DNA from: Chloroflexota bacterium
GTDB taxonomy: Bacteria > Chloroflexota > Anaerolineae > Anaerolineales > UBA4823
NCBI GenBank assembly: GCA_029265355.1
Contig: JAJUJL010000001.1
Span: 124,001-188,000 of the forward strand
Length of the DNA: 64,000 nucleotides
Reading direction: 5' to 3'
Program-made: the position numbers and the translations under genes
The notes under the pieces: generated by a model
Seen by the model: only the letters and a program-made list of their open reading frames with translations
What the model was told of the DNA's origin: nothing
Database searches by the model: none
Shown here: in pieces, positions 1 through 64,000 of the stretch
Position numbering within the stretch: the stretch's first letter is position 1
Layout of the letters: every line of letters begins with the position of its first letter

Positions 1-1
1 C

Positions 2-1180
<1,179 letters not shown>

Positions 1181-1230
1181 CCATTGGCGCGCGATCAGCG
1201 CCTCGCTATTTCAGATCGCGCCACAATCAA

Positions 1231-1269
1231 AGACACACCCCGGCAATTGTCGGGGTGTGTCTTCTTTTT
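1231..1269 (+). terminator. intrinsic terminator after ppdK
   Basis: A perfect 12-bp stem pairs AGACACACCCCG (1231-1242) with 1251-1262 around an 8-nt loop, and TTCTTTTT follows. It ends ppdK. The opposite strand has only a short T-rich stretch after the stem, so it may also stop the convergent lipoprotein operon, but less efficiently. Confidence 0.9.
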
Positions 1270-1287
1270 ACCCTCGTCGTTAGAGCC

Positions 1288-1995
1288 TCACTCGTTGCCC
1301 GCCAGGATATCTCCCAACAGGTTGCCATTCAGCAGAATATCGATCGTCTTGATACCTGAAAACTGCCGAATAGTGCTCCACACCTGCTCGCGCACCCGGC
1401 GGTCGTCACAGCGGTCGCCAGAACGCACATAGGTGCCGCTCAGGCGAATCGAGAGAATGCCCTGGAACGCCTTGAAGTCAACACTGTCCACCTGGATATT
1501 CGATAGATAAGCAGGGTTAATCAAACCAGCGATGTACTGCTGCTTAACGAACAAACGCTGCAATGCAGTGCGCACGTCGCTCTCCACATCCCCCGTGCGC
1601 CAAACGCCCGTATTGATCGGCACAACGCTATCGCCGCAGGCAATTGGGCCGCCATCGCCGATTCGGATCGCGTAAATGTAAATGGCATCCTCGCCAGTCG
1701 GCGTCGGCGGCGCGGCAGTGATGGTCGGTGTGTCTGTCGGTGTGCTGGTTTCGCTCGGCGCCACGCTGGCCGTCAGCGTGGGGGTGGCGCTGGGTTCCTG
1801 CGTTGCGGTCGGTGTCGGGGTGCTCGCCTGGGTGGGAGACGGGGTGCCTGTCGGCTCCGCCGGCGCAACGGTTGCGGTGGCTGCTGCTATCACGCTCGGT
1901 GATGGTATTACAGCTTGCGGTGAGGCCGCCGTGGAAGTGCAGGCGCCCAAGATCAGTGACGCGATCACCAGGAAAAGAAGAACGTGGGCCTTCAT
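1288..1995 (-). CDS. GerMN-domain lipoprotein (downstream tandem copy)
   Basis: A 235-residue predicted lipoprotein. The signal peptide starts at MKAHVLLF and has lipobox LGAC, then a Thr/Pro/Ser-rich linker of about 70 residues, then a C-terminal domain of about 130 residues that fits GerMN (named from spore germination and sporulation proteins). The ATG at 1995 is preferred because an AAGG lies 9 bases upstream and a signal peptide begins there; an in-frame ATG at 2022 would add a hydrophilic extension. It lies 26 bp after the stop of a close paralogue, with the same layout and shared motifs (GDGGPIACGD against GDSGPIACGD). The product should sit on the outer face of the membrane. The molecular role of GerMN domains outside sporulation is not settled. 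Confidence 0.82.
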   Translation of the reverse strand: MKAHVLLFLVIASLILGACTSTAASPQAVIPSPSVIAAATATVAPAEPTGTPSPTQASTPTPTATQEPSATPTLTASVAPSETSTPTDTPTITAAPPTPTGEDAIYIYAIRIGDGGPIACGDSVVPINTGVWRTGDVESDVRTALQRLFVKQQYIAGLINPAYLSNIQVDSVDFKAFQGILSIRLSGTYVRSGDRCDDRRVREQVWSTIRQFSGIKTIDILLNGNLLGDILAGNE

Positions 1996-2021
1996 GCTCA
2001 ATGACCTTATCAAATCCCGCA

Positions 2022-2753
2022 TCAATCGTTCGATACCAGGTCGCCGAATGGCACGCGATTCAGGTAGATGTTGGTCGCTTTCACCGCTCGAAACTGGCGT
2101 ATGGTTGTCCAGACCTGTGCTTTGACTCGCAAATTGTCGCACTTATCTTCAGGGCGCACATATTTTCCGCGCAGGTAGACATTGACCAACCCACCGCCGG
2201 ATTGGAATTCCACCTTGTCCAGGCGGAGGTTCGAAAGGTAAAGCGGGTTATATAGGCCAAATTCCATCTTTTGGTTGTATGAAAACAGTTTTTCCAGGGC
2301 GATGGTGATATCGCGCTCAACATCATTGCTGCGTGAAACGCCAGTGCTCACGCCAATGATGTAATCGCCGCAGGCAATGGGGCCACTATCCCCCAAAGAG
2401 ACAAAATACATCAAGATGGGATCCTCGACCGCGGCGACTCCCCCACTGGATGAAACTGGAGCCGGCGTGGGCGTCTCCGTAGGCGAGGGGGTGGGTGTGT
2501 CGCTTGGCGCAGCCGTCTCTGTCGGCGCGGAGGTGGGCGTTAAGGTTGACGTGCTCGTAGCAGTTGCGGTCGGCTCCGGCGTATCAGTGGGAGGCAAAGG
2601 TGTTGCAGTTGGCTGGGTGGTTGCCGTGGCCGGTGGGTTGGTCGGGCTGGGCTCTTCGGTCATCGCCGGAGATGCGGCGGTGCAACTGCTCAAGAGCAGG
2701 GCTAGAAGCAATAACCAGGAAAGCCAGGCTTTATTTTCATTGAGAATACGCAT
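2022..2753 (-). CDS. GerMN-domain lipoprotein (upstream tandem copy)
   Basis: A 243-residue paralogue of the neighbouring gene. It has signal peptide MRILNENKAWLSW, lipobox LLSSC, a Thr/Pro/Ala-rich spacer and a C-terminal GerMN-like domain containing GDSGPIACGDYIIG and VWTTIRQF. The start at 2753 is chosen because a strong GAGGAGAA ribosome site sits just upstream; the open frame continues to 2879 without a signal-like sequence. The two copies form an operon and probably arose by duplication. The second Cys of the family pattern (the RSGDRCDD region in one copy, RPEDKCDN in the other) is conserved in both. Together with the IACGD cysteine it could form a disulfide outside the cell. Confidence 0.82.
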   Translation of the reverse strand: MRILNENKAWLSWLLLLALLLSSCTAASPAMTEEPSPTNPPATATTQPTATPLPPTDTPEPTATATSTSTLTPTSAPTETAAPSDTPTPSPTETPTPAPVSSSGGVAAVEDPILMYFVSLGDSGPIACGDYIIGVSTGVSRSNDVERDITIALEKLFSYNQKMEFGLYNPLYLSNLRLDKVEFQSGGGLVNVYLRGKYVRPEDKCDNLRVKAQVWTTIRQFRAVKATNIYLNRVPFGDLVSND

Positions 2754-2969
2754 ATTCTTCTCCTCATCGTTGCCAGGTGGAAGGAAAGCCCGCCCGAGTC
2801 TTTCAAGCTGCTGCAACAGGCAGGCAATCTTCACCTGATCGGCATAGTCAGAAACAAACGCAGGTGATTTTACACCCATTTTTGGGAAGAACCTGTCCGA
2901 AATTTCGAGAGAAGTGGGGGTGCTGCGACGCTGTGCGCCGCAACACTCCGCTTCACGATAATTTCGAAT

Positions 2970-3011
2970 AAAAAAAAGCCGGTCTACCTGGAGCTAGATA
3001 GGCGACCGGCT
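2970..3011 (-). terminator. intrinsic terminator of the kor operon
   Basis: On the minus strand the stem AGCCGGTC / GACCGGCT (3004-3011 with 2977-2984) is followed by a run of seven to eight T. It lies just after the korC stop. The rest of the 2754-3032 gap holds no convincing gene; a 10-bp palindrome CGAAATTTCG is near 2900. Confidence 0.85.
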
Positions 3012-3032
3012 CTTCGCTTTCAGAAAAACACT

Positions 3033-3599
3033 TCACACCACGGGCAGCCTGGCCTGGCTGAGCGCAAACTGCGCCCCACGATCCAACGCCTGGTAGTTCA
3101 CCGGCAAGAGCCGGCGGTGGCGCTCTGGCAGGTGCGCCGCCAGCGCCTCTTTGATTGCCTCCACCGGCAGCACCGGCAACATCGCCAGCAGAGCGCCCAG
3201 AGCCACCATATTCAACAGGCGGCGATCCCCAATTTCTTCTGCAATCTCGTTAGCGGGAATGAGCACATTCACCAGGTCCTGGCGTTGCGGAGCGCGGTTG
3301 ATCAAGGAGGCGTTTGCCACCAGAACGCCCCCAGGTGCAACGACCGGCTCGTATTTATCGAGCGAGGGCAGGTTCAGCACAATCACCGCTTTCGGGTTGC
3401 GCACCACTGGCGAGCCAATCTCTTCATCGGATATCACCACGGTGCAGTTTGCGGTGCCTCCGCGCATCTCCGGTCCATACGAAGGTATCCAGGTGACCTC
3501 TTTGCCGCTGTCCAGGGCTGCATAAGCCAGCACCTGGCCCGCAAAGAGCACACCTTGCCCGCCAAATCCAGCAATGAGTATCTCGGTTTGTTTGCTCAT
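3033..3599 (-). CDS. korC: 2-oxoacid:ferredoxin oxidoreductase, gamma subunit
   Basis: A 188-residue gamma subunit of the four-subunit type. The N-terminal GFGGQGVLFAGQVLA is the family signature (GxGGQG). It is followed by YGPEMRGGTANCTVVIS, also typical. It works with KorA, KorB and the ferredoxin-like KorD to oxidatively decarboxylate a 2-oxoacid to its acyl-CoA and reduce ferredoxin in the cytosol. It is the last gene of the operon, 9 bp after korB, and is followed by a terminator. The ribosome site AGGGTAGAA precedes the ATG. The substrate could be 2-oxoglutarate or 2-oxoisovalerate; the sequence does not decide. Confidence 0.93.
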   Translation of the reverse strand: MSKQTEILIAGFGGQGVLFAGQVLAYAALDSGKEVTWIPSYGPEMRGGTANCTVVISDEEIGSPVVRNPKAVIVLNLPSLDKYEPVVAPGGVLVANASLINRAPQRQDLVNVLIPANEIAEEIGDRRLLNMVALGALLAMLPVLPVEAIKEALAAHLPERHRRLLPVNYQALDRGAQFALSQARLPVV

Positions 3600-3608
3600 T
3601 TTTCTACC

Positions 3609-4385
3609 CTAAACGCGCAGGCCAGCCAGGGCTTGGGCGACTTTGTAATCGCCAACAGGATAGACCGGCAGCATGTGCTCTTCGATCCAACGCAGCGACT
3701 CGACCGGCGTTAATCCCCAGTTGGTCGGGCAGGATGAAAGCAACTCGACCAGCGAGAATCCCAGGCCGCGCAACTGGGTTTCGAAGGCCAGACGAATGGC
3801 TTTCTTGGCCATGCGGATGTTTTTCGGGTCATGCAGGCTGCGGCGCACGACATACCCAGCGCCGTCCAAAGTGGCCAACATCTCTGGCATGCGAATGGGA
3901 AAACCCATCTGCTCGACATCGCGGCCGCTGGGCGAAGAAGTGGTCTTCATGCCCGGCAAGGTGGTGGGCGCCATCTGCCCACCGGTCATGCCATAAATGG
4001 CGTTATTGATGAATATCACGGTGATATTCTCTCCACGCGCTGCGGCGTGCACGATCTCTCCCATACCAATCGATGCCAGGTCGCCATCTCCCTGGTAGGT
4101 AAACACAACCCGGTCAGGCAGCACGCGCTTCACACCCGTCGCCATCGCAGGCGCCCTGCCGTGCGCGGCTTCGACGAAATCGCAGTCAAAATAGTTGTAA
4201 GCAAACACCGAACAGCCCACCGGCGCAACGCCGATCGTTTTTTCTCGAATCTGCATCTCATCCATGACCTCCGCCACCAGGCGGTGGGCCACGCCGTGGG
4301 TGCAGCCCGGGCAATAATGCGTGGGCATATCGGCAAGCGATTCTGGTCGCTGATACACGATTTGATTCATCTCAACAGTTACCAT
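3609..4385 (-). CDS. korB: 2-oxoacid:ferredoxin oxidoreductase, beta (TPP-binding) subunit
   Basis: A 258-residue thiamine diphosphate-binding subunit. YCPGCTHG near residue 24 matches the beta-subunit CPGC motif. The TPP/Mg motif runs from GDGDLASIG to [11 protein letters not shown]. The length is normal for stand-alone KorB/VorA subunits. The ATG at 4385 has GAGAGGTGA upstream; an internal ATG six codons later is possible. It sits 16 bp after korA and 9 bp before korC, so the complex is probably made from one transcript. Confidence 0.93.
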
Positions 4386-4401
4386 GCGTCACCTCTCAAC
4401 C

Positions 4402-5529
4402 CTAACGCCCATCTACATGCAAAACGCTGGCAAAGCTGTCCAGCCAGGCGGCACGCGGATCGCTTCCAGGGGGCAACGGTTGCTCTACCATGCGGTGAAT
4501 TTCGGCATGGATCTCATCGGGGAATGGGGTGATGCCGCCCATGCGTCCATAGAAGTTCAATGAAATCCGCTCTTTGGTGGCGCGTTGCACGTCGCCCAAC
4601 ATCTGGCCAGCGTTCATTTCGACCACCAGCATGGCTTTGACCTGCTCCGCCAGCTCATCCAGGCGTGCGTAAGGGAAGGGGCTGAGCGTGATCGGGCGCA
4701 GCAAACCGACTTTCAGACCCTCTGCGCGCGCCGCTCGCACCGCTGAAAGCGCCACGCGCCCGGCAGTGCCAAAACCCACCACCGCGTATTCAGCGTCCTC
4801 CAGGAAATACTCCTTGAAGCGCAGCTCATTGGCTTCGATCGTGCGCCAGCGTTGCATCAGGCGGTAGTTCATCACCTCTTCTTCTTTGGGATCGATATAA
4901 ATTGAACTGAGGATGCGCCGCTCGCGCCCCTCTGCGCCGCGTGTCGACCAGTCGGGATATTCCGTGCGCAGCGGTCGCATGGGGGGCAATTCTGCGGGTT
5001 CCATCATCTGTCCAATGTTGCCATCCGCCATGACGATGGCGATGGCGCGGTATTTTTCCGCCAGGTCGAACGCCAGCACAGTCAGATCAATGGCTTCTTG
5101 AACCGTGGAAGGCGCCAGCACGATGGGGTGATAATCGCCATGCCCACCTCCGTGCACGATTTGATTGTAATCGCCCTGGGAGGGAGCGATATTGCCCAGG
5201 CCTGGGCCGCCGCGCACCACATCGATGAGCACCACGGGAACTTCGGTGCCAGCGATATAAGACAGCCCCTCCATCATTAAACTGACGCCCGGGCTGGAAG
5301 AGGAACTCATCACCCGGGCGCCAGTGCAGGCTGCCCCATACACCATGTTGATCGCAGCCACTTCACTTTCAGCCTGCAAGAAGGCTCTGCCAAGCTCTGG
5401 CATGCGTTTCGACATGTATTCTAACAACTCAGTTTGGGGAGTAATGGGATAACCAAAATAAGCTTCCAAACCAGCGCGCACGGCAGCTTCTGCCATGGCG
5501 GTATTACCTTTCAGGAGTTCGCGTGGCAT
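4402..5529 (-). CDS. korA: 2-oxoacid:ferredoxin oxidoreductase, alpha subunit (VorB/KorA type)
   Basis: A 375-residue alpha subunit. Typical segments are [20 protein letters not shown], the serine-rich [11 protein letters not shown] loop and [14 protein letters not shown]. The pattern is closest to what I know of 3-methyl-2-oxobutanoate dehydrogenase VorB and KorA, so branched-chain 2-oxoacids or 2-oxoglutarate are the likely substrates. The start at 5529 is supported by ATAGGAGG just upstream and by LLKGN, which usually begins this subunit. The gap to korD is 10 bp. Confidence 0.93.
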
Positions 5530-5539
5530 TCAGCGCCTC

Positions 5540-5785
5540 CTATGCGGCTACTCGGGCAGCCCGTACTGGCGTCTCACGATACACGGTGATGGCTGCCTCG
5601 GGGCAAACCAGAGCGCACACAGCACAGCCGGTGCACTCTTGCGAGATCAAATGGGCAGGGTGGTATCCTTTCGGTGTCAGGTGTTCCATATCCAACGCCA
5701 GCACTTCCTGCGGGCAGGCGTTCACACATAAATCGCAACCCTTGCAGTAAAGTTCGTTGACGGTGATCCATCCACGAACAGGCAT
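5540..5785 (-). CDS. korD: 2-oxoacid:ferredoxin oxidoreductase, delta (2x[4Fe-4S] ferredoxin) subunit
   Basis: A small 81-residue ferredoxin-like subunit with two Cx2Cx2Cx3CP clusters: CKGCDLCVNACP and CTGCAVCALVCP. It passes electrons from the TPP centre to soluble ferredoxin. The ATG at 5785 is chosen because AAGGAGG lies 5 bases upstream; the open frame extends to 5821 but has no ribosome site there. It is the first gene of the korDABC operon. A cluster of TACGA-based inverted repeats lies upstream at 5841-5918. Confidence 0.94.
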   Translation of the reverse strand: MPVRGWITVNELYCKGCDLCVNACPQEVLALDMEHLTPKGYHPAHLISQECTGCAVCALVCPEAAITVYRETPVRAARVAA

Positions 5786-5840
5786 CGAAACCTCCTTCAA
5801 CTCAAAGATATCGACGGTCACACAGGCCGCCTATAATTAT

Positions 5841-5918
5841 TATCGTACTTTTATCCGATTTACGATAGTGATAACTATCATGAATCTGAACGCACAAAAC
5901 TCATACGATTTTCGTAAT
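5841..5918. promoter_or_regulatory. cluster of inverted repeats upstream of korDABC
   Basis: This AT-rich stretch contains three inverted repeats. TATCGTA (5841-5847) pairs with TACGATA (5861-5867). GATAGT (5864-5869) pairs with ACTATC (5874-5879). TACGA (5906-5910) pairs with TCGTA (5914-5918). It lies 56-133 bp upstream of korD, where a promoter and operator are expected. I see no clean -35/-10 pair, and the regulator is unknown. Confidence 0.4.
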
Positions 5919-5937
5919 GGGGCGGGATATGCCAGGG

Positions 5938-7269
5938 CTATGGCGTGGCGCTGTTCAGAAGGGCAGCGCGAATGCTCTCCGCGGCCTGGTTCAGCGCCTG
6001 GTCTGGCACGGCGCCGGTTTCAAAGATGGCGCGCAAGGCTGCATCCAGGGCAGCCGGATAAACTTGAAATTCTGGCGCCACCGGGTATGCTGCGCCATCC
6101 ACCAGCGCCAACATGGCTTGCTCGATGAGATCATCATCGATCTGCAGCTCAGACACTGCGCCAACAGCCGGCGCGCCGCTGACGGCAGGGATTACGCCCG
6201 CTGCGGCCAGGTCGGATTGCGCCGCAGGGGTCAGCAGCTCTTGCAAAAACATCCAGGAAATGTCATGCGCTTCGCTCTCAGCGCGAGGTGTCAGGTAAAG
6301 CATTTCGGCCTGGACGAAGCCAGAGAGCGCGCCATTGGCGTGCACCGGCCAGGGATCGATTGTCAGATTCATGGCGCCAATGGCCTCCGCCAATTCGTTC
6401 CGCCGTCGTGTATGCTCAATGATCAAGCCGACGCGCCCTTCTTTGAAGAGCTGTACATCGGTGTCCGTAAAATAATCCACCGGTCCAGCCAGCTCGAAGG
6501 AGCGCAGTAGGTCTACCCACGCCAGGCCACGCTCATCGCTAAAGACAGGCTGTCCCAGGTCATCCAGCAACGCCCCGCCCTGCCCGTAGAGATGCCCGCC
6601 GGAGAAGAAAAAACTGCGCTCCAGGTATGCTCCAACTTCTTCACCACCCTCCACTCGTCGGGCGAGTTCAACCAGTTCATCGAACGTGGCCGCCTGGATG
6701 GGGACCAGCCGGCTATTGCGATACAGCACCACGCCATCGATGCTCACCGGCAAACCGAACAACGCCCCGTGATAGCGTGCCTGGTTCACGGCGGGCATAT
6801 TCAACCGGTTGAGCAGTTCTGGGCTGGCGCGGGAGCTCAGGTCAATCACATACCCTTGATCGATAAACGCCGCCCCCCATTCGGCCGGCGCTAAGAGCAG
6901 CGTCGGCGCTCGACCCTCGATGCTGGCGTTTTCGAAAGCAGCTTTCAGGTCCAGCGGGGGTATATAGAGCACATCGAACTGCACCTCCGGGTAACGCTGC
7001 TGAAAGGCCTCGATGCGCCGCAGCATGGCTGGCATTTGGGCGTCTTCCCATGAATGCCAGATGATCACCGTACCGCTGACAATCACTGGCGTGGGCGTTG
7101 GTATGGGAGTCGGCGTGCGCGTGGCAGCCGGTGTCGGCGACTGCTCGGGCAAACGCACCACAGCCTCAGTCGGCTGCAGCACGGAACAAGCAGCCAGCAT
7201 CCACACCAGGAACAGGAACATGCCTCGCCCGAGAAGATACGTTGTTCTGCGTCTATTCTTGAATGTCAT
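5938..7269 (-). CDS. sugar ABC transporter substrate-binding lipoprotein
   Basis: A 443-residue family 1 extracellular solute-binding protein. It has an N-terminal signal peptide with lipobox LAAC (Cys28), a short Thr/Pro linker, then the binding domain starting at SGTVIIWHSWEDAQ, the usual opening strand of carbohydrate-binding SBPs. No permease or ATPase gene is adjacent. It is last in a run of glucan-degrading genes, 79 bp after the secreted amylase, so an alpha-glucan or maltodextrin ligand is likely. It may share the MalFG permease encoded at 15.7-18.2 kb. An alternative start is the internal Met17. Confidence 0.87.
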   Translation of the reverse strand: MTFKNRRRTTYLLGRGMFLFLVWMLAACSVLQPTEAVVRLPEQSPTPAATRTPTPIPTPTPVIVSGTVIIWHSWEDAQMPAMLRRIEAFQQRYPEVQFDVLYIPPLDLKAAFENASIEGRAPTLLLAPAEWGAAFIDQGYVIDLSSRASPELLNRLNMPAVNQARYHGALFGLPVSIDGVVLYRNSRLVPIQAATFDELVELARRVEGGEEVGAYLERSFFFSGGHLYGQGGALLDDLGQPVFSDERGLAWVDLLRSFELAGPVDYFTDTDVQLFKEGRVGLIIEHTRRRNELAEAIGAMNLTIDPWPVHANGALSGFVQAEMLYLTPRAESEAHDISWMFLQELLTPAAQSDLAAAGVIPAVSGAPAVGAVSELQIDDDLIEQAMLALVDGAAYPVAPEFQVYPAALDAALRAIFETGAVPDQALNQAAESIRAALLNSATP

Positions 7270-7348
7270 GCCAGTTATTCACTCCCAAATTTGCCCGTCT
7301 GAAACCGGCCAGGCGCTGATGCTGGTTTATCTCTGCTCAGCAGCGCGG

Positions 7349-9073
7349 CTATGGCTTGAGCTGGATAATCACGCTCGACTGTCCTGGGATTTCGGGCAGC
7401 GGCTTGTAATCCGAGAAGCCGCCGCTGGCGGTGATCTGCGGAGGGCTGGCCGCCATTTCACCCAGCACGGTCACCGCCTGCACCGGGCCCTTGAACGGGC
7501 CATTTTTCAGGCTCAGGGAATATCGCTCGGCTGGCAGAGATTGGGGGTGGACATTGACCAGGATCAGGTAGGCTTCATCTTCGTTGTAACGCAGCATGGC
7601 GTACAACCTGGCAGTCCCGGCCTCCACCAGCGCCGCCCCGCCGCTGCTCAAGGCATCCGAGCGGCTGCGCAGTTGGATCAAGGTGCGATAATGATTGAGC
7701 AAAGATGCCGGATCCTCTTCCTGCAAGTCCACAGAGCGACTCACATAATCTTCCGCCGGCGCTCTCCACGGGTTGCCGGTGGTGAACCCGACTTTCTCAT
7801 CCTGGCTCTGCCACTGCATCGGCCTGCGAATGTCCTCATCCGGCTTCACCCCCGTCATACCGATCTCTTCACCGTAGTAAATGAAAGGAACACCTGGTGC
7901 TGTGAGCATCATGGTTGCCGCCAGCCTGGCTTTGACCTCGTCCCCCAACTCCGACATCACCCGATCCTGGTCATGGTTGGTCAGGAACACCCCGTACTGT
8001 CCGCTGGGGTAGCTTTCTAGCACCTGCTGCATTTTTTCGTACAAACCAGAAACGATCGGCCCCTTGGCTGCGATCATGAACGCCCGCGCCAGGTCGAATT
8101 CGAAGGCAATGTCCATCTCGTCGCCAACGTAATCCACAACCTGGTCGGTGGTGGTCCAGGCCTCGCCAACCGTGAAGGCCTGCGCATCGATGCTTTTGTA
8201 AAACTGGTGATATTCCTGCAGCCAGCGATGGGTTGCTGGCGTGTTCTCCTGCGCTGCTCCATTTTCAATGAGATGCCGGATAGCATCCATTCGAAAACCA
8301 TCCACATTCATCTCATCCAGCCAGTATTGTGTGACATCGTAGATGGCCGAGGTGACCTCAGGATTTTCAAAATTCAGATCCGGCATCCCTTCCCAAAACA
8401 CTGCGTAGTAATAATCTTCCCCGAAGGGGATCCACACCACCTGATCCCAAGGGCCACGGTAACCCGGATTCTCAGGAGACCAAATGTACCAATCTCGGTA
8501 TTGCGCATCGTTGGCTTGAGAGGCTAAGAACCAGGGGTGTTCTCGGCTGGTATGGTTGATCACCAGGTCAACGATCACACGTATACCGCGGCGGTGGGCT
8601 TCATCGACCAGGCGCAAGAAGTCTTCATTGCTGCCGTAATCTTGCTCCACGGTGTAGTAATCCACCACATCATAACCGTTGTAGCTGGGCGATTCGGTGA
8701 TCGGCATCAGCCAGAGACCCGTCACTCCCAGGTCCTGGGTGGTTTCAGGATCGCCGTCGTTCAAATAATCCAGCTTTTCGATCAAGCCGTTCAAGTCGCC
8801 AATGCCATCCCCATCCGAGTCGTAGAAGCTGCGCACGAAGACCTGATAGAAGACGGTATCGTTCCACCAATACTGCGTCGCCGGCGCGGGCGTCGCAGTT
8901 GGGGTTGGGCTGGGTTCCGCCGTAGCCGTTAGTACAAGCCGGGTGGGTGTTGCCAGCGGCGCGATTGCCTCGGTCTGGGTGGGTTCTGGCACAGGCGCTG
9001 GCGTTTCTGTCAGGCAACCGCTCAAAAACACTCCCAGAATAAAAACAACCTGACAGAAAATCGCTTTCTTCAT
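7349..9073 (-). CDS. secreted alpha-amylase family (GH13) lipoprotein
   Basis: A 574-residue GH13 enzyme. It begins MKKAIFCQVVF with lipobox LSGC (Cys20), then a Thr/Pro-rich spacer of about 40 residues, the catalytic barrel from about residue 68, and a C-terminal beta domain. Catalytic residues are the nucleophile Asp263 (GFRMDAIRH), acid/base Glu304 (VGEAWT) and Asp368 (TNHDQDR). The DSDGDGIGDL calcium-type loop is present. It should hydrolyse alpha-glucans on the outer face of the cell and feed the nearby binding proteins. The start is placed at one of two adjacent ATG codons (9076 or 9073) with AGGATGGA upstream. The open frame to 9175 has no signal peptide. Confidence 0.93.
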   Translation of the reverse strand: MKKAIFCQVVFILGVFLSGCLTETPAPVPEPTQTEAIAPLATPTRLVLTATAEPSPTPTATPAPATQYWWNDTVFYQVFVRSFYDSDGDGIGDLNGLIEKLDYLNDGDPETTQDLGVTGLWLMPITESPSYNGYDVVDYYTVEQDYGSNEDFLRLVDEAHRRGIRVIVDLVINHTSREHPWFLASQANDAQYRDWYIWSPENPGYRGPWDQVVWIPFGEDYYYAVFWEGMPDLNFENPEVTSAIYDVTQYWLDEMNVDGFRMDAIRHLIENGAAQENTPATHRWLQEYHQFYKSIDAQAFTVGEAWTTTDQVVDYVGDEMDIAFEFDLARAFMIAAKGPIVSGLYEKMQQVLESYPSGQYGVFLTNHDQDRVMSELGDEVKARLAATMMLTAPGVPFIYYGEEIGMTGVKPDEDIRRPMQWQSQDEKVGFTTGNPWRAPAEDYVSRSVDLQEEDPASLLNHYRTLIQLRSRSDALSSGGAALVEAGTARLYAMLRYNEDEAYLILVNVHPQSLPAERYSLSLKNGPFKGPVQAVTVLGEMAASPPQITASGGFSDYKPLPEIPGQSSVIIQLKP

Positions 9074-9171
9074 CATAATTTCCATCCTGGACGAAAATCC
9101 AAACATAGATACCCGCATTATAGCCTCATTCATCACCGGCAAGCCTGGCAACACAAACCAGGATGGCTGGA

Positions 9172-10974
9172 TCACTTCCCGATCAAGGCGCCAGATTTCG
9201 GAGGCAGAACGATTCTCACCGCTTCAGAGTCGCTGGAGACTGAAAAGCCATTGAGCAGATCTCGCGCCCCTGCCAGTCCGCGCACGTGTACGTTCAGCGA
9301 CTGCGGCGTCTCGCTCCGGTTGATTGCAACCAGTAAGCGCTCAGTGGGCGTTTTCCGCAGGTAAGCGTAGGTTTGCTTTTCTTCATCCAGGTGCAGTGTA
9401 CAGCGCGTCCCACAAGAGAGCTCCGGGTGAGCACAGCGCAGCGCCAGCAAGCGGCGGAAGTAATCCAGCAAGTCTTGATTGGCATCGGCGCCCCAGCGCA
9501 TCGGCTGGCGCGCTTCCTCGAAAAAGCCGCGCTCGTCGTGATGGGTGGGCAGCTCCTGGGTCACGCCGCACTCCGTTCCATAATAGTTGATTGGATTGCC
9601 GGAAAGCGTATACAACACTAAAGCGCCCAACTTCAAACGCCGGGTGTCATCCCCAGAAAGGTATAAAAACCGGTTCATATCGTGATTGTCCAGGATGGTC
9701 AGCCGGTCGAACAGTCCCTCAAAATAGCCTTCGTGCCCGTCCAGGTAAGCATCGAATTGCGCCAGCGACCAGTGTTCATAGCCAAAAGTCTGGCGCAGCG
9801 CCTCCGCCAGCAAGAAGTCGATCATGCCGTCGAACGAGCTGGCAAAGGTTTTCTGCACCGGCGCGCTCATGATCACTTCGCCAAACAACCAGGCATCGGG
9901 CCTGGTTTGTTTGCAGACCCGCCTGAAATCAACCCAAAAATCCAGGGGCGGTCCATACGCATAATCCAGGCGATAGCCATCGATGCCCTTCTCTAACCAA
10001 TACCGAGCGCAGTCGAGCAAATAGCGACGAGCTGGCGCGCCCAGCGCCAGGTTGAGCTTTGGCATGCTCTTCACGCCGAAGAAACCCTCGTACTCCTCTG
10101 GCCATTTCTTCCAGTGATACCAGTGGTAGTAATCGCTGTGACGATCTTTTTGAGCCGCCAGCATGCTGGGGTGTAGATTTGACCAATGGTTGGCGACAAA
10201 ATCGAGGATCAGGCGCAAGCCGCGCTGGTGCGCAGCAGCGATCAGGCGCTCAAGATCTTCATCGCTCCCCAGGCGCGGCTCAACGTGGTACACATCGGTG
10301 GCGTCATAGCCGTGGTGGGATGGGCTGGGAAAGATCGGCGAGAGCCAGATGGTGTTGTAACCCAGCCCCTGGATATAATCCAGCTTATCGATCACGCCGC
10401 CCAACGTGCCGCCGTAGAAGCCATCCAGCCAGGCTGGCTTTTTCCAGGGTTTGCCCTCCCCAGGGTAGAAGCGGTCGACGAACACGTGGTACACCAAGGC
10501 CTGCCTCGCCCAGGCTGGCGCCGGCAGATCACTGACCCAGATAGCAAAATCGGTCGCGGATTGCAACGCTTCCGCCTGGTTATCGGCAAACACCCAGCGC
10601 TGCGAGCCGGACACCTGCGCGCCGATGCGATAGCGCACCAGCGTATCCTCCGGCTGGCCCGGCAAAGCGCCCTGCCAGTGGCGGATGTACAGCCAATCCA
10701 CGTTGTCCCAGGAAACCGCGCCAGGTTGAAGATCCAACATGAGCGCATTCTCCAGGTCGGGCGCAGACCCATCCTGGGTGAAGAAAACCCGCACGCGCTC
10801 AAAGGGCAGCTCGCCCGATGTCGTCACATGCAGTTGGACCGTCTCGCCAGCGCCCGGCCGGGCAGGGACTGCCCGGGCGCGATGCTGCACGCCAGAAAGC
10901 GACAGGCGATGGGCTTCCAGACGCTTTTCCGGCAGGATATTGTCTCCAAACATGAAGTCGCGAACTTCTTGCAT
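9172..10974 (-). CDS. cytosolic GH13 alpha-glycosidase with N-terminal beta domain
   Basis: A 600-residue GH13 enzyme without a signal peptide. Residues 1 to about 150 form an N-terminal beta-sandwich as in neopullulanases and maltogenic amylases. The barrel follows, with HHGYDATD, nucleophile Asp337 (DGYRLDYA), Glu366 (FGEVI) and Asp432 (DNHDMNR). A C-terminal beta domain closes the protein. It probably cuts imported maltodextrins or cyclodextrins in the cytosol. The start lies 3 bases after the stop of the previous GH13 gene, with GGGAG upstream. A second in-frame ATG seven codons later is possible. The exact specificity cannot be read from the sequence. Confidence 0.93.
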   Translation of the reverse strand: MQEVRDFMFGDNILPEKRLEAHRLSLSGVQHRARAVPARPGAGETVQLHVTTSGELPFERVRVFFTQDGSAPDLENALMLDLQPGAVSWDNVDWLYIRHWQGALPGQPEDTLVRYRIGAQVSGSQRWVFADNQAEALQSATDFAIWVSDLPAPAWARQALVYHVFVDRFYPGEGKPWKKPAWLDGFYGGTLGGVIDKLDYIQGLGYNTIWLSPIFPSPSHHGYDATDVYHVEPRLGSDEDLERLIAAAHQRGLRLILDFVANHWSNLHPSMLAAQKDRHSDYYHWYHWKKWPEEYEGFFGVKSMPKLNLALGAPARRYLLDCARYWLEKGIDGYRLDYAYGPPLDFWVDFRRVCKQTRPDAWLFGEVIMSAPVQKTFASSFDGMIDFLLAEALRQTFGYEHWSLAQFDAYLDGHEGYFEGLFDRLTILDNHDMNRFLYLSGDDTRRLKLGALVLYTLSGNPINYYGTECGVTQELPTHHDERGFFEEARQPMRWGADANQDLLDYFRRLLALRCAHPELSCGTRCTLHLDEEKQTYAYLRKTPTERLLVAINRSETPQSLNVHVRGLAGARDLLNGFSVSSDSEAVRIVLPPKSGALIGK

Positions 10975-10977
10975 CGT

Positions 10978-12444
10978 TTATTTTTCTCCCAACAGCACCA
11001 TGCCTTGCTGGGGCGGCAATTGGATATTCAGCCCCGCGCCGCTCACCTGGGTGAGTGCATCGCCCGGCTCGGGCCACAGCGGGGTGAAACGCGTCGCGTG
11101 CAACCCTTCGGTGGAGAGCGCCACGCGCACCGAAGTTTCCCCGGCATTGAACACCACCACCAGCTCTTGTCCTTGCAATGATCGGCGGTAAGCCACGGCT
11201 TGCTCGCGGGCATAAATCACCTTGAAATCACCGGTGCGCAGCGCTGGATAGGCATGACGCAAGCCAATGACCGATTTGTAGAATGCCTGCAGCTCGCGAT
11301 CCCAACGCTCAGGGCGATCCCAGGGAAACGCCTCCCGGCAGTGCGGGTCGCCGCCAGCCGACATGCCGATCTCATCGCCATAATAAACACACGGCGCCCC
11401 GGGCATGGTCATCTGGCACAGCACCGCCAGGCGAAAAGCGGGTTTATTGTTCCCCAGCAACCACAAGGCGCGCGGCATATCGTGGCTGTCCAACATGTTC
11501 AATTGGGCGTAATTGATCTCCCACTCGTACAGGCGATGCATGGCATCCAGCCGGCTGGCAAACTCAGGCGCTTTGATCGCTCGCAGGTTGACATCCTGGT
11601 GGCGCCAGGAGAGATTCAAGTGGCGTCCGCCGAAAAAGCTGAGCACATGGCTGGTAATAATGTAATTCATCACCGCGTCGAACATGTCGCCCTGCAGCCA
11701 ATGCCGGGCCTCATGCCAGATTTCACCGACGATATACGCCTGTGGATTGACCCCCTTCACCACCCGGCGGAACTCGCGCCAGAAGCCATCATCTTTGATC
11801 TCCTCGGGAACATCCAGCCGCCAGCCATCGATGCCGAACTCCAGCCAATGCCGGGTGACCTGCAGCAGGTAATCGCGCACACCGGGATTATCGGTGTTGA
11901 ATTTTGGCAGCGAGGGATGTCCCCACCAGCAGGCATAATTGCTATCGGTGTGCTCATTGTTGTTCGGATAAGCGCGCAGCGGAAAACCGCGGACAAGAAA
12001 CCAATCCAGGTAAGGAGAGTTACCGCCGTTTTCCAGGATATGGTGGAACGCCCAAAAGCCGCGCCCGCAGTGATTGAAGACACCATCCAAAACGACACGC
12101 ATATCGCGCCTGTGGGCTTCATCCAGCAGCTCGCGCAGCGCCGCTTCCCCACCCAGCAGGGGATCCACCTCCAGGTAATCATAAGCATTGTAGCGATGGT
12201 TGGAAGCAGCCGAAAAGATCGGGTTCAGGTACAGGGCGTTGATGCCCAAATCTTTTAGATAATCCAGGTGATCGACGATGCCGTACAGGTCGCCGCCCTG
12301 GTAGCCCTGCTCTTCCGGCGGCGCGCCCCAGGTTTTGAATTCAATGCCACGCGCATGCTGGGTGCGCGGGCTGCGGCTGAAGCGGTCTGGAAAGATCTGG
12401 TAGAAAACGGCGTGTTTGACCCAATCGGGTGTTTCGATTTTCAT
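10978..12444 (-). CDS. cyclomaltodextrinase/neopullulanase-like GH13 alpha-glycosidase
   Basis: A 488-residue GH13 enzyme lacking the N-terminal dimerisation domain of classic neopullulanases. It starts directly with DWVKHAVFYQIFPDRF. The NHRYNAYDY motif is characteristic of the cyclodextrinase/neopullulanase group. Catalytic residues are Asp211 (DGWRLDVP), Glu241 (VGEIWH) and Asp322 (LDSHDM). No signal peptide is present, so it acts on imported oligosaccharides. It is first of the three GH13 genes, with AAAGGATG as ribosome site and a possible promoter just upstream. Confidence 0.93.
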   Translation of the reverse strand: MKIETPDWVKHAVFYQIFPDRFSRSPRTQHARGIEFKTWGAPPEEQGYQGGDLYGIVDHLDYLKDLGINALYLNPIFSAASNHRYNAYDYLEVDPLLGGEAALRELLDEAHRRDMRVVLDGVFNHCGRGFWAFHHILENGGNSPYLDWFLVRGFPLRAYPNNNEHTDSNYACWWGHPSLPKFNTDNPGVRDYLLQVTRHWLEFGIDGWRLDVPEEIKDDGFWREFRRVVKGVNPQAYIVGEIWHEARHWLQGDMFDAVMNYIITSHVLSFFGGRHLNLSWRHQDVNLRAIKAPEFASRLDAMHRLYEWEINYAQLNMLDSHDMPRALWLLGNNKPAFRLAVLCQMTMPGAPCVYYGDEIGMSAGGDPHCREAFPWDRPERWDRELQAFYKSVIGLRHAYPALRTGDFKVIYAREQAVAYRRSLQGQELVVVFNAGETSVRVALSTEGLHATRFTPLWPEPGDALTQVSGAGLNIQLPPQQGMVLLGEK

Positions 12445-12456
12445 AGACTCATCCTT

Positions 12457-12485
12457 TATCTAGAACAACTCTGAGAGTGTGTAAA
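12457..12485 (-). promoter_or_regulatory. candidate promoter of the GH13 operon with internal palindrome
   Basis: On the minus strand TTTACA (12480-12485) and TAGATA (12457-12462) are 17 bp apart. The spacer contains the 11-bp palindrome ACTCTGAGAGT (12468-12478), a possible operator. The -10 box is poor, so this is tentative. The transcript would begin about 6 bp before AAAGGATG. Confidence 0.35.
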
Positions 12486-12571
12486 AAAAATACCCGCCAT
12501 CCTGAGCTGAGCGAAGAAACCCTGCATCCATTGCCGAGACTCTTTGCGATTTGCGACGCTCAGAGTGACAG
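12483..12571. repeat. decayed dispersed palindromic repeat with flanking A8/T8 run
   Basis: CATCCTGAGCTGAGCGAAG near 12499 and GACGCTCAGAGTGACAG near 12555 form the inverted ends of a repeat. It resembles the common CATTCTGAGCGAAGCGAAG intergenic repeats of Chloroflexota and other bacteria. On the minus strand it ends in eight T (12483-12490), so it may also terminate the mal operon. Only one copy is in the window. Confidence 0.5.
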
Positions 12572-12598
12572 AACTAGCGGTTAGAGCCTCCCGCACAG

Positions 12599-15500
12599 TC
12601 AGTTCCCACCAACTTTCAAACCACTGGGGACAGAAACCGGGATGGTGTGCTCGAGGTTCAGTGCGCTGGGAGAGGTCAGAGCCTCCAGAAAAGCCAGCAA
12701 GGCCTGGATTTCAACTTCGGAAAGATACACACCTTGGCTGCGGATCGGGGTGTAGGTTCTCTTAATTGCCTCCAGCACTTGCGGCTGGTCCTGGCAAGTA
12801 TCTTCCAGGTTTTCTGCCAGTTGGCTGGGGTCATACTTTTGCAAACTGTCCAGCGGCGCCAGGTGATGGCGCACAGCGGCTTCCAGGGTGGTGAAGGCGC
12901 CGTTGTGCATCCACGGTCCGGTGATGGCGACATTGCGCAGCGGAGGCGTGCGGAAGGCAAAGCGGTCGCACGCAAGACCAGTCTCACGAGCCCGGCCCAG
13001 GTCGAGCGGCTGCTCGCGGCCTTTGCCCGGACCAACCTGCGGCACTGCCAGGTTGTAGAAGCGCTGGTCGGTGAGCAAGGGCCCGGAATGGCAGTCAGCA
13101 CAGCCCGCCTCGCCAAAGAAGAGCAATGCGCCCTGTTTTTGCTGCTCTGAGAGCGCCGCGCTCTCTCCGCGCAGGTAGCGGTCGAACGGGCTGTCTTCAA
13201 AGGTAAAAACTGTCGCCTGGTAGGCCGACATGGCATTGGCTGCGTGCTGAAATCCCAGCTTTTCTGGCGGGATTTCCGGATAGGCTGCCTGGAACAGCTC
13301 CACGTATCCCGGTATGGACAGCAGGCGCGCCATCAACGCCCTCCAGACCTTGCTGACGGTGTAATCCGGGATCATCGCCAGTTCGTTGGGGGCGCCGAAG
13401 ATATCGCGATCGCCGCGGTTGCCGCGCATCTCATCCCGCGAGGTTACCGGGAACATCGCCTGGACCGCCAGCAGGTTGTCCAGTCCTTCAGGCAGGCGGT
13501 CGCTGGCAGGACTGTGAAAACCGGTTTCTGGCGTGCCAAATACACGCCCATCCCAGAAAAAAACCGTCCATTCGGTGTAGCCCAGGTTGAAGACGGGCGG
13601 CGCGTTGCGCGCCACCAGCTCGCGCGCTGTGCCCATCTGGCGCTGCTCCCCCAGGCCCCGGCCGCCAGTGCCAATCGGCACGGATAGGTTGTCGCCGGTT
13701 GCCAGGGTTGGATGGTGGCAGGTTGCACAGGTGGTATCGCGGTTGCCGCTGAGCTCTGGGTCCCAGAACAGGGCCTCACCCAGCCTGAGCAGCGCCGGCG
13801 AGGCAGGAGGCGGATTGGTGGGAGCGTAGACCTCCGCTTCCTTCAAAAGGCGTCTCAGGCGCGCATCGCGATCGCCGGAAATCATCCCCGGCAGATCGGC
13901 AAACTCAGGTGTGAGCGCCAGTGCGCCAACGAAAAAGGCGACGCTCAGCGCTGTCAACGCCCAGGCAGCTCCTTGGGAGGCGGCAACGCGTCGAAATTGG
14001 ACAAGCGCCGACGCCATCACCAGCAGCACCGCAGCGCCCGCCAACCACAAGCCAGGCGGTATTTTGACTTGCGGAACCGAGGGCGCAGGCTTTGCAACCT
14101 GCTGCGGTTGGCTGAGCGGCTGCAGCAAAGTTGCGGTATGAAGCGGATATTCCAGGCGATAACGAGTATCGGCAGCCACATTCTGAAATGCCTGTTGCCG
14201 ACCATCCGACCAACGCACGGTCACGTTTGCCTGCTGCGCCTGGCCCAATCCGAAGTAGAGCGCCAGCTCGTTGCCAGCGCCCACGCTGGCGCCGTTGATC
14301 ACTTCCTGCATCTGTGAATTGCCATCGCTGGTCGAAACATAGACCCGCGCCCCCACCGCATCGCGGTTGACAGGGCCAGCGCCAACCAGCTCGAAAGCCA
14401 GCCAATGGTTGGCAGCCAGCGACTGATCTGACTGCGCAACCTGGTTGCGGTACAGGCGGTAGCCTTCGTCAGCGTTGCCGACCACCAGGTCCACCCAGCC
14501 ATCTCGGTCGTAGTCTGCATAAGCCACGCTGATGCTCATGCGCACATCGGCAGACTCGTTGTTGCAATCCACCAGCGAAAAGGTGCCGTCTCCATTATTA
14601 TGGAAAAGCGGATTGGCGGCGATGTCCTTGTGATTCGCCGTATCAGCAACTGCCAGGTACAGGTCGCGCCAGCCATCGTTGTCATAGTCTAAAAATACTG
14701 CACCCCAGCCGATGGCATTGGGAAATTGCACTCCCGCCTGCTCCGCAACTTCCTGGAAGGTGCCGTCACCCTGGTTATTGAGCAGCTCCATCGGCCCAAC
14801 ATTGGAGAAGTAGAAGTCCTGGTCGCCGTCGTTGTCGTAATCGCCCACCGCCAGGCCCATGCCAAACAGCTTGCTGTCTGCGCCGGCTTCCTGAGCGACC
14901 TGGGTGAAGCACCACCCCTGGCAGCCGGGGCCATCGTTGCGCCACAGCTTGTTGCCGATCGGATTGACAAATTCATCATTGACCAGGTAAATATCCAGGT
15001 CGCCGTCGTTATCGTAGTCGGTGAAGCTGGCAACAAAGCCAGCGCCATTCAGGCTGCCGCCCAGCAGGTCGCTGACATTGCTGAACGTACCATCTCCATT
15101 GTTGCGATGAAGCAGGTCGCTTTCCCCATCCATCGGGCGACCACACTTCGGATAACACGACCAGTTGGCGATATACAGGTCCAGGAAACCGTCCTGGTCA
15201 TAATCGCCCCAGGAGGCGGTTTTGCTGTTGGCATTCTCCCGGATGCCAGCCTTTGCGGTGATGTCGATGAAGCGTTCCCCACCATCGTTGCGAAACAAGA
15301 CATCGGCGCCCCAATTGGTGACATACAGATCGCGCCAGCCGTCGTTGTCATAGTCTACGAACGTGGCCCCAAATGAATAAGCATCGCGCAGTGCGACCTG
15401 ACCAGCAAGCGAAGAAACCTGAAATGTGCCATCGCCTTGATTGTGGTACAGGGTATTCGCCCCGCTGCTATCGGTCACGTACAAATCGACCCAACCGTCG

Positions 15501-15718
15501 TTATCATAGTCCCCCCATGCCTGGCCGGCGGTCATTTCATTCGACGCCACGCGGTTATCGACAATACCGGCCTGCCAGCTCACGTCGGCAAATAAAGGCA
15601 CCGCAGGAACCGCGCTGGAAGCGGTTGCCTGCCAATCCGCAGCAAGAGCGAAGCCCTGTTGAATCAACAGGGCTATCGCGAGCAAAACAATCGCCAGTTG
15701 CGCGAGCCGCAAACGCAT
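12599..15718 (-). CDS. FG-GAP/UnbV repeat protein fused to di-heme cytochrome c peroxidase (MauG-like)
   Basis: A 1039-residue exported fusion protein. A signal or anchor segment spans residues 1-27. Seven FG-GAP/VCBS-type calcium loops of the DYDNDG form follow (at about 70, 122, 172, 234, 293, 344 and 402). An ASPIC/UnbV-like module runs from about 450 to 525, then two hydrophobic helices (about 556-575 and 586-603). The C-terminal part (about 635-1030) is a di-heme peroxidase with CATCH (664-668) and CADCH (873-877). Either the two helices anchor the peroxidase or the fusion is membrane-bound between two outer domains. It begins 3 bp after the malG stop, so it should be translated from the mal transcript. 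The substrate is unknown; MauG homologues reduce peroxide or oxidise protein residues. Confidence 0.9.
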   Translation of the reverse strand: MRLRLAQLAIVLLAIALLIQQGFALAADWQATASSAVPAVPLFADVSWQAGIVDNRVASNEMTAGQAWGDYDNDGWVDLYVTDSSGANTLYHNQGDGTFQVSSLAGQVALRDAYSFGATFVDYDNDGWRDLYVTNWGADVLFRNDGGERFIDITAKAGIRENANSKTASWGDYDQDGFLDLYIANWSCYPKCGRPMDGESDLLHRNNGDGTFSNVSDLLGGSLNGAGFVASFTDYDNDGDLDIYLVNDEFVNPIGNKLWRNDGPGCQGWCFTQVAQEAGADSKLFGMGLAVGDYDNDGDQDFYFSNVGPMELLNNQGDGTFQEVAEQAGVQFPNAIGWGAVFLDYDNDGWRDLYLAVADTANHKDIAANPLFHNNGDGTFSLVDCNNESADVRMSISVAYADYDRDGWVDLVVGNADEGYRLYRNQVAQSDQSLAANHWLAFELVGAGPVNRDAVGARVYVSTSDGNSQMQEVINGASVGAGNELALYFGLGQAQQANVTVRWSDGRQQAFQNVAADTRYRLEYPLHTATLLQPLSQPQQVAKPAPSVPQVKIPPGLWLAGAAVLLVMASALVQFRRVAASQGAAWALTALSVAFFVGALALTPEFADLPGMISGDRDARLRRLLKEAEVYAPTNPPPASPALLRLGEALFWDPELSGNRDTTCATCHHPTLATGDNLSVPIGTGGRGLGEQRQMGTARELVARNAPPVFNLGYTEWTVFFWDGRVFGTPETGFHSPASDRLPEGLDNLLAVQAMFPVTSRDEMRGNRGDRDIFGAPNELAMIPDYTVSKVWRALMARLLSIPGYVELFQAAYPEIPPEKLGFQHAANAMSAYQATVFTFEDSPFDRYLRGESAALSEQQKQGALLFFGEAGCADCHSGPLLTDQRFYNLAVPQVGPGKGREQPLDLGRARETGLACDRFAFRTPPLRNVAITGPWMHNGAFTTLEAAVRHHLAPLDSLQKYDPSQLAENLEDTCQDQPQVLEAIKRTYTPIRSQGVYLSEVEIQALLAFLEALTSPSALNLEHTIPVSVPSGLKVGGN

Positions 15719-15721
15719 AGG

Positions 15722-16642
15722 CTATTCTTTGACTGCGCCTTGGGTCAGCCCTCCGGCAATCTGATCCTGCAGCGCAAGATAGGTGATCATAATCGGCAGC
15801 GCGCCGATCAACGCGCCAGCGGCAAACACGCCCCATTTCTTGTCGAATTGACCAGCGGTGAAGATCTGCAGACCGACCATCAGCGTGTACTGGCTGGAAT
15901 CGTTGAGCAAGATGCGCGCCAGGATGAAGTCGCCGTACGTGCCAATGAAAGACAGAATGCCAATCACGATCAAGATCGGGCGCAGCAGCGGCAACAGCAG
16001 TTGGTAGAAGATCTGGAAGTTGGAGGCGCCATCGATCATGCCTGACTCATCGATGGCGCGCGGGATCGTGTCCAGGAAACCTTTCATCAACCAAATATTC
16101 AATCCCATCGAACCGCCCATGTACACCAGGATCAAGCCCGCATGGGTATTCAAGCCAATCGCTGGCACGATCTGCCCGGCCTGGAAGATAAGCACGTAGA
16201 TCGCCACCAACGCCAACAGGTTGGGGAAAACCTGGATCAGCAGGATCGCCTTGAGCAGGGTAATTCTTCCGGCAAAGCGCAGGCGTGAAAAGGCGTACGC
16301 CGCCATAGTCGTCAAGGAGAGCGATAAAACCGTCGAAATGGTGGAAATCTTGACTGAATTCCACAGCCATGTCCAGTACTTCAGATCTCCAAAGGAGAAG
16401 TTGGGATCTTTATTGAACAAGCGTAGGAAATTATCAAAACTCCAGTTGGGTGGGATAAGATCCTGAGTCGTCAGCGAGTTGCGCGGGTCCAGGGCAGCCG
16501 AGAGGATCCACAGCACCGGGAAGATCGAGAAAAAGATCAGGAACACAGCGATCACCAACCGGATGGCGATGCTGAAGCGTTCCTGGAACTTCTTCGAGCT
16601 GCTGATGCGCTGGTAAGTCTGAGCGAGCGATGTGCTAGACAT
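15722..16642 (-). CDS. malG: maltose/maltodextrin ABC transporter permease MalG
   Basis: A 306-residue permease with about six membrane segments. The EAA loop reads ESGMIDGASNFQIFYQLLLP, as in MalG. The long LSAALDPRNSL periplasmic segment after the first helix is also MalG-like. The ATG at 16642 overlaps the last 8 bases of malF. The longer open frame to 16771 reads into malF in another frame and is rejected. It pairs with MalF in the inner membrane. No MalK ATPase is encoded nearby, so a general MsmK-type ATPase elsewhere is expected. Confidence 0.94.
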   Translation of the reverse strand: MSSTSLAQTYQRISSSKKFQERFSIAIRLVIAVFLIFFSIFPVLWILSAALDPRNSLTTQDLIPPNWSFDNFLRLFNKDPNFSFGDLKYWTWLWNSVKISTISTVLSLSLTTMAAYAFSRLRFAGRITLLKAILLIQVFPNLLALVAIYVLIFQAGQIVPAIGLNTHAGLILVYMGGSMGLNIWLMKGFLDTIPRAIDESGMIDGASNFQIFYQLLLPLLRPILIVIGILSFIGTYGDFILARILLNDSSQYTLMVGLQIFTAGQFDKKWGVFAAGALIGALPIMITYLALQDQIAGGLTQGAVKE

Positions 16643-18206
16643 TTTGGCTGACCTCCTCCCACATGTTGGTAAAGCGGAACTGCGCCAGGGTGATCGCGCC
16701 CACGATAATGAAAATGATGATCGATATCGCCGAGGCAAATCCATACTGCACACCGCGCCCGCCAGATGCAAACGCCAGGTTGTACACGTAGCTGATCAGG
16801 ATATCGGTGTGACCAGCCTGGGTTTGCGCGCCGACGATGGGCGGGCCGCCGTTGATGAACAGGTAGATCAGGTTGAAGTTATTGAAGTTGAAAACGAACG
16901 ATGCAATCAACAGCGGACCCACCGCCACCAGCAGCAGCGGCAGGGTGATTTTGCGGAAGCGCACCCAAGCGCCAGCGCCGTCCACCGTAGCAGCTTCATA
17001 CAAATCGGCAGGAATGGACTGCAGCGCGCCGCTGGTCACCAGCATGAAATAGGGGTAGCCCAGCCACAGGTTCACCAGCAGCACGGCGGCCTGGGCCCAG
17101 ATGGGTTCGGTGGTCCAGGGCGGAGCAACGCCGATCCAGCGTTCGAGGGTGCGGTTGATAATGCCGAACTCAGGATTCATCATCCCGCGCCAGATCAAGA
17201 TGGTGATCAGCGATGGGATGGTGTACGGGATGAGCAGCAAAGAACGGATGATTTTCTTGAGCGGGAAATTCGGGTCGTTGAACATGATGGCAATCGCCAG
17301 GCCCAAGAAAAAAGTGGACAGGACGCTGATCGTAGGAAACACAAAGTTCCAGGTCATGATCCGCACCAAGGGGCCGCGCAGCGCCGGGCTGGTCGCAAAT
17401 TGGATGAAGTTCTTGAAACCAACCACCGCGCGGAAGCCAGGATTGATGGTTTTGCCCGTCCGGGAGGTAAAAGTTCCGTCGATGTTATAGTATATTTCGC
17501 CGGTTTCCTGGTCGGTGACCGTATCGGTGGCTTCGTCGTAAAGATAACGAATTTGCAGCTCAGCCGCCTCGCTGGGAGAGCGCACCTGCACCGTCTTCCC
17601 GCCTTCCACTCCAAATTTGATATTGGGCAGCTCCTTATCCGCCGCCGCCAGGAGCGTGTTCAGGCGCTGGAAGCCTTCGATCGTCTGGGGAATGCCTTTG
17701 CTGTCAGCTTCACCGATTCCAGGATCGCCTGGCTTGGCAGGGACGATTTCCTCGCCCACTTTTGCCAGGAAAGTGTCGCCGTTCGAATCGATCAGCCACA
17801 GCACATATTGATTATCCGCAGATTTGTATGCCGTCCAGGAATAAGACTTGCCCTCTTCTGGCAGGTAGGTGGCTTGTTGAATGCTTTTCAGAGCCTGCTC
17901 TTTGGTCAGCAAATGGCCATCGCCGTAATTCGTGAAAGCCACGTAAACTGTGAACAGGATGGGGTAAATGACAAAGATAATCAAAAACGACAACCCAATC
18001 GCCATCCAGCGGTAAGCGTAGGCTTGAGGAAGCAGGAAAATGATATTCAGCATCACCAGCACGACAGCCAGCACGGCTGCCAACTGGGTGAATCCGAGTT
18101 GTACACTGTTATAGATAAACCAACCGATGGCAGCATCCAGAACAACGACCAACAGTACCCGGGTAAGAAGCCCGAGTGGAGATTCATTCCCCGTCTTTTG
18201 TTTCAT
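16635..18206 (-). CDS. malF: maltose/maltodextrin ABC transporter permease MalF
   Basis: A 523-residue permease. Between membrane segments 3 and 4 lies a large extracytoplasmic insert (about residues 90-260), the P2-type loop that contacts MalE in enteric MalF. The EAA loop reads EAATVDGAGAWVRFRKITLP. The ATG at 18206 is chosen because GGAGG sits 8 bases upstream. An ATG two codons earlier is too close to that site. The gene overlaps malG by 8 bp. It is separated from malE by a stem-loop at 18287. Confidence 0.94.
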   Translation of the reverse strand: MKQKTGNESPLGLLTRVLLVVVLDAAIGWFIYNSVQLGFTQLAAVLAVVLVMLNIIFLLPQAYAYRWMAIGLSFLIIFVIYPILFTVYVAFTNYGDGHLLTKEQALKSIQQATYLPEEGKSYSWTAYKSADNQYVLWLIDSNGDTFLAKVGEEIVPAKPGDPGIGEADSKGIPQTIEGFQRLNTLLAAADKELPNIKFGVEGGKTVQVRSPSEAAELQIRYLYDEATDTVTDQETGEIYYNIDGTFTSRTGKTINPGFRAVVGFKNFIQFATSPALRGPLVRIMTWNFVFPTISVLSTFFLGLAIAIMFNDPNFPLKKIIRSLLLIPYTIPSLITILIWRGMMNPEFGIINRTLERWIGVAPPWTTEPIWAQAAVLLVNLWLGYPYFMLVTSGALQSIPADLYEAATVDGAGAWVRFRKITLPLLLVAVGPLLIASFVFNFNNFNLIYLFINGGPPIVGAQTQAGHTDILISYVYNLAFASGGRGVQYGFASAISIIIFIIVGAITLAQFRFTNMWEEVSQNV

Positions 18207-18286
18207 TTGCATCGCCTCCTCGACTTGAACCTCAATCTGGTGAAACCCCATACCAGCAGGAAAAAACGAGAGCGCATCTGGCGATA

Positions 18287-18320
18287 AGAGAAGACCGAGG
18301 ATTGCTCCCCGGCCTTCTCT
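18287..18320 (-). terminator. stem-loop between malE and malF (attenuator-like)
   Basis: A 14-bp stem with two mismatches pairs AGAGAAGGCCGGGG with CCTCGGTCTTCTCT on the minus strand, around a 6-nt loop. Only TTATC follows, so termination would be partial. Such structures after malE usually raise the binding protein above the permease by partial termination or by protecting the 3' end. Confidence 0.6.
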
Positions 18321-18334
18321 ATCTTGTTACTCGG

Positions 18335-19954
18335 TTACGGTAGGATGATGTTCAACAGCTTGGTTTCGGGATCGAACTCGAAGCTCACTTCGCCGTCAGC
18401 GGCCAGGGTGAACTTGTAGTTGTCGCCGTTTTCCTTGCCATCTACGCCGTAGTTTACGGTCCAACTGCCGTCCAGGGCTACTTTGACTTCGTAGTCGCCG
18501 GCTTTCAGCGCGAAGGGACCGCTGCGCCAGATGCCGTCATCACCCTTGGTCATTTGGGTGGCGGCGCACTCCGGCTGCCAATCGCCCGAGCAACCCGCCT
18601 GAGCCTGGTAGGAACCGGGCACGTTGACCATGCCAGTCAGCGGGTTGGCGATCAGGTTGCGGATCTTGGTGGCGCCATCCTTGAGCGCAGCCTCAGGTTC
18701 CTGCTTGCCCTGGATGACCAGGGTCACAGCATCGTTCCAGTTGCCCCAGACAGAGCCCATTGCCGGGATGGCGGGCATCATGGTGGCGTTCCTACCCGCC
18801 TCGCCCATGGCGGCCAGGTCGGGATCATCGGTCTTCTCGAGCACCGGGATGAAGGCAGACGGGCGTTTGCCAGCTTCATACAGCTTCTGCATCACCTCTT
18901 CGGTGGCAACGAACTCGGTCAGGAAGGCCTGCGCCAGCAGGACGTTCTCGCTCTGTGAGCTGATGAAGAAGCCCTGGGTTCCGGCAAAGGGGAAGCCCTC
19001 GCCAGCCGGGCCAGCGGGGAAGTTCGTGACTGCGTACGGCACGCCAGATTGGCGGATGCGATCCAGCGCCCATGGGCCAGCCATGATGAAGGGCACTTCG
19101 CCGGTCTCGAACAGGGCGTGGTTGTTGGCCCAGTCGGTGTCGGTGGGCAGGTTGCCCTTGGCGACATTGTCAGCAACCCAGGTGAGGGCGGCGATCATAC
19201 CCTCGTTGTCCAGGCCGAGGTCCTCGGGGTTATAGTTGCCTTTATCGTCCTTGCCAAAGATGTAGCCGCCGAATGCGGTGAACAGCGGGTACAGGTCATA
19301 GGTCGTGCCGGTCAGGGCCATGATATAGGTAACTTTGCCTTCGTTCTTCAAGGCCTCGCCGATGGTGACTACCTCATCCCAGGTCGCGGGCGGGGTTTCC
19401 ACCAGGTCGGTGTTGTAGAAGAAGCCCAGGTTCTCGGTGGCATAGGGCATGCAGTACAGCACGCCGTCGAATGTGCAGGCAGACTTAGCGTTTTCAACGA
19501 ACTGGTCGGCCTTATCGCCCAGGTCCACTGGCGCTAACAAGCCGTTGGCAACCAACGTACCAGCCTGGTCGTGGGCAATCACGATGATATCGGGGCCTTC
19601 ACCGGTCGGGGCGGCAACCTGGAAGTCATCGCGGATGGAGGATTTCAGCTCGACCACCAGCTCGACCTGGTAGGTCTCGAGGAAGGCAGGCGCCAGTTCC
19701 TGCAGGATCGGGGCGCGGGTGTCATCCGCCCAGATGGTCAACTTGCCAACTGGCTCGACTGCGGTGGGTGCAGCGGTGGGCTCAGGAGCCGTCGTTGCAG
19801 TGGGTTCGGGTGCTTTCGTCGGTTCAGCCGCAGGCGGTTCGGTAGCCGCGGCGGGCGGTTCGGTCGCCTCAGGGCTCGGCGTAGCAGCCGGCGCACAGGC
19901 TGCCAGGATGACTGCAAAAAGTAGCACGATGGATAAAAGGAAACGCTTCGACAT
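18335..19954 (-). CDS. malE: maltodextrin-binding lipoprotein MalE with C-terminal carbohydrate-binding-like module
   Basis: A 539-residue solute-binding lipoprotein. It has lipobox LAAC (Cys20), a Pro/Ala/Thr/Glu-rich linker to about residue 68, and a MalE-type binding domain from KLTIWADD to about residue 430. An extra C-terminal module of about 100 residues reads NVPGSYQAQAGCSGDWQP, then GDYEVKVAL and WTVNYG. That pattern resembles the X25-type beta-sandwich modules of pullulanases, which is unusual on a binding protein. A ribosome site AGGAGAAG precedes the ATG. It is the first gene of malEFG, with a leader of about 155 nt from the predicted promoter. Confidence 0.93.
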   Translation of the reverse strand: MSKRFLLSIVLLFAVILAACAPAATPSPEATEPPAAATEPPAAEPTKAPEPTATTAPEPTAAPTAVEPVGKLTIWADDTRAPILQELAPAFLETYQVELVVELKSSIRDDFQVAAPTGEGPDIIVIAHDQAGTLVANGLLAPVDLGDKADQFVENAKSACTFDGVLYCMPYATENLGFFYNTDLVETPPATWDEVVTIGEALKNEGKVTYIMALTGTTYDLYPLFTAFGGYIFGKDDKGNYNPEDLGLDNEGMIAALTWVADNVAKGNLPTDTDWANNHALFETGEVPFIMAGPWALDRIRQSGVPYAVTNFPAGPAGEGFPFAGTQGFFISSQSENVLLAQAFLTEFVATEEVMQKLYEAGKRPSAFIPVLEKTDDPDLAAMGEAGRNATMMPAIPAMGSVWGNWNDAVTLVIQGKQEPEAALKDGATKIRNLIANPLTGMVNVPGSYQAQAGCSGDWQPECAATQMTKGDDGIWRSGPFALKAGDYEVKVALDGSWTVNYGVDGKENGDNYKFTLAADGEVSFEFDPETKLLNIILP

Positions 19955-20115
19955 CTTCTTCTCCTAAATATGGAATTTATGGTTGATTTGGATCGTTATG
20001 TGTTTGAAAGGCGTCATTTCTCTTGCAACCAATTCGTCTTTTGCCACCTCCACATTGTGCTTTTCTGTGATTGCGGCGATGCAGGCCTGATCTAAGTGAA
20101 AAGCTAAACATGATG

Positions 20116-20144
20116 ATTATACCAAAATCTACCGAGCCTGAAAA
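20116..20144 (-). promoter_or_regulatory. predicted promoter of malEFG
   Basis: On the minus strand TTTTCA (20139-20144) and a perfect TATAAT (20116-20121) are 17 bp apart. The start point would lie near 20109, about 155 nt before malE. Confidence 0.55.
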
Positions 20145-20256
20145 AAATCATCAAATTATAATGACTATTAATATAATATATATCTTATATTTTAGGGGTT
20201 AACCGCCAAGAGTGTCATTTTGCCCTGCATCTGCTGCCTGTTTGGCTCAAATCCTG

Positions 20257-20262
20257 TATAAT
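20257..20262 (+). promoter_or_regulatory. -10 box implying a leaderless transcript of the DapA-family gene
   Basis: A perfect TATAAT ends 7 bases before the ATG at 20270, so transcription should begin at or within a base or two of the start codon. There is no ribosome site. The -35 region is weak. Confidence 0.55.
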
Positions 20263-20269
20263 CGGTATC

Positions 20270-21187
20270 ATGTTCAACCACTTACATGGCGTATATGCCG
20301 CCGCCCTCACTCCCCTGAATGATGACCTGTCCCTGGCTGTCGAGAGCGTGCCGCGGCTGTTGGACTTTCTGGCGCGGCGCGGCTGCCACGGCGTGCTGCT
20401 GCTGGGCACCACCGGCGAAGGGCCTTCTTTTGCCGCCCATGAGCGTATCAGCCTGTTTCGCGCCGCCCTCCAGGTGCGCCAGGAACACCCCGGGCTGCGC
20501 CTGCTCGCCGGCACCGGCACGCCCAGCCTGGAAGAGACGATCGTGCTCACGCGCGGCGCCTTCGACCTGGGCTACGATGGCGTGGTCGTCTTGCCGCCCT
20601 ATTACTTCAAGAAGGTGTCCGATGACGGACTGTTCGCCTGGTTTAAGCGGGTTATCGAGCAGGCCGTTCCAGATGGCGGCGCTTTGTTCGGTTATCACTT
20701 TCCCAGCCTCTCGGGGGTGCCTTTTTCGCTGGATCTGCTCGCCCGCCTGAAAGATGCCTTTCCGGGGCGTTTTGCTGGCATCAAGGACTCCTCCGGCGAC
20801 CTGGCTTTTGCCCAGAGCCTGGGTGAGCGATTTGGCCCAGACCTGCTGGTTTTGAACGGCAATGACCGCCTCTTCAGCCAGGCGCTGGATGCCCATGCCT
20901 CGGGCTGCATCACCGCCATGGCAAACCTGCACTCGCCGGAGCTGCGCCGCATCTGGGATGCCCGCCAGCGCGGCGAGCGTGACGAGCAAACCCAGGCTGC
21001 CATCACCGAAACCCGGTTAATCCTGGAAAGCAAACCGCCTTTCCCGCCCCTGCTAAAGGCGCTGCTGCACACCCAACACAATTTCCCGCGCTGGCCCGTA
21101 CGCCCACCGCTGATGCCCATCAATGATCAGGCGTTGGATGAAGTGCTCGCCGCGTTAAGTCATCGCCAACATGTCCCAGGAATCTGA
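20270..21187 (+). CDS. DapA/NanA-family aldolase or lyase
   Basis: A 305-residue TIM-barrel enzyme of the dihydrodipicolinate synthase family. It has GTTGEG (46-51), the YxxP motif with Tyr142 (GYHFPSLSG), and the Schiff-base Lys172 (GIKDSSGD). Family members condense or cleave pyruvate-type substrates (lysine synthesis, sialic acid, 2-keto-3-deoxy sugars). The YHFP variant and the absence of lysine genes nearby argue against calling it DapA itself. The ATG lies 7 bases after a TATAAT box, so the mRNA is probably leaderless. The 3' end overlaps the next gene by 17 bp. Confidence 0.88.
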   Translation: MFNHLHGVYAAALTPLNDDLSLAVESVPRLLDFLARRGCHGVLLLGTTGEGPSFAAHERISLFRAALQVRQEHPGLRLLAGTGTPSLEETIVLTRGAFDLGYDGVVVLPPYYFKKVSDDGLFAWFKRVIEQAVPDGGALFGYHFPSLSGVPFSLDLLARLKDAFPGRFAGIKDSSGDLAFAQSLGERFGPDLLVLNGNDRLFSQALDAHASGCITAMANLHSPELRRIWDARQRGERDEQTQAAITETRLILESKPPFPPLLKALLHTQHNFPRWPVRPPLMPINDQALDEVLAALSHRQHVPGI

Positions 21188-23558
21188 GGTTGAACGCAAC
21201 CGCTTTCTGCTGACCAACCTGGGCATCCTGCTGATCTTTATCCTTACCCTGGTGGTGATCCTGGCTGCCTATCCGCTGGTGTTAGCGCCGGAGCCAACGC
21301 TGACCCCCACCATCACGCCGACCCGCACCATTACACCCACAACCACGCAAACCCCCACCATCACCCTGACCCCCACTCTGACGCGCACTCCCCGGCCAAC
21401 CGCCACCTCTACCATCACTCTGACGCCAAGCCGGACTCCCACCCTCACCCTGACGCCCACCCCCACAGGCCCACCAACGCTCACAGCAGCAGTGCCCGCC
21501 TTCGGCAGCCTGTACCGGCTTCGATCCTGGTCTGCTGAGCAAGCCGCTGCCGCCGTGGCGCTGCTGGAAAATTACCCCAACACCTTGCTGGCTCGCGAGC
21601 GCGGCGCGGACAATGCAGGCTACTATGCCGCCTTCTACCCGGCGACGATTGCCCAGCGTGAAGCGCTGCTGCGCTTTCCAAACAGCCCCCAGGCGGATCG
21701 CTGGCGCTGGGATCTGGCATACAACCTGGCCCGCCTGGGCGATGAGCGCAGCGTTGAGCGCTACGCGCTCCTGATCCAGGAAGCCCTGAATGAGGGCGGC
21801 GTTTCCATCGATGGTCTGGCGAATTGGTTCAGCGAAATCGAGCCACGCCTGCAGCTCGACTTGCGAGAAATCTCCTCCACATCCTCAGGGGATAAGGGCT
21901 GGATGGCGCGCCTGGATGGCGCTGGCAGCGCCTTGCTATACATCACCCAGCAACTTGTCGATTTCCGGGTTACACCCGTCGCCAGCCGCTTTGATTTCAT
22001 TGACCGACCAGAATATGCTTCGCTCGCTGGCGATCTCACCGGCGATGGTCTGGATGAAATACTCTTGTACCCGTTGGAACCCAGCCAGGAGTTGCCAATG
22101 GTTTTCAACCTGGCAAGCCTGCCGCCCGAACAGCTTGATTTCCACCCCTCCAGCGCCAGCTTCATCGTGGGCACCGATTACACGGCACAATGGTGGGTGG
22201 AGTCGCCGGGCAGCGGCGCGCCCGAGCTGGTCTTCTCCACCGAGCTGTTCCCCGCCTGCCCGCTCAAACTTGAGCGCCGTTTCGCCTGGGATGGCGAGTG
22301 GCTCCAACCACTCGGCAACGCTTACACACTTTCCCCCATCCCCCAGACATTGAGCTTCTGCCGCTACGTGGTGGATCATGCCACCAGTCTGTGGGAACCG
22401 GAAACCGCCGCAGAGCTAACCGAAGCGCTGCTGCCAGATTGGCCGCCCGCCAGCGACGAGAATGGCAAGCCCTTCCCGGTTGACGAGCGCGATCGCTGGC
22501 GCTTTCGCCTGGGCGTGTACCGCGCTGCCGCCGGACAGGCCGAGCAAGCCCGGCAAGTGTTGCAGGATTTGATCGAAAACCCTTCCGTGGCAAACAGCGC
22601 CTGGCCTGCCAAAGCCCAGAGCTTCCTGAGCACCGCAGACAACGCTTCCAATGGCATCTACACCGCCTGCCTGCAAGCCGAGTTCTGCCAACCCGCCTGG
22701 GCGCTGATGCAGCTTGCCAACAGCCTGGAGGCAGATGACCACACCGCGCTGCTGAGACATCTGTGGGAGGCCGGCGTCCGCCAGCGCGCCTCCGGCTATT
22801 TCGACTTCGATGGCGACCAGCAGGACGAACTGTGGCTGACTGTTCAACACCGCCCCGGCGAGATCATCGAATTCTGGATTTTCTTCATCACGGAGCATCA
22901 CCTCTGGGCGCTTACCCTGGGGGAGGTGCAAAGTAGTCGACCGACGCTGGAAATTTACCAGGAAGGCGAACCACCCAGTATCCTGTTGGAAAACAACCGC
23001 GCTTTTCACGTTCTCCGTCTCGAAGCCGATCGAGCGCCTTACCTGCAGCCCGTGGAACTGCCCCGCTTCTACCCCAACCGCTTTAACCTGGCGCTGGAGC
23101 CACTCATCGATGAGCTATTGGATGGCGGAGCACCCGCCCAGGTGCAACGCAGACTGCAGGCTTTGCAGGATTCCCCTGGCCTGCTGTGCGTGGGCGATTG
23201 GAGCTGCGACCGCTATTACTACCTCCTGGGGCTGGCAGCCGAGCTGGCGGGCGATAAGACCGCCGCCATTGACAGCTACCTGTGGGTTTGGCGCAACCAT
23301 TCACGCAGCCCCTACACCACCCTGGCGCGATTGAAATTGAGTGGCGCGGCGCTTGCGCCTACTGCCACACAGACGCCCCTCATCTCAGAGACCCCTACCA
23401 TTACGCCAACACCGGGCACGCCCACACCAACGGTAACCGGTACGCCGCCGACCGCAACAGTTACTCCGACGCCTACTGAGACAGAAAATCCATACCCCTT
23501 CGGTTTTACCGATACGCCGGTGCCGACCGAAACGACCAATCCGTACCCCACACCCTGA
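21171..23558 (+). CDS. large membrane-anchored extracellular protein with Thr/Pro linkers and helical repeats
   Basis: A 795-residue protein that I cannot assign to a family. A single membrane helix (about residues 13-37) is followed by a Thr/Pro-rich stalk (about 40-105). Helical, TPR-like segments come next (for example AREALLRFPNS-type and WRWDLAYNLARLGD), as in lytic transglycosylase superhelices. Two FG-GAP-like strands are present (DLTGDGLDEILLYP and DFDGDQQDELWLTV). A second Thr/Pro/Asn tail ends the protein. Most of it should be outside the cell. The ATG overlaps the upstream gene by 17 bp, and the pair is probably co-transcribed. No catalytic motif was found. Confidence 0.82.
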   Translation: MSQESEVERNRFLLTNLGILLIFILTLVVILAAYPLVLAPEPTLTPTITPTRTITPTTTQTPTITLTPTLTRTPRPTATSTITLTPSRTPTLTLTPTPTGPPTLTAAVPAFGSLYRLRSWSAEQAAAAVALLENYPNTLLARERGADNAGYYAAFYPATIAQREALLRFPNSPQADRWRWDLAYNLARLGDERSVERYALLIQEALNEGGVSIDGLANWFSEIEPRLQLDLREISSTSSGDKGWMARLDGAGSALLYITQQLVDFRVTPVASRFDFIDRPEYASLAGDLTGDGLDEILLYPLEPSQELPMVFNLASLPPEQLDFHPSSASFIVGTDYTAQWWVESPGSGAPELVFSTELFPACPLKLERRFAWDGEWLQPLGNAYTLSPIPQTLSFCRYVVDHATSLWEPETAAELTEALLPDWPPASDENGKPFPVDERDRWRFRLGVYRAAAGQAEQARQVLQDLIENPSVANSAWPAKAQSFLSTADNASNGIYTACLQAEFCQPAWALMQLANSLEADDHTALLRHLWEAGVRQRASGYFDFDGDQQDELWLTVQHRPGEIIEFWIFFITEHHLWALTLGEVQSSRPTLEIYQEGEPPSILLENNRAFHVLRLEADRAPYLQPVELPRFYPNRFNLALEPLIDELLDGGAPAQVQRRLQALQDSPGLLCVGDWSCDRYYYLLGLAAELAGDKTAAIDSYLWVWRNHSRSPYTTLARLKLSGAALAPTATQTPLISETPTITPTPGTPTPTVTGTPPTATVTPTPTETENPYPFGFTDTPVPTETTNPYPTP

Positions 23559-23583
23559 TCAGCCGGGGCAGCATCGAAAACCT

Positions 23584-24456
23584 ATGACCCATCAAAGCGA
23601 TACAATACTCTACCCCCGCACCTCCTGGCGCCTGGTGTTCACCCCTCCAGCCAGCGGAGTGTGGAACATGGCAGTGGATGAGGCTATCCTGGAGGCAGCC
23701 GTGCAAGGGAGCGTGCCTCCCACGCTGCGCCTGTATGCCTGGGAGCCCCCCTGCCTCTCGCTGGGTTATGCGCAGGCGAGCAGCGATGTGGATCTGCAAC
23801 GCCTCTCGGCCCGCGGCTGGCAGCTCGTGCGCCGCCCTACCGGCGGGAAAGCCATCCTGCACACCGATGAGCTGACTTACTCTGTCGCTGGTCCGGCGGA
23901 AGAACCGCGCCTGTCCGGCGGCGTCCTGGAAAGCTACCGACGCCTCTCCCAGGCTCTGCTGCTGGCGCTGGGTTTCCTGGGAGCGCCGGTTGCCGCTAAC
24001 CCACAAGCCAATCCCCTTCCTGGCAGCGATCCGAAAGGCGCGGTGTGCTTCGAGGTGCCATCCAATTACGAGATTACCGCCCACGGCAAGAAACTGATCG
24101 GCAGCGCCCAGTCGCGCCGCCTGGGCGGAGTCCTGCAGCATGGATCCTTGCCGCTAAATGGCGACCTGGCCCGCATCACCCAGGTGTTAGCATTCCCGGA
24201 CGAAGCCTCCCGGCAACGGGCGGCTGAGCGCCTTTTGCAGCGCGCCACCACGCTTGAACAGGTGCTCGGCGCAGCGCCAGGTTGGGAAAAGGCTGCCCAG
24301 GCGCTTGCCCGCGGCTTCGAGCAGGCCCTGAACCTGGCATGGATCGAGGGTGCGCTGACGCCTGGGGAAATCGCACGCGCTAAACAATTGGTCGAGGAAA
24401 AATATGGAAATAGAGCCTGGACCGAGCGTCTGGGTTCGTCCGAGACTCAGGGTTGA
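23584..24456 (+). CDS. lipM: octanoyltransferase LipM / lipoate-protein ligase family
   Basis: A 290-residue protein of the LplA/LipM/BirA fold. It has RRPTGGKAILH (about 83-93), CFEVPSNYEI with Cys155, and HGKKLIGSAQ (167-176). The cysteine sits where LipM carries its acyl-enzyme Cys150, so octanoyl transfer from acyl carrier protein to a lipoyl domain is more likely than ATP-dependent lipoate ligation. Some residues after 240 are less conserved. It starts 25 bp after the preceding gene. Its 3' end overlaps the convergent DUF4230 gene by 10 bp. Confidence 0.87.
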   Translation: MTHQSDTILYPRTSWRLVFTPPASGVWNMAVDEAILEAAVQGSVPPTLRLYAWEPPCLSLGYAQASSDVDLQRLSARGWQLVRRPTGGKAILHTDELTYSVAGPAEEPRLSGGVLESYRRLSQALLLALGFLGAPVAANPQANPLPGSDPKGAVCFEVPSNYEITAHGKKLIGSAQSRRLGGVLQHGSLPLNGDLARITQVLAFPDEASRQRAAERLLQRATTLEQVLGAAPGWEKAAQALARGFEQALNLAWIEGALTPGEIARAKQLVEEKYGNRAWTERLGSSETQG

Positions 24457-25151
24457 GGCGTCGCCGCTGGTTGAGCCCGGTTGAAAATCACCTCGCCGTA
24501 TCCCAGCTCACGCAGCAAGCGGTAGAGATAATTTTCTGCGTTGCGGTCTGCTTGCGCCAGGATGCCGTCCTCCAGGGCCGCCTTCTCGATCTCGGCTTCC
24601 GCCGCTTGCCGCGCTGCGGTCTCCAGGTTGACATCGCCACGCGAGAGCACGCCCAGATCGCGATCGTAAATGTAAGTCTGGTCTGAGTCCAACGCTGCGA
24701 CGAAGATCTCTGCGGGAGGCAACGTCACATACAGCACGCCATCCCGCACTTGCAAATCTCCGGGCTGCAGCTTTTCCAGGTCGATGCCCGCGATCACCTG
24801 GCCGTGCGCCACCAGCAGCAGACGATCGCCAAACAGAAAGCCAAACGGTCCCTGGCGGGTTTCTGCGACAATGACTTTCTCAACACTGTACTGGATCGTT
24901 TCCAATCGCGCCAGCGAACGCACACTCTGGATCACGGTGACGGGATCGGGCAAGATGGTGGGTGTCGGGTGGAGAAATTGCGCCACCTGCGTAGCCAGGC
25001 TGCCTGTCATTTCTCCCACCGGCTGAATGGCTTGCTGCGTCTGGCGCATGCTTGCCTGGATGGCTTGCACGATGCCATAAGCCGAAAGCGCCAGGATCAA
25101 TAAGAATCCGATGATAAAAACCCAAATCTGAGTGCGAGTATTGTTTTGCAT
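24447..25151 (-). CDS. DUF4230 membrane-anchored protein
   Basis: A 234-residue protein with one N-terminal membrane helix (about residues 8-29). A domain matching DUF4230 follows, in which YSVEKVIVAETRQG, LLLVAHGQVIAGIDL and VTLPPAEI are the usual segments. The function is unknown. The start is set at 25151. There is no ribosome site, but a TATAAT box ends 7 bases upstream, so a leaderless mRNA is likely. The longer open frame to 25214 crosses this promoter. Confidence 0.85.
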   Translation of the reverse strand: MQNNTRTQIWVFIIGFLLILALSAYGIVQAIQASMRQTQQAIQPVGEMTGSLATQVAQFLHPTPTILPDPVTVIQSVRSLARLETIQYSVEKVIVAETRQGPFGFLFGDRLLLVAHGQVIAGIDLEKLQPGDLQVRDGVLYVTLPPAEIFVAALDSDQTYIYDRDLGVLSRGDVNLETAARQAAEAEIEKAALEDGILAQADRNAENYLYRLLRELGYGEVIFNRAQPAATPQP

Positions 25152-25158
25152 TTGTGTT

Positions 25159-25189
25159 ATTATACTGATATCCGGCCAGACTGGTGCAA
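25159..25189 (-). promoter_or_regulatory. promoter of the DUF4230 gene, leaderless
   Basis: On the minus strand TTGCAC (25184-25189) and TATAAT (25159-25164) are 19 bp apart. Only 7 bases lie between the -10 box and the ATG. Confidence 0.5.
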
Positions 25190-25223
25190 TCAATTCATCA
25201 ACCAGCCTGCCCACGGCGGAAAA

Positions 25224-25511
25224 ATGCCAGTCGGTTTACTGCTTTTGCAGCTTCAAATCCCAGGCTGTACTTCCCTGAAAGAAAAGCGCAGCCGGCTCAA
25301 GCCGCTACTGGCGCGCTTGCATCGCGAATTCAACATCTCGACTTGCGAGATGGATCATCAGGACGCCTGGCAAGAAGCGGTCATCGCCTGTGCAATGGTG
25401 AGCAGCGACGCTCAAACAGCTCGCAAATCCCTGCGACACATTGCCAATTGGGTGGAAACTTCCTGGCCCGATGTGACGGTGCTGGACGATCACCTGGACA
25501 TCATTTCCTGA
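25224..25511 (+). CDS. DUF503 (YlxP-like) small protein
   Basis: A 95-residue protein starting MPVGLLLLQLQIPGCTSLKEKR, which is the typical DUF503 opening with the SLKEKR motif. It ends with the DDHLDI-type strand. YlxP-like proteins often sit near nusA, infB and rbfA and are thought to bind RNA or ribosomes. Here the convergent neighbour is rsfS. The longer open frame from 25146 overlaps the divergent promoter region and is not used. Confidence 0.85.
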   Translation: MPVGLLLLQLQIPGCTSLKEKRSRLKPLLARLHREFNISTCEMDHQDAWQEAVIACAMVSSDAQTARKSLRHIANWVETSWPDVTVLDDHLDIIS

Positions 25512-25590
25512 TATTCCGAGAACAAATCATGGCGTTGGCATGCCAGGCTTGGGATCACGCCAGCCCCATTTCTTGGACCTTTGCATCATC

Positions 25591-25926
25591 TCACTGCAAT
25601 CGCAGCAGCACTTTGCCCTGGGACCACAAATCTTCCAGGCGGTAATACGCTCGTCGCTCTGGCGAGAACAGGTGCAGGATCACATCTCCAAAATCGAGCA
25701 GCAGCCAGCCATCGCGGGGCACGCCTTCCAACCTCCCCCAGAAGTCGAATGCTTTGTGCACACCTTCCAGCGCCGCATCTGCCAGGGCTTGCAGCATGCG
25801 TTCGCTGGTACCATTGCAAATCACAAAATAATCGGCAAAAGATGAGATATCTCGGATGTCCATCAGCAAAATATTTTCCCCCTTCTTATCTTCGAGACTC
25901 CTCACAATTGCGTGCGACAGTTCCAA
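25591..25926 (-). CDS. rsfS: ribosomal silencing factor RsfS
   Basis: A protein of about 111 residues matching RsfS/Iojap: SLEDKKGENILLMDI, DYFVICNGTSERMLQAL, and GWLLLDFGDVILHLFSPERRAYYRLEDLW. It binds ribosomal protein uL14 and blocks subunit joining. No ATG, and no upstream GTG before the in-frame stop, is available. The first TTG is at 25926. A CTG at 25935 is better placed behind GAGG and would give MDALELSHAIVR, so it may be the real start. Confidence 0.93.
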   Translation of the reverse strand: MELSHAIVRSLEDKKGENILLMDIRDISSFADYFVICNGTSERMLQALADAALEGVHKAFDFWGRLEGVPRDGWLLLDFGDVILHLFSPERRAYYRLEDLWSQGKVLLRLQ

Positions 25927-25972
25927 TGCGTCCAGAGTTCACCTCGCTTGCATCAGTCGGATAGGGTTGCCC

Positions 25973-26569
25973 CTAGCGGGCTTCAGATTGGGCTTCCAAT
26001 GCAGCAGAAAAAATGCGGGTATAGACAGCACCATCCGGGCGCAGATCGCTGCGATAAAGGTGCACTGCGTTCACCCGGGTAGCGCCGAGAAAGCCCACTT
26101 TGTAGGTGGATAGAAGATGACCGATCCGTCGGGTATCGCCGGCGGTGGCATTGCGCGCCACCCTTCCCAGGGTCAGGTGTGGTGAAAACTCGCGCTCTTC
26201 GCGCGCGTACCCCAGGCGGGTAGTCTCCTTTTCGATCGCATACTGTAGAGCGCCCATTTCGGGCGGGGCATTCACACCCACCCATAGAACACGCGGTCTG
26301 GTGGCAGAGGGAAACGCGCCCAGGTTGCCAACACTCACCTCAAAGGGTCGGCTGGCGCTGGCTTGAGCAGACAATATACTCTTTAGCGTCTCAAGATTTC
26401 CCATGGATACGTCACCCAGGAACTTGAGCGTCAGGTGAATGTTGCTTGCCGGTACCCAACGCACCGGCGCATCCTTCAAGTGTTGCTTCAGGGCAACGAT
26501 GACTTCATCCAGTTTGTTTTGGATTTCTGGCGTTAGATCGATAGCGATAAAGGCGCGGATAACAGACAT
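25973..26569 (-). CDS. thpR: RNA 2',3'-cyclic phosphodiesterase (2'-5' RNA ligase family)
   Basis: A 198-residue 2H phosphoesterase with two HxTx motifs: HLTLKFLG (His45, Thr47) and HLTLGRV (His131, Thr133). RAFIAIDL at the N terminus is typical of ThpR. It opens 2',3'-cyclic phosphates on RNA. It lies 46 bp upstream of rsfS on the same strand. Confidence 0.94.
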   Translation of the reverse strand: MSVIRAFIAIDLTPEIQNKLDEVIVALKQHLKDAPVRWVPASNIHLTLKFLGDVSMGNLETLKSILSAQASASRPFEVSVGNLGAFPSATRPRVLWVGVNAPPEMGALQYAIEKETTRLGYAREEREFSPHLTLGRVARNATAGDTRRIGHLLSTYKVGFLGATRVNAVHLYRSDLRPDGAVYTRIFSAALEAQSEAR

Positions 26570-26628
26570 GATTCGATAATCAACCCATTTCTGAACAGCG
26601 GGGCGCGCTCCGGGGCATCGGGTGATCT

Positions 26629-27018
26629 TCAGGAAAGCTGGCTTCGCTGAATGACCTGTTCCACAGTGCTGCGCAATTCATTAAATCCCACCGGCTTGGT
26701 TAAGTAAGCCGCAGCGCCGCTCTCCAAACCCTTCTGCACATGTTCTGGCAGCGACAGCGCTGAAACCATCACAATCGGGATTGATTTCAGTCGCGGGTCG
26801 CGGCGCAAATTGCTGAGCACTTCGTAACCCGAGCAATCTGGCATCATGATATCCAACAAGACGACGTCTGGGCGGTGGTGAAAGATCTGTCCCACCGCGC
26901 CTGCGCCTCCCAGGGTTTTGTAAACCTGGTACCCGCTTAAACGCATCATTTCAGCCAGCATTTCGGCGGTATCCAGCTCATCTTCGACGATCAAAACAAC
27001 TCTTTGTGCAAGCTGCAT
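26629..27018 (-). CDS. receiver-only response regulator
   Basis: A 129-residue CheY-like single-domain receiver. The acidic pair is in VVLIVEDELDTAEML, the phospho-accepting Asp in DVVLLDIMMPDCSGYE, Thr/Ser in MVSALS and Lys in YLTKPVGF. No output domain and no adjacent kinase are present. The ATG at 27018 replaces the longer TTG-initiated frame. The ribosome site is weak. Confidence 0.92.
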   Translation of the reverse strand: MQLAQRVVLIVEDELDTAEMLAEMMRLSGYQVYKTLGGAGAVGQIFHHRPDVVLLDIMMPDCSGYEVLSNLRRDPRLKSIPIVMVSALSLPEHVQKGLESGAAAYLTKPVGFNELRSTVEQVIQRSQLS

Positions 27019-27044
27019 CAATAAAAGCCCATCCAATTATGGAA

Positions 27045-27341
27045 TTATTTTTCGCCTGGTGATTTTACCTCATAACGAGGCGTACGACGGTAAGAGGCCG
27101 GGCCTCCACTCAACATCTTCGCCAGCACATCGGTCAGCTCCTCCACCGTGTAGCCGCGCTCTTCGTTGAACACTTGCTTGAGTATGCTTAGCTCCTTGCA
27201 CAGTTCTTCGATCCGACAGGTAAAAGCATCCACATTCTGTGGGGTCACTTCGTTTTGCAGCGATTCGCTGGCTTCGTGAGCTGCATCCACCGCCCGCATT
27301 GCGCTCTCAATTCGCTCGACGATCCAATCCCAATCAGTCAT
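27045..27341 (-). CDS. small hypothetical protein, acidic and helical
   Basis: A 98-residue protein I do not recognise. It starts MTDWDWIVERIESAMRAVD behind a strong AGGAGGT ribosome site, is rich in Glu and Ala, and looks largely helical, possibly coiled coil. It sits between the NTP transferase gene and the response regulator on the same strand. The open frame extends to 27428, but the added part has no ribosome site. Confidence 0.7.
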   Translation of the reverse strand: MTDWDWIVERIESAMRAVDAAHEASESLQNEVTPQNVDAFTCRIEELCKELSILKQVFNEERGYTVEELTDVLAKMLSGGPASYRRTPRYEVKSPGEK

Positions 27342-27424
27342 CTCACGACCTCCTGAGCAGTCCTGCGGCTGCCAAGAGCAGGTGAGACTGCTCATCTCCA
27401 CAATAGCATAAGATGACCTCAATT

Positions 27425-28027
27425 TCAAGAGGGATGGTTGCGCTGGTAATCTTCAGGGGTATCCAGATCCATTAATACGCTGTCCGTCTCCACTGCCAGG
27501 TAAGTAATCAGGTCGGCATGCAGGTTTAGAAAATCCCGCAGCGTTTGAGCGCGTCCCAGAGCCAATAAACCAGGCCACAAATTTCGGCTTACCAGCCAGG
27601 GATGCCCGCGGCGCATCTGGTAGCTGGGAACCACCAGTTGCGCTCCCTGTGCATAAACTTTCAGAATGTCCCCAATCACACTAACCTGAATTCTTGGCTG
27701 GTCACCCAGGCATATTAAAGCCGCCTCGACAGTTACATCCAGGCTGCGCAGGCCAGTTTGAACAGAAGAAAGCATCTCACCCTGGGCATAGTCCACATTG
27801 AACACCGTGCGTATACGGCTGCGAAGATCGAGGTGCGCCAGTGCAGTTTCAACAAGCTGGCGAGCGCCCCCGGTAACCACGACGATCTCATCCACACCCG
27901 CGGAAGCCAGTGCGCCAACTACCTGACCAATAACCGTTGTCTCACCCCAGGGTAGCACCATCTTTGGGCTTCCCATGCGCCGGGATTGCCCGGCTGCCAG
28001 CACAATCGCAGAAACACTGGATACCAT
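27425..28027 (-). CDS. MocA-like nucleotidyltransferase
   Basis: A 200-residue MobA-like NTP transferase. The N-terminal VLAAGQSRRMGSPKMVLPWG is the nucleotide-binding motif, CLGDQPRI the metal-binding region and DLDTPEDYQR the C-terminal signature. MocA enzymes attach CMP to molybdopterin for xanthine-dehydrogenase-family enzymes. It begins 1 bp after the fused yqeC-mocA gene, whose C-terminal domain is similar, so the two may be duplicates with different tasks. Confidence 0.87.
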   Translation of the reverse strand: MVSSVSAIVLAAGQSRRMGSPKMVLPWGETTVIGQVVGALASAGVDEIVVVTGGARQLVETALAHLDLRSRIRTVFNVDYAQGEMLSSVQTGLRSLDVTVEAALICLGDQPRIQVSVIGDILKVYAQGAQLVVPSYQMRRGHPWLVSRNLWPGLLALGRAQTLRDFLNLHADLITYLAVETDSVLMDLDTPEDYQRNHPS

Positions 28028-28028
28028 C

Positions 28029-29444
28029 TCACAGCCTTTGATCAGACTGGATGGAATAGAGACTTAATAAACGCTGGTAATCTTCGGGGGTATCGATATC
28101 CAGCGCCTGGTTATGATCGAGCCAGGGAAGCCAGAGCGGCGTGAAGCGCTTGAACAGCGCCCGGCCGCCCTGCTCTCCTTCCAGCCTGGCAAGCTCGCCA
28201 AACGTATCCCGGTCGAACAGCACCGGGTTGGCGCGTTCGCCCTGCACCAGGGGGGCAATAATGGGCGCCAGGCTGGCGCTGTGCGCCTCACGCAGGGCAT
28301 GCAACAGACTGAGCGGCGTCTGCGGCTGATCTACCAGCAGCATGATGGCTGCGCCGCACTCCGGTGGCAAGGCCAGCACACCTGTGCGCACCGAGGTGCC
28401 TTGCCCCTGCCTCCAATCGGGGTTATAGACCAGCTTTAGCCGGATCTCATGACGCAGCAGATCCTGCAATGCAGCCTCCACCTGAGCGGAGTGAGCTCCG
28501 GTGACAACCACCACCGGATCCAGGCCAGCCTTCAGCGCGATGCGCGCCACGCGCCGCACCAGCGGTTCGCCGTGCCAATCCAACATCTGCTTGGGAGACT
28601 TGAAACGCTCCGCTGCGCCAGCCGCCAGGACGACGCCAGCCACCGCTTCGGTCACGGAAAATACCGTGCAGTCTTTAGCACGGGTGAGCTGCAACGAGGG
28701 TTCTCGCTCGCCGTTGTGCATGCTGGTGATCACCACCGCCTGGTAGGCTGGCAGCAAGCGCTCTGCGAGGCGCTGCGCCTGCGATTGGAGAGGTGCAGTA
28801 TCCGCCTGGTTCAATAAAACCACTCGCCGGGCTTGGGCAGGAATCCCCTTCAAGCCGCCCTGAGGATGGAGCAACACCCGCGCCAGTGCATCGATCGTGA
28901 TTCGCTCTCCAGGTTGGATGCCTGCCAGCTCTGCAAAGCGCCCGACGCGGTGGACGTTGGCCTCATCCAAAGGCTTGTCTAACCCGGAAAGGCCAGCGGT
29001 TACCACAACATGATTCGCAAAATCTGGTATGGCTGGCTCGTGCTCTGCAGGAGCTTTCAACGGCAAACGGCGGGATCCATCGGCTTCGATCAGCAATGGC
29101 GCTTGCCGGCGAATGGCCTCGCTGCGCACTCTCTCCAGTGCGACGTCATCCAGCCCTCCCAGCCGGCCCGGGGACCGCTCATCCGCGGTAAACAGAAGCA
29201 CTTCTGGAGGAACATCATCGAAAGGCCAATCTGCCGCGGAGCGCAAAATGAGATGACGGTCTGCGAGCTGCGCCTGTTCTACAGCCAGGTGGGTGGTGGT
29301 GGTTAGAAAGACGGGTGGGGCAAGCTGGCGCGCCAGGGCAAACATAGCGTTGGTCTTACCGCCTGCGCCAGTCAGAGCCAGGCAGTCGGTTCTTCGTAGG
29401 CGCAGGGCACGGCTCAGACTGAGCTCGGCCTGGTGGGCCAGCAT
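28029..29444 (-). CDS. yqeC: YqeC-MocA fusion: Mo-hydroxylase accessory protein plus molybdopterin nucleotidyltransferase
   Basis: A 471-residue two-domain protein. Residues about 10-265 match YqeC, the selenium-dependent hydroxylase accessory protein, with the P-loop-like LTGAGGKTNAM at 23-33 and LIEADGSRRLPLKAPAEHEP. Residues about 268-471 are a MocA domain with VVLAAGAAERFKSPKQML, LLVDQPQT and DIDTPEDYQR. The ATG at 29444 is 1 bp past the yqeB stop; the longer open frame overlaps yqeB and is rejected. The two functions are usually separate genes. The operon places it with a Mo-hydroxylase subunit. Confidence 0.88.
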   Translation of the reverse strand: MLAHQAELSLSRALRLRRTDCLALTGAGGKTNAMFALARQLAPPVFLTTTTHLAVEQAQLADRHLILRSAADWPFDDVPPEVLLFTADERSPGRLGGLDDVALERVRSEAIRRQAPLLIEADGSRRLPLKAPAEHEPAIPDFANHVVVTAGLSGLDKPLDEANVHRVGRFAELAGIQPGERITIDALARVLLHPQGGLKGIPAQARRVVLLNQADTAPLQSQAQRLAERLLPAYQAVVITSMHNGEREPSLQLTRAKDCTVFSVTEAVAGVVLAAGAAERFKSPKQMLDWHGEPLVRRVARIALKAGLDPVVVVTGAHSAQVEAALQDLLRHEIRLKLVYNPDWRQGQGTSVRTGVLALPPECGAAIMLLVDQPQTPLSLLHALREAHSASLAPIIAPLVQGERANPVLFDRDTFGELARLEGEQGGRALFKRFTPLWLPWLDHNQALDIDTPEDYQRLLSLYSIQSDQRL

Positions 29445-29445
29445 G

Positions 29446-30279
29446 CTAACTCCACAACTGCTTGCGCAGCCCAGGGCGAGAGAGGATCGCTTCCAACACG
29501 CCGCCGCCGATCGCCAGGGATTTATCGGAAACCATCCGGGCGTAGGCCGGTTCGCAGCGGGGATCCAGATCGCCAACTTTTGCGCCTGCCCGCACATGCA
29601 ACCCATCCCGCAGCAAACCGCGCACCACCCCTGGGAAAGCGGCGACAATTGCCTGGGAGTCAGCACCATCCGCCGGATAAATCTCGGCAATCACCTGCCC
29701 AGCCGGGAGCACCTGCCCAATATCGGCCCGCGTTTTCAGCACCCCATCCAGCGGCGCGCGCAGGACGCGATCGGCGTAATGTTCTCCGACGCCTTCGGGA
29801 ATACCGGTGTCGCTTTGCGCGCTGCCCTGCCATAGAACTCTTCCCAGATAGTGCCCTCGATTCGTTTCGATCACTGCATGGCAATTTTCCCCGGCGGTAA
29901 AACCCGGCCCCAATCCAATTAGCAATTGCACAGGGGTTGGATCGAGCGGCACGCGGGTTTTCAACATGCGAGCATCCACCACCACAGTCGGGTGCAACGC
30001 TTTCACCGCTGTCCCCTGCGGGTCTACCAGCACTGGGATGATACCCTTCGCCAGAAGCTGCAGGATGCGCAGCGCGTCCGTGGGGTCGTCTACCCGGCGC
30101 GCGGTCACTTCTTCCACGGTGCACTCGCGTTGGTAAACCGCTTCAGAAAAAGAAACCAGGCGGCGGACTGCCAGCGGCTCTGGCAGCTCACACATCACCA
30201 CGCGCAAACCGCTGCGCCGCAGCCGCAGCGCTACACCGCTGGCAAGATCACCAGCCCCGCGTATCAAGACCAGGCTCAT
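29446..30279 (-). CDS. yqeB: YqeB (EF2563 family), selenium-dependent Mo-hydroxylase maturation protein
   Basis: A 277-residue protein with an N-terminal Rossmann-like segment VLIRGAGDLASGVALRLRRSG. It ends with a domain containing VRAGAKVGDLDPR and SDKSLAIGGGVLEAIL. This arrangement matches YqeB/EF2563, which is co-inherited with YqeC and SelD in organisms thought to have a labile selenium cofactor in molybdenum hydroxylases. It lies 40 bp after the Mo-binding subunit gene. The exact biochemical role is not established. Confidence 0.9.
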   Translation of the reverse strand: MSLVLIRGAGDLASGVALRLRRSGLRVVMCELPEPLAVRRLVSFSEAVYQRECTVEEVTARRVDDPTDALRILQLLAKGIIPVLVDPQGTAVKALHPTVVVDARMLKTRVPLDPTPVQLLIGLGPGFTAGENCHAVIETNRGHYLGRVLWQGSAQSDTGIPEGVGEHYADRVLRAPLDGVLKTRADIGQVLPAGQVIAEIYPADGADSQAIVAAFPGVVRGLLRDGLHVRAGAKVGDLDPRCEPAYARMVSDKSLAIGGGVLEAILSRPGLRKQLWS

Positions 30280-30319
30280 AGTATCTGGGCTCTAAAAGTC
30301 AACATCACAGTGAAGGGAA

Positions 30320-32554
30320 TCAGGCCTGGCGCGAGGTCATTACGCTCCGGCTATCCAGTTCGCGCAACACCCGGTCCGGCGTCAACGGAAAGTCGAAGAA
30401 CCACACCCCGGTGGCGTCCCTCACCGCAGCCACAACCGCTGGCGCTACGGGCAGGAAGGGCATCTCCGCCATGCCACGCGCCCCCCAGGGACCGATCGGG
30501 TCAGGAAATTCCATGATCACCGGTTTCACCTGGTCGGGAACATCCAGAACCGTGGGGATCAAGTAGGTCGAAAGATGCTGCGTTTGGACATATCCATCCT
30601 GCTGGACAAACTTTTCCAGAATGGCATACCCCGCTGCCTGCACCACAGCGCCTTCGATTTGTCCGCGCACCTGTTGCGGGTTGATCGCCTTCCCGACATC
30701 ATCCGCAGAAACCAGGTTGATGATTTTCACATGCCCGGTTTCCATGTCGACTTCCACCTCGGCTGCCTGGGCTACATAACCGTAGGCAAAATTCGGTTCT
30801 GATTTTCCCGTCTGTGGGTCATACGGCGTGGTGCGCGGTGGACGGTATTGATAGGTGGCGATGGCAGGACGATCCTCGGCGCGCCAGCGTTCCAAAGCCT
30901 GCTCGCAGGCGCCCCTGATGGCATTGCCTGCCATGAAGGTCATGCGCGAAGCGGAAACGCTGCCCGAATTGAGCGTGTGAGCAGTGTCGGAGACCACCAA
31001 ATGAATGCGCTCCATCGGCAATCCAAGCGCTTCGGCTGCCATCTGGGCAAACACCGTGTGCGAGCCTTGCCCCACTTCGGCTCCAGCATGGCGCACCACC
31101 GCATGATCAATTTCAGCCTTGCCGTGCAGTTCAACAATCGCCCAGCAATTTTCAGGGGCTCCGAAGGAAAAACCCACATTCTTGAAGGCGCAGGCAAACC
31201 CAATGCCACGCCGTTTATGACTTTCCACCGGCTGAGAGACGGGGCTGCGCGTCCAACCTTCAGCGCTCTGCTGCCACCCGCCTTCTCGGGCAGCTTTTTC
31301 GACAACTTGCGCAATGCTCACCCCTTTGGGCAGCGGTGTGCCCACCGACAGCAACGCACCCTCGCGCAGCACGTTGCGCAGGCGCAACTCCACAGGGTCT
31401 ATGCCCAGCGCCTCTGCCAGGCGGTTCATTTGCATCTCAGCAGCAAACGCTCCCTGCGGGCCGCCGAAACCACGGAAGGCTCCGTTGGGCAGGTTATTGG
31501 TGTAAACTGCGTAGGAGTCAACCTTGACATTCGGGATTTCGTACGGACCGGTGCACATCAGCGTGGCGTTTCCCAACACCTTGGTAGAGGTGTAGGCGTA
31601 TGCCCCGCCATCCGCCACGACTTCCATCTCTGCTGCGATCACCTTGCCTTGCCGGGTAGCGCCCCAGCGCGCTTTGAGGTAATACGGATGGCGTTTGTGA
31701 TGCCCAATGATCGACTCTTCGCGACTCCAGATGATCTTGACCGGGCGCAAGATGCCACGCTGTTGCAGCCGCCAGGCTGCCAACGCCAGGACGATCTGCA
31801 CCGACATATCCTCCCGCCCGCCAAAGGCCCCTCCGATCGCCGGATAGATGACGCGAACTTGCTCCAAAGGCAAGCCCAGCGCATGGGCGATTTGTTCCTG
31901 GTCTTCGTGCGTCCATTGACCTGCCACCACGACCGTTACCCGACCTTCTTCGTCGATGTAACCGATACCAGCTTCCGGCTGCAGGTAGGCGTGCTCTTGG
32001 GCGGGTGTGCGGTATTCCCCTTCCACGATCACGTCTGCCTCAGCAAACGCCTTTTCAACATCGCCCTTTCGGATGCGGTAATGGCAGAAGATGTTCGAAT
32101 CCCGATCCGGATGGAGCAGCACGCTGTTGTCGCGCATGGCGCGCAGGTGATCGGTGACCACCGGCAGGTCCTCATAATCGACCTGGATCAAATCCCGGCC
32201 TTGCGCAGCGATCGCCTCGCTCTCGGCAACCACCAAAGCCACCTGATCACCGACAAAACGGACCCGGTCAGCGAAAGCCTTATTCGAACCGGGGCCGCAT
32301 AAAACCGGTTGATCTGGCATGATCAGGCCGTACTCATTCACCGGCACATCCTTGGCGGTAAACACTGCTACCACGCCTGGAAGCGCTTCCGCAGCGGAGG
32401 TGTCAATGTTGTGGATGATGGCATGCGGGCGGTTGGCAAACAGGATCTTCATGTAAAGTTGCCCTGGCAGATCGATGTCGCCAGGATACTTCGCTTCCCC
32501 CGTGACTTTGCTTACGGCGTCAACTCGTTTGACGGATTTTCCCAAGGTTTGCAT
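30320..32554 (-). CDS. xanthine dehydrogenase family, molybdopterin-binding subunit
   Basis: A 744-residue large subunit. It starts [20 protein letters not shown], as usual for this family. [11 protein letters not shown] (Mo-site loop), [17 protein letters not shown] and [17 protein letters not shown] follow. The catalytic Glu697 lies in [10 protein letters not shown]. The subunit binds Mo-molybdopterin cytosine dinucleotide and hydroxylates an N-heterocycle or similar substrate. No FAD or 2Fe-2S partner is adjacent; the fused FAD/FeS subunit at 43-44.5 kb could be the partner. It is first in an operon with yqeB and yqeC-mocA. The ribosome site GGAG lies 8 bases upstream of the ATG. Confidence 0.93.
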
Positions 32555-32574
32555 CGCATGAACTCCAGCGTGAT

Positions 32575-32614
32575 CTGAGATTTCTCAGTAGATTCAATCT
32601 TAAATACCATTATA
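32575..32614 (-). promoter_or_regulatory. -10 box and leader palindrome of the Mo-hydroxylase operon
   Basis: On the minus strand a perfect TATAAT lies at 32609-32614, about 55 bp before the ATG, with no good -35 box. Between them CTGAGA (32575-32580) and TCTCAG (32583-32588) form a palindrome that could be an operator or a small hairpin. Confidence 0.4.
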
Positions 32615-32651
32615 CTCTCGACCCCGCAAGGGAGACCGCCGAGGGACGCTC

Positions 32652-33575
32652 TTATTCGCTTCTTTCCTCGCTCAGAGCCAGTTTGCGCTGTGGGAAGCGG
32701 TTGACCAGCCAAACACCAACCAAAATGGTGCCGCCTCCAAGCAGCGATGCCAGGCTGACCGGCTCATCCAAAACCACCGCCGAAACGATCACTGTCACCA
32801 GTGGCTCAAGGTAGATAAAGGCGCCTGCCTGAGAGGCGGGCAAGACCTGCAGCGCATCGTACCAGCCAATATAGGCAATTCCGGAGCACGCAACACCCAG
32901 GAAGAGCACGCCTATCCAACCATCGCGATTGAGTAAAGCGATCTCCTCAAAGCCTGCACCCGAGAACATAAAGATGGTGGTCAGCAACCACCCGCTGGTC
33001 ATCACGTAGAACATCATCTGCGTCGCCGGAAAACGCTGCAGCCCACGACGCGATAAGGCAGAAAACACCGCCCAGTTGGGCGCGCTGAGCAGGATGAGAA
33101 AATCGCCGGGCCTGCCAAAGCGGCCTTGCAGCAATTGCATCAAGTCACCCTGGGTCACCACCACAAGCACCCCGCAAGCCGCCAAGGCAATGCCAGCGAT
33201 TTGCAGCGCTTCCAGGTTTTCTTTCAGCACCAACCAACCTAAAAGCGCCATGAAAACCGGCGTGCTGGCGACGATCCAGGCAGTCGTGGAGGCCTGGGAG
33301 GTCTCCAGGCCGGTGGCTTGCAGCCACTGGTGCAGGGCAATGCCAATCAAGCCCAACAGCCCAAAATACGCCAGCTCATTGCGCTTTGGCCAGGCGAGCT
33401 GGCCGCGCAGCCTGGCTGCCAGGCCCAGAATGATGACGCCGATGCCAAACCGCAGCCAGATCACGGTCACGGGAGATACCTGGCCTACCGCGAATTTGGT
33501 GGCAATGAAGGAGCCTCCCCAGGCCAACACAGCCAGGGTTACGCCCAGGTAGGCATAGAATCTCGGAGATTTCAC
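32652..33575 (-). CDS. EamA/DMT-family transporter
   Basis: A 307-residue membrane protein with ten predicted helices in two EamA repeats. AWGGSFIATKFAVG opens the first repeat. The second, after about residue 150, ends in the usual YLEPLVTVIVSAVVLDEP segment. It should export or import a small metabolite in the inner membrane; the substrate is unknown. Its ATG overlaps the TetR stop by 4 bp (ATGA), so it is translationally coupled and may be under TetR control. Confidence 0.9.
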   Translation of the reverse strand: MKSPRFYAYLGVTLAVLAWGGSFIATKFAVGQVSPVTVIWLRFGIGVIILGLAARLRGQLAWPKRNELAYFGLLGLIGIALHQWLQATGLETSQASTTAWIVASTPVFMALLGWLVLKENLEALQIAGIALAACGVLVVVTQGDLMQLLQGRFGRPGDFLILLSAPNWAVFSALSRRGLQRFPATQMMFYVMTSGWLLTTIFMFSGAGFEEIALLNRDGWIGVLFLGVACSGIAYIGWYDALQVLPASQAGAFIYLEPLVTVIVSAVVLDEPVSLASLLGGGTILVGVWLVNRFPQRKLALSEERSE

Positions 33576-34189
33576 CTTTGCGCCGCCACACCGTGAAAAT
33601 AGATCGATGCCAGCAACTCGCTGATCTGCTGAGCTGATGGCTGGGCTGTCGCGCCGGGTGATACATACGGATACAGTATTCCCAGCAGCACCCAGGAGAT
33701 CAATTTTGGCTCCAACGGGCGCAGTTCACCCTGCTGCACACCTTGCTCCAATATCAGGCGGAGCTTGCTCAAGAAGCGCTCTTCATACGACTCAAGCAGC
33801 CGCTGGCGTGCTCCTGCGCTCAGGTGGATCGCCTCTTGGCTGACAAGGTGGATCAACCCACGTTGCTCGTCTGGTTGGCTGAGCAGAGCTTCGATGAAGG
33901 ATCTGATGCGTCCGTGGCAGTCCAGGGGTGAACTCAACAGCGATAGCAAGAGCTGTTCCATGACTTCCAGGTATTCTTCCAGGATACTCAGGAACAGCTC
34001 TTCTTTGTGTCGAAAATGATAATACAACGCTGGTTTGGTAACCCCAAGAGATTCCGCGATCTGGCGCATTGCCAACCCATGGTAGCCATGACGAATGAAC
34101 AAACGCCTGGCATGGTCGACAATCAACTGCCGCAGGTCTCCAGACGGGAGATGATCGCTAAGATGAGCGGCAGATCGCCTGCGCTTCAT
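33572..34189 (-). CDS. TetR-family transcriptional regulator
   Basis: A 205-residue regulator. The helix-turn-helix lies at about residues 22-66: ARRLFIRHGYHGLAMRQIAE followed by LGVTKPALYYHFRHKEELF. The C-terminal ligand-binding part is variable, as usual. It lies downstream of two membrane-protein genes whose shared promoter carries the palindrome CTTACCGATCGGTAAG, a typical TetR operator, so autoregulation is likely. It is followed by the coupled EamA transporter. Confidence 0.93.
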   Translation of the reverse strand: MKRRRSAAHLSDHLPSGDLRQLIVDHARRLFIRHGYHGLAMRQIAESLGVTKPALYYHFRHKEELFLSILEEYLEVMEQLLLSLLSSPLDCHGRIRSFIEALLSQPDEQRGLIHLVSQEAIHLSAGARQRLLESYEERFLSKLRLILEQGVQQGELRPLEPKLISWVLLGILYPYVSPGATAQPSAQQISELLASIYFHGVAAQR

Positions 34190-34207
34190 TTGCTCGGGAA
34201 AGCAGGA

Positions 34208-34660
34208 CTAGAGCCCCGGAAACAGCGGCCGCGCCCAGGGCATTCCCAGGAGCACAACCACCACCGCCAGGCCAAGCCACAAAGCTGATCTCTGGAATTT
34301 GGTTTTCGACTCGACCGCCCGTTTAGGGAGCATGGTCCCCAGGTGGGCAAACACCACAGCCAGCAGCATGAAAAATGCATGCTCCAGGGCGAAAAAGCGC
34401 AAACCCGGGTTGCCCATCGCGGCTCCAAAATCGCTGATGGCCTGCCGCGTAAACGGGCTGAGAAAGATGTACAAAATCAACCCGATCAAGAGCTGAGTGT
34501 CAATGGCTGAGGCGAAGAAAACGCCGACTTTGCGGTCGCTCTCCGACCAGGCCTTGTTACCCAGCAAGCCAGAAATCGATCGCCAAACAGCCCATACGCC
34601 CAGCAGCAATACCACCCAACGAACCACGTTGTGAACTGCCAATACAATTGGATACGCCAT
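34208..34660 (-). CDS. small four-helix membrane protein, cytochrome-b-like family
   Basis: A 150-residue integral membrane protein with four predicted helices. Conserved-looking segments are VLAVHNVVRWVVLL, ASAIDTQLLIGLILYIFLSP and FFALEHAFFMLLAVVFAHLG. Proteins of this pattern are often labelled cytochrome B. The histidines at the helix starts could bind haem, but that is inference. The ATG at 34660 is chosen because the helix pattern begins there; AAGGAG lies about 15 bases upstream, farther than usual. It sits between the 7-helix protein and TetR in one operon. Confidence 0.72.
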   Translation of the reverse strand: MAYPIVLAVHNVVRWVVLLLGVWAVWRSISGLLGNKAWSESDRKVGVFFASAIDTQLLIGLILYIFLSPFTRQAISDFGAAMGNPGLRFFALEHAFFMLLAVVFAHLGTMLPKRAVESKTKFQRSALWLGLAVVVVLLGMPWARPLFPGL

Positions 34661-34822
34661 AAGATGTTTTAAACACTCCTTTTGATTAATGTTGGAGTTA
34701 CGCACTTCGGGTGGGTTTGGGGATATTTTGGCGGACTTTGCCCGCCATAACACCTTAAACTTCTCCTCAACTGCGTAAGCCTATCTGATGAATTTCGCAG
34801 CGCCAGCGCCTCCCAATCGCGC

Positions 34823-35557
34823 TCAAACGTTCGCCTGGGCATGGCGGACCTGAGGCGCCCGGTACAGATCAAGATAGAGCAAGAAACCGATGGCGACGTA
34901 TGCCATGGTCTTTGGGATCATCAACATGCCCAGCAACGGATACTGCTGCACCCATAAGATCACCGGCAGATAACAGGCGTATGATACCAGGATCATGCTC
35001 CCAACCCACAAGAAAGTGCGGTCGCGCTGCCTGGCCGCATCACGCAGGATCAAGTAGGCCGCGCCCAACCCCTGCAGAATCAATGGCAGGTTGCGAATGG
35101 TCGACCACGGTTGCGGAGGCACCACGCTGTTCCAGGCATTGATGGACGGCGCCATCAGCGCCAGGCGCACGACGCCCGCCGCCAACAAAAGAACCGCAAA
35201 GGCATTGTAGCGCTGGGCAAAGCGCACCCGCCAGGCCTCGAGCACCAGCATGTAAAAGAAGGTCACCGTGATGGCAGTCGAGAGCGCGCCTGCACCCACC
35301 AGGCCGACGTTGTACCCCAACACCCTCACCTGAGTTTCCAGGCCGCCCAAGGCATAAGCCAGCACGCGGAAACCAACATGCCCAGTATCGCCCAACGCCA
35401 GCAGAGCAAACGCCCAGGCAGCCAAGCGCGCCAGGCGGCGATGATCGCCTGTGAGTTCTGGCATGCGCCGAAACATGCTCACCACCAGCCCCCACACCAC
35501 GATCAGATAGAGGATATTGAAGCTGATTTCCATCCACATCTGCGCCGATGTTGACAT
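34823..35557 (-). CDS. seven-helix membrane protein of unknown function
   Basis: A 244-residue protein with about seven membrane helices and short loops. I do not recognise the family. It opens MSTSAQMWMEISFNILYLIVV. It has charged positions in loops, such as RRMPELTGDHRRLAR and LGDTGHVGFRVLAYALGG. A strong ribosome site (TGGAGGC) precedes the ATG. It is the first gene of the TetR-controlled operon, and the promoter with operator at 35588-35634 lies 30 bp upstream. Confidence 0.75.
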   Translation of the reverse strand: MSTSAQMWMEISFNILYLIVVWGLVVSMFRRMPELTGDHRRLARLAAWAFALLALGDTGHVGFRVLAYALGGLETQVRVLGYNVGLVGAGALSTAITVTFFYMLVLEAWRVRFAQRYNAFAVLLLAAGVVRLALMAPSINAWNSVVPPQPWSTIRNLPLILQGLGAAYLILRDAARQRDRTFLWVGSMILVSYACYLPVILWVQQYPLLGMLMIPKTMAYVAIGFLLYLDLYRAPQVRHAQANV

Positions 35558-35587
35558 AAAGCCTCCATTTGACGAGCAGCAATCTAT

Positions 35588-35634
35588 CTTACCGATCGGT
35601 AAGTAAGTTTATCAGCCGATAACCCGCCTGTCAA
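35588..35634 (-). promoter_or_regulatory. promoter with TetR operator
   Basis: On the minus strand TTGACA (35629-35634, perfect) and TAAACT (35606-35611) are 17 bp apart. The 16-bp perfect palindrome CTTACCGATCGGTAAG (35588-35603) begins 2 bp downstream of the -10 box and covers the start of transcription. Binding there would block initiation. It drives the operon that ends with the TetR and EamA genes. Confidence 0.8.
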
Positions 35635-35735
35635 GCGCAGCGATTTATGTTAAGATTCAGCAGCAACTGAGGGGCGTTATCTGGTGATTGCGCCGAACAC
35701 CCCAAAGCGCCAATCTGAAAGACATCGAGAGGCTT

Positions 35736-37085
35736 ATGTACGAAATTTCCGATTCAGACATCCTGCCCTTATCTCTTGAGCACAGCTTCTGGACCTGGTC
35801 TGCCCAGGGCAGTGTGCGTCCCATACCGGTCACTCGCGCTGAGGGGGTTTATTTTTGGGATACCGCGGGGAAACGCTACCTGGATTTCAACTCCATGGTG
35901 ATGTGCGTGAACATTGGGCATGGCGACCGGCGCGTGATCCAGGCCATCGTCGAGCAGGCCCAGGAACTGCCCTTTGCCGGGCCGCCCATGGCAACCCGCC
36001 CACGCGCAGCGCTGGGCAAGCTACTCTCCGAGATAACGCCCGGCAACCTCTCCAAGTTCCTGTACACTTTGGGCGGCGCCGATGCCAATGAAAACGCCAT
36101 CAAGCTGGCGCGAGCCTTCACGGGCAGGCACAAGATCCTGGCGCGCTACCGCTCTTATCATGGCGCCACCGCCGGCGCCATGGCGGCCACCGGAGATCCG
36201 CGCCGCGTGGCCTGGGAGCCCAACCTGATGCCCGGCGTGGTGCATTTCCTGGATCCTTACCGCTACCGGTCGACTTTCCACCGCAACCAGCCTGATTTGC
36301 CAGAAGCAGAATTTACCCAGGACTATCTCAACCACCTGGAGGAGATCATCACTTTTGAAGGACCGCAGACCATCGCCGCCGTGCTTTTGGAGACCGTGAC
36401 CGGCACGAACGGGGTGATCATCCCGCCGCAGGGCTACCTGCAGGGTGTGCGCCAGCTCTGCGACCGCTACGGCATTCTCCTCATCGCCGACGAGGTGATG
36501 AGCGGTTTTGGGCGCACCGGGCGCTGGTTTGCCGTTGACCATTGGGGGGTCGTTCCAGACCTGATGACGATGGCAAAGGGTCTCACATCGGGCTACGCTC
36601 CGCTGGGGGCGGTGGCGATGCGTCCCGAGATCGCCGCGGCTTTCGACCAGCGCATCTACCAGGGCGGGCTCACCTATAACGCCCACCCCATTTCGCTGGC
36701 GGCCGCGATCGCCAATATCCGCGTGCTGCAGCAAGATCGCCTGGTGGAACGAGCGGCCAGCATGGGCGCCGTGCTGCACCGCATGCTCAACGACCTGGGC
36801 GAACAGCACCCTTCGGTTGGCGAGGTGCGCTCGATCGGCCTGTTTGGGGTGATCGAGCTGGTGAAAGACCGGCGCACACGGGAACCGCTCACACCCTACA
36901 ACACTTCCAGCCCGACCATGAATGCCGTGCGCCAGTACCTGTTAGAGAACGGCGTCTACCTCTACACTCACTGGCACACCCTCCTGATCATCCCGCCTTT
37001 GATCATCACCGAAGAACAACTGGCGGAAGGATTCAGGGTGTTGGATAAGGCGCTGGAGATTGCCGATCGAGCGGTTGCCGGCTGA
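35736..37085 (+). CDS. class III (PLP-dependent) aminotransferase
   Basis: A 449-residue class III aminotransferase. Key features are the TLGGADANENAIKLAR phosphate-binding region, RYRSYHGAT, LIADEV (Asp252) and the PLP lysine in MAKGLTSGYAPLGAV (Lys281). The TLGGADANENA pattern and the ETVTGTNGVIIPP segment resemble taurine- or beta-alanine-pyruvate-type enzymes, but specificity is not certain. The ATG at 35736 has GAGAGG upstream; the frame opens at 35688 with no signal. It is 8 bp before the methyltransferase gene. Confidence 0.92.
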   Translation: MYEISDSDILPLSLEHSFWTWSAQGSVRPIPVTRAEGVYFWDTAGKRYLDFNSMVMCVNIGHGDRRVIQAIVEQAQELPFAGPPMATRPRAALGKLLSEITPGNLSKFLYTLGGADANENAIKLARAFTGRHKILARYRSYHGATAGAMAATGDPRRVAWEPNLMPGVVHFLDPYRYRSTFHRNQPDLPEAEFTQDYLNHLEEIITFEGPQTIAAVLLETVTGTNGVIIPPQGYLQGVRQLCDRYGILLIADEVMSGFGRTGRWFAVDHWGVVPDLMTMAKGLTSGYAPLGAVAMRPEIAAAFDQRIYQGGLTYNAHPISLAAAIANIRVLQQDRLVERAASMGAVLHRMLNDLGEQHPSVGEVRSIGLFGVIELVKDRRTREPLTPYNTSSPTMNAVRQYLLENGVYLYTHWHTLLIIPPLIITEEQLAEGFRVLDKALEIADRAVAG

Positions 37086-37093
37086 TTGGAGCG

Positions 37094-38536
37094 ATGAGCA
37101 CGAAACCGACAGCTCAACCGCCGCCCCTGCCGCCAACTTTCCTGCAACGCATGCAGCGCCTGCTGGGAGACGATTTTGCCGCTTTCGTCAACAGCTACGC
37201 ACAGCCTGCCTGGAATGGGCTGCGCGCCAACACGCTCAAGATCTCTCCGCAGCGCCTGCAAGAATTACTGCCCTGGAATCTCGAGCCTGTGCCCTGGTGT
37301 AAAGAGGGGTTTTTGCTTCCGCCAGGCCAAGCCCAGGCCACACAACCCGCGCCGGGCAAACACCCCTATCACGCGGCGGGTGTGTATTATCTCCAGGACC
37401 CTTCAGCGATGGCCGTGGTGGAGGTGCTCGATCCGCAGCCAGGCGAGCTTATCCTGGACCTGGCCGCTGCGCCAGGCGGCAAGAGCACCCACATCGCCTC
37501 ACGCTTGCAGCAGCAAGGCTTACTGGTGTGCAACGAGATCCATGCCGGGCGCGTTTGGGAACTGGCTCAAAACCTGGAACGCTGGGGTGCGCAGAACGTG
37601 ATGGTGTGCAACGAAACCCCAGAGCGCCTGGCAGATCACTTTGAGGGTTATTTCGACCGTGTCCTGCTGGATGCGCCTTGCTCTGGAGAGGGATTATTTC
37701 GGAAAACACCCGCCAGCCGTAAGCAGTGGTCGCCCGTGGTCGTTGAGAGCTGCGCCTTGCGCCAAAGCGCCATCCTGGAGCAGGCCGCCAGGCTGGTGCG
37801 CCCGGGGGGATGGCTGGGTTACTCAACCTGCACCTTTTCTCCCGAAGAAAACGAGGCGGTGATTGCCGCATTTCTCCGCCAGCATCCGGGTTTCCAGCTT
37901 GCGCAGCAAGGCGCGCGGCAGGGCATCTCCCCGGGCAGGCCCGATTGGGCGAATGCCGGTGAAACACTCGCACCCGATGGGCTGCATCGCCTCTGGCCGC
38001 ACCTCAGCCCGGGAGAGGGCCATTTCATCGCCCTGCTGCAGCGAACTGGCGAAGAAATCGCGGCCTCACGCCCGGGGCGTTTCCCACGCACACTGCCGGC
38101 CGCGGCATCCAGCGCCTGGCACGAATTTGTGCAGCACAACCTGGTTTCAGATCCTGCCCAGGGTAGAGTGACCCAGTTCGGCTCTTACCTGTATGCGCTC
38201 TCTGAGCAGGCCCCTGATTTTGGAAAGCTCAGGCTGGTGCACCCCGGATGGTGGCTGGGAGCGCTGGCGCACTCTGCGCACAGCAAAGAACAACGCCTGG
38301 AACCCGCGCATGCCCTGGCGCTGGGTCTGAAACCCGCCGCCTTTCAGCGCAGCCTGCCGGTAGATTTCACTCAGGCCATGCGTTACCTGCAAGGCGAGGT
38401 GATTACATCACAGCCAGGAGAAGACGGCTGGTTGGTGGTCGAGTTCAATGGCTTCACGCTGGGGTGGGGAAAAAACATCTCGGGTAAAATCAAGAATCAT
38501 TACCCGCGCGGCCTGCGCCTGCCGCTGGCTCAATGA
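37094..38536 (+). CDS. rsmF: RsmF/NOL1-NOP2-Sun family RNA m5C methyltransferase
   Basis: A 480-residue methyltransferase. The N-terminal RNA-binding part includes ANTLKISPQRL and GVYYLQDPSAM. The SAM site is DLAAAPGGKSTHIA. The catalytic pair is Cys196 (DAPCSGEG) and Cys246 (STCTFSPEEN). A C-terminal PUA-like region from about 330 is present, as in RsmF/YebU and Gram-positive RsmF. It methylates cytosine in 16S rRNA or tRNA. The start lies 8 bp after the aminotransferase. The 3' end overlaps the convergent pseudo-kinase gene by 7 bp. Confidence 0.92.
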   Translation: MSTKPTAQPPPLPPTFLQRMQRLLGDDFAAFVNSYAQPAWNGLRANTLKISPQRLQELLPWNLEPVPWCKEGFLLPPGQAQATQPAPGKHPYHAAGVYYLQDPSAMAVVEVLDPQPGELILDLAAAPGGKSTHIASRLQQQGLLVCNEIHAGRVWELAQNLERWGAQNVMVCNETPERLADHFEGYFDRVLLDAPCSGEGLFRKTPASRKQWSPVVVESCALRQSAILEQAARLVRPGGWLGYSTCTFSPEENEAVIAAFLRQHPGFQLAQQGARQGISPGRPDWANAGETLAPDGLHRLWPHLSPGEGHFIALLQRTGEEIAASRPGRFPRTLPAAASSAWHEFVQHNLVSDPAQGRVTQFGSYLYALSEQAPDFGKLRLVHPGWWLGALAHSAHSKEQRLEPAHALALGLKPAAFQRSLPVDFTQAMRYLQGEVITSQPGEDGWLVVEFNGFTLGWGKNISGKIKNHYPRGLRLPLAQ

Positions 38537-40923
38537 GTGGCTTTTTTCGACAGTTGTTCAAGGCCAGCCCGAACCCGATTGTATTCTGCCAGGGTCCGGG
38601 TCATTTGGTCTTGTGCGGGGGCTAGCCCGCGTAGCTGCACCGTCTTGTGTGTTTCAGCGCACAGCTCAGCCAGGCGACGCGCGCCGATATTAGCGCTGCT
38701 GGCTCGCAATGTTTCGGCCGCCTCGAGAAAAGCAGTCGCATCCTGGCTATCGAAAGCCTGTTGCATTTGTACCAGTAAGCGGGCAGCATTGGAGGTGAAT
38801 AAATCTACCAACTGAACCAACAGCGCGGTAGCATCGCCGCCCGTCATGCGCGCAAACTGGCTCAGGAATGCGGCATCGATGGCTGGGTATTCCCCTCTAT
38901 CTCGCCTTGCAGCCTCGCTCAGAGCTTCCTGCATCATTGGGACCCCCTCCGCTGGATTGATTGTGCGCTGATCGGTCTGCGCCATACCGAGTGGTCTGCA
39001 ATCTTCCAGCGCATCGATCAGATCTCCGGCGTGCACGGGTTTCAGGATCACGGATTGCACATTGCTCGTGCTCGAGACAAGCAGTCCATCACCCGGCCGT
39101 TGATCTGCCAGCACCACCACCGTGGGTCTGGCGATGGGGGGCAGCAATTGCTCGATCTTTTCCAGCACCTCGACATCACCCGTAAGCAGTTCCTGATCGA
39201 TGATCAGCAGATCATAAGACCGGCGCAACAATGCTCGGAGCACCTCGCTAGAATTTTCCACCCTGTCTGGGTGGTACCCCAGGCGCTCCAGAAAGCCCAG
39301 GGTCACCTTTTGCTCGCCGGCCTCGAAAACCGCCAACAATATGTGGAGCGGATGGCGTTTAGCCATACCTGCATCCAGCAAAGTAGCGGTCTTTGCCGCT
39401 GGTTGGAAGCGGTGTTGCTCTACCAGCAGCCGGTTGATGGCTTCATAAAGCTGGTAGGGCTTATATGGCTCTTTCAGCACAACAGAGAGGCGGGGCAGGG
39501 CTTCGATTTGACCGGCGCCCTGGGGTATCACCAGAATCAGCGGTAAATTTTGCCCTGCGGCAGTTTGCCAAACTCGCTGCAAAAACACGTTTACGTCGAA
39601 TTCAGGCAAGTGTTGTACGAAAATCGCCGCATCCAACGCCCGCCCCGATTCGATGAGCTGCAAGGCCTGAGCCATCTCACCAACAGGTAGCGGCTTGAGC
39701 TGCCAGTACAGGAGTTGCTGCGCCAGTTCATTTCGCTGCTGTCCATCATGCGCTGCCACCAGTACGCTCTTACCCCCCAGCAACGGTTGCGTGTTACGCT
39801 GCCGCCGCCTGGCTGGCGGCCTGATTTCTGCAATGGTTTGAATGGTGAAGTAGAAAAGCACTTCCTTGTTGCGCTGGCAACCCACACTCAAATTGCCGCC
39901 CATTTTTTTCAGCAGCAGGCGACAGATTTCCAATCCCAACTGCATGCGATCAGTCGCTTGTTGATCCATGAGCCGGGCTGCATCCCGCTGCGCTCCTGCA
40001 GAGGAGCTGTACTTCTTGATCACAAATTGGATCTCGTATTGATCACGACCCTGCGGGCGGGCTTTCACCGAGGCGACGACCTCGCTGCCCTCGGCAAGCT
40101 GCACAGCATATCCCAGCAACCTGCCCAGCACCTGCCTCAGCCGAAGGGGATCCGCTTGCACCACTTCTGGCACTTCTGGTTCGATGAAACAAGCGATATT
40201 GGGATTTCTCACGGCGGTGTACGAACTGAGTAGTTCCAGGGCGTCATCCAGGCAGCTTCGCAGGTCCACCGCGGTTTGTGTGAGCTCCAACTCGCTGGAT
40301 CCCCAATGAACATAGTCAAGCAGATCATTCACCAGCACCAGGAGTGCATCCCCGCTGTTCTGTATCAGCCGGGCATACTCCTGCTGAGTGGCGCCGAGCG
40401 AAGAGTCGATCAGCAGCTCGATCATGCCCAGGATGGCGTTCAAGGGTATGCGAATTTGCTGCGCCATTCCAGAAAGCAGGCGATTTTTTTTAAGATCGCC
40501 GGCGAACGGGAGTTTCTCACCAGGCATAGCCTGTGCGCTGGCCCACGCCGCTGCAAGCTGCAGGCGTAGCCGAGCAGCCAGCTCTATCTCAGAAAACGGG
40601 CGCTCCAGAATTTCCCCAATGCCCTGTTCGAAAGCCCAGGCGCGTTGTGTGGCATCCGCCTCATTTTGCACCAGCACCAGGCGGGGCGTATGCTCAGGAC
40701 ACACACGATGGATCTCTTTTATCAATGCTTCGCAGGATAGGTCCGGCAAGCTGGCGTCAAAAATGATCACTTCCGGCAAATTCCCCCGCTCGAGCAGCGC
40801 AATTGCAGCCGCTGCATTCGGCGCCCAATGCAATTGGGCTTCAATTCTATCCAGCACAGATTGGAACGGTTGCCAACGCTCTTGATCTGCATCGATGATG
40901 AGCATCACGGGTTGCGCTGGCAT
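38530..40923 (-). CDS. degenerate hybrid histidine kinase-like protein (phospho-sites lost)
   Basis: A 797-residue protein with the full layout of a hybrid sensor kinase but broken chemistry. A receiver (about 6-120, Asp56 kept, the usual Lys replaced by Arg) is followed by a DHp helix pair. There the usual MSHEIRTPLN reads MAQQIRIPLN, so the His is Gln155. The ATPase-like domain has Tyr272 in place of the N-box Asn and no DxGxG loop. A second receiver has Val436 in place of the Asp. A third keeps Asp576 but lacks the acidic pair. The C-terminal HPt has Glu737 where the His should be (AAETLRASSANIG). It is soluble. The ATG at 40923 is 32 bp after the DUF6909-like gene. Confidence 0.87.
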   Translation of the reverse strand: MPAQPVMLIIDADQERWQPFQSVLDRIEAQLHWAPNAAAAIALLERGNLPEVIIFDASLPDLSCEALIKEIHRVCPEHTPRLVLVQNEADATQRAWAFEQGIGEILERPFSEIELAARLRLQLAAAWASAQAMPGEKLPFAGDLKKNRLLSGMAQQIRIPLNAILGMIELLIDSSLGATQQEYARLIQNSGDALLVLVNDLLDYVHWGSSELELTQTAVDLRSCLDDALELLSSYTAVRNPNIACFIEPEVPEVVQADPLRLRQVLGRLLGYAVQLAEGSEVVASVKARPQGRDQYEIQFVIKKYSSSAGAQRDAARLMDQQATDRMQLGLEICRLLLKKMGGNLSVGCQRNKEVLFYFTIQTIAEIRPPARRRQRNTQPLLGGKSVLVAAHDGQQRNELAQQLLYWQLKPLPVGEMAQALQLIESGRALDAAIFVQHLPEFDVNVFLQRVWQTAAGQNLPLILVIPQGAGQIEALPRLSVVLKEPYKPYQLYEAINRLLVEQHRFQPAAKTATLLDAGMAKRHPLHILLAVFEAGEQKVTLGFLERLGYHPDRVENSSEVLRALLRRSYDLLIIDQELLTGDVEVLEKIEQLLPPIARPTVVVLADQRPGDGLLVSSTSNVQSVILKPVHAGDLIDALEDCRPLGMAQTDQRTINPAEGVPMMQEALSEAARRDRGEYPAIDAAFLSQFARMTGGDATALLVQLVDLFTSNAARLLVQMQQAFDSQDATAFLEAAETLRASSANIGARRLAELCAETHKTVQLRGLAPAQDQMTRTLAEYNRVRAGLEQLSKKATH

Positions 40924-40955
40924 ACCTGAACCGCCTCTGAGGCAAGCTGCTCGAA

Positions 40956-42680
40956 CTAGCCAGGCCGGCTCAAACGGACCTGTTCCTTGCACAAAATGCG
41001 CCGCAAGACAGCAATGCTGACCGCGTAAGTGGCGTCCAAACCGTAGTAAGAAAGGCTGCCTGCGCCCAGGTTCTTACCTTTGCTCAAGGGTGTATCTGAA
41101 GCATAGTGCAAGATACCCACCTCAAAGGGAACGCCATACAAGTTCACAATCTCGTTAATCGGGTGACGCTTGGGGCGATACATCTCATAAACCGCCGAGA
41201 GGTAAGGGCCGGCTTCCATCTCGATATCGGTGTAGCCTTCGCGATAAAACACATCCATATAGTGAGCGGTTTGCAAGAAAGTGCCCTGCACAGAGACCGC
41301 TTTTTGATTGTCCAGCACCGTGCCATAAGTCAGGTATGGGGATACGTCCGCTGCCGTGAAGCAATTTCCGAACAAGTAAGTGTTTTGAGAATGCTCGTCG
41401 TGCACCACATTCGAGATCATGGCATCCCCGATCACCCCATTCAACGTGGCAGCCTTGCCCAGCACGTATACGCCCAGGATGGAACCGACGCTTTCTGCCA
41501 CAACCGATAGAATGTGGTAAGCCGCCATTCCCAGCGGATAATCAATGTTCAACAGCAAGCCATCACTGCCTGGCAATTGGGTTGGGCACTCTGCGGAGAT
41601 CCCCTGCAGCAGGCGCGGGTCGAATCGTTCAGGCTTCAAGCGAGCCAGCTCGATCACCTGCGCTTCCACGTCGAAATACTGTGCGCTGCGAAAGCGCTGG
41701 ATTCCCAACTCCCGTTCGTAGGCATATTGCTCCTGCACCAGCCGGCTTCCTTCGTCCGTCTGCTGGAATTTCTTCAATAAATAATACAGGAAATTCTCCT
41801 GGCTGGAGAGCACCTCGGAGGCTTGAATATCCTGCCATTCGCGCTGCAATTCGATATTCCCCGAATTCTTCAGGTAATCTAATAATTCATTGCGCTTGTA
41901 CAGCGCAAAGCCAGACAGCAAATTCACCACGCTGTGGATGTTGCTGGAAATGAAATAAACGGGGCGATTGCGCAGATTGGGGCTGCTCTCCTCGATGTTT
42001 TCCCACCAGGAACGGGTCGCCCGGCGGTAATCGCTCAGGGATCCGCTCAGCAGGCGAATTTCCAATGAACAAGGCGCAGCAGCCACGCGCTGCAAATTCT
42101 CCTCGAAGCGCGCGCCCCAAATCGACTCTAAGCGCTCCAGGTCTTCTATGGTGATTTCCAGCGCCTCTGCCAGCTCCTGGCGAAGTGAATCGTTCCCTTT
42201 CAATTGGTGTAAGTTCCGGGCTGCTGGCGTTTGCTGAAGCAGGACGTGCAGCTTATTCCATTCGATCTGGTATGCCGTCAGCATTGGCACCAGGTCATCG
42301 ATATCCGAGCGGCTGGCGATGATTTGCGCCAGTGTGCCGCGCCCATCGGTAAAACTTCGCCGCCGCCGGGCTGGAGCATTGACCACCTGCCAGCCGTTTT
42401 CGACATCGTAACCTTCCCGCAGGAGCACCTGGATGCTCTGCCCCATTACCACCAGTTTCACATCCGGCATGCAGGCCGGCAATCGCAGCAGAGAGTAAAT
42501 AAAGGCGGACATATCCGGCCGCGACTGGCGCGCTCCCAGGTGCAGCAGCGAGCCCATCCCGGCGTGCGCTTCTTCCAGGGTGCGGATCTGCACCGTAGCT
42601 GTCGAGCGCAGCAGCGAATAATACGTGCGCAGGTAAAGCTCGACCTCTTCAGAGGCGGTGCGCGGTACAGTGCGTTCCAA
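40956..42680 (-). CDS. DUF6909-like protein with nucleoside-phosphorylase-like C-terminal part
   Basis: A 574-residue soluble protein that resembles the uncharacterised family annotated as DUF6909; this is from memory and tentative. The N-terminal half is helical and charged. The C-terminal half contains LLNIDYPLGMAAYHIL, VVHDEHSQNTYLFGNCF, DIEMEAGPYLSAVYEM and ILHYASDTPL. The EMEAGP and SD elements recall the active site of purine nucleoside phosphorylase and related nucleosidases, so a nucleoside-binding fold is possible. It lies 6 bp after the small membrane protein and 32 bp before the pseudo-kinase. Confidence 0.72.
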   Translation of the reverse strand: MERTVPRTASEEVELYLRTYYSLLRSTATVQIRTLEEAHAGMGSLLHLGARQSRPDMSAFIYSLLRLPACMPDVKLVVMGQSIQVLLREGYDVENGWQVVNAPARRRRSFTDGRGTLAQIIASRSDIDDLVPMLTAYQIEWNKLHVLLQQTPAARNLHQLKGNDSLRQELAEALEITIEDLERLESIWGARFEENLQRVAAAPCSLEIRLLSGSLSDYRRATRSWWENIEESSPNLRNRPVYFISSNIHSVVNLLSGFALYKRNELLDYLKNSGNIELQREWQDIQASEVLSSQENFLYYLLKKFQQTDEGSRLVQEQYAYERELGIQRFRSAQYFDVEAQVIELARLKPERFDPRLLQGISAECPTQLPGSDGLLLNIDYPLGMAAYHILSVVAESVGSILGVYVLGKAATLNGVIGDAMISNVVHDEHSQNTYLFGNCFTAADVSPYLTYGTVLDNQKAVSVQGTFLQTAHYMDVFYREGYTDIEMEAGPYLSAVYEMYRPKRHPINEIVNLYGVPFEVGILHYASDTPLSKGKNLGAGSLSYYGLDATYAVSIAVLRRILCKEQVRLSRPG

Positions 42681-42686
42681 AATCTG

Positions 42687-43070
42687 TTACCTCCGGCGAC
42701 GAGGACGATAGCGCTCGGGCGGAGCATCCAGCGGACCGTAGCGCGGCGGTCCAAGCACGCGATACATCAGCGAGTAGAGGAGGGTCAGTATGCCGAACCC
42801 TGCCAGCATCAATACAACCGCCACCAGCAGATTGGCAAACAAGTAGGGAATCCTGCCAATATAGGGGATGGTGATCGTTTGAGCCAGTTCGCGCGGCGTC
42901 GGCAACCAGCGCGCCGCCACATTGGCCTGCACCAGCAAGACCGCCCCTGCATAGGAGATGATTGGGATAAGCACCATCATCAGGCAACCAATGCCTCTCC
43001 ATACCGGGTGAATTTTCCAGGGGCGCTCCGCCTGGCGGCTGCGGATGCTGAATTTATCGTATTTCGTCAT
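42687..43070 (-). CDS. small two-helix membrane protein
   Basis: A 127-residue protein with two predicted membrane helices (about 29-52 and 78-103) and a basic, Arg/Pro-rich C terminus (PPERYRPRRRR). I do not recognise it. The ATG at 43070 overlaps the end of the FAD/FeS subunit gene by 17 bp, and a GGGAGGA ribosome site lies inside that gene, so the two are translationally linked. The longer open frame to 43133 has no ribosome site. Confidence 0.75.
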   Translation of the reverse strand: MTKYDKFSIRSRQAERPWKIHPVWRGIGCLMMVLIPIISYAGAVLLVQANVAARWLPTPRELAQTITIPYIGRIPYLFANLLVAVVLMLAGFGILTLLYSLMYRVLGPPRYGPLDAPPERYRPRRRR

Positions 43071-44535
43071 CGACTTCCTCCCCAAGCGGGCGCTTCGCTT
43101 GTATGTGCGCAGCGAGCTCAATCGCTTTGACAATCGAGTAATAACCGGTGCAGCGGCACAGATTGCCCGTGATGGCCTGCTGGATAGACTGGCGGGTTGG
43201 TTGCGGGTCCTCTTCCAGCAGCTTCACCGCCGACATGATGAAACCGGGGGTGCAGTAACCGCATTGAACTGCACCCTCCTCGATGAAGGCTTGCTGGACT
43301 GGATGGAGCTGTCCATCCTGGGCTACACCTTCGATCGTGACGATGTGCGCGCCATGGGCGCGCGGTGCAGGCACCATGCAGCTCATCACCGCCGCTCCAT
43401 CCAGGAACACGGTGCAGGCGCCGCATTCCCCTTCCGCACAGCCTTCCTTGGTGCCTGTCAACCCGATATCTTCGCGCAGCATGCGCAGCAGCGTTTTCTC
43501 ATGAGCGTTTTCGATGCGGTATTCGACCCCATTCACATGGGTGACGATCGGTTCCGCACCGCTGTGACGGACAACACGATCCAGGGGAGCTGCGCGCCAG
43601 GGCGCTTCAGCGCTAAAACCTTCCCCCCACAGCAAGGGTGCGTGTTGTGGAAAATCAGCCTTCTCTTGACCAGCCCGTATCCTGGCGAGGGCGCGGCGTG
43701 TGCAAACCCGCACCATCTCGCTGCGATAATCTGCTGGGCTGCGCACATCATCGATCGGCCGGGCAGCTTGCTGAGCCAGTTGAGCAGCCTTTATGATCAC
43801 ATCATCATCCAGCGCCAGGCCCTGCAAATAGGCTTCTGCTTCAGCGGCGTGGATGATCTTGGGCGCTACAGCACCCAATGTGATGGCAGCCCGCTGCACG
43901 CGGTCGTCCTCCAGGGTCAGCACAGCCGCCACGTTGACCACCGAGATGGCCTGGGAGCGGCGCAGGCCGAGCTTGATGAACATGCCACGCTGGTTCTGCT
44001 CCAACGCGGGGAAGGCAATGTCCACCAGTATCTCATCCGGGCGCATGACTGTCTTGCGCACGCCGGTGTAGAAATCCTCGAGCTTTACCCGGCGCTCGCC
44101 TTGCGCAGAAGCCAGCGTGACCCAGGCGCCCATCGCCATCAGCGGGGTGATGGTATCGTTGGCAGGCGAAGCGGTGATCAAGTTGCCCGCCACGGTGCCC
44201 CGGTTGCGAATCTGCGGCGCGCCCACTTCCCAGGCGGCTTGCGCCAAGGGGAAGCCACGCTCGATCAACAGCCTGGAAGCCACGCAATGGTTATGGGTGA
44301 CCAACGGCCCCAGGTGAATCACACCATCTTCATCCATGCTGATCTGATCCAGACCCGGCACGCGGGTGATATCTACCAGGGTCTCGATGCCGCGCCGCAC
44401 GCCGCGTTCGATTTCCAGGATCAAATCAGTCGCGCCAGCCACAATGCGCGCCCGTTGCCCTTGTTCGGATAAAACCTGCAAAGCTTCATCGAGATGGGTA
44501 ACGCTCAGGTATTCGTGCCACATATTTTGCTCCAT
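43054..44535 (-). CDS. xanthine dehydrogenase family FAD-binding subunit fused to 2Fe-2S subunit
   Basis: A 493-residue fusion. Residues 1 to about 290 are a CoxM/XdhB-type FAD domain with VAGATDLILEIERG and GAPQIRNRGTVAGNL. Residues about 330-480 are a CoxS/XdhC-type 2Fe-2S domain with CAEGECGACTV for the plant-type cluster and CGYCTPG plus CRCTGY for the second. The fusion order FAD-then-FeS is the reverse of eukaryotic xanthine dehydrogenase. No Mo subunit is adjacent; the one at 30.3 kb lacks these two parts and is the best partner candidate. It heads an operon with the small membrane protein, the DUF6909-like protein and the pseudo-kinase. Confidence 0.92.
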   Translation of the reverse strand: MEQNMWHEYLSVTHLDEALQVLSEQGQRARIVAGATDLILEIERGVRRGIETLVDITRVPGLDQISMDEDGVIHLGPLVTHNHCVASRLLIERGFPLAQAAWEVGAPQIRNRGTVAGNLITASPANDTITPLMAMGAWVTLASAQGERRVKLEDFYTGVRKTVMRPDEILVDIAFPALEQNQRGMFIKLGLRRSQAISVVNVAAVLTLEDDRVQRAAITLGAVAPKIIHAAEAEAYLQGLALDDDVIIKAAQLAQQAARPIDDVRSPADYRSEMVRVCTRRALARIRAGQEKADFPQHAPLLWGEGFSAEAPWRAAPLDRVVRHSGAEPIVTHVNGVEYRIENAHEKTLLRMLREDIGLTGTKEGCAEGECGACTVFLDGAAVMSCMVPAPRAHGAHIVTIEGVAQDGQLHPVQQAFIEEGAVQCGYCTPGFIMSAVKLLEEDPQPTRQSIQQAITGNLCRCTGYYSIVKAIELAAHIQAKRPLGEEVDDEIR

Positions 44536-44548
44536 GTCATCGGTATCA

Positions 44549-44660
44549 GATGTTTCGCCGAAAGTGACTCAACAAAAAAAGACGATAAACATCGGCGAAA
44601 CCCAGGAGAAGACCGCTGGTCTCATCACCGGGCTAAGCCATGCACTTTCGGCAGTTTACT
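44549..44660. repeat. 112-bp palindromic element, copy A (MITE-like)
   Basis: The left end GTTTCGCCGAAAGTG (44552-44566) is inverted at the right end as CACTTTCGGCAGTTTAC (44643-44659). An inner TCGGCGAAAC lies at 44592-44601. It aligns along its whole length with 51455-51565. It lies between the FAD/FeS gene and the xdhC stop codon and touches that stop. Confidence 0.7.
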
Positions 44661-45481
44661 CAGTCGCCCGACTGTTCGGACATATCTCTTATCAGCGCCA
44701 TTTCCTGACCGTTGCCGCCCTGGCGCAGCATGATGATCTCCGCCAGGATGCTCACGGCGATCTCTTCAGGCGTTTCGGCGTTCAATTCCAGGCCCATCGG
44801 AGAACGCACCCGGTCCAGCTTCTCCGCGGCAATTCCCGCCTGGAGGAGTTGTTTTCGAGTGGTGAGCCAGCGCCGCCGCGAACCAATCACTCCAATGTAA
44901 GCCGCGTCTGATTCCAGCAGCGCCGGCAGTCCTGGCACATCAATATTGACGCCGCGGGTGGTCAAAACCAGGTAAGTCCAGGGCGTTATCTTGAGATGCT
45001 GCGGCAGCTCAGCCATGGGAACGGCGAGGAATTCATCGCCATCGGGCACCATCTCCGGTGTGCAAAAATCCGGGCGGTCGTCGTTCACCACCACGCGAAA
45101 GCCCAGCCATTTGGCCAGGTGCGCCACAGCCTTGCCCACGTGACCGGCGCCGATGACCACCAGCACGGGTTTGGGTAAGATCGGCTCCACAAATACCTCC
45201 ACCTGCCCACCACACACGCCCGGGTCGCCCCGAGTCGGATCGGACATATTGTAGCTCAGCAATTGTGGGCTGCCGTCCAACAGTGCTTGCCTGGCGGCTG
45301 CGATGACACGGTTCTCCATCTCGCCGCCGCCCACGGTGCCCTGGATACTGCCATCCGGAAAGACGAGCATCTTGCTCGTCGCCCGGCGCGGGGTAGACCC
45401 CTGGCTGTGCACCACCGTGCACAGCGCAACCGCTTCATTCCGATCAACACACTCTGCTAAAGACCGGTAAATCGAGCTCAT
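44660..45481 (-). CDS. xdhC: XdhC-family Mo-cofactor insertion/maturation protein
   Basis: A 273-residue protein with the two XdhC parts. The N-terminal VVHSQGSTPRRATSKMLVF contains the conserved GS-P-R motif, and GTVGGGEME follows. The C-terminal Rossmann domain has VIGAGHVGKAVAHLAKWLG and GVIGSRRRW. XdhC binds the molybdenum cofactor, aids its sulfuration, and delivers it to xanthine-dehydrogenase-type enzymes. An ATG three codons earlier (45490) is also possible. It is 18 bp after the CBS-pyrophosphatase. Confidence 0.93.
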   Translation of the reverse strand: MSSIYRSLAECVDRNEAVALCTVVHSQGSTPRRATSKMLVFPDGSIQGTVGGGEMENRVIAAARQALLDGSPQLLSYNMSDPTRGDPGVCGGQVEVFVEPILPKPVLVVIGAGHVGKAVAHLAKWLGFRVVVNDDRPDFCTPEMVPDGDEFLAVPMAELPQHLKITPWTYLVLTTRGVNIDVPGLPALLESDAAYIGVIGSRRRWLTTRKQLLQAGIAAEKLDRVRSPMGLELNAETPEEIAVSILAEIIMLRQGGNGQEMALIRDMSEQSGD

Positions 45482-45499
45482 GCCATGCACCTTTCTTAA

Positions 45500-46843
45500 T
45501 CAAGATTCCAGCAGCCCCAGGACAGTCGGCAGGAGCTGCTTCTTCCGGGACACAACGCCTTCCGCCAGGCGCGTGCCATCCGGCTGTTTCGGATAGGGTA
45601 ACCCGCTCAACACAGGCGGCTCCTGCGAAAAGATCAGTCGACTCGAACCGCTGACCACATCTGTGACCATCAGCATGGCAAAATCGACTCCCCGGCGCTC
45701 TTGCAGCACGCGCAGTGCGTCCCTCAGTGGCTCGAGATAGTCTTTCAACTGCAGCAAGGAGGTCACTTCTGCCTGGGCAATGGCAAAGTTGAAACCACCT
45801 GCTTCGTACAGCTTCAGATCGGTGCTGACAATATCCTGAGGATCTCGGGTCGAGAGACCGGCGCCTGCTTCCACAACCTTCTTCCCATAGCTCTGGATCG
45901 TTTCCCCATGCAGGGGGCTGTTGCGGACGAACGCCCAGCGTCCCAATCGCTCTGCTGCGCGGTGGTCGCGTTCCGTGGTTGTGGGCGAGGAAAGGATCAA
46001 TGTATCCGAGAGCATACCTGCCAGCAGCAAGCCTGCCAGCGCTGGCGGCGCGCTCAGGCCAGCTTCTTCGATGCGCTCGGTGACCAGCGTGCTGGTGCTG
46101 CCCACCACATCCACCGAGAACTTAATCGGCATGTGGGTGGAGGGATTGCCCAGCCGGTGATGATCCAGAATCTCGATCAATTCCGCTTCATCCAGCGCGC
46201 CAACTGCCTGGTTCGGCTCGTTGTGATCCACCAGGATCAAGCGCAGCCGGGGCGGGTTGAGCACATCGCGTTGCCGGGTGACGCCCAGGTACTGCCCGGC
46301 GTCGTCGACGATCAAGAACTCGTTGTGCTCTTCGCGCAAAATGCGGTTGAGCATATCGCGAATGCGCGTGCTGGCGGTAAAACGCGGCACGCTGCCATCA
46401 CAGGCTTGCTCGCAGGGCAAGTCCAATATTTCGCTGATGCTCATTTCCTGCCGGCGAGGATGCGGCCCGACAAGCTCTGCGAACAGGTTGAACAGACTGC
46501 TTCCGGTGATCAAACCTTTGGGTGTGCCATCCTCGTTCACCACCGGGGCGACGCCGCCGGTGCGATTGGTGATCGCCCAGGCCTCGCGCAGCGGGTTGCC
46601 CGGCAAAACTGTGTCCAGCCGGCGGGTAACCGACTCAAAAACGGGCGAAGCATCGGTCAGCAGCAAGGGAGCTTCCAACCCCAGTTGCTTCAATACCCAG
46701 GAGGTTTGCGGGTTGGTTGGGCCAGCCCGGGCGGCGATGTACTCGCCGCCATCGCGTTCTCTTAATAACCAGGCATAACCCATTGCCGAAGCAATCGAAT
46801 CGGTGTCTGGGTTGACATGACCAATAACGTAGGTAGGGCTCAT
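45500..46843 (-). CDS. manganese-dependent (family II) inorganic pyrophosphatase with CBS domains
   Basis: A 447-residue DHH-family pyrophosphatase. Metal site: GHVNPDTDSIASA (His9, Asp13, Asp15), DHNEPNQ (Asp206) and LDHHRLG (227-231, with DHH at 227-229). The C-terminal substrate motif is SRKKQ (432-436). Between the first and second motifs, residues about 65-200 hold two CBS domains and no DRTGG domain, so adenine nucleotides probably regulate it. It is cytosolic. A canonical promoter lies at 46959-46987. It begins an operon with xdhC. Confidence 0.93.
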   Translation of the reverse strand: MSPTYVIGHVNPDTDSIASAMGYAWLLRERDGGEYIAARAGPTNPQTSWVLKQLGLEAPLLLTDASPVFESVTRRLDTVLPGNPLREAWAITNRTGGVAPVVNEDGTPKGLITGSSLFNLFAELVGPHPRRQEMSISEILDLPCEQACDGSVPRFTASTRIRDMLNRILREEHNEFLIVDDAGQYLGVTRQRDVLNPPRLRLILVDHNEPNQAVGALDEAELIEILDHHRLGNPSTHMPIKFSVDVVGSTSTLVTERIEEAGLSAPPALAGLLLAGMLSDTLILSSPTTTERDHRAAERLGRWAFVRNSPLHGETIQSYGKKVVEAGAGLSTRDPQDIVSTDLKLYEAGGFNFAIAQAEVTSLLQLKDYLEPLRDALRVLQERRGVDFAMLMVTDVVSGSSRLIFSQEPPVLSGLPYPKQPDGTRLAEGVVSRKKQLLPTVLGLLES

Positions 46844-46958
46844 GCTTATAGTTTCGCTTTTCCTTGAGATCCAGATAGGTAAACGAGCCTCTGCGGATTC
46901 ACCAGGTATCTATCCGAAATTATTAGGCACCCTCGACTTTTCGAACGGTTCTACAGTA

Positions 46959-46987
46959 ATTATAGAAACGTTGCCCTGGATAAGCAA
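46959..46987 (-). promoter_or_regulatory. sigma-70-type promoter of the CBS-pyrophosphatase/xdhC operon
   Basis: On the minus strand TTGCTT (46982-46987) and a perfect TATAAT (46959-46964) are exactly 17 bp apart. The leader before the ATG at 46843 is about 110 nt. No other gene is seen in the 46844-47035 gap. Confidence 0.7.
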
Positions 46988-47035
46988 GCTCGTTATCCCT
47001 TGTATGCGTTCGCATCGTGTCCGCCAGATCCAACC

Positions 47036-50000
47036 TTACAGTTCTGACGCTGCGGGTTCAAGTCTGCGCAAGCCGCGCCACACCTTCTCTGGCGTGATTG
47101 GATTGTCATCCACCTGCACACCGCAGGCATCCAACACGGCATTGCCCACCGCAGGCGCCACGCCATCCATGGGAATCTCGGCCACCGCTTTCACTCCGAA
47201 TGGGTGGGAAGGCTCATAGGTCTGCACAAAAATGGTATCCAATTCCGGCATCTCGTGAGCCTGGAAGATGTGGTAATCCTTGAAACTTTTCTCCCTCGCC
47301 ACGCCATGCTCATCGTACACCATCTCTTCACACACCGCGTAGCCAAGCGCCTGGGTCATGCCGCCCTCGATCTGCCCAGAAGCTGTCACCGGATTGACGA
47401 TCACGCCTGAGTCCACCGCCATCACCAGGCGATCCACCCACACCTGCCCGGTTTGGATATCGACTGTCACCTCGGCAAACTGGGCGGCGAAAGGCGGCGG
47501 AGAAACCGGCGACATGTAAGAGGCCACACCCATGATCTGCTCCTGATCGGCGTGATGCAAACTGTTATGGGCGACTGCTTCCAGGGTAACGAATCTGCCA
47601 TCCGGCGCAATTGCTTTGCGATCCACCAGGCGAATCTCCGCAGGATCAACCACCTGCTCAACGCTGGAAAGCATGCTTGCCGCCCGCTTTCGAATTCGCT
47701 CGGCGACAATCTGCGCCGCCCGCGCTACCGCCGCGCCCGAGATATACGTTGTGCTGGAGGCATAGGCGCCCTTGTCGAAGGGGGTAAAGTCTGTATCCGA
47801 AGAATAAGTGATCATATCCTCCAGAGGCACACCCAGCACCTCGGCAGCCATCTGCGCCAGCACCGTATCCGAGCCAGTGCCCAGGTCCGTCGCTCCCACC
47901 AGCAGGTTGAACGAACCGTCGTCATTCATCTTGATGCTTGCCCCACCCATATCCAGGTAGGGAATGGCGGTGCCCTGCATGACCAGCGCCGCGCCGATAC
48001 CGCGCCGCAGGTGCGGTTTGCCAGGGACAGCATGCCATTGCGGATTACCAAATTTCTGATCCCAACCGATCAGGGCTTTGCCTTGCCGGGCGCACTCTTC
48101 CAGCCCGCAGGTTTGGATGGTTTCGGGGCGCGGCTCGCGGCCCTCACTCCAGGCGGTGCTGAAAGGATGCAGCTCCCCGGCGCGCAATGCATTCTTCAAA
48201 CGGAATTCCACCGGGTCCATACCCAACTTTCGGGCAATTTTTTCCATGTGGCGCTCGAGTGGCCAATAGCCCTGCGGAACGCCATAACCGCGGTAGGCGC
48301 CCGCCGGTGGGGTATTGGTGTACACGATATCCGCATAGAAGCGGATATTGGGCGCCTGGCGGTATGGGCCGTCGCCGACATACAACGCCATTGCCTTGTG
48401 CCCGGTGTTACCGGTGACGGTCAGGGCATGGCAACCATAAGCGCCCGTATCGCTGAGGGCATACATGGCATTGGCGGTGATGGTGCCATCTTTCTTTACG
48501 CCGGTTTTCAAGCGGATGCGCATGGGGTGGCGGGAGCGGGCTGCGGTAAACTCCTCCTCGCGGGTGTACTCGTAATACACCGGTCTCCCGGTAGCGATGG
48601 TGAGGTGGGCGGCAACATCTTCGATCAGCACTTCTTGCTTTCCGCCAAAGCCACCGCCGATGCGCGGCTTGATCACCCGGATGCGCTTGACTGGCAAACC
48701 CAACACGGGCGCCAGGATACGGCGCACATGAAATGGCACCTGGGTGCTGGTGCGAATCACCAGGCGGTCGTCTTCGTCCCAATAGGTGATCGTCACATGC
48801 GGCTCAATGTGCGCCTGCTGCACCTTGGGCACCCGGTACTCCGCCTCGAAGATCTCATCGGCCTCAGCAAAACCGCGTTCGACATCACCGATATCGATGC
48901 GGATCTCGGCTGCCAGGTTGCGAGCAGGGTCAGAATGAGCAAAGTTAACGTACTCCGGCTCATCGTGCAGGCGCGGCGCTCCAGGCTGCATCGCCTCGGC
49001 TGGATCCAACACGACTGGCAGCGGCTCGTATTCGACATCGATCAATTTCAGCGCCTGCTCAGCGATCTCAGCCGTTTCTGCCGCGACGAAGGCTACCCGG
49101 TCACCCACGAAGCGCACTTTGTTATCCAGCGAGAAGGTGTCCAATGGCCCAGGGATTGGATCCGATTGACCGGCAGTGGAATACGCCACGCGCGGCAGAT
49201 CCTGCCAGGTGAGCACCGCAGCCACGCCGGGTAAGGCGCGGGCGCGCCCGGTATCGATGCGCTTGATGCGCGCATGCGCCAGCGGGCTGTGCAGCACCTT
49301 AGCAACCAGCATATCGCGGCGCTCGAAATCGGCGGCAAAAGCCGGTTTGCCCTGCACCAGCTTGACGGCATCCACCTTGGGCTCGGGCTTTCCCACGCGC
49401 TGCCAGGTTTGGGCTTCGCCGGCGAGTTGCATGCGAGGCAGGATGCGAGTGCGCGTCGTTGTGCTAGCAGCGCCAGTTTCAGGCGCCCAGCCAGGGGAAT
49501 CGAGCCCAGGTTCTTTGGCGCCGGCAGGCGGGGTAGAATCCAATGGTAGACCCTCCAGCGGCTCAGGCGTCTCGCCGCGCAGCGCCGCCGCAGCGCGCAA
49601 TACAGCCTGCACCGGTTTGAGATAGCCAGTGCAGCGGCACAGGACGCCGGAGAGCGCCTGGCGCACGTCTTCTTCCGTGGGATCGGGATTGCTCTGCAGC
49701 AGGTGCCAGGCAGCTAAGACCTGGGCCGGCGTGCAATACCCACATTGAATGGCTCCTGTCTCGACAAAGGCTTTCTGCAAGGGGTGAAGACCTTGCGTCA
49801 CCCGCCAGCCCTGGACAGGGTGTTCGCCCAACGCCTCGATCGTTTCTATCTCATGCCCTTCAGCTTGGGCGGCCAGCATCATGCAGGAATTTACCGGCTT
49901 GCCGTCCAGCAGCACGGCGCACGCACCGCATTCGCCAGTTTCACAACCATGTTTTACGCCATACAGGCCATTCTTTCGCAATATATCTAGCAGCGAAGCC

Positions 50001-50056
50001 GCGGGGGCTGCTTCGACAGCAAACTCTTTGCCATTCACACGAAGCTGTAGATGCAT
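47036..50056 (-). CDS. xanthine dehydrogenase family 2Fe-2S / molybdopterin-binding fusion subunit
   Basis: A 1006-residue fusion. Residues 1-160 carry two 2Fe-2S clusters (Cys38, 43, 46 and 58; Cys105, 108, 140 and 142). A Pro/Gly/Ala-rich linker of about 60 residues follows. The Mo domain starts at VGKPEPKVDAVKLVQGKPAF. It has IGGGFGGKQE, YRGYGVPQGYW, GATDLGTGSDTVLAQMAAE and catalytic Glu960 in GVKAVAEIPMDG. The FeS-Mo fusion lacks the FAD subunit; the lone FAD subunit at 58948-59712 would complete it. The ribosome site AAGGAGA is just upstream. The substrate is unknown. Confidence 0.93.
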   Translation of the reverse strand: MHLQLRVNGKEFAVEAAPAASLLDILRKNGLYGVKHGCETGECGACAVLLDGKPVNSCMMLAAQAEGHEIETIEALGEHPVQGWRVTQGLHPLQKAFVETGAIQCGYCTPAQVLAAWHLLQSNPDPTEEDVRQALSGVLCRCTGYLKPVQAVLRAAAALRGETPEPLEGLPLDSTPPAGAKEPGLDSPGWAPETGAASTTTRTRILPRMQLAGEAQTWQRVGKPEPKVDAVKLVQGKPAFAADFERRDMLVAKVLHSPLAHARIKRIDTGRARALPGVAAVLTWQDLPRVAYSTAGQSDPIPGPLDTFSLDNKVRFVGDRVAFVAAETAEIAEQALKLIDVEYEPLPVVLDPAEAMQPGAPRLHDEPEYVNFAHSDPARNLAAEIRIDIGDVERGFAEADEIFEAEYRVPKVQQAHIEPHVTITYWDEDDRLVIRTSTQVPFHVRRILAPVLGLPVKRIRVIKPRIGGGFGGKQEVLIEDVAAHLTIATGRPVYYEYTREEEFTAARSRHPMRIRLKTGVKKDGTITANAMYALSDTGAYGCHALTVTGNTGHKAMALYVGDGPYRQAPNIRFYADIVYTNTPPAGAYRGYGVPQGYWPLERHMEKIARKLGMDPVEFRLKNALRAGELHPFSTAWSEGREPRPETIQTCGLEECARQGKALIGWDQKFGNPQWHAVPGKPHLRRGIGAALVMQGTAIPYLDMGGASIKMNDDGSFNLLVGATDLGTGSDTVLAQMAAEVLGVPLEDMITYSSDTDFTPFDKGAYASSTTYISGAAVARAAQIVAERIRKRAASMLSSVEQVVDPAEIRLVDRKAIAPDGRFVTLEAVAHNSLHHADQEQIMGVASYMSPVSPPPFAAQFAEVTVDIQTGQVWVDRLVMAVDSGVIVNPVTASGQIEGGMTQALGYAVCEEMVYDEHGVAREKSFKDYHIFQAHEMPELDTIFVQTYEPSHPFGVKAVAEIPMDGVAPAVGNAVLDACGVQVDDNPITPEKVWRGLRRLEPAASEL

Positions 50057-50255
50057 GGACTCTCCTTATTTTGATCTTAGCTATCACTGCGAGGCCAGAG
50101 TCGGGTGTTTTTTACACGCCTGTGCTGGTCATGGCAATCTCTGATCAGATCATTTTGCGTGGTCCACATCGTGCGAGCAGGTTAATCAATCCGCGCACGC
50201 CTGATGTGAGACCACCGGCGGTGGTGTTGCGTGATATTTTTAAAATTATCCGCGC

Positions 50256-51347
50256 TCATGTATCCAGGTTTTGCAGGGCTTGCTGGCGCAGCCGGTCTAG
50301 CGCCATCATCTCTCCGCTGTGGGCCTCTTGCACCCACCAGCGATCCCATCCATTACACGGCGCTCCCAGCAGCGCCCGCGCCACCTGGTGGATCGATCCG
50401 CTATAGCCGTTGCAACGCAAGTGCCCGTTAGCTAACACCACAGCTTCCATCTCTCGTCGCCCATCCAGGTAGAGGGATTGCCCCGGTTTCAGCAACCCCT
50501 GCTCCAGCAAAGCGCCAAGCGGCACGCGTTTCTGCTCGCGGCGACGCTCGAAACGATAGACCTCCGAGCGATACTCGCCCGGCTGCTCAGCAGCAATGCG
50601 CTGCCTTGCCAGGGCAGCATAGGTCGGCTCGCGTTCAATGCCAATCCAATGCCGGTGCAGCCTGCGAGCCACCACACCCGTGGTGCCAGTGCCAAAGAAT
50701 GGATCGAGTACGACATCGCCAGGGTCGCTGCTGGACAGGATGACGCGATACAACAGCGCTTCTGGCTTTTGCGTGGAATGAGCTTTAGCGCCGTTCACCT
50801 TCACTCGCTCGTTGCCGCTGCACAGCGGGAGGCGCCAGTCGCTGCGCATTTGCAGATCGCCGTTTAGGGCTTTCATCGCCTGGTGATTGAAGGTGTAGCG
50901 CGCCCCGCGAATTTTTTGCGCCCAGATCAAGGTCTCCTGAGCGTTAGTGAAACGCACCCCTCGAAAATTGGGCATTGGGTTGGACTTTATCCACACCACA
51001 TCATTCAGGATCCAGTATTCCAGATCTTGCAAGATGCATCCCAGGCGGTAGATGTTGTGATAAGTGCCGATCACCCACAAGGTGCCGCTGTCTTTGAGCA
51101 CCCGCCGGCAAGCCTGCAGCCAGCTACGGCTGAAAGCATCATACTCAGCGGTGCTCTCGAACCGATCCCAGGCGTCATCAACCGCATCCACCCTGGTCTG
51201 GTTGGGTCGCCAGAGATCCTGCTGGAGCTGAAGGCGGTATGGCGGATCGGCAAAAACCAGGTCGACCGATTTCTCCGGCAGGGCGTTTAGCCATTCCACA
51301 CAATCCCCTTCCAGTACCGTATCCAGCGGCAGCTCTATCTCAGGCAT
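50256..51347 (-). CDS. ccrM: CcrM-type adenine-N6 DNA methyltransferase with RAMA domain
   Basis: A 363-residue beta-class methyltransferase. The catalytic DPPY lies at 34-37. LWRPNQTRVDAVDDAWDRFE, WVIGTYHNIYRLG, NPMPNFRGVRFTNAQETL, LQMRSDW and the SAM motif DPFFGTGTTG all match Caulobacter CcrM closely. The C-terminal 90 residues form a RAMA domain (LLKPGQSLYL, SGSIHQVARALLG, CNGW), also as in CcrM. GANTC is the expected target. No restriction enzyme is adjacent, so it is probably solitary and regulatory. The ribosome site AGGAGAGAGA precedes the ATG. Confidence 0.91.
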   Translation of the reverse strand: MPEIELPLDTVLEGDCVEWLNALPEKSVDLVFADPPYRLQLQQDLWRPNQTRVDAVDDAWDRFESTAEYDAFSRSWLQACRRVLKDSGTLWVIGTYHNIYRLGCILQDLEYWILNDVVWIKSNPMPNFRGVRFTNAQETLIWAQKIRGARYTFNHQAMKALNGDLQMRSDWRLPLCSGNERVKVNGAKAHSTQKPEALLYRVILSSSDPGDVVLDPFFGTGTTGVVARRLHRHWIGIEREPTYAALARQRIAAEQPGEYRSEVYRFERRREQKRVPLGALLEQGLLKPGQSLYLDGRREMEAVVLANGHLRCNGYSGSIHQVARALLGAPCNGWDRWWVQEAHSGEMMALDRLRQQALQNLDT

Positions 51348-51399
51348 TGCCTTCTCTCTCCTAAAACCAGGCCGTGATGCAACGCGAAACGTCAGATTA

Positions 51400-51429
51400 A
51401 TTATAACTGCACTGTTAACCGATGGTCAC
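51400..51429 (-). promoter_or_regulatory. predicted promoter of the ccrM-like gene
   Basis: On the minus strand GTGACC (51424-51429, four of six positions match consensus) and a perfect TATAAT (51400-51405) are 18 bp apart. The start point would be about 45 bp before the ATG. Confidence 0.5.
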
Positions 51430-51454
51430 ACTTTGTAGGCCCTGCAGAGTGATC

Positions 51455-51565
51455 GGTGTTCCGCCGGAAGTGTTTTTACAAAAAGGTGAACGTGCACCGG
51501 CGAAATCCTGTAGTAAACCGCCGTCGCGATGGCCGATCTACTCTACACACTTTCGGCGGTTTACT
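51455..51565. repeat. 111-bp palindromic element, copy B (MITE-like)
   Basis: The left end GTTCCGCCGGAAGTG (51458-51472) is inverted at the right end as CACTTTCGGCGGTTTAC (51548-51564). A second inner inverted repeat, AGTAAACCGCCG (51512-51523) with CGGCGGTTTACT (51554-51565), is perfect over 12 bp. It aligns with copy A at 44549-44660 along its full length, with scattered substitutions. It codes for nothing. Confidence 0.7.
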
Positions 51566-52050
51566 TAACACCCTGTTACCTTCCTGACGATCATCGCAGA
51601 ATCGAGCGACAAGTCCGCTCCCAGCCAATCTACCTGACTGCTCATTTGAAATTTCTTCACTCCCGGTCTCGAAAGATTAACAAACGATTAACAAAATATC
51701 CCCCATAAGATAGTCATCGGACTAGGAAATTTGTCATATTGTAATGCCTTACAATATGACAAGTAACCGCCCAATGTCATATCAATATCACTATCATATT
51801 AACGACAATTCCCGCATAATATAGTCTAAGTTATCAGAGACACAAAGTCTTATTAATACACACTTTACATCACAAAACAGAACTGTCCCGCAATTCTTAC
51901 TGTCGATAAAGGAGGTCATGCCAAGGGAAACGCTGCATATCACACACTTTTCGCCCGTGTGCAGTCCTTAATCCATCACGCGCCAAACAGGCATCACCCC
52001 CTGTCCTAAGCCAGAAACTGCACACATCGTAGCTATGGGAGATGAACACA
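51566..52050 (+). other. leader region of the copper locus
   Basis: A gap of about 480 bp with strong AT bias between 51660 and 51900. It contains the large palindrome at 51731-51762, then TGTCATAT at 51775-51782 as a possible extra half-site, and TATAGT near 51820 as a poor -10 candidate. A 17-codon ORF (51918-51971) follows AAAGGAGGT, but the spacing is only 2 bases, so I do not call it a gene. CACAC/GTGTG flanking arms near 51942-51960 could form a hairpin. Confidence 0.4.
51731..51762. promoter_or_regulatory. 32-bp palindrome, probable operator of the copper locus
   Basis: TTGTCATATTGTAA (51731-51744) is perfectly inverted at 51749-51762 around TGCC. Arms of 14 bp without a mismatch, with no T run after them and little GC, point to a protein-binding site rather than a terminator. 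It lies about 290 bp before the first copper-locus gene. Confidence 0.6.
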
Positions 52051-52827
52051 ATGACCAATCGACTTAAAATGGCGCTCCTTTCGAGTATTTTTTTGGCTTT
52101 GCTGATGGTTGCATCAGCCTACGCCTACGTCATCACGATCGACGGCGACCCGTCGGAATGGCAGGTTTCGATGAACATGACCCCGCCTGAGGACGGGCTG
52201 GAGGAAGCTCCCGATTCGATCGACCCCAGTGTAGACATCGCTGAATACTGGGCGACTAACGACGGACTCAATCTTTATTACCGCTTCGACACCTGGACCA
52301 ATACCGCTTGGGATAATATCCAGTTGGTAGCTGTATGCATGGACGTGAACCCCAATACGCACGTCAGTTGCGGTGCAAACTGGGGCTGTGATAGCGCCGC
52401 CGATTTCGCCCTGGTGATCGATCCGAGCATCGGAACCACTGAACTGCTGGATGCGGAGACCTGTAATCCAGTCCCTGGGGCTACACCGGATGCCTTCTCG
52501 GCAAACGAGGTCACCGAAATCAGCGTGCCCTTTGCCGGCCTCGGTCTGAACTCCACCAACTGCAACTTTGACTGTTATGTGAACACCCAGATCATCCTGC
52601 AGTATGGTGCAGATTTAACCGAAGCGGACTTGTTCCCCGACACAGGTTACTTTCCCCAGCAGGTTGGCGGCGGCAGCCCGACCTCCACAGGTTTGGTGAA
52701 CTTGTCTGCCAGTTCAGCGCAGCCCGCTGGGGCGTTCGAGCTGCCCCAAGCGTTAACCCTGGCGGCCACCATCCTCATGCTGGTGGTCGTCCTGAGCTGG
52801 CGGCGCGCGCTGAGATATCCACGCTAG
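52051..52827 (+). CDS. exported DOMON/CBM9-like protein with C-terminal anchor
   Basis: A 258-residue secreted protein. It has a signal peptide, and ITIDGDPSEWQ at the mature N terminus is the opening strand of CBM9/DOMON-type beta-sandwich domains. Eight cysteines lie in the mature part. The C terminus has a membrane helix followed by SWRRALRYPR, which resembles a sortase-like or exosortase-like tail. The start at 52051 is chosen because GGGAG is 9 bases upstream; an ATG at 52042 abuts that site. It precedes the multicopper oxidase by 28 bp and is probably co-transcribed. Haem or sugar binding is possible, but I cannot choose. Confidence 0.78.
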   Translation: MTNRLKMALLSSIFLALLMVASAYAYVITIDGDPSEWQVSMNMTPPEDGLEEAPDSIDPSVDIAEYWATNDGLNLYYRFDTWTNTAWDNIQLVAVCMDVNPNTHVSCGANWGCDSAADFALVIDPSIGTTELLDAETCNPVPGATPDAFSANEVTEISVPFAGLGLNSTNCNFDCYVNTQIILQYGADLTEADLFPDTGYFPQQVGGGSPTSTGLVNLSASSAQPAGAFELPQALTLAATILMLVVVLSWRRALRYPR

Positions 52828-52855
52828 TGTGAGCACAATGAGTGAGGAGATCCCA

Positions 52856-54520
52856 ATGAAATTACGAAAATTACTCTCCCTGGTGATCATGTCGGTGCTG
52901 ATCCTGGGCGCACTGGCATTCACACCCGGCGCCTACGCGCCTGTCCAGGCGGAGACGGAGGCTGTCTCTGCCTCGGTGGTGTACAACCTGTACGCCACCG
53001 ACGGTTTCGTGAAAATGGCCGATTGGGCGCCTGGCAACCCGCTGCTCTACATCTACGGCTTCATCGGCAGCCGCAGCGACCAAAACCTGGTGTGGTACGA
53101 CTACACCACCAACACCGCCAATGATACCGGCGCGCCTGCGCCGGCGCCCACCGGCGGCCCGGTCACCCCAGCCGAACAATTCCTGGCAGGCAAAGCCCAG
53201 TTACCCGCCCCAGTCATCTGGGCTAAAGTCGGCGACGTGGTCGAGATCCGCCTGAAGAATCTAGGCGTCCACGCTGAGCCAAGCGCACCCAACGACCCAC
53301 ACTCCATCCACCTGCACGGCCTGGACGTGGACGCCGCCAACGACGGCGTGCCGGAGACATCGGTGGGCGCCGTGCCCGCCAACATGTGCGTGGATGGCAG
53401 CACCGATCCGGGCGACAATTGCACCAGCGCCGGCGGCTACGCCCCTGGCGCTGGCAACGTGGTGGTGTACATGTTCACCGCTGAAACACCCGGCACCAGC
53501 ATGTATCACTGCCACCAGGAAGCGGACATCCATGTGCAGATGGGCATGTACGGGGCGCTGGTGGTGTATGACACCAACGACCCGGCCGGCAATGCAAACT
53601 CCACGTTCTGCACCGGTGGTCTGCTGAACGGGAAACCTTGCGGGCAAGGACCCAACTCGGGCACAGGCGGCATCTACAATGGCTTCCGCTACGACCGGGA
53701 TGTGATCATGCTGCTTTCCGAAATCGACAGCGATTATCACAATGCCGAGCAGGGCACCTATCCGGTTGCGCCCGATCCAAGCAACAGCAACTTTGGCCGC
53801 GCCTGGAACCCGGTTGACTACCTGCCGGAATACTGGCTGATCAACGGTATCTCTTTCCCCAATACCATCGGCGTCAGCAACTCGGCGATCGACATGGCTC
53901 AATGGAATGTCGCTTTCAAGGGATATGACCCGCTTTTGACTGGCAGCATGAGCGTCACCACCAACTGGTCGAACGCCCAATGGAGAACCCGCGGCGAAAA
54001 AGTGCTGCTGCGCATGATCAATATGGGCTTCGAGACCCAGCCGATGCACATCCACGGCTACCATCTCAAGGTGCTCGGATCCGACCAGCGCCCCTGGCCC
54101 TGGGCTAACCGCGTCCTGTGGGGGCGACCGACGCCCTTCAACCAGGGCCTGGAAAAGAACACCGTGCTGATCGGTTCCGGCGAGACTTATGAGCTGCTGC
54201 TAGACTTCGGACAGCAGGAGTCCTTCTCCATCTATCCGACGGATACACAAACCCGCTATGAGCCCAGCGATAACACCCCGCGCAGCAACACCTCAACCAC
54301 CCACCCCGGCATTCCGCACGCTGGCGTGGTGGGCGACCCATCCTATATTGCTGGGCCTACCGTCACCGGCGCAGTCGTGCCGCTGCCCGATGGCACCGTC
54401 GCGGCGCTCGATCCAACCGGAACGCAGATCTTCCCGTTCCACAACCACGACGACTACAAAGCCACCAACAACGGCGCCTATCCAGGCGGGCAGTTCACCG
54501 CAGTTATCCCACTGCCCTGA
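52856..54520 (+). CDS. multicopper oxidase, two-domain type
   Basis: A 554-residue exported copper oxidase with a signal peptide starting MKLRKLLSLVI. Copper motifs: HLHG (His152, His154), HCH (218-220), HIHGYH (His398, 400, 403) and HNH (529-531). Cys219, His226 and Met231 form the type 1 site, so it lies in the first cupredoxin domain. The C-terminal motif has Asn where three-domain laccases have the type 1 Cys. The layout fits two-domain laccases or nitrite-reductase relatives. It acts outside the membrane. The ribosome site GAGGAGA is 7 bases before the ATG. Cuprous, manganese or phenolic substrates are possible. Confidence 0.9.
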   Translation: MKLRKLLSLVIMSVLILGALAFTPGAYAPVQAETEAVSASVVYNLYATDGFVKMADWAPGNPLLYIYGFIGSRSDQNLVWYDYTTNTANDTGAPAPAPTGGPVTPAEQFLAGKAQLPAPVIWAKVGDVVEIRLKNLGVHAEPSAPNDPHSIHLHGLDVDAANDGVPETSVGAVPANMCVDGSTDPGDNCTSAGGYAPGAGNVVVYMFTAETPGTSMYHCHQEADIHVQMGMYGALVVYDTNDPAGNANSTFCTGGLLNGKPCGQGPNSGTGGIYNGFRYDRDVIMLLSEIDSDYHNAEQGTYPVAPDPSNSNFGRAWNPVDYLPEYWLINGISFPNTIGVSNSAIDMAQWNVAFKGYDPLLTGSMSVTTNWSNAQWRTRGEKVLLRMINMGFETQPMHIHGYHLKVLGSDQRPWPWANRVLWGRPTPFNQGLEKNTVLIGSGETYELLLDFGQQESFSIYPTDTQTRYEPSDNTPRSNTSTTHPGIPHAGVVGDPSYIAGPTVTGAVVPLPDGTVAALDPTGTQIFPFHNHDDYKATNNGAYPGGQFTAVIPLP

Positions 54521-54550
54521 GATCGATTGATTGACCGTGTGTGGATGGAG

Positions 54551-54588
54551 GCGGGGGTTGGGATCTCTCCCAACCCCCGCACTTTGCC
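54551..54588 (+). terminator. strong hairpin after the multicopper oxidase
   Basis: A perfect 12-bp GC-rich stem, GCGGGGGTTGGG (54551-54562) with 54569-54580 around ATCTCT, is followed by ACTTTGCC. The T run is poor, so it may end transcription or protect the 3' end. The gap 54589-54807 holds no supported gene. Confidence 0.65.
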
Positions 54589-54807
54589 AGAAAACATGTC
54601 TTCATGAATCGCACTCAGGCTCAAGCTATCTTCGGCGCATTGAGCAGACGGTTATTTCTGGCAGGAAATGATCAAGGTATAATTCCGACTGGTTTATGTC
54701 TCGAGATTTCGGGTATGCACGGCTTGGGAAATACGATACACCCTGATATGCCCTTATAAAATCTCAGATTGAGTATATTGGTTGAGTGTGGCGTGAGGAA
54801 TTAGGCG

Positions 54808-55719
54808 ATGCAAAAGAAACATCAACCGGTTGCAAAACGGAATCATAATAAACGGCTCTGGCTGGCAGCCGGCCTGGTCTTACTGGTTTCTTTAGTTCTG
54901 GTCGGCGCCTGGCAGATGCGCTCCCAGGCTGCCACGCGCGAAGCTCCCGAAGCGGCTGCCATACTGGCAGCACAGGCCAATATGCCGTTTCAAATTCTCA
55001 TTCCAGCCTACATGCCCAAAGAGGTGATCCGAGAGAAAGTCGGCATCAGCATGACCGAAACCGGCCCTGGCGGCGAGCCGATGGTACAGCTCGTTTACCG
55101 CACCAAGAGCGACGATACAATCTTCCTCAAGCAATGGGTGCCGGTTAACCCAGAAAAAGAAATCCTGGCAGGCTCACGCCCGGTGCAAACCGTCTGGGGA
55201 CAGGGCTACATGATCGCCCAGGGCGAAAGCCTGGCGGCCATCTGGGTGGATGTGGGTCCAACGCGTGTCTCAATCTACACCCCCACACAGAAACACATCA
55301 CCCGAGAAGAGATCTTGCAAATGGCAAACACATTGGGCCCGGCCTCCAGCTCCCAGGTGTTTGATTTCGTCCTCGAACTGCCAGAAGTGCTGGCGGTGGA
55401 GCCAGCGCCGCCCTTCGAGCCGCCGGTGAATGCAGATGGCGTTCAAGAATTTACCCTGGTAGTCACCCCCGGCGGTTACGACCCGCTGCGCATCCAACTC
55501 AAGCAGGGCGTGCCGGTCAAGATGACTTTTCGCGCCATCGGGCAGGTGGGCTGCGGCAAGGAGCTGCTCTTTCGCGTCAGCTCGAGCGAGGTGATCGAAG
55601 GCCGGCTGGAGACGGAGGCCGAGCAGGATGTCATCGAATTTACGCCGCAAGAGACAGGCGAATTCGAGTTTCACTGCTCGCACCAGATGTACCGCGGCAT
55701 GCTTACCGTGGTGCCCTGA
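54808..55719 (+). CDS. membrane-anchored protein with C-terminal cupredoxin domain
   Basis: A 303-residue exported protein. One N-terminal membrane helix (about 17-36) is followed by a central domain of about 150 residues that resembles DUF4367-type anti-sigma or lipoprotein domains. A cupredoxin domain of about 85 residues ends the protein. The copper loop is FHCSHQMYRGM (288-298), with His289, Cys290, His292, Met294 and Met298 as candidate ligands, like the short CGM-type plastocyanin loops of copper P-type ATPase partners. It should bind Cu outside the cell. It starts a second transcription unit after the oxidase terminator, and it is followed by the lipoprotein and ABC genes. Confidence 0.83.
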   Translation: MQKKHQPVAKRNHNKRLWLAAGLVLLVSLVLVGAWQMRSQAATREAPEAAAILAAQANMPFQILIPAYMPKEVIREKVGISMTETGPGGEPMVQLVYRTKSDDTIFLKQWVPVNPEKEILAGSRPVQTVWGQGYMIAQGESLAAIWVDVGPTRVSIYTPTQKHITREEILQMANTLGPASSSQVFDFVLELPEVLAVEPAPPFEPPVNADGVQEFTLVVTPGGYDPLRIQLKQGVPVKMTFRAIGQVGCGKELLFRVSSSEVIEGRLETEAEQDVIEFTPQETGEFEFHCSHQMYRGMLTVVP

Positions 55720-55749
55720 GTCGATCAAACCACCGCTTAAGCAGCAGCC

Positions 55750-56535
55750 ATGCACAGAAATAACGGAATAAACACTCACCGCTGGCGCCGGCAGCAGCGT
55801 TGGCTGCTCACCTGCCTGGCGGGCATCATCTCGATCCTGTTCGCTGAGCTGCTCCTGTCTGCCTGTGCACCCTTGCCATCTCCCGATCAAGGCGCACCTG
55901 AGGAGATGATCGATAAAGCCGCCGCCCAGGCAACCGCCATCATCCAGCAAGCAGAAGCGACCGCCCTGGCAGTGAAGGCGCGCGCCGAAGCCACCGCCCT
56001 GCTGGCCCAGGCTCAACAGCAAGCCACTGCCCTGTCTGCCGGTGGAGCAGGCGCCAATCGGCAAGCTACGCCCACCGCCGCCCAGCAAAGCCCAGGCTCG
56101 GTTCCTGGCTTAACCGCCATTCCTGCGGGAACCAGCACAGTCGCCGCTCAGGAAATGGCAGCCACCCAAACGCCTCAGCCACAATTGAGTGGTTATGCCG
56201 CCGTGCAGGCAACTTACGGTCCAGACGCTGTCCAGCTACTCAAAGTCAGCCTGGCTGCCAATGGTCAATACATCTACATTCAGTACCTGGCGCCGCCTGA
56301 GCTGGCCTTCTATTGGAACCAGACCGTTGTTTCCGTCGAAGACCTGGAAACCGGGTTGATTTACGCAGAAGTCCCCTTCATGCCGTTGATCGGCGCGCTG
56401 TTCAACAAGCCAGCCCATCCCGGGCAGCCTGGTTACGTCATGGTGCTCAACCTGCCCACGCCGCTGGACTACGGCGCTCATGTGAAGGTAAGATTGGGCG
56501 GTTATGAATGGGAAGATGTGATTGTCGAGGAATAG
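55750..56535 (+). CDS. lipoprotein with helical, Ala/Gln-rich spacer
   Basis: A 261-residue predicted lipoprotein. The basic N-terminal region is long, and the lipobox is LLSAC (Cys39). Residues about 50-95 form an Ala/Gln/Glu-rich helix likely to be a coiled coil. A Thr/Pro linker follows, then a beta-rich C-terminal domain (YAAVQATYGPDAVQLLKVSL to the end). No family is recognised. It lies 30 bp after the cupredoxin gene and 19 bp before the ABC permease, so it may be the external adaptor of that transporter. Confidence 0.76.
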   Translation: MHRNNGINTHRWRRQQRWLLTCLAGIISILFAELLLSACAPLPSPDQGAPEEMIDKAAAQATAIIQQAEATALAVKARAEATALLAQAQQQATALSAGGAGANRQATPTAAQQSPGSVPGLTAIPAGTSTVAAQEMAATQTPQPQLSGYAAVQATYGPDAVQLLKVSLAANGQYIYIQYLAPPELAFYWNQTVVSVEDLETGLIYAEVPFMPLIGALFNKPAHPGQPGYVMVLNLPTPLDYGAHVKVRLGGYEWEDVIVEE

Positions 56536-56554
56536 AAAGGCACACGCATTATCG

Positions 56555-57748
56555 ATGAACCTCAACCTCCTGGCCTGGAATAATATTCGGGGCAGCGCCT
56601 TTCGCAGCCTGGTGGTGGCGCTGTCCGCCTTACTGGTTGCCAGTTTTGCCGTCTCGACCACCATGATCATGCGCGGCGCCGAGAACAGCCTGCGCCTGGC
56701 CCTGGAGCGGCTGGGCGCTGACATCCTGGTGGTGCCCCAGGGCGCCGAGGCCAGCGCCGAGACTGCCCTGTTGATGGGCGTGCCCGCCGAGATGTGGATG
56801 CCGCAGAGCAACCTGGAAGCCATCGCCGCCATCCCTGGCGTCGAGAAAGTCTCGCCGCAAATCTACCTCACCACGCTGGAAGATGCCGCCTGCTGCTCGG
56901 CGCCGAATATGTTCCTGGTGGTATTCGACCCCGCCACTGACTTCACCATCACCCCCTGGCTAAAACAAAATGTCGGAGGCGAGCTGAAGCTGGGTGAAGT
57001 GGTTGGCGGGCATTACGTGTTCACGCCCGAAGGCGCAGAAAACATCCTGATCTATGGCTATTTCGTCACCCTGGTGGCGAACATGGAGCCCACCGGCACC
57101 GGCCTCGACCAAACCATGTTCTTCACCCTGGAAACCGCCCGCGATATTTCCCGCATCTCCTTCTCGCGAGCGGTCACACCGCTGGTGATACCTGAAAACC
57201 AGGTGTCTGCCATTATGGTCAAGGTGGCCGAAGACGCCGTGCCCTCTGAGGTGGCGATCGACATCTTGCAGAACGTGCCCAATGTGACCCCCATTGAAAG
57301 CCCGAATATGTTCCAGGCTTACCGTAAGCAAATGAGCGGACTGCTTTCGACCGTGCTGGTGGTGATGGGTATCACCTGGCTGCTTTCATTCGTCCTCATC
57401 GGGCTGGTGTTTTCGATGGCAGCCAATGAAAGGCGGCGCGAGATTGGGGTGCTGCGCGCCCTGGGCGCCACGCGCGGCCATGTGCTGCGCTCGCTCCTGG
57501 CAGAAGCCGGCATCCTGGCGCTGGTGGGTGGTTCATCGGGCGTGCTGCTCGCCGCTCTGGGAATTTTCATCTTCCGCAAAACAATTGTCGAATCGGTTGG
57601 CGTCCCGTTCATCTTCCCCTCGCTGCCTTCCCTGCTGCTGCAGATCGGCGCCGGGGTGGCGCTGACATTGGTCAGCGTGACATTGGCGGCGCTGCTACCC
57701 GCCTATCGCATCAGCCGCATGGAGCCCTCCAGCGCCATGCGCGAATGA
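56555..57748 (+). CDS. MacB/FtsX-type ABC transporter permease
   Basis: A 397-residue permease. The first helix is followed by a large extracytoplasmic MacB-type domain (about residues 45-250). Three helices follow near 265-290, 320-345 and 360-382. The ANERRREIGVLRALGATRGH coupling segment is diagnostic for MacB_FtsX permeases. Such transporters move lipoproteins, signals or peptides, or transmit force across the membrane. Next to a PCu(A)C chaperone and cupredoxin it recalls copper-assembly clusters such as nosDFYL, although it is not NosY. The ATG at 56555 replaces the longer frame from 56522. It lies 9 bp before the ATPase gene. Confidence 0.9.
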   Translation: MNLNLLAWNNIRGSAFRSLVVALSALLVASFAVSTTMIMRGAENSLRLALERLGADILVVPQGAEASAETALLMGVPAEMWMPQSNLEAIAAIPGVEKVSPQIYLTTLEDAACCSAPNMFLVVFDPATDFTITPWLKQNVGGELKLGEVVGGHYVFTPEGAENILIYGYFVTLVANMEPTGTGLDQTMFFTLETARDISRISFSRAVTPLVIPENQVSAIMVKVAEDAVPSEVAIDILQNVPNVTPIESPNMFQAYRKQMSGLLSTVLVVMGITWLLSFVLIGLVFSMAANERRREIGVLRALGATRGHVLRSLLAEAGILALVGGSSGVLLAALGIFIFRKTIVESVGVPFIFPSLPSLLLQIGAGVALTLVSVTLAALLPAYRISRMEPSSAMRE

Positions 57749-57757
57749 GCCAGTCAC

Positions 57758-58441
57758 ATGATCGAATTGATAGAAGTGTCTAAAACCTATCTCCTGGGAA
57801 AAGACCAGCAGGTGCAGGCGGTCAAACCCACCAACCTGCAAATCCAGTCTGGAGAATTCGTGGTTATCACCGGGCGTTCCGGGTCTGGCAAGACCACCCT
57901 GCTCAACCTGATCGCAGGGCTGACGCGCCCGACATCGGGCAGCGTGCTGTTGGATGGGCACGACCTGTGGAGCCTGTCGGATAAAGAGCAATCCCTGCTA
58001 CGCAACCAGACCGTTGGATTCATTTTCCAATTCCCCAGCCTGCTGCCTTCACTGCGCGTTTTGGATAACGTGGTTCTCCCCACCATCTTTGAGGAGAGCG
58101 GGGCGGTGAGCAACGAAAAATACGCCCGCGCCAAAGAGCTCCTGGCAACAGTCGGGCTGTCGGATAAGCTGCGCGCCTATCCCCGCCAGCTCTCGGCAGG
58201 TCAGCAGCAACGCGTGGTCATCGCTCGCGCCCTGCTCAACCAGCCCAAGCTGCTGCTGGCCGACGAACCCACCAGCAACCTGGACGAGCAAACCGAGACC
58301 GAGATTATGGAGCTTTTTCGGCAGATACACACCACCACCGGCATCACCATGGTGATGGTGACACACACCAGCCAACTGGTGCGCTATGGCACCCGCGCCA
58401 TTTCGATGGCCATGGGGCAGGTATTGAATAGCGGCGATTAA
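57758..58441 (+). CDS. ABC transporter ATP-binding protein (LolD/MacB type)
   Basis: A 227-residue ATPase. Walker A is GRSGSGKTT, the Q-loop is FIFQFPSLLPSL, the signature is LSAGQQQR, Walker B is LLLADEPT, and the switch His is in MVTHTSQ. The length fits LolD-type subunits of MacB permeases. It couples to the permease 9 bp upstream. Confidence 0.95.
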   Translation: MIELIEVSKTYLLGKDQQVQAVKPTNLQIQSGEFVVITGRSGSGKTTLLNLIAGLTRPTSGSVLLDGHDLWSLSDKEQSLLRNQTVGFIFQFPSLLPSLRVLDNVVLPTIFEESGAVSNEKYARAKELLATVGLSDKLRAYPRQLSAGQQQRVVIARALLNQPKLLLADEPTSNLDEQTETEIMELFRQIHTTTGITMVMVTHTSQLVRYGTRAISMAMGQVLNSGD

Positions 58442-58478
58442 TCCTGCTGTGGTGGTGATATTCTTTTGGAGGAATACC

Positions 58479-58937
58479 GTGAAACAAACTATCCTGCTAT
58501 TGCTGCTCACGATTGCACTGTTGTTGACCGCCTGCAACGCCAACGCGCCTGAAGAACCGGCCCTGGAATTCGAGGACGTGTGGGCGCGCGCTGCGCTGCT
58601 GCCCACCGATTCTTCTGCCACGGCCGCAACCAGCGCAATCTATATGACCATTCGCAACCGCGGTAAGACAGGCGATAAACTGATCAACGCCAGCTCGGAC
58701 GTGGCGGAGATCGTCGAGCTGCACACCACCGAGACGCGCAACGGCATGACCATGATGTCTCGCATCGACGAGGTGGAAATTCCCGGGCTCAAAAAAGCCG
58801 AATTGAAACCCGGTGGATTGCATGTGATGCTCATTCGCCTGAAACAGAATCTGAATCCAGGCGACACGGTCAAAGTGACCCTGGAGTTCGAGAAAAGCGG
58901 CTCCATTGAGGTCGAAGCGCAGGTGCGCGAACCCTGA
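58479..58937 (+). CDS. PCu(A)C periplasmic-type copper chaperone, lipoprotein
   Basis: A 152-residue lipoprotein beginning MKQTILLLLL with lipobox LTAC (Cys19). The copper motif is H-x10-M-x21-H-x-M with His82, Met93, His115 and Met117, exactly the PCu(A)C spacing. These proteins carry Cu(I) to cytochrome oxidase CuA or to other copper enzymes. The start is a GTG because GGAGGA lies just upstream; the frame opens at 58449 with no signal peptide there. It is the last gene of the copper locus. Confidence 0.93.
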   Translation: MKQTILLLLLTIALLLTACNANAPEEPALEFEDVWARAALLPTDSSATAATSAIYMTIRNRGKTGDKLINASSDVAEIVELHTTETRNGMTMMSRIDEVEIPGLKKAELKPGGLHVMLIRLKQNLNPGDTVKVTLEFEKSGSIEVEAQVREP

Positions 58938-58947
58938 AGCAACCCGA

Positions 58948-59712
58948 TTAAGCCACTAGAGCCTGCACGCAGCGCCCAGCCAGGATAGCCGCCGCTTCCT
59001 GGCGATACTCTGCGCTGGCCCATTGATCGGTTGATGACGCGCAGGCGTTGCGCACGGCAGCCTCCCAGCCTGATTCTTCGGGACCGTCCATCGCCAGGCG
59101 CGGCGCAGAGCCGAATCCCCCCACCGCGAGGCGCGTCCTGCCGGAGGGCCAGCGCGCCGCGGCCACGCAGACGATGGGCAAATCCGCCGGAGTGCGCGCC
59201 ACATAATCATAGATTACCCTGGGGGTCCTGGGAAACTCCACCCGCGTCGCCAACCCACCTTGCAGGCGCGGCGGCTGCAAAGCCAGCAACGCCCCCAGGC
59301 TGGTTTGCTCCGGCGAACTGTCCAACCGCTCCACCCGCAGGCTGGCATCCAGCGCCAGCATGGTCGTCGCCAGCGGCGAGCGCCCATCCGCAGCCAGCAA
59401 CGACCCAGCGATGGTGCGCACCTGGCGCAAGTTGTAGCTCGCTTCCAGCTCCAGCGCCAGGCACAGCCCGTCAGGCAGCTCCGGGTGAGTCAACAGGGCC
59501 TGCAAGCGCACGGCTGCACCGGCCTGCACCAGCTCGCGACTGAGCTGAACTTGCTCCATTCCCAGGCTCTGCACGTCAACCACCTCGAACGGCACCTGCA
59601 GCTTGCGGTCGATCTGCGTTCCACCGCCCAGCGGCAGCGTGCGCACTTGCGGCCTGGCCAGCAGCTTCAGGGCTTCCTCCAGGGACTGCGGGCGATGATA
59701 AGCCGTAATCAT
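58948..59712 (-). CDS. xanthine dehydrogenase family FAD-binding subunit (stand-alone)
   Basis: A 254-residue CoxM/XdhB-type FAD subunit. LPLGGGTQIDRKLQ is the first FAD motif, and YNLRQVRTIAGSLLAADGRSP the second (usually RNxGTxGGNL). The second motif is modified (Gln/Val in place of Asn/Arg), so FAD binding may differ. No Mo or FeS subunit is adjacent; the FeS/Mo fusion at 47-50 kb is the candidate partner. The ATG at 59712 has AAGGAG 6-7 bases upstream. It is last in the F420 operon run, 24 bp after the thioesterase. Confidence 0.85.
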   Translation of the reverse strand: MITAYHRPQSLEEALKLLARPQVRTLPLGGGTQIDRKLQVPFEVVDVQSLGMEQVQLSRELVQAGAAVRLQALLTHPELPDGLCLALELEASYNLRQVRTIAGSLLAADGRSPLATTMLALDASLRVERLDSSPEQTSLGALLALQPPRLQGGLATRVEFPRTPRVIYDYVARTPADLPIVCVAAARWPSGRTRLAVGGFGSAPRLAMDGPEESGWEAAVRNACASSTDQWASAEYRQEAAAILAGRCVQALVA

Positions 59713-59736
59713 GGACAACTCCTTAGACGCAAAGAC

Positions 59737-60198
59737 TCAATCATAAACGCGCCAGCCCAGCCGCTCCAGGTCAGCCTGCGGCAAGCTGTCCTGGGGGACA
59801 TCGATCAGCAGCGCCTCGGCCTCAGCCAGCAGCTCACCCGCTGGCCCATACAGGCTGGCGCTGGCGGTTGCGCTGCGGCCTTTATCCTTGCCAGCCTTGC
59901 CCACCAGGCGCAGCGGTTGCCCAACCGGCACGTTCTTGCGATAGCGCACATCCAGGCGCGCCGTGAACATGAAGCGGTTCGGCTGATCCACCATGAACGC
60001 CCGGGCGCACCCCTCATCCAGCATCGCTGCCACGATGCCACCATGCACAATGCCCGGGTAGCCCTGGTACTGCTCGGCGACCATGTACTCAGCTACAACC
60101 TCACCCGGCGCCTGGTTGTAGAAGCGCAAGCCAAGACCCACCGGGTTAGATAACCCACACACGAAACAGGATTTCGAATTTGGCTGCCGGCTTTCCAA
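59737..60198 (-). CDS. PaaI-type hotdog thioesterase
   Basis: A 153-residue hotdog-fold protein. The N-terminal CFVCGLSNPVGLGL is the short motif seen in many PaaI relatives, and GIVHGGIVAAMLDEGCARA holds the HGG active-site segment. It probably hydrolyses an acyl-CoA in the cytosol. The start is a TTG at 60198, 6 bp after the LLM stop, with GGTG upstream. An internal start is less likely because the CFVCG motif would be lost. Confidence 0.88.
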   Translation of the reverse strand: MESRQPNSKSCFVCGLSNPVGLGLRFYNQAPGEVVAEYMVAEQYQGYPGIVHGGIVAAMLDEGCARAFMVDQPNRFMFTARLDVRYRKNVPVGQPLRLVGKAGKDKGRSATASASLYGPAGELLAEAEALLIDVPQDSLPQADLERLGWRVYD

Positions 60199-60204
60199 GG
60201 ACGA

Positions 60205-61206
60205 TCACCCCCGTGGTGCAAAAGTGTCGATCAACAAGCGCACATCGCCGCCCACTGGATATAGAATCGGGCAAGTGCAGCCGTTATTGCAGTACTCTTG
60301 CACCTTGGCGCGCGCCTCGTCGGGCGTGCCCGAGGCGGTGATGCGCAAGATCAACTCTTCTGGCACCAGGTGCTTGGCGCGCTGGATCTGCTCTTTTGTC
60401 GCCGGCCATCCCAGGATGGACTGAATTTGGGCGACAACATCGTCCGATACCCCGGAAGCCTTGGCAATGTGCGGCTGCTGCGCCAGGTACTGCGTGAGCA
60501 GTTCGCGCGTGGTATCAATGGCCCGGTCGTGATCGGCATCCACCGAACAAACCACCAATTGAGGGCGGTCGATATCTTCCAGGCGGCGTCCAGCCCGGCG
60601 AGCGCCAGCTTCGAGCAGCTCCAAAGCCTTGTGGTTATACTCCGGAGGCACGCAGTAATTGAGCACCACTCCATCGGCAATCTCGCCAGCCAGTTCCATC
60701 ATCTTGTCGCCCGTGGCGCCGATCATGATCGGCACATGGCGCGGCTCACGCCGCCCGTGCACCACGTCCAGCTCGATGCCATCCACGTGGTGGAATTCCC
60801 CATGAAAGGTGACTCTCTCCATGTTCAACAGGCGGCGCAGCACTTCCACCGTTTCGCGCATGGCGGTCAATGGTTTACGGCGGTCGATGCCCACATTGCG
60901 CGCCAATGGATCCCACCAGGCGCCGATACCGCAGATGACCCTGTTCGGCGCCAGGTCGTCCAGGGTGAGAAAAGTCGCCGCCAGCAAGCCGATATTGCGC
61001 GTCCAGTTATTGATCACGCCCGATCCGACCTTGATTTTTTCGGTCACCGCCGCATAGGCAGCCATCGGGACAATGGCATCGCGCACCAGGCGGGATTCGG
61101 CCTGCCATACCGCCTCGAATCCACGCGCCTCGGCGTAGCGCACGTAATCCAATCCGGTGCGCAGGTCGTGAGCGTCTTGTAAGTACAGGGCAACTCTCTG
61201 GGTCAT
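60205..61206 (-). CDS. LLM-class F420-dependent oxidoreductase
   Basis: A 333-residue luciferase-like TIM barrel. [27 protein letters not shown] is cut here into its parts: [19 protein letters not shown] and [31 protein letters not shown] is the usual cofactor loop. The family is mostly F420-dependent, and the gene lies directly downstream of cofC and cofD. That makes F420 rather than FMN the expected cofactor. The substrate is unknown. The gap to cofC is 67 bp and contains a 7-bp hairpin (61240-61259). Confidence 0.92.
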
Positions 61207-61273
61207 GGCTTCTCCTTAGCGTCAGAATTTGTAAGGCGATTGGCTGCCGCCACAGCCAACAGGCTTTTCAGAA

Positions 61274-61885
61274 TTACTCGAAACCGTTATCCAGCTCCAT
61301 CTCGACAATGTCAAGGTCTTCAGGCAGATCCACATCCAGCGCCAGGGAGGGCAGCTCGCAGATCTCCAGGCGCGCCCCGGCCTGGCGAGCCAGCCGGCAG
61401 TGACGCTCGAATGAACCCGGCCCGAAATCATAGTCGATCAATCCGACCGGGCAGACCAGCAAAGCATTGGTACCCTTCCGGTGCCGGTCTGGCGCCACCA
61501 CCACTACCGGCGGTTTATGCGCCCGATCCAGCATCAGGCGCACATCCTCGGGGCTCAGCAGGGGCAGGTCGGCCGGAACGATCAGCACACCGCGCGTGGT
61601 GTAGGTCTTGGCCACGATGGTCGCCCGGGCCAGGGCGACATTGAGATGCGGAGCGCCGTTTTCTTGCACCGTTCGAGCGCCGTGATCGCGGGCCAGGGCC
61701 AGCGCAGCCGGGTCGCGGCTGATCACCAGCACGTGTTCAATTTCCGGAATAGCGGTCAGCGTATCGATTGTGTGAGCCAGCAGTCGGCGGTTCAGATCGG
61801 TGCGTTCATCCTGGCTGAGCACACCCGAAAGGCGCGATTTTCCGCGTCGCAGGGGTTTTACCGGAACGATCGCCCAGAGTGTCAT
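61274..61885 (-). CDS. cofC: 2-phospho-L-lactate guanylyltransferase CofC
   Basis: A 203-residue nucleotidyltransferase. The N-terminal AIVPVKPLRRGKSRLSGVL is the CofC signature. VLIVPADLPLLSPEDV is the metal-binding core, and FGPGSFERH a conserved C-terminal piece. It joins GTP to 2-phospholactate or phosphoenolpyruvate to make the activated side chain of F420, releasing PPi. It lies 91 bp downstream of cofD on the same strand. Confidence 0.94.
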   Translation of the reverse strand: MTLWAIVPVKPLRRGKSRLSGVLSQDERTDLNRRLLAHTIDTLTAIPEIEHVLVISRDPAALALARDHGARTVQENGAPHLNVALARATIVAKTYTTRGVLIVPADLPLLSPEDVRLMLDRAHKPPVVVVAPDRHRKGTNALLVCPVGLIDYDFGPGSFERHCRLARQAGARLEICELPSLALDVDLPEDLDIVEMELDNGFE

Positions 61886-61976
61886 GCAAGTGCATCCTTT
61901 CCCTATGTCATCATCTTTGTGATCTTGGTTTCGTTCATGCGACGAACGGGCGATCTCAACTTCTTCTCCTGAGAAA

Positions 61977-62906
61977 TTACAACAAAGCGGAACCTAACGA
62001 CAGGCATTCGGCTGCCAGTTGGCGGCGATCGGCAGCGGTGTGCATCCAGGTAGCAGTGACCAAAGCTTTCACACCCAACGCCTGCACTTCACTTTGCAAA
62101 GCAGCGTCTTCTCGATCCAACACAAAAGCGCTTAAGAACTTGCGGTAGTGGCGTGCAACTGAGAGCGCCGAGGGCTCGATCCCCAACTCGGCATACATTT
62201 TAGCTGCCGGACCTTTCACCGTTCGCCCCCCGATGATCGGTGAGACAGCCAAAACCGGCCGAGACATGACAGCCGGTAAAATCCCCGGTATCGCCAGGAT
62301 AGGGTCGACGCTCACCCAGGGATTGGAGGGACAGATCACTACCAGGTCGGCTCGTTGGATGGCTTCTAGCACGCCTTTTGCCGGTGACGATCGATCAACG
62401 TCTGCAAACCTGAATCCACTCACGCTCGGGCGGCATTGCCGGCGGACAAAATATTCCTGGAAGGGCATTTCTCCTTCATCAGTATACACCCAAGTGGGTA
62501 CACTGTCATCACTGGCTGGCAAAACTGTTAACTGGATACCCCACGCCCGGCAAAAATCGCCTGTGATCTGGCTGAGGGGCTCGCCTTTCGCCAGGCGGCG
62601 GGTGCGCTCCAGGTGAGTGCCCAGGTCGCGATCGCCCAGGCGGAACCAGGTCGGTCCGCCCAGCCGGCCGATATTCTCCAGGGCGTTCCAGGTTTCTCCC
62701 GCCAATCCCCAGCCGGTGGCCGGGTTCGCCATGCCCGCCAATGTGTAGCAGACCGTATCCAGGTCAGGGCAGATATGCAAGCCGAAAAAATCGAAATCGT
62801 CGCCGATGTTGACCACCACGGTCAGATCTTCGGGCGGCAAATTCTGCGCTAAACCGTCTGCCAAACGCGCTCCGCCAACGCCGCCTGCTAACGCCACCAC
62901 TTTCAT
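61977..62906 (-). CDS. cofD: 2-phospho-L-lactate transferase CofD
   Basis: A 309-residue enzyme. It opens with LAGGVGGARLADGL. VVNIGDDFDFFGLHICPDLD is the family signature, and CPSNPWVSVDPILAIPG binds the product. It transfers the phospholactyl (or phosphoenolpyruvyl) group to FO to make F420-0 or its dehydro form. The start lies 7 bp after the fused pyrophosphatase-nitroreductase gene. FO synthase genes are not in the window. Confidence 0.95.
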   Translation of the reverse strand: MKVVALAGGVGGARLADGLAQNLPPEDLTVVVNIGDDFDFFGLHICPDLDTVCYTLAGMANPATGWGLAGETWNALENIGRLGGPTWFRLGDRDLGTHLERTRRLAKGEPLSQITGDFCRAWGIQLTVLPASDDSVPTWVYTDEGEMPFQEYFVRRQCRPSVSGFRFADVDRSSPAKGVLEAIQRADLVVICPSNPWVSVDPILAIPGILPAVMSRPVLAVSPIIGGRTVKGPAAKMYAELGIEPSALSVARHYRKFLSAFVLDREDAALQSEVQALGVKALVTATWMHTAADRRQLAAECLSLGSALL

Positions 62907-62913
62907 CCTGTCC

Positions 62914-63849
62914 TCACAAGTAAACCGTGATTTCCGTTTCTGGGCGCAGCAGCTTGGGGCGCGGCTGCTCTGCCGGATAGCCTAGCAACACCAACCCCTG
63001 CGGCTGCCAACTGGTCGGCAGGCTCAGCGCCTGCTGCACAGCCTGCGGGGCAAACAGCGGGGCGCACATCCACACCGCGCCCAAACCCTGCGCGCTGGCC
63101 GCCAGCAGCAGGTTCTGCCCAGCCATGGCAACGCTTTGCACCGCCATGATCTGCTCGGCAGCCTGGCGCGTCTCATCTGGATACGCATCCAGCGTGGTTG
63201 CATCGCAGCACACGATCACCGCCGCTGGCGCTTGCAAAACGCGCTGGCGGGCGCGGCGGATGCGCAGCTCCACCTCCTGGACAGGCAGACCATCGGCTTC
63301 CAGGTCGCGGCGGAAATCTGCCGCCATGGCCTCGGTCAGCAGGCTGCGCGCCTGCGCAGTGTGCAACACGGCGAAACGCCACGGCTGCCGGTCATGGGCG
63401 GAGGGAGCCCAGCAGGCTGCCGCCAGCACTCGCTCCAGCACCTGGCGCGGCACCGGCTCGGGTTGAAACCGGCGAATGGAGCGGCGTTGCGCCAGCCAGT
63501 TGAGCGGCGCAGATCGCGGCAGCAGCAACCCCCGCAGGCTCTCGGCATTGGAAACATCCAGGGCGATCTGCATCTCTGCCTCGGTGCAGGCCACCAACAG
63601 CTTCACTTCCGCATCGCGCTCCACCAGGTCAACCGTCAACAGCAGCCCATCCAAAACGCGCTCCCCTCGCGACCCCAACCAGACATCGATGCCTTCGCCA
63701 TCGCCCCCGCGTGTGCCTGCCAGGTAACCATAATCCAGGGGATACAAGAACTGCGGGTAGCGCGGGTGTGCTGAGCCTTTCGGACGGTCAATGACCAGCT
63801 CACAGTCCGCCAGCAAGCGATCGAAGTAATCCCAGATCTCTCCAGCCAC
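62914..63849 (-). CDS. fusion of inorganic-pyrophosphatase-like domain and FbiB-type nitroreductase
   Basis: A two-domain protein of about 311 residues. Residues about 5-100 resemble family I pyrophosphatase: IDRPKGSAHPRY, YPLDYGYLAGT, DGEGIDVWL and ERDAEVKLL. Some metal ligands are changed (DGD becomes DGE, and the second acidic cluster is shortened). Residues about 115-311 are a nitroreductase like the FbiB C-terminal domain: RRSIRRFQPEPVP, APSAHDRQPWRF and GQNLLLAASAQGLGAVWM. That domain reduces dehydro-F420-0. The start is a GTG at 63849 with AGGA upstream; a frame to 63915 overlaps cofE. CofC releases PPi, which gives the fusion a clear rationale. Confidence 0.86.
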   Translation of the reverse strand: MAGEIWDYFDRLLADCELVIDRPKGSAHPRYPQFLYPLDYGYLAGTRGGDGEGIDVWLGSRGERVLDGLLLTVDLVERDAEVKLLVACTEAEMQIALDVSNAESLRGLLLPRSAPLNWLAQRRSIRRFQPEPVPRQVLERVLAAACWAPSAHDRQPWRFAVLHTAQARSLLTEAMAADFRRDLEADGLPVQEVELRIRRARQRVLQAPAAVIVCCDATTLDAYPDETRQAAEQIMAVQSVAMAGQNLLLAASAQGLGAVWMCAPLFAPQAVQQALSLPTSWQPQGLVLLGYPAEQPRPKLLRPETEITVYL

Positions 63850-63866
63850 GTTGTTCCTGCCCACGA

Positions 63867-64000
63867 TCAGCGAAATAAGTCTTGTTCCTTTGGTCGCAGC
63901 AATTCCGCCAGGCATCCTTCGCGCAGCGCATACGGAAAACCGCGCGCGTGCACCGCCGGCGTGGCTTCTGCGGCCTGGCCCATCACCAGCGAGGCGGCGG
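63867..64000 (-). CDS. cofE: F420-0:gamma-glutamyl ligase CofE, C-terminal end (truncated at window edge)
   Basis: The last 43 residues of a gene that continues past base 64000. AASLVMGQAAEATPAV and ARGFPYA match the conserved C terminus of CofE/FbiB N-terminal domain, where VMGQ.DEGTP and RG are standard. It adds glutamates to F420-0. Its stop lies 17 bp before the GTG of the pyrophosphatase-nitroreductase gene. The window cuts off most of it. Confidence 0.82.
   Translation of the reverse strand, partial: AASLVMGQAAEATPAVHARGFPYALREGCLAELLRPKEQDLFR

Follow-up and report, generated by a model that had tools for sequence, protein, structure and literature searches.

A hybrid histidine kinase homologue with an incomplete active site in each of its six modules

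Introduction

A 64,000-nucleotide window of a Chloroflexota genome (assembly GCA_029265355.1, contig JAJUJL010000001.1, positions 124,001 to 188,000) contains a gene whose product has the module order of a hybrid histidine kinase and substitutions at its phosphorelay residues. Is this gene decaying or maintained by selection, and what could its product do once the relay chemistry is gone?

Pseudo-histidine kinases and pseudo-receivers are already known. A survey found phospho-site residues missing in ~0.9% of HisKA domains, 0.9% of Hpt domains and 2% of receivers (PMC12632262). DivL sets cell fate without kinase activity (PMC4211667), and the RetS kinase core blocks GacS autophosphorylation even when both of its dephosphorylation mechanisms are disabled (PMC5992135). 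What stands out here is the degeneration of all six modules in one protein; a search of open papers returned no published hybrid kinase degenerate in all of its modules.

Results

Domain architecture

The gene (38530..40923, minus strand) is a 797-codon frame read from 40923 to 38530 with zero internal stops, and its ATG is preceded, a few bases upstream, by a ribosome-binding-like AGAGGCGG. The domain order given in the initial annotation, receiver - DHp - ATPase - receiver - receiver - HPt, was confirmed by Pfam, by alignment and by the six folds of an AlphaFold model. In the Pfam search proposed with that annotation, HisKA (7e-14), Response_reg (5e-13) and Hpt (5e-9) scored above their cut-offs and HATPase_c fell just below (23.9 vs 26.4 bits). 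All modules lie on the minus strand. REC1 (about residues 7-124; 40552..40905) was placed by Pfam, alignment and predicted structure and is the strongest Pfam receiver match in the protein (Response_reg 8-119). It is followed by DHp (about 144-212; 40288..40494; Pfam and alignment), the ATPase domain (about 213-365; 39829..40287; alignment), REC2 (about 384-505; 39409..39774; alignment and receiver fold), REC3 (about 525-645; 38989..39351; alignment) and HPt (about 685-797; 38533..38871; Pfam and fold match). Pfam revealed no sensor domain beyond this set. The nearest named NCBIfam relatives are TorS, BarA and ArcB, all far under their cut-offs.

The presence of DHp, ATPase, receiver and HPt domains in order and with homologous sequence places the protein among HisKA-type hybrid histidine kinases with a REC-REC-HPt tail. 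As judged from this homology, it descends from an ordinary DHp-ATPase-REC-REC-HPt hybrid kinase. It lacks the catalytic residues of that class (Q155, Y272, KYSSS for DTGIG, V436, V532-F533 and E737). With a HisKA fold and no phospho-acceptor His, it is a pseudo-histidine kinase in the broad sense. Each of its receivers lacks at least two of the five active-site residues, the absence of at least one of which defines a pseudo-receiver. The pseudokinase is a soluble protein, and none of its six modules has a complete active site.

Residues lost and kept

The pseudokinase was aligned from residue 131 onward with 46 hybrid kinases drawn from its own family, order and class. The two phosphorelay histidines initially called as replaced were identified exactly: His155 of DHp is Gln and His737 of HPt is Glu. 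These columns hold His in 46/46 and 31/31 relatives, respectively, and the equally well-called Tyr272 of the N-box and Val436 of REC2 stand where relatives have Asn (46/46) and Asp (45/46). Further DHp substitutions are Glu156 to Gln and Thr159 to Ile, and helix 1 retains 13 of its 19 other conserved positions. A shifted phospho-His in DHp was ruled out, as helix 1 (143-172) contains no His at all.

Substitutions in the ATPase domain are Asn268 to Arg, Asn272 to Tyr, Lys275 to Gln and Gly328 to Gln, and deletions have removed five residues from the lid and YGG from the G2 loop. The DxGxG loop is indeed missing, KYSSS occupying the G1 box where relatives have DTGIG. In REC2, the acidic pair has become Ala-His, Asp436 is Val and Lys485 is Glu. 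REC3 has Val-Phe in place of its acidic pair, as had been claimed, and Ala for Thr606, with Asp576 and Lys628 kept. HPt additionally carries Arg for Lys740. In REC1, alignment indicates that Asp11 and Asp56 are kept, and that Ala12, Gln86 and Arg108 replace the second acid, Thr and Lys. The initial conclusion that the chemistry is gone holds insofar as every module is incomplete; it was slightly overstated, since the receiver aspartates Asp56 and Asp576 survive, both inside incomplete sites.

Loss is concentrated at catalytic positions. A single residue accounts for at least 90% of the entries in 131 alignment columns, 22 of them catalytic by textbook definition and 109 not. The pseudokinase has replaced 19 of the 22, retaining Gly330, Asp576 and Lys628, vs 49 of the 109 others (60 kept; Fisher p 3.5e-4). 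Invariant hydrophobic positions are still hydrophobic in 39 of 41 cases. In leave-one-out controls, every homologue retained at least 81% of its catalytic positions. The early description of an intact frame with conserved fold residues is thereby borne out.

These data also bear on whether a sequencing or assembly artefact masks normal motifs. In favour of an artefact, the assembly is a draft of 64 contigs. However, the lost motifs are all clean substitutions, the alignment around them has hardly any gaps, the frame is unchanged, and the gene sits within a contig of 464 kb, flanked by genes of conserved order. A frameshift hiding the real motifs, which the initial annotation had itself raised as a way to overturn its reading, was not seen. 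We consider the chance of an artefact negligible.

Predicted structure

The AlphaFold model contains all six folds with a mean pLDDT of 77.8 and values around 90 across much of REC2, REC3 and HPt. Because the underlying alignment is made up of homologues that are active, the model gives moderate fold support for the domains other than REC1. REC1 was modelled with receiver-like strands and helices, though hardly any other alignment row spans it. Among the solved structures nearest in sequence and fold are ShkA, GacS, RetS and the RetS-GacS DHp complex 7n0e. HptB is the best solved match to HPt (Z 17.8), and REC2 matches receiver folds with Z up to 18.4.

Genomic context and distribution

Directly upstream, 32 nt before the pseudokinase start, lies the gene for a DUF6909 protein (40956..42680, minus strand). 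It is preceded by a cluster on the same strand (42687..50056) that is conserved in relatives and encodes xanthine dehydrogenase-type molybdenum hydroxylase subunits, an XdhC-like protein, a DHH/DHHA2/CBS protein and a small membrane protein. On the other side, the stop of an RsmF-type rRNA methyltransferase gene (37094..38536, plus strand) overlaps the pseudokinase stop by 7 nt. No terminator-like site was found in the 32-nt gap, and gene order suggests that the pseudokinase is probably co-transcribed with the molybdenum-hydroxylase/DUF6909 cluster as its final gene. Among the neighbours scanned there was no partner kinase, regulator or other two-component gene, which counts against the explanation we favour below. 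The locus matched no defence-system model.

Several neighbouring features merit description in their own right. Of the 14 relatives, 13 have DUF6909 together with the xanthine dehydrogenase-type genes in this conserved cluster, which suggests a role alongside molybdenum hydroxylases. The small, probable membrane protein (42687-43133) is kept in relatives at 35-57% identity and belongs to no Pfam family; its coding sequence overlaps the end of the FAD/2Fe-2S fusion gene upstream. Elsewhere in the genome, contig C7 carries active hybrid kinases at two loci, L002 and L003. The L003 kinase has normal motifs in its DHp, ATPase and HPt domains and in its last receiver, but its first receiver lacks the phospho-Asp and is a ShkA-like pseudo-receiver.

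No orthologue of the pseudokinase was detected in its genus, which comprises one genome, in 38 family genomes, in samples of 400 order, 396 class and 400 phylum genomes, or in a scan of genome contigs and plasmids. In the family, order, class and phylum, the best matches were 30-34% identical, began at about residue 89-146 and for the most part were active hybrid kinases of large size; over all searches, the top hits were hybrid kinases of about 30% identity that aligned from about residue 141. A query restricted to REC1-DHp returned nothing from 298 class genomes except the protein itself. The DUF6909 regions of 14 family genomes likewise contained no relative, the top phmmer score there being 13 bits for a receiver-like ORF elsewhere. 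In these regions, DUF6909 faces RsmF directly in four genomes and an aminotransferase gene, with no RsmF between, in eight; of the remaining two, one has the upstream cluster and a different downstream gene and the other an unrelated context. Since the surrounding genes are conserved and the pseudokinase is absent in relatives, the gene is best read as a lineage-specific, fast-evolving insertion ending the molybdenum-hydroxylase/DUF6909 cluster. Its G+C content resembles the surroundings, and the search for mobile-element repeats at its ends returned short repeats only, none flanking the gene.

Selection or decay

Given that no orthologue was found, the case for selection draws on simulation, on codon usage and on which residues are kept. 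Neutral substitution was simulated from four active homologues in 160 runs, each run to equal catalytic loss; indels were omitted, which favours the neutral null. At that point simulated genes had accumulated a mean of 23-26 stop codons (minimum 9), compared with none in the real gene, and kept 21% of the other invariants (maximum 58%), compared with the 55% observed. The codon preference of the pseudokinase (0.075) lies well above that of random synonymous codons (mean -0.16, maximum -0.10).

Two features of the sequence also count against the favoured explanation. Codon preference is below that of neighbouring genes (0.11-0.25), and the end branch in the tree is about 13 times the median (5.72 vs 0.43 changes per column), which also fits weakened constraint. 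This very long branch makes the tree placement of the pseudokinase unreliable. Together with the occurrence of the gene in a single genome, these features would fit a hybrid kinase pseudogene in decay. Nevertheless, we judge decay very unlikely: there are no stops or frameshifts, loss falls preferentially on catalytic sites, the hydrophobic core is retained, and codon bias clearly exceeds random. The data fit a lifting of catalytic constraint with the folds probably remaining under selection, so the initial view of selection rather than decay is well supported. A very recent loss of function may have followed a selected phase.

Discussion

With the relay chemistry gone, the remaining assets of the protein are its dimerisation bundle and docking surfaces. 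Parts of this sort can govern other kinases through binding, as DivL (PMC4211667) and the inhibition of GacS by RetS without phosphotransfer (PMC5992135) show, and the scaffold or sensor role initially proposed for the protein is plausible. By alignment, the residues for autophosphorylation, phosphatase activity and phosphotransfer are lost, and the dimerisation helices and folds retained. We therefore favour, at a probability of roughly 55%, a binding-only pseudokinase that would act on other proteins without phosphate transfer. Binding would be stoichiometric: the DHp bundle and the pseudo-receiver and HPt surfaces could dock to an active hybrid kinase or form a hetero-dimer with it. The docking target might instead be that kinase's response regulator or HPt, and in each case the activity of the partner would change. 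Co-transcription with the molybdenum-hydroxylase/DUF6909 cluster would link the level of the pseudokinase to that pathway. A fuller history, in which the whole phosphorelay chain of one polypeptide was converted module by module under selection into a signalling scaffold that works without phosphate, and was drawn into a metabolic cluster in one lineage, is a more tentative proposal, which we hold at somewhat less than even odds.

The surviving aspartates of REC1 raise another possibility, that this module is a working input, Asp56 being phosphorylated by a partner kinase or acetyl phosphate and thereby opening or closing an inert output scaffold. REC1 retains Asp11 as well, occupies the usual place of an input domain right before the DHp helix, and is the protein's top Pfam receiver match. 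However, replacement of its second acid, Thr/Ser and Lys makes it a pseudo-receiver by the five-residue definition, and we regard a working input as unlikely.

We are more doubtful still that the protein is a ligand sensor, in which a pseudo-receiver or the emptied ATP pocket would bind a small molecule and so alter protein contacts. Its top solved fold match, ShkA, has a ligand-controlled pseudo-receiver (PMC12632262). The binding of c-di-GMP by the ShkA pseudo-receiver and of quinones by that of CikA provide precedents, and the pseudokinase has no other sensor domain. Yet no binding motif was seen, and the kinase that the ShkA pseudo-receiver controls in cis is dead here.

Several known proteins resemble the pseudokinase in part. 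The plant pseudo-HPt AHP6, like the HPt described here, has lost its His; it is a stand-alone protein and works as an inhibitor. ShkA, which has no HPt, shares the DHp-ATPase-pseudoREC-REC order. This Caulobacter protein (PDB 6qrj) contains a pseudo-receiver, but unlike in the pseudokinase its kinase and last receiver are active. The enterobacterial RcsD similarly joins a pseudo-histidine kinase domain to an HPt, but that HPt hands phosphate to RcsB (PMC3762810), whereas Glu replaces the HPt His here.

In the Caulobacter pseudo-histidine kinase DivL (PMC4211667), as in the pseudokinase, the DHp His is replaced and the folds are kept. DivL binds a regulator and controls a hybrid kinase, a mode of action that is only proposed for the pseudokinase. 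Apart from the Tyr, the H, N, G1, F and G2 boxes of DivL are kept, whereas every box is damaged here; DivL has PAS domains and no receivers or HPt, and it is conserved across alphaproteobacteria. With no PAS domain, Gln rather than Tyr at the His site and its boxes lost, the pseudokinase is not a DivL orthologue. Pseudomonas RetS (PMC5992135; PDB 7n0e, 6dk7) is a near solved relative of the DHp-ATPase core at about 30% identity. Both proteins are of hybrid architecture, and the RetS core inhibits another kinase without phosphotransfer; the resemblance of the pseudokinase to such an antagonist is one of fold and sequence only.

The characterised proteins considered above, whether pseudo-kinases or pseudo-receivers, lack the chemistry of one module, and phosphate is still relayed by some other module or by a partner. 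With none of its modules complete, the pseudokinase separates what a phosphorelay does by binding from what it does by chemistry. It would be a clean test of whether phosphorelay folds signal by contact alone.

Follow-up and report, generated by a model that had tools for sequence, protein, structure and literature searches.

A conserved, copper-linked gene cluster in Anaerolineae with an ABC unit that may serve copper proteins outside the membrane

Introduction

The locus described here lies in a 64,000-nucleotide stretch of a Chloroflexota genome (hereafter, the window; the host assembly comprises 5.05 Mb in 64 contigs), and it raises the question of what an ABC permease and its ATPase are doing in a row of genes for copper proteins. 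The reading we prefer, at a probability of about 0.4, is that the seven genes constitute one extracytoplasmic copper system, in which an ATP-driven machine working at the outer face of the membrane serves copper proteins. The locus thus hints at a little-known kind of copper handling outside the cell membrane. The cargo of the related FetBCD units found in metal gene clusters was called unclear by its authors and is an open question in print, to go by the accessible text (PMC10783030); a relative with paired cysteines that is wired to copper proteins provides a testable case. If the reading is correct, metal-site assembly would join the tasks already recognized for type VII ABC machines. No description of this gene set was recognized in a literature search, although this is weak evidence, as subscription papers were mostly outside the scope of the search.

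Gene content and conservation

Seven plus-strand ORFs, as the first-pass annotation had proposed, make up the cluster at 52042-58937 (Table 1). Five of the seven proteins score above curated Pfam cut-offs: P0002 with 76 bits against 20.4 for Cu-oxidase_2, P0003 with 39.3 against 27 for Cupredoxin_1, P0005 with 66.7 against 25.5 for FtsX, P0006 with 132 against 25 for ABC_tran, and P0007 with 118 against 29.4 for PCuAC. Neither P0001 nor P0004 matched any family in Pfam or NCBIfam, and Rfam gave no match anywhere in the window. The same annotation began the locus at 51731, but no gene lies there; this is the left end of a palindrome. On reading the sequence, three starts appear better placed inside their open frames: ATG 52856 for the oxidase; ATG 56555 for the permease, which then has 397 amino acids, a length like that of its homologues; and GTG 58479, with GGAGG just 5' of it, for the PCu(A)C protein.

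Table 1. Features of the cluster and their positions in the window.
Feature	Position	Strand	Remarks
Palindrome, perfect 14+4+14	51731..51762	.	280 bp upstream of P0001
P0001, secreted protein with C-terminal membrane helix and IDGDPSEW stretch	52042..52827	+	L012 and L023 have homologues at this position
P0002, two-domain multicopper oxidase	52829..54520	+	Pfam, ligand motifs; likely start ATG 52856
Perfect 13-bp hairpin 3' of the oxidase gene	54551..54580	+	Without T run
P0003, membrane-anchored CupA-like cupredoxin with extra N-terminal domain	54808..55719	+	C249, C290, H292, M294
P0004, lipoprotein with LSAC lipobox, Ala-rich coiled stretch, and C-terminal domain	55750..56535	+
P0005, type VII (FtsX/MacB/LolE-like) ABC permease	56555..57748	+	Cys-Cys at codons 113-114 from ATG 56555
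P0006, ABC ATPase of LolD/FtsE/MacB type	57758..58441	+	Pfam, NCBIfam
P0007, lipoprotein PCu(A)C copper chaperone	58479..58937	+	H-x10-M-x21-H-x-M; ORF opens at 58449

The seven genes are a conserved, copper-linked unit. In a Thermoflexales MAG (L012, JAGOBP010000135.1) the order of all seven is unchanged, a further contig (G206:C493) is identical to L012 in length and layout, and the first five follow in order in L023 (G009), whose contig ends inside the permease. Among 396 genomes sampled from the class, the permease was found in 18 (E 1e-50), the cupredoxin in 8 (1e-15), and the oxidase in 4 (1e-20), permeases possibly being undercounted because at most four candidates per genome were scored. 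All eight cupredoxin genomes, the window included, have a permease match no more than 1.2 kb away, and all four oxidase genomes, again including the window, have one within 4 kb. The first-pass annotation had named in advance, as grounds for abandoning the idea of a joint system, related genomes in which the oxidase gene is away from the ABC genes; in every genome found, the two lie next to each other.

Linkage was also compared with chance in 20 permease-bearing genomes containing 25 loci of the permease type defined below by its paired cysteines (Cys-Cys); the expectation was derived from genome size (sizes rounded), and repeat rows of one open frame were dropped. A Cys-Cys permease was found within 5 kb of 7 of the 17 PCu(A)C genes, where 0.05 would be expected, and within 10 kb of 12 of the 61 Cu-oxidase_2 genes, where 0.35 would be. 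It might of course be argued that this is neighborhood and nothing else, a surface-protein operon that has by chance acquired an ordinary type VII exporter; both P0005 and P0006 score below every specific NCBIfam cut-off among those shown, so that their family gives no function. However, the retention of the seven-gene order across distant genera and the excess of copper genes over chance leave this explanation very little weight.

The copper proteins

P0002 has all eight histidines of a trinuclear site (H161, H163, H227, H229, H407, H409, H538, and H540), together with a T1 site (H158, C228, H235, and M240) in domain 1, as befits the two-domain multicopper oxidase for which it had been taken. 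Domain 1 has the motifs H158-x2-H161-x-H163 and H227-C228-H229, plus H235 and M240; domain 2 has H407-x-H409 and H538-x-H540. Their assignment to T1, T2, and T3 sites is presumed. The trinuclear ligands are thus divided equally, four accompanying the T1 site in domain 1 and four lying in domain 2. The copper ligands are invariant between P0002 and its two full-length relatives (L012 and L023), and, going by the complete ligand set, P0002 is probably a working two-domain multicopper oxidase. Its homologue at L019 has lost all HxH ligands, and oxidase activity is therefore not needed everywhere, a point against the copper-system reading.

Elsewhere, three consecutive oxidase-like genes (A, B, and C) were observed in L024, L077, L078, and L079, and at a locus on contig C12 of the host genome itself. 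In all five sets, gene A keeps the T1 site and those trinuclear ligands that belong to domain 1, and gene B has only those of domain 2 (H-P-H and H-N-H). Gene C has no copper-ligand motif shared among the sets; the L078 C protein has a lone HxH stretch. This distribution of ligand motifs suggests a heteromer in which the A and B chains each contribute half of a single trinuclear site. Such an enzyme would parallel, with separate chains, the six-domain oxidases, which are described, in the accessible part of the source, as keeping at most one trinuclear site (PMC3600357). In the host genome, the split set on C12 is apart from a tandem ABC unit, which is on C46.

Two further proteins are candidate copper carriers. 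The ligand motif of P0007 is exact, and PF04314 is matched above its cut-off, confirming the perfect spacing first ascribed to this chaperone. The CSHQM loop reported for the cupredoxin P0003 is likewise exact. P0003 consists of an N-terminal membrane anchor, an extra domain of 150 amino acids with a weak match to DUF4245 that is below the cut-off, and a C-terminal cupredoxin domain. Among solved structures, P0003 is closest to the cupredoxin domain of a CopA-type ATPase (4f2f, E 9.8e-13) and to CupA (2mry, E 6.2e-7), and these matches weaken the alternative that it is an electron-transfer blue copper protein. As outlined in the available text (PMC7558416), CupA is anchored in the membrane and acts as a Cu(I) chaperone, with a bis-thiolate S1 site and a Met-rich S2 site. 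Both S1 cysteines align to C249 and C290 of P0003, but the Met pair of 4f2f (C-x-M-x-M) corresponds to His292 and Met294 (C-S-H-Q-M); because one S2 methionine is replaced by histidine, we call P0003 CupA-like and not CupA. Over nine homologues, C290 is present in nine, a histidine two residues on in eight, the first cysteine in five, and the loop methionine in four; the missing first cysteine (4/9) and loop methionine (5/9) count against the copper-system reading.

By the positive-inside rule, P0003 is predicted to be located outside. A lipobox-like motif is present in three of the six homologues checked (L070, L073, and L075), placing the cupredoxin domain outside there as well. The single-sequence structure model of P0003 was too poor for use (pLDDT 52.6). 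A wider search for anchored cupredoxins gave hits in 8 of 400 genomes of the phylum, but 9 of the 10 places match the cupredoxin domain only, and the flanks of those nine contain a permease in no case and CopA in five.

The ABC unit

The permease and ATPase had been called MacB-type, and this holds for the fold. The P0005 model, built from an alignment of 10 sequences, has a mean pLDDT of 81.6, and in Foldseek it matches LolE, MacB, and the heme exporter HrtB. Around the Cys-Cys pair, the pLDDT is 65-67, and this low model confidence counts against the copper-system reading. The model superimposes on MacB (5gko) with Z 19.7 over 356 residues at 4.3 A rmsd, on 5xu1_M with Z 22.1 over 357 residues at 6.9 A rmsd, and on LolE (9rld) with Z 21.4 over 352 residues at 7.8 A. 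From its FtsX C-terminal domain and overall modeled fold, P0005 is most probably a type VII ABC permease, although the fold shows no function. In Pfam, MacB_PCD scores 20.6, below the cut-off of 27. Nor do the scores reach the LolCDE equivalogs, with the ATPase at 219.9 bits versus 307.75 for LolD and the permease at 28.9 versus 362.45.

No Omp85 match was obtained in the host genome by a search that was positive in 7 of 14 control genomes, and an outer membrane is therefore unlikely. There is no adaptor gene among the seven, and the ATPase gene is separate from that of the permease. Tripartite efflux of the MacAB-TolC type is unlikely and was rejected for lack of an adaptor, of a fused ATPase, and of Omp85. 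The available text of PMC12646458 describes type VII ABC units as typically working at the outer face, without passing substrates across the membrane, and as having their function set by a partner protein. The first-pass annotation had left the choice between copper delivery to the oxidase and export of a copper-stressed substrate; given this outer-face action and the lack of Omp85 and of an adaptor at the locus, delivery fits better than export.

A copper stress defense would employ the same parts differently: the oxidase would oxidize Cu(I), the carriers would buffer it, and the ABC unit would extract damaged lipoproteins or lipids in the manner of LolCDE. The similarity of the P0005 model to LolE and the presence of two lipoproteins in the cluster agree with this, as do the genes for CopA P-type ATPases (named by eye) that adjoin the unit in L013 and L068. 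The ORFs of the window cluster itself, however, include neither CopA nor a copper sensor, and PCu(A)C proteins, as in Thermus, are usually delivery chaperones; we therefore consider stress defense quite unlikely.

A permease family with paired cysteines

On the basis of sequence, we newly define a putative Cys-Cys permease family by a vicinal cysteine pair ahead of a DPxxDF..PWL stretch, both of which P0005 has. Cys113-Cys114 is kept in all 10 sequences of the P0005 alignment, and the pair was present in 32 of 44 permeases read (29/40 in a wider set and 3/4 more); it also occurs in permeases of 31-32% identity from Treponema and Fusobacterium. The 12 without it are nine second members of tandem pairs, two FetB/C-like permeases from Fusobacterium, and one from Methylocella. 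A tandem pair would thus consist of one partner with Cys-Cys and one without.

Thirty Chloroflexota loci encode a Cys-Cys permease, and 19 have a copper gene nearby (read by eye and with family tests). An oxidase and/or cupredoxin is found at nine (the window, L012, L013, L019, L023, L070, L072, L073, and L075), a split oxidase at four (L024, L077, L078, and L079), and PCu(A)C at four (L022, L082, L083, and L084); CopA alone is the copper neighbor at L068, and a CuA-type protein, by likeness only, at L085. L082 combines the Cys-Cys ABC unit and PCu(A)C with a COX2/CuA-type cupredoxin fused to Fer4_5. The other 11 loci have no recognized copper gene (L014, L015, L016, L017, L018, L020, L021, L051, L076, L080, and L081), although for two of them, L051 and L080, the contig is shorter than 4.5 kb; L014 is counted here despite a 1614-amino-acid ORF with a weak oxidase match. 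A gene for DUF4418, a domain of unknown function, adjoins 19 of the 30 loci by similarity (the Pfam assignment, PF14387, was tested on L016 only, at 90 bits) but is absent in the window, L012, and L023; it is thus a common, not universal, neighbor, and the analysis points to it as a candidate partner of the permease.

The 11 copper-less loci count against the copper-system reading, and so does the permease tree, in which the copper-linked permeases do not group together as a single clade; the machine may be older, with copper as one class of client. The main rival takes this further: in a general thiol/redox relay, as proposed for FetBCD, the Cys-Cys family would move reducing power or a thiol carrier outward, and copper proteins would be one class of clients among others. 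Some loci have redox neighbors, namely a MauG-type peroxidase (L014), a Fer4_5 ferredoxin (L017), and a reductive-dehalogenase-like protein (L082). In Fusobacterium (L027), moreover, the Cys-Cys unit lies directly 3' of an FtrD/FetBCD-like set, i.e., an FtrD-domain gene (PF10080, 112 bits), two Fet-type permeases, and an ATPase, and FetBCD was modeled as a source of reducing power, according to the accessible text (PMC10783030). However, the FetB/C-like permeases of L027 are themselves without Cys-Cys, and copper genes are strongly enriched near the permeases that have it. We regard the relay as unlikely, although no other rival is as strong.

The Campylobacter fetMP-fetABCDEF system also resembles the window in having an ABC unit within a metal gene cluster, a unit that comprises two permeases and one ATPase (PMC10783030 and PMC6083913, in their available parts), and the window permease is distantly related to the FetB/C-like permeases of L027. 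The systems differ in that those FetB/C-like permeases lack the Cys-Cys pair of P0005. FetM, P19, an FtrD-domain protein, and thioredoxin were all absent from the window cluster. Help with iron uptake, in which P0002 would be a ferroxidase and the ABC unit would assist as in the fet system, could draw on that kinship and on the host's second permease pair, which adjoins a VIT1/CCC1-like gene (L021, read by eye). Against this, none of the seven genes encodes an iron permease, P19, or FtrD, and copper is the metal of PCu(A)C and CupA-like proteins; iron uptake is accordingly among the least probable explanations.

Proposed role and comparison with known systems

In the copper system that we favor, the CupA-like P0003 and the PCu(A)C protein P0007 would hold Cu(I) at the outer membrane face, and P0005 and P0006 would form a type VII ABC machine, presumably homodimeric, that performs mechanical work outside the membrane. 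The paired cysteines would sit in the outside domain of P0005 and may engage in Cu(I) or thiol chemistry. ATP could then drive the hand-over of copper between the carriers and the oxidase, or else keep metal sites reduced and loaded. P0004 would be the partner lipoprotein, at the position taken by DUF4418 elsewhere. The analysis establishes the gene content, the ligands, the folds by homology, the linkage, and the conservation of the cysteine pair; copper as the cargo, its hand-over, and the direction of that hand-over are, like the dimer, inferred. A bolder version, rather doubtful but worth stating, is that the Cys-Cys unit in general is an ATP-driven Cu(I) loader, using ATP on the inside to force the transfer of Cu(I) between chaperones and copper enzymes on the outside without its crossing the membrane, and that it has repeatedly been coupled to different copper enzymes (the one-chain oxidase, the split oxidase, and the CuA-type protein).

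A near precedent is nosDFYL, where a copper enzyme, a lipoprotein copper chaperone, and an ABC unit are clustered, and where the ABC unit is needed for maturation of a copper site of nitrous oxide reductase, as the accessible portions of PMC7660919 and PMC7558416 describe. The window cluster differs in its FtsX-type permease and in its chaperones, which are PCu(A)C and CupA-like. The key nos genes had been said to be missing, and indeed Pfam and NCBIfam searches of the seven proteins revealed no counterpart of NosZ, NosD, or NosL. The CupA/CopA pair of Streptococcus pneumoniae shares with the window a membrane-anchored cupredoxin with two S1 cysteines; however, CupA is described in the available text as serving CopA from the inner side (PMC7558416), whereas P0003 would be outside, and the window cluster has no CopA. 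In cutFOG of Rhodobacter capsulatus, a multicopper oxidase and a dedicated cysteine-containing maturation factor share one operon with an intergenic stem-loop, but that factor, CutF, is a small periplasmic CXXXC protein, and no ABC unit is described in the accessible part of the report (PMC8456105). MacAB-TolC and LolCDE resemble the window unit in the type VII fold of the permease and the LolD/MacB type of the ATPase; the window unit differs in its Cys-Cys pair and separate ATPase, and in the lack of an adaptor and, genome-wide, of Omp85.

Control elements and proteins without a family

The palindrome upstream of P0001 is the sole such site in the genome, even with up to three mismatches allowed. 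It is operator-like and may act as an operator, but a regulon box was rejected, as the genome has no second copy and nothing similar lies upstream in L023. The hairpin 3' of the oxidase gene has a fold energy z of -4.7; in L012, the corresponding offset after the oxidase is taken by a 14-bp hairpin that differs in sequence and likewise has no T run, and L023 has a different strong fold. Because of this hairpin, the oxidase and the carrier-ABC part may differ in expression level.

The suggestion that P0001 is DOMON-like found no support: no Pfam match exceeded 12.7 bits, its relative in L023 had no Pfam match, and a profile of three relatives matched no PDB sequence. With nothing from Pfam, NCBIfam, or PDB sequences in its favor, the DOMON fold was dropped. 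P0004, by comparison, has both the lipobox and the Ala-rich coiled stretch expected from its earlier description as a coiled-coil lipoprotein, although a search of PDB sequences gave no match for its fold. It may be related to proteins of 163-214 amino acids in the tandem loci, to judge from 11-19% identity and a similar position, and a lipoprotein of the P0004 type fills the DUF4418 position in the window, L012, and L023.

Oxidase homologues

In five loci (L026, L024, L077, L078, and L079), three oxidase-like genes, A, B, and C, lie in a row. Gene A of every set carries the T1 site and one half of the trinuclear ligands, and the remaining half is found in gene B, again in 5/5 sets; gene C has no shared ligand motif. 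The triplet looks like a heteromeric multicopper oxidase. The oxidase homologue of L019 has lost all HxH ligands and has acquired a Met/Cys-rich stretch, and was perhaps converted to a copper buffer.

Features of the window and of the compared loci
Feature	Location	Strand	Basis
Oxidase-like genes A, B, C in a row	L026 (G000:C12:114000-128000) 6159-11984
Oxidase homologue without any HxH ligand	L019 5542-6696
Second ABC unit of the window genome	L021 (G000:C46:158000-177000) 6724-11112
Cys-Cys ABC unit, PCu(A)C, fused cupredoxin, PF13486 protein	L082 4545-11139		Pfam
FtrD/FetBCD-like set, then Cys-Cys ABC unit	L027 (Fusobacterium vincentii) 1363-8874
Molybdenum hydroxylase genes (large subunit, FAD-type subunit)	window 47036-50056 and 58948-59718	minus	by eye
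F420-dependent LLM-type oxidoreductase, then CofC- and CofD-like F420 synthesis genes	window 60205-62906	minus	by eye

Other Cys-Cys ABC loci

The L021 unit has permeases in tandem, one of which bears the Cys-Cys pair, and adjoins a gene read by eye as VIT1/CCC1-like, whose start resembles ferritin. Near the Cys-Cys unit and PCu(A)C of L082, Pfam identified a fusion of a COX2-like cupredoxin with a Fer4_5 membrane protein, as well as a protein resembling reductive dehalogenases (PF13486), beside which lies a small RdhB-like one. These Pfam assignments are for L082 only; L083, L084, and L085 are arranged similarly. PCu(A)C had no match near the Cys-Cys unit of L085. Directly 3' of the FtrD/FetBCD-like set of L027 come two genes named by eye, one for an FMN-binding-like lipoprotein and one DUF4418-like, and the Cys-Cys unit.

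Surroundings of the copper block

No regulator gene was recognised next to the palindrome at window 51731-51762, which is perfect and occurs once in the genome. Minus-strand molybdenum hydroxylase genes (by eye) border the copper block on either side, and it is positioned between them as if inserted.
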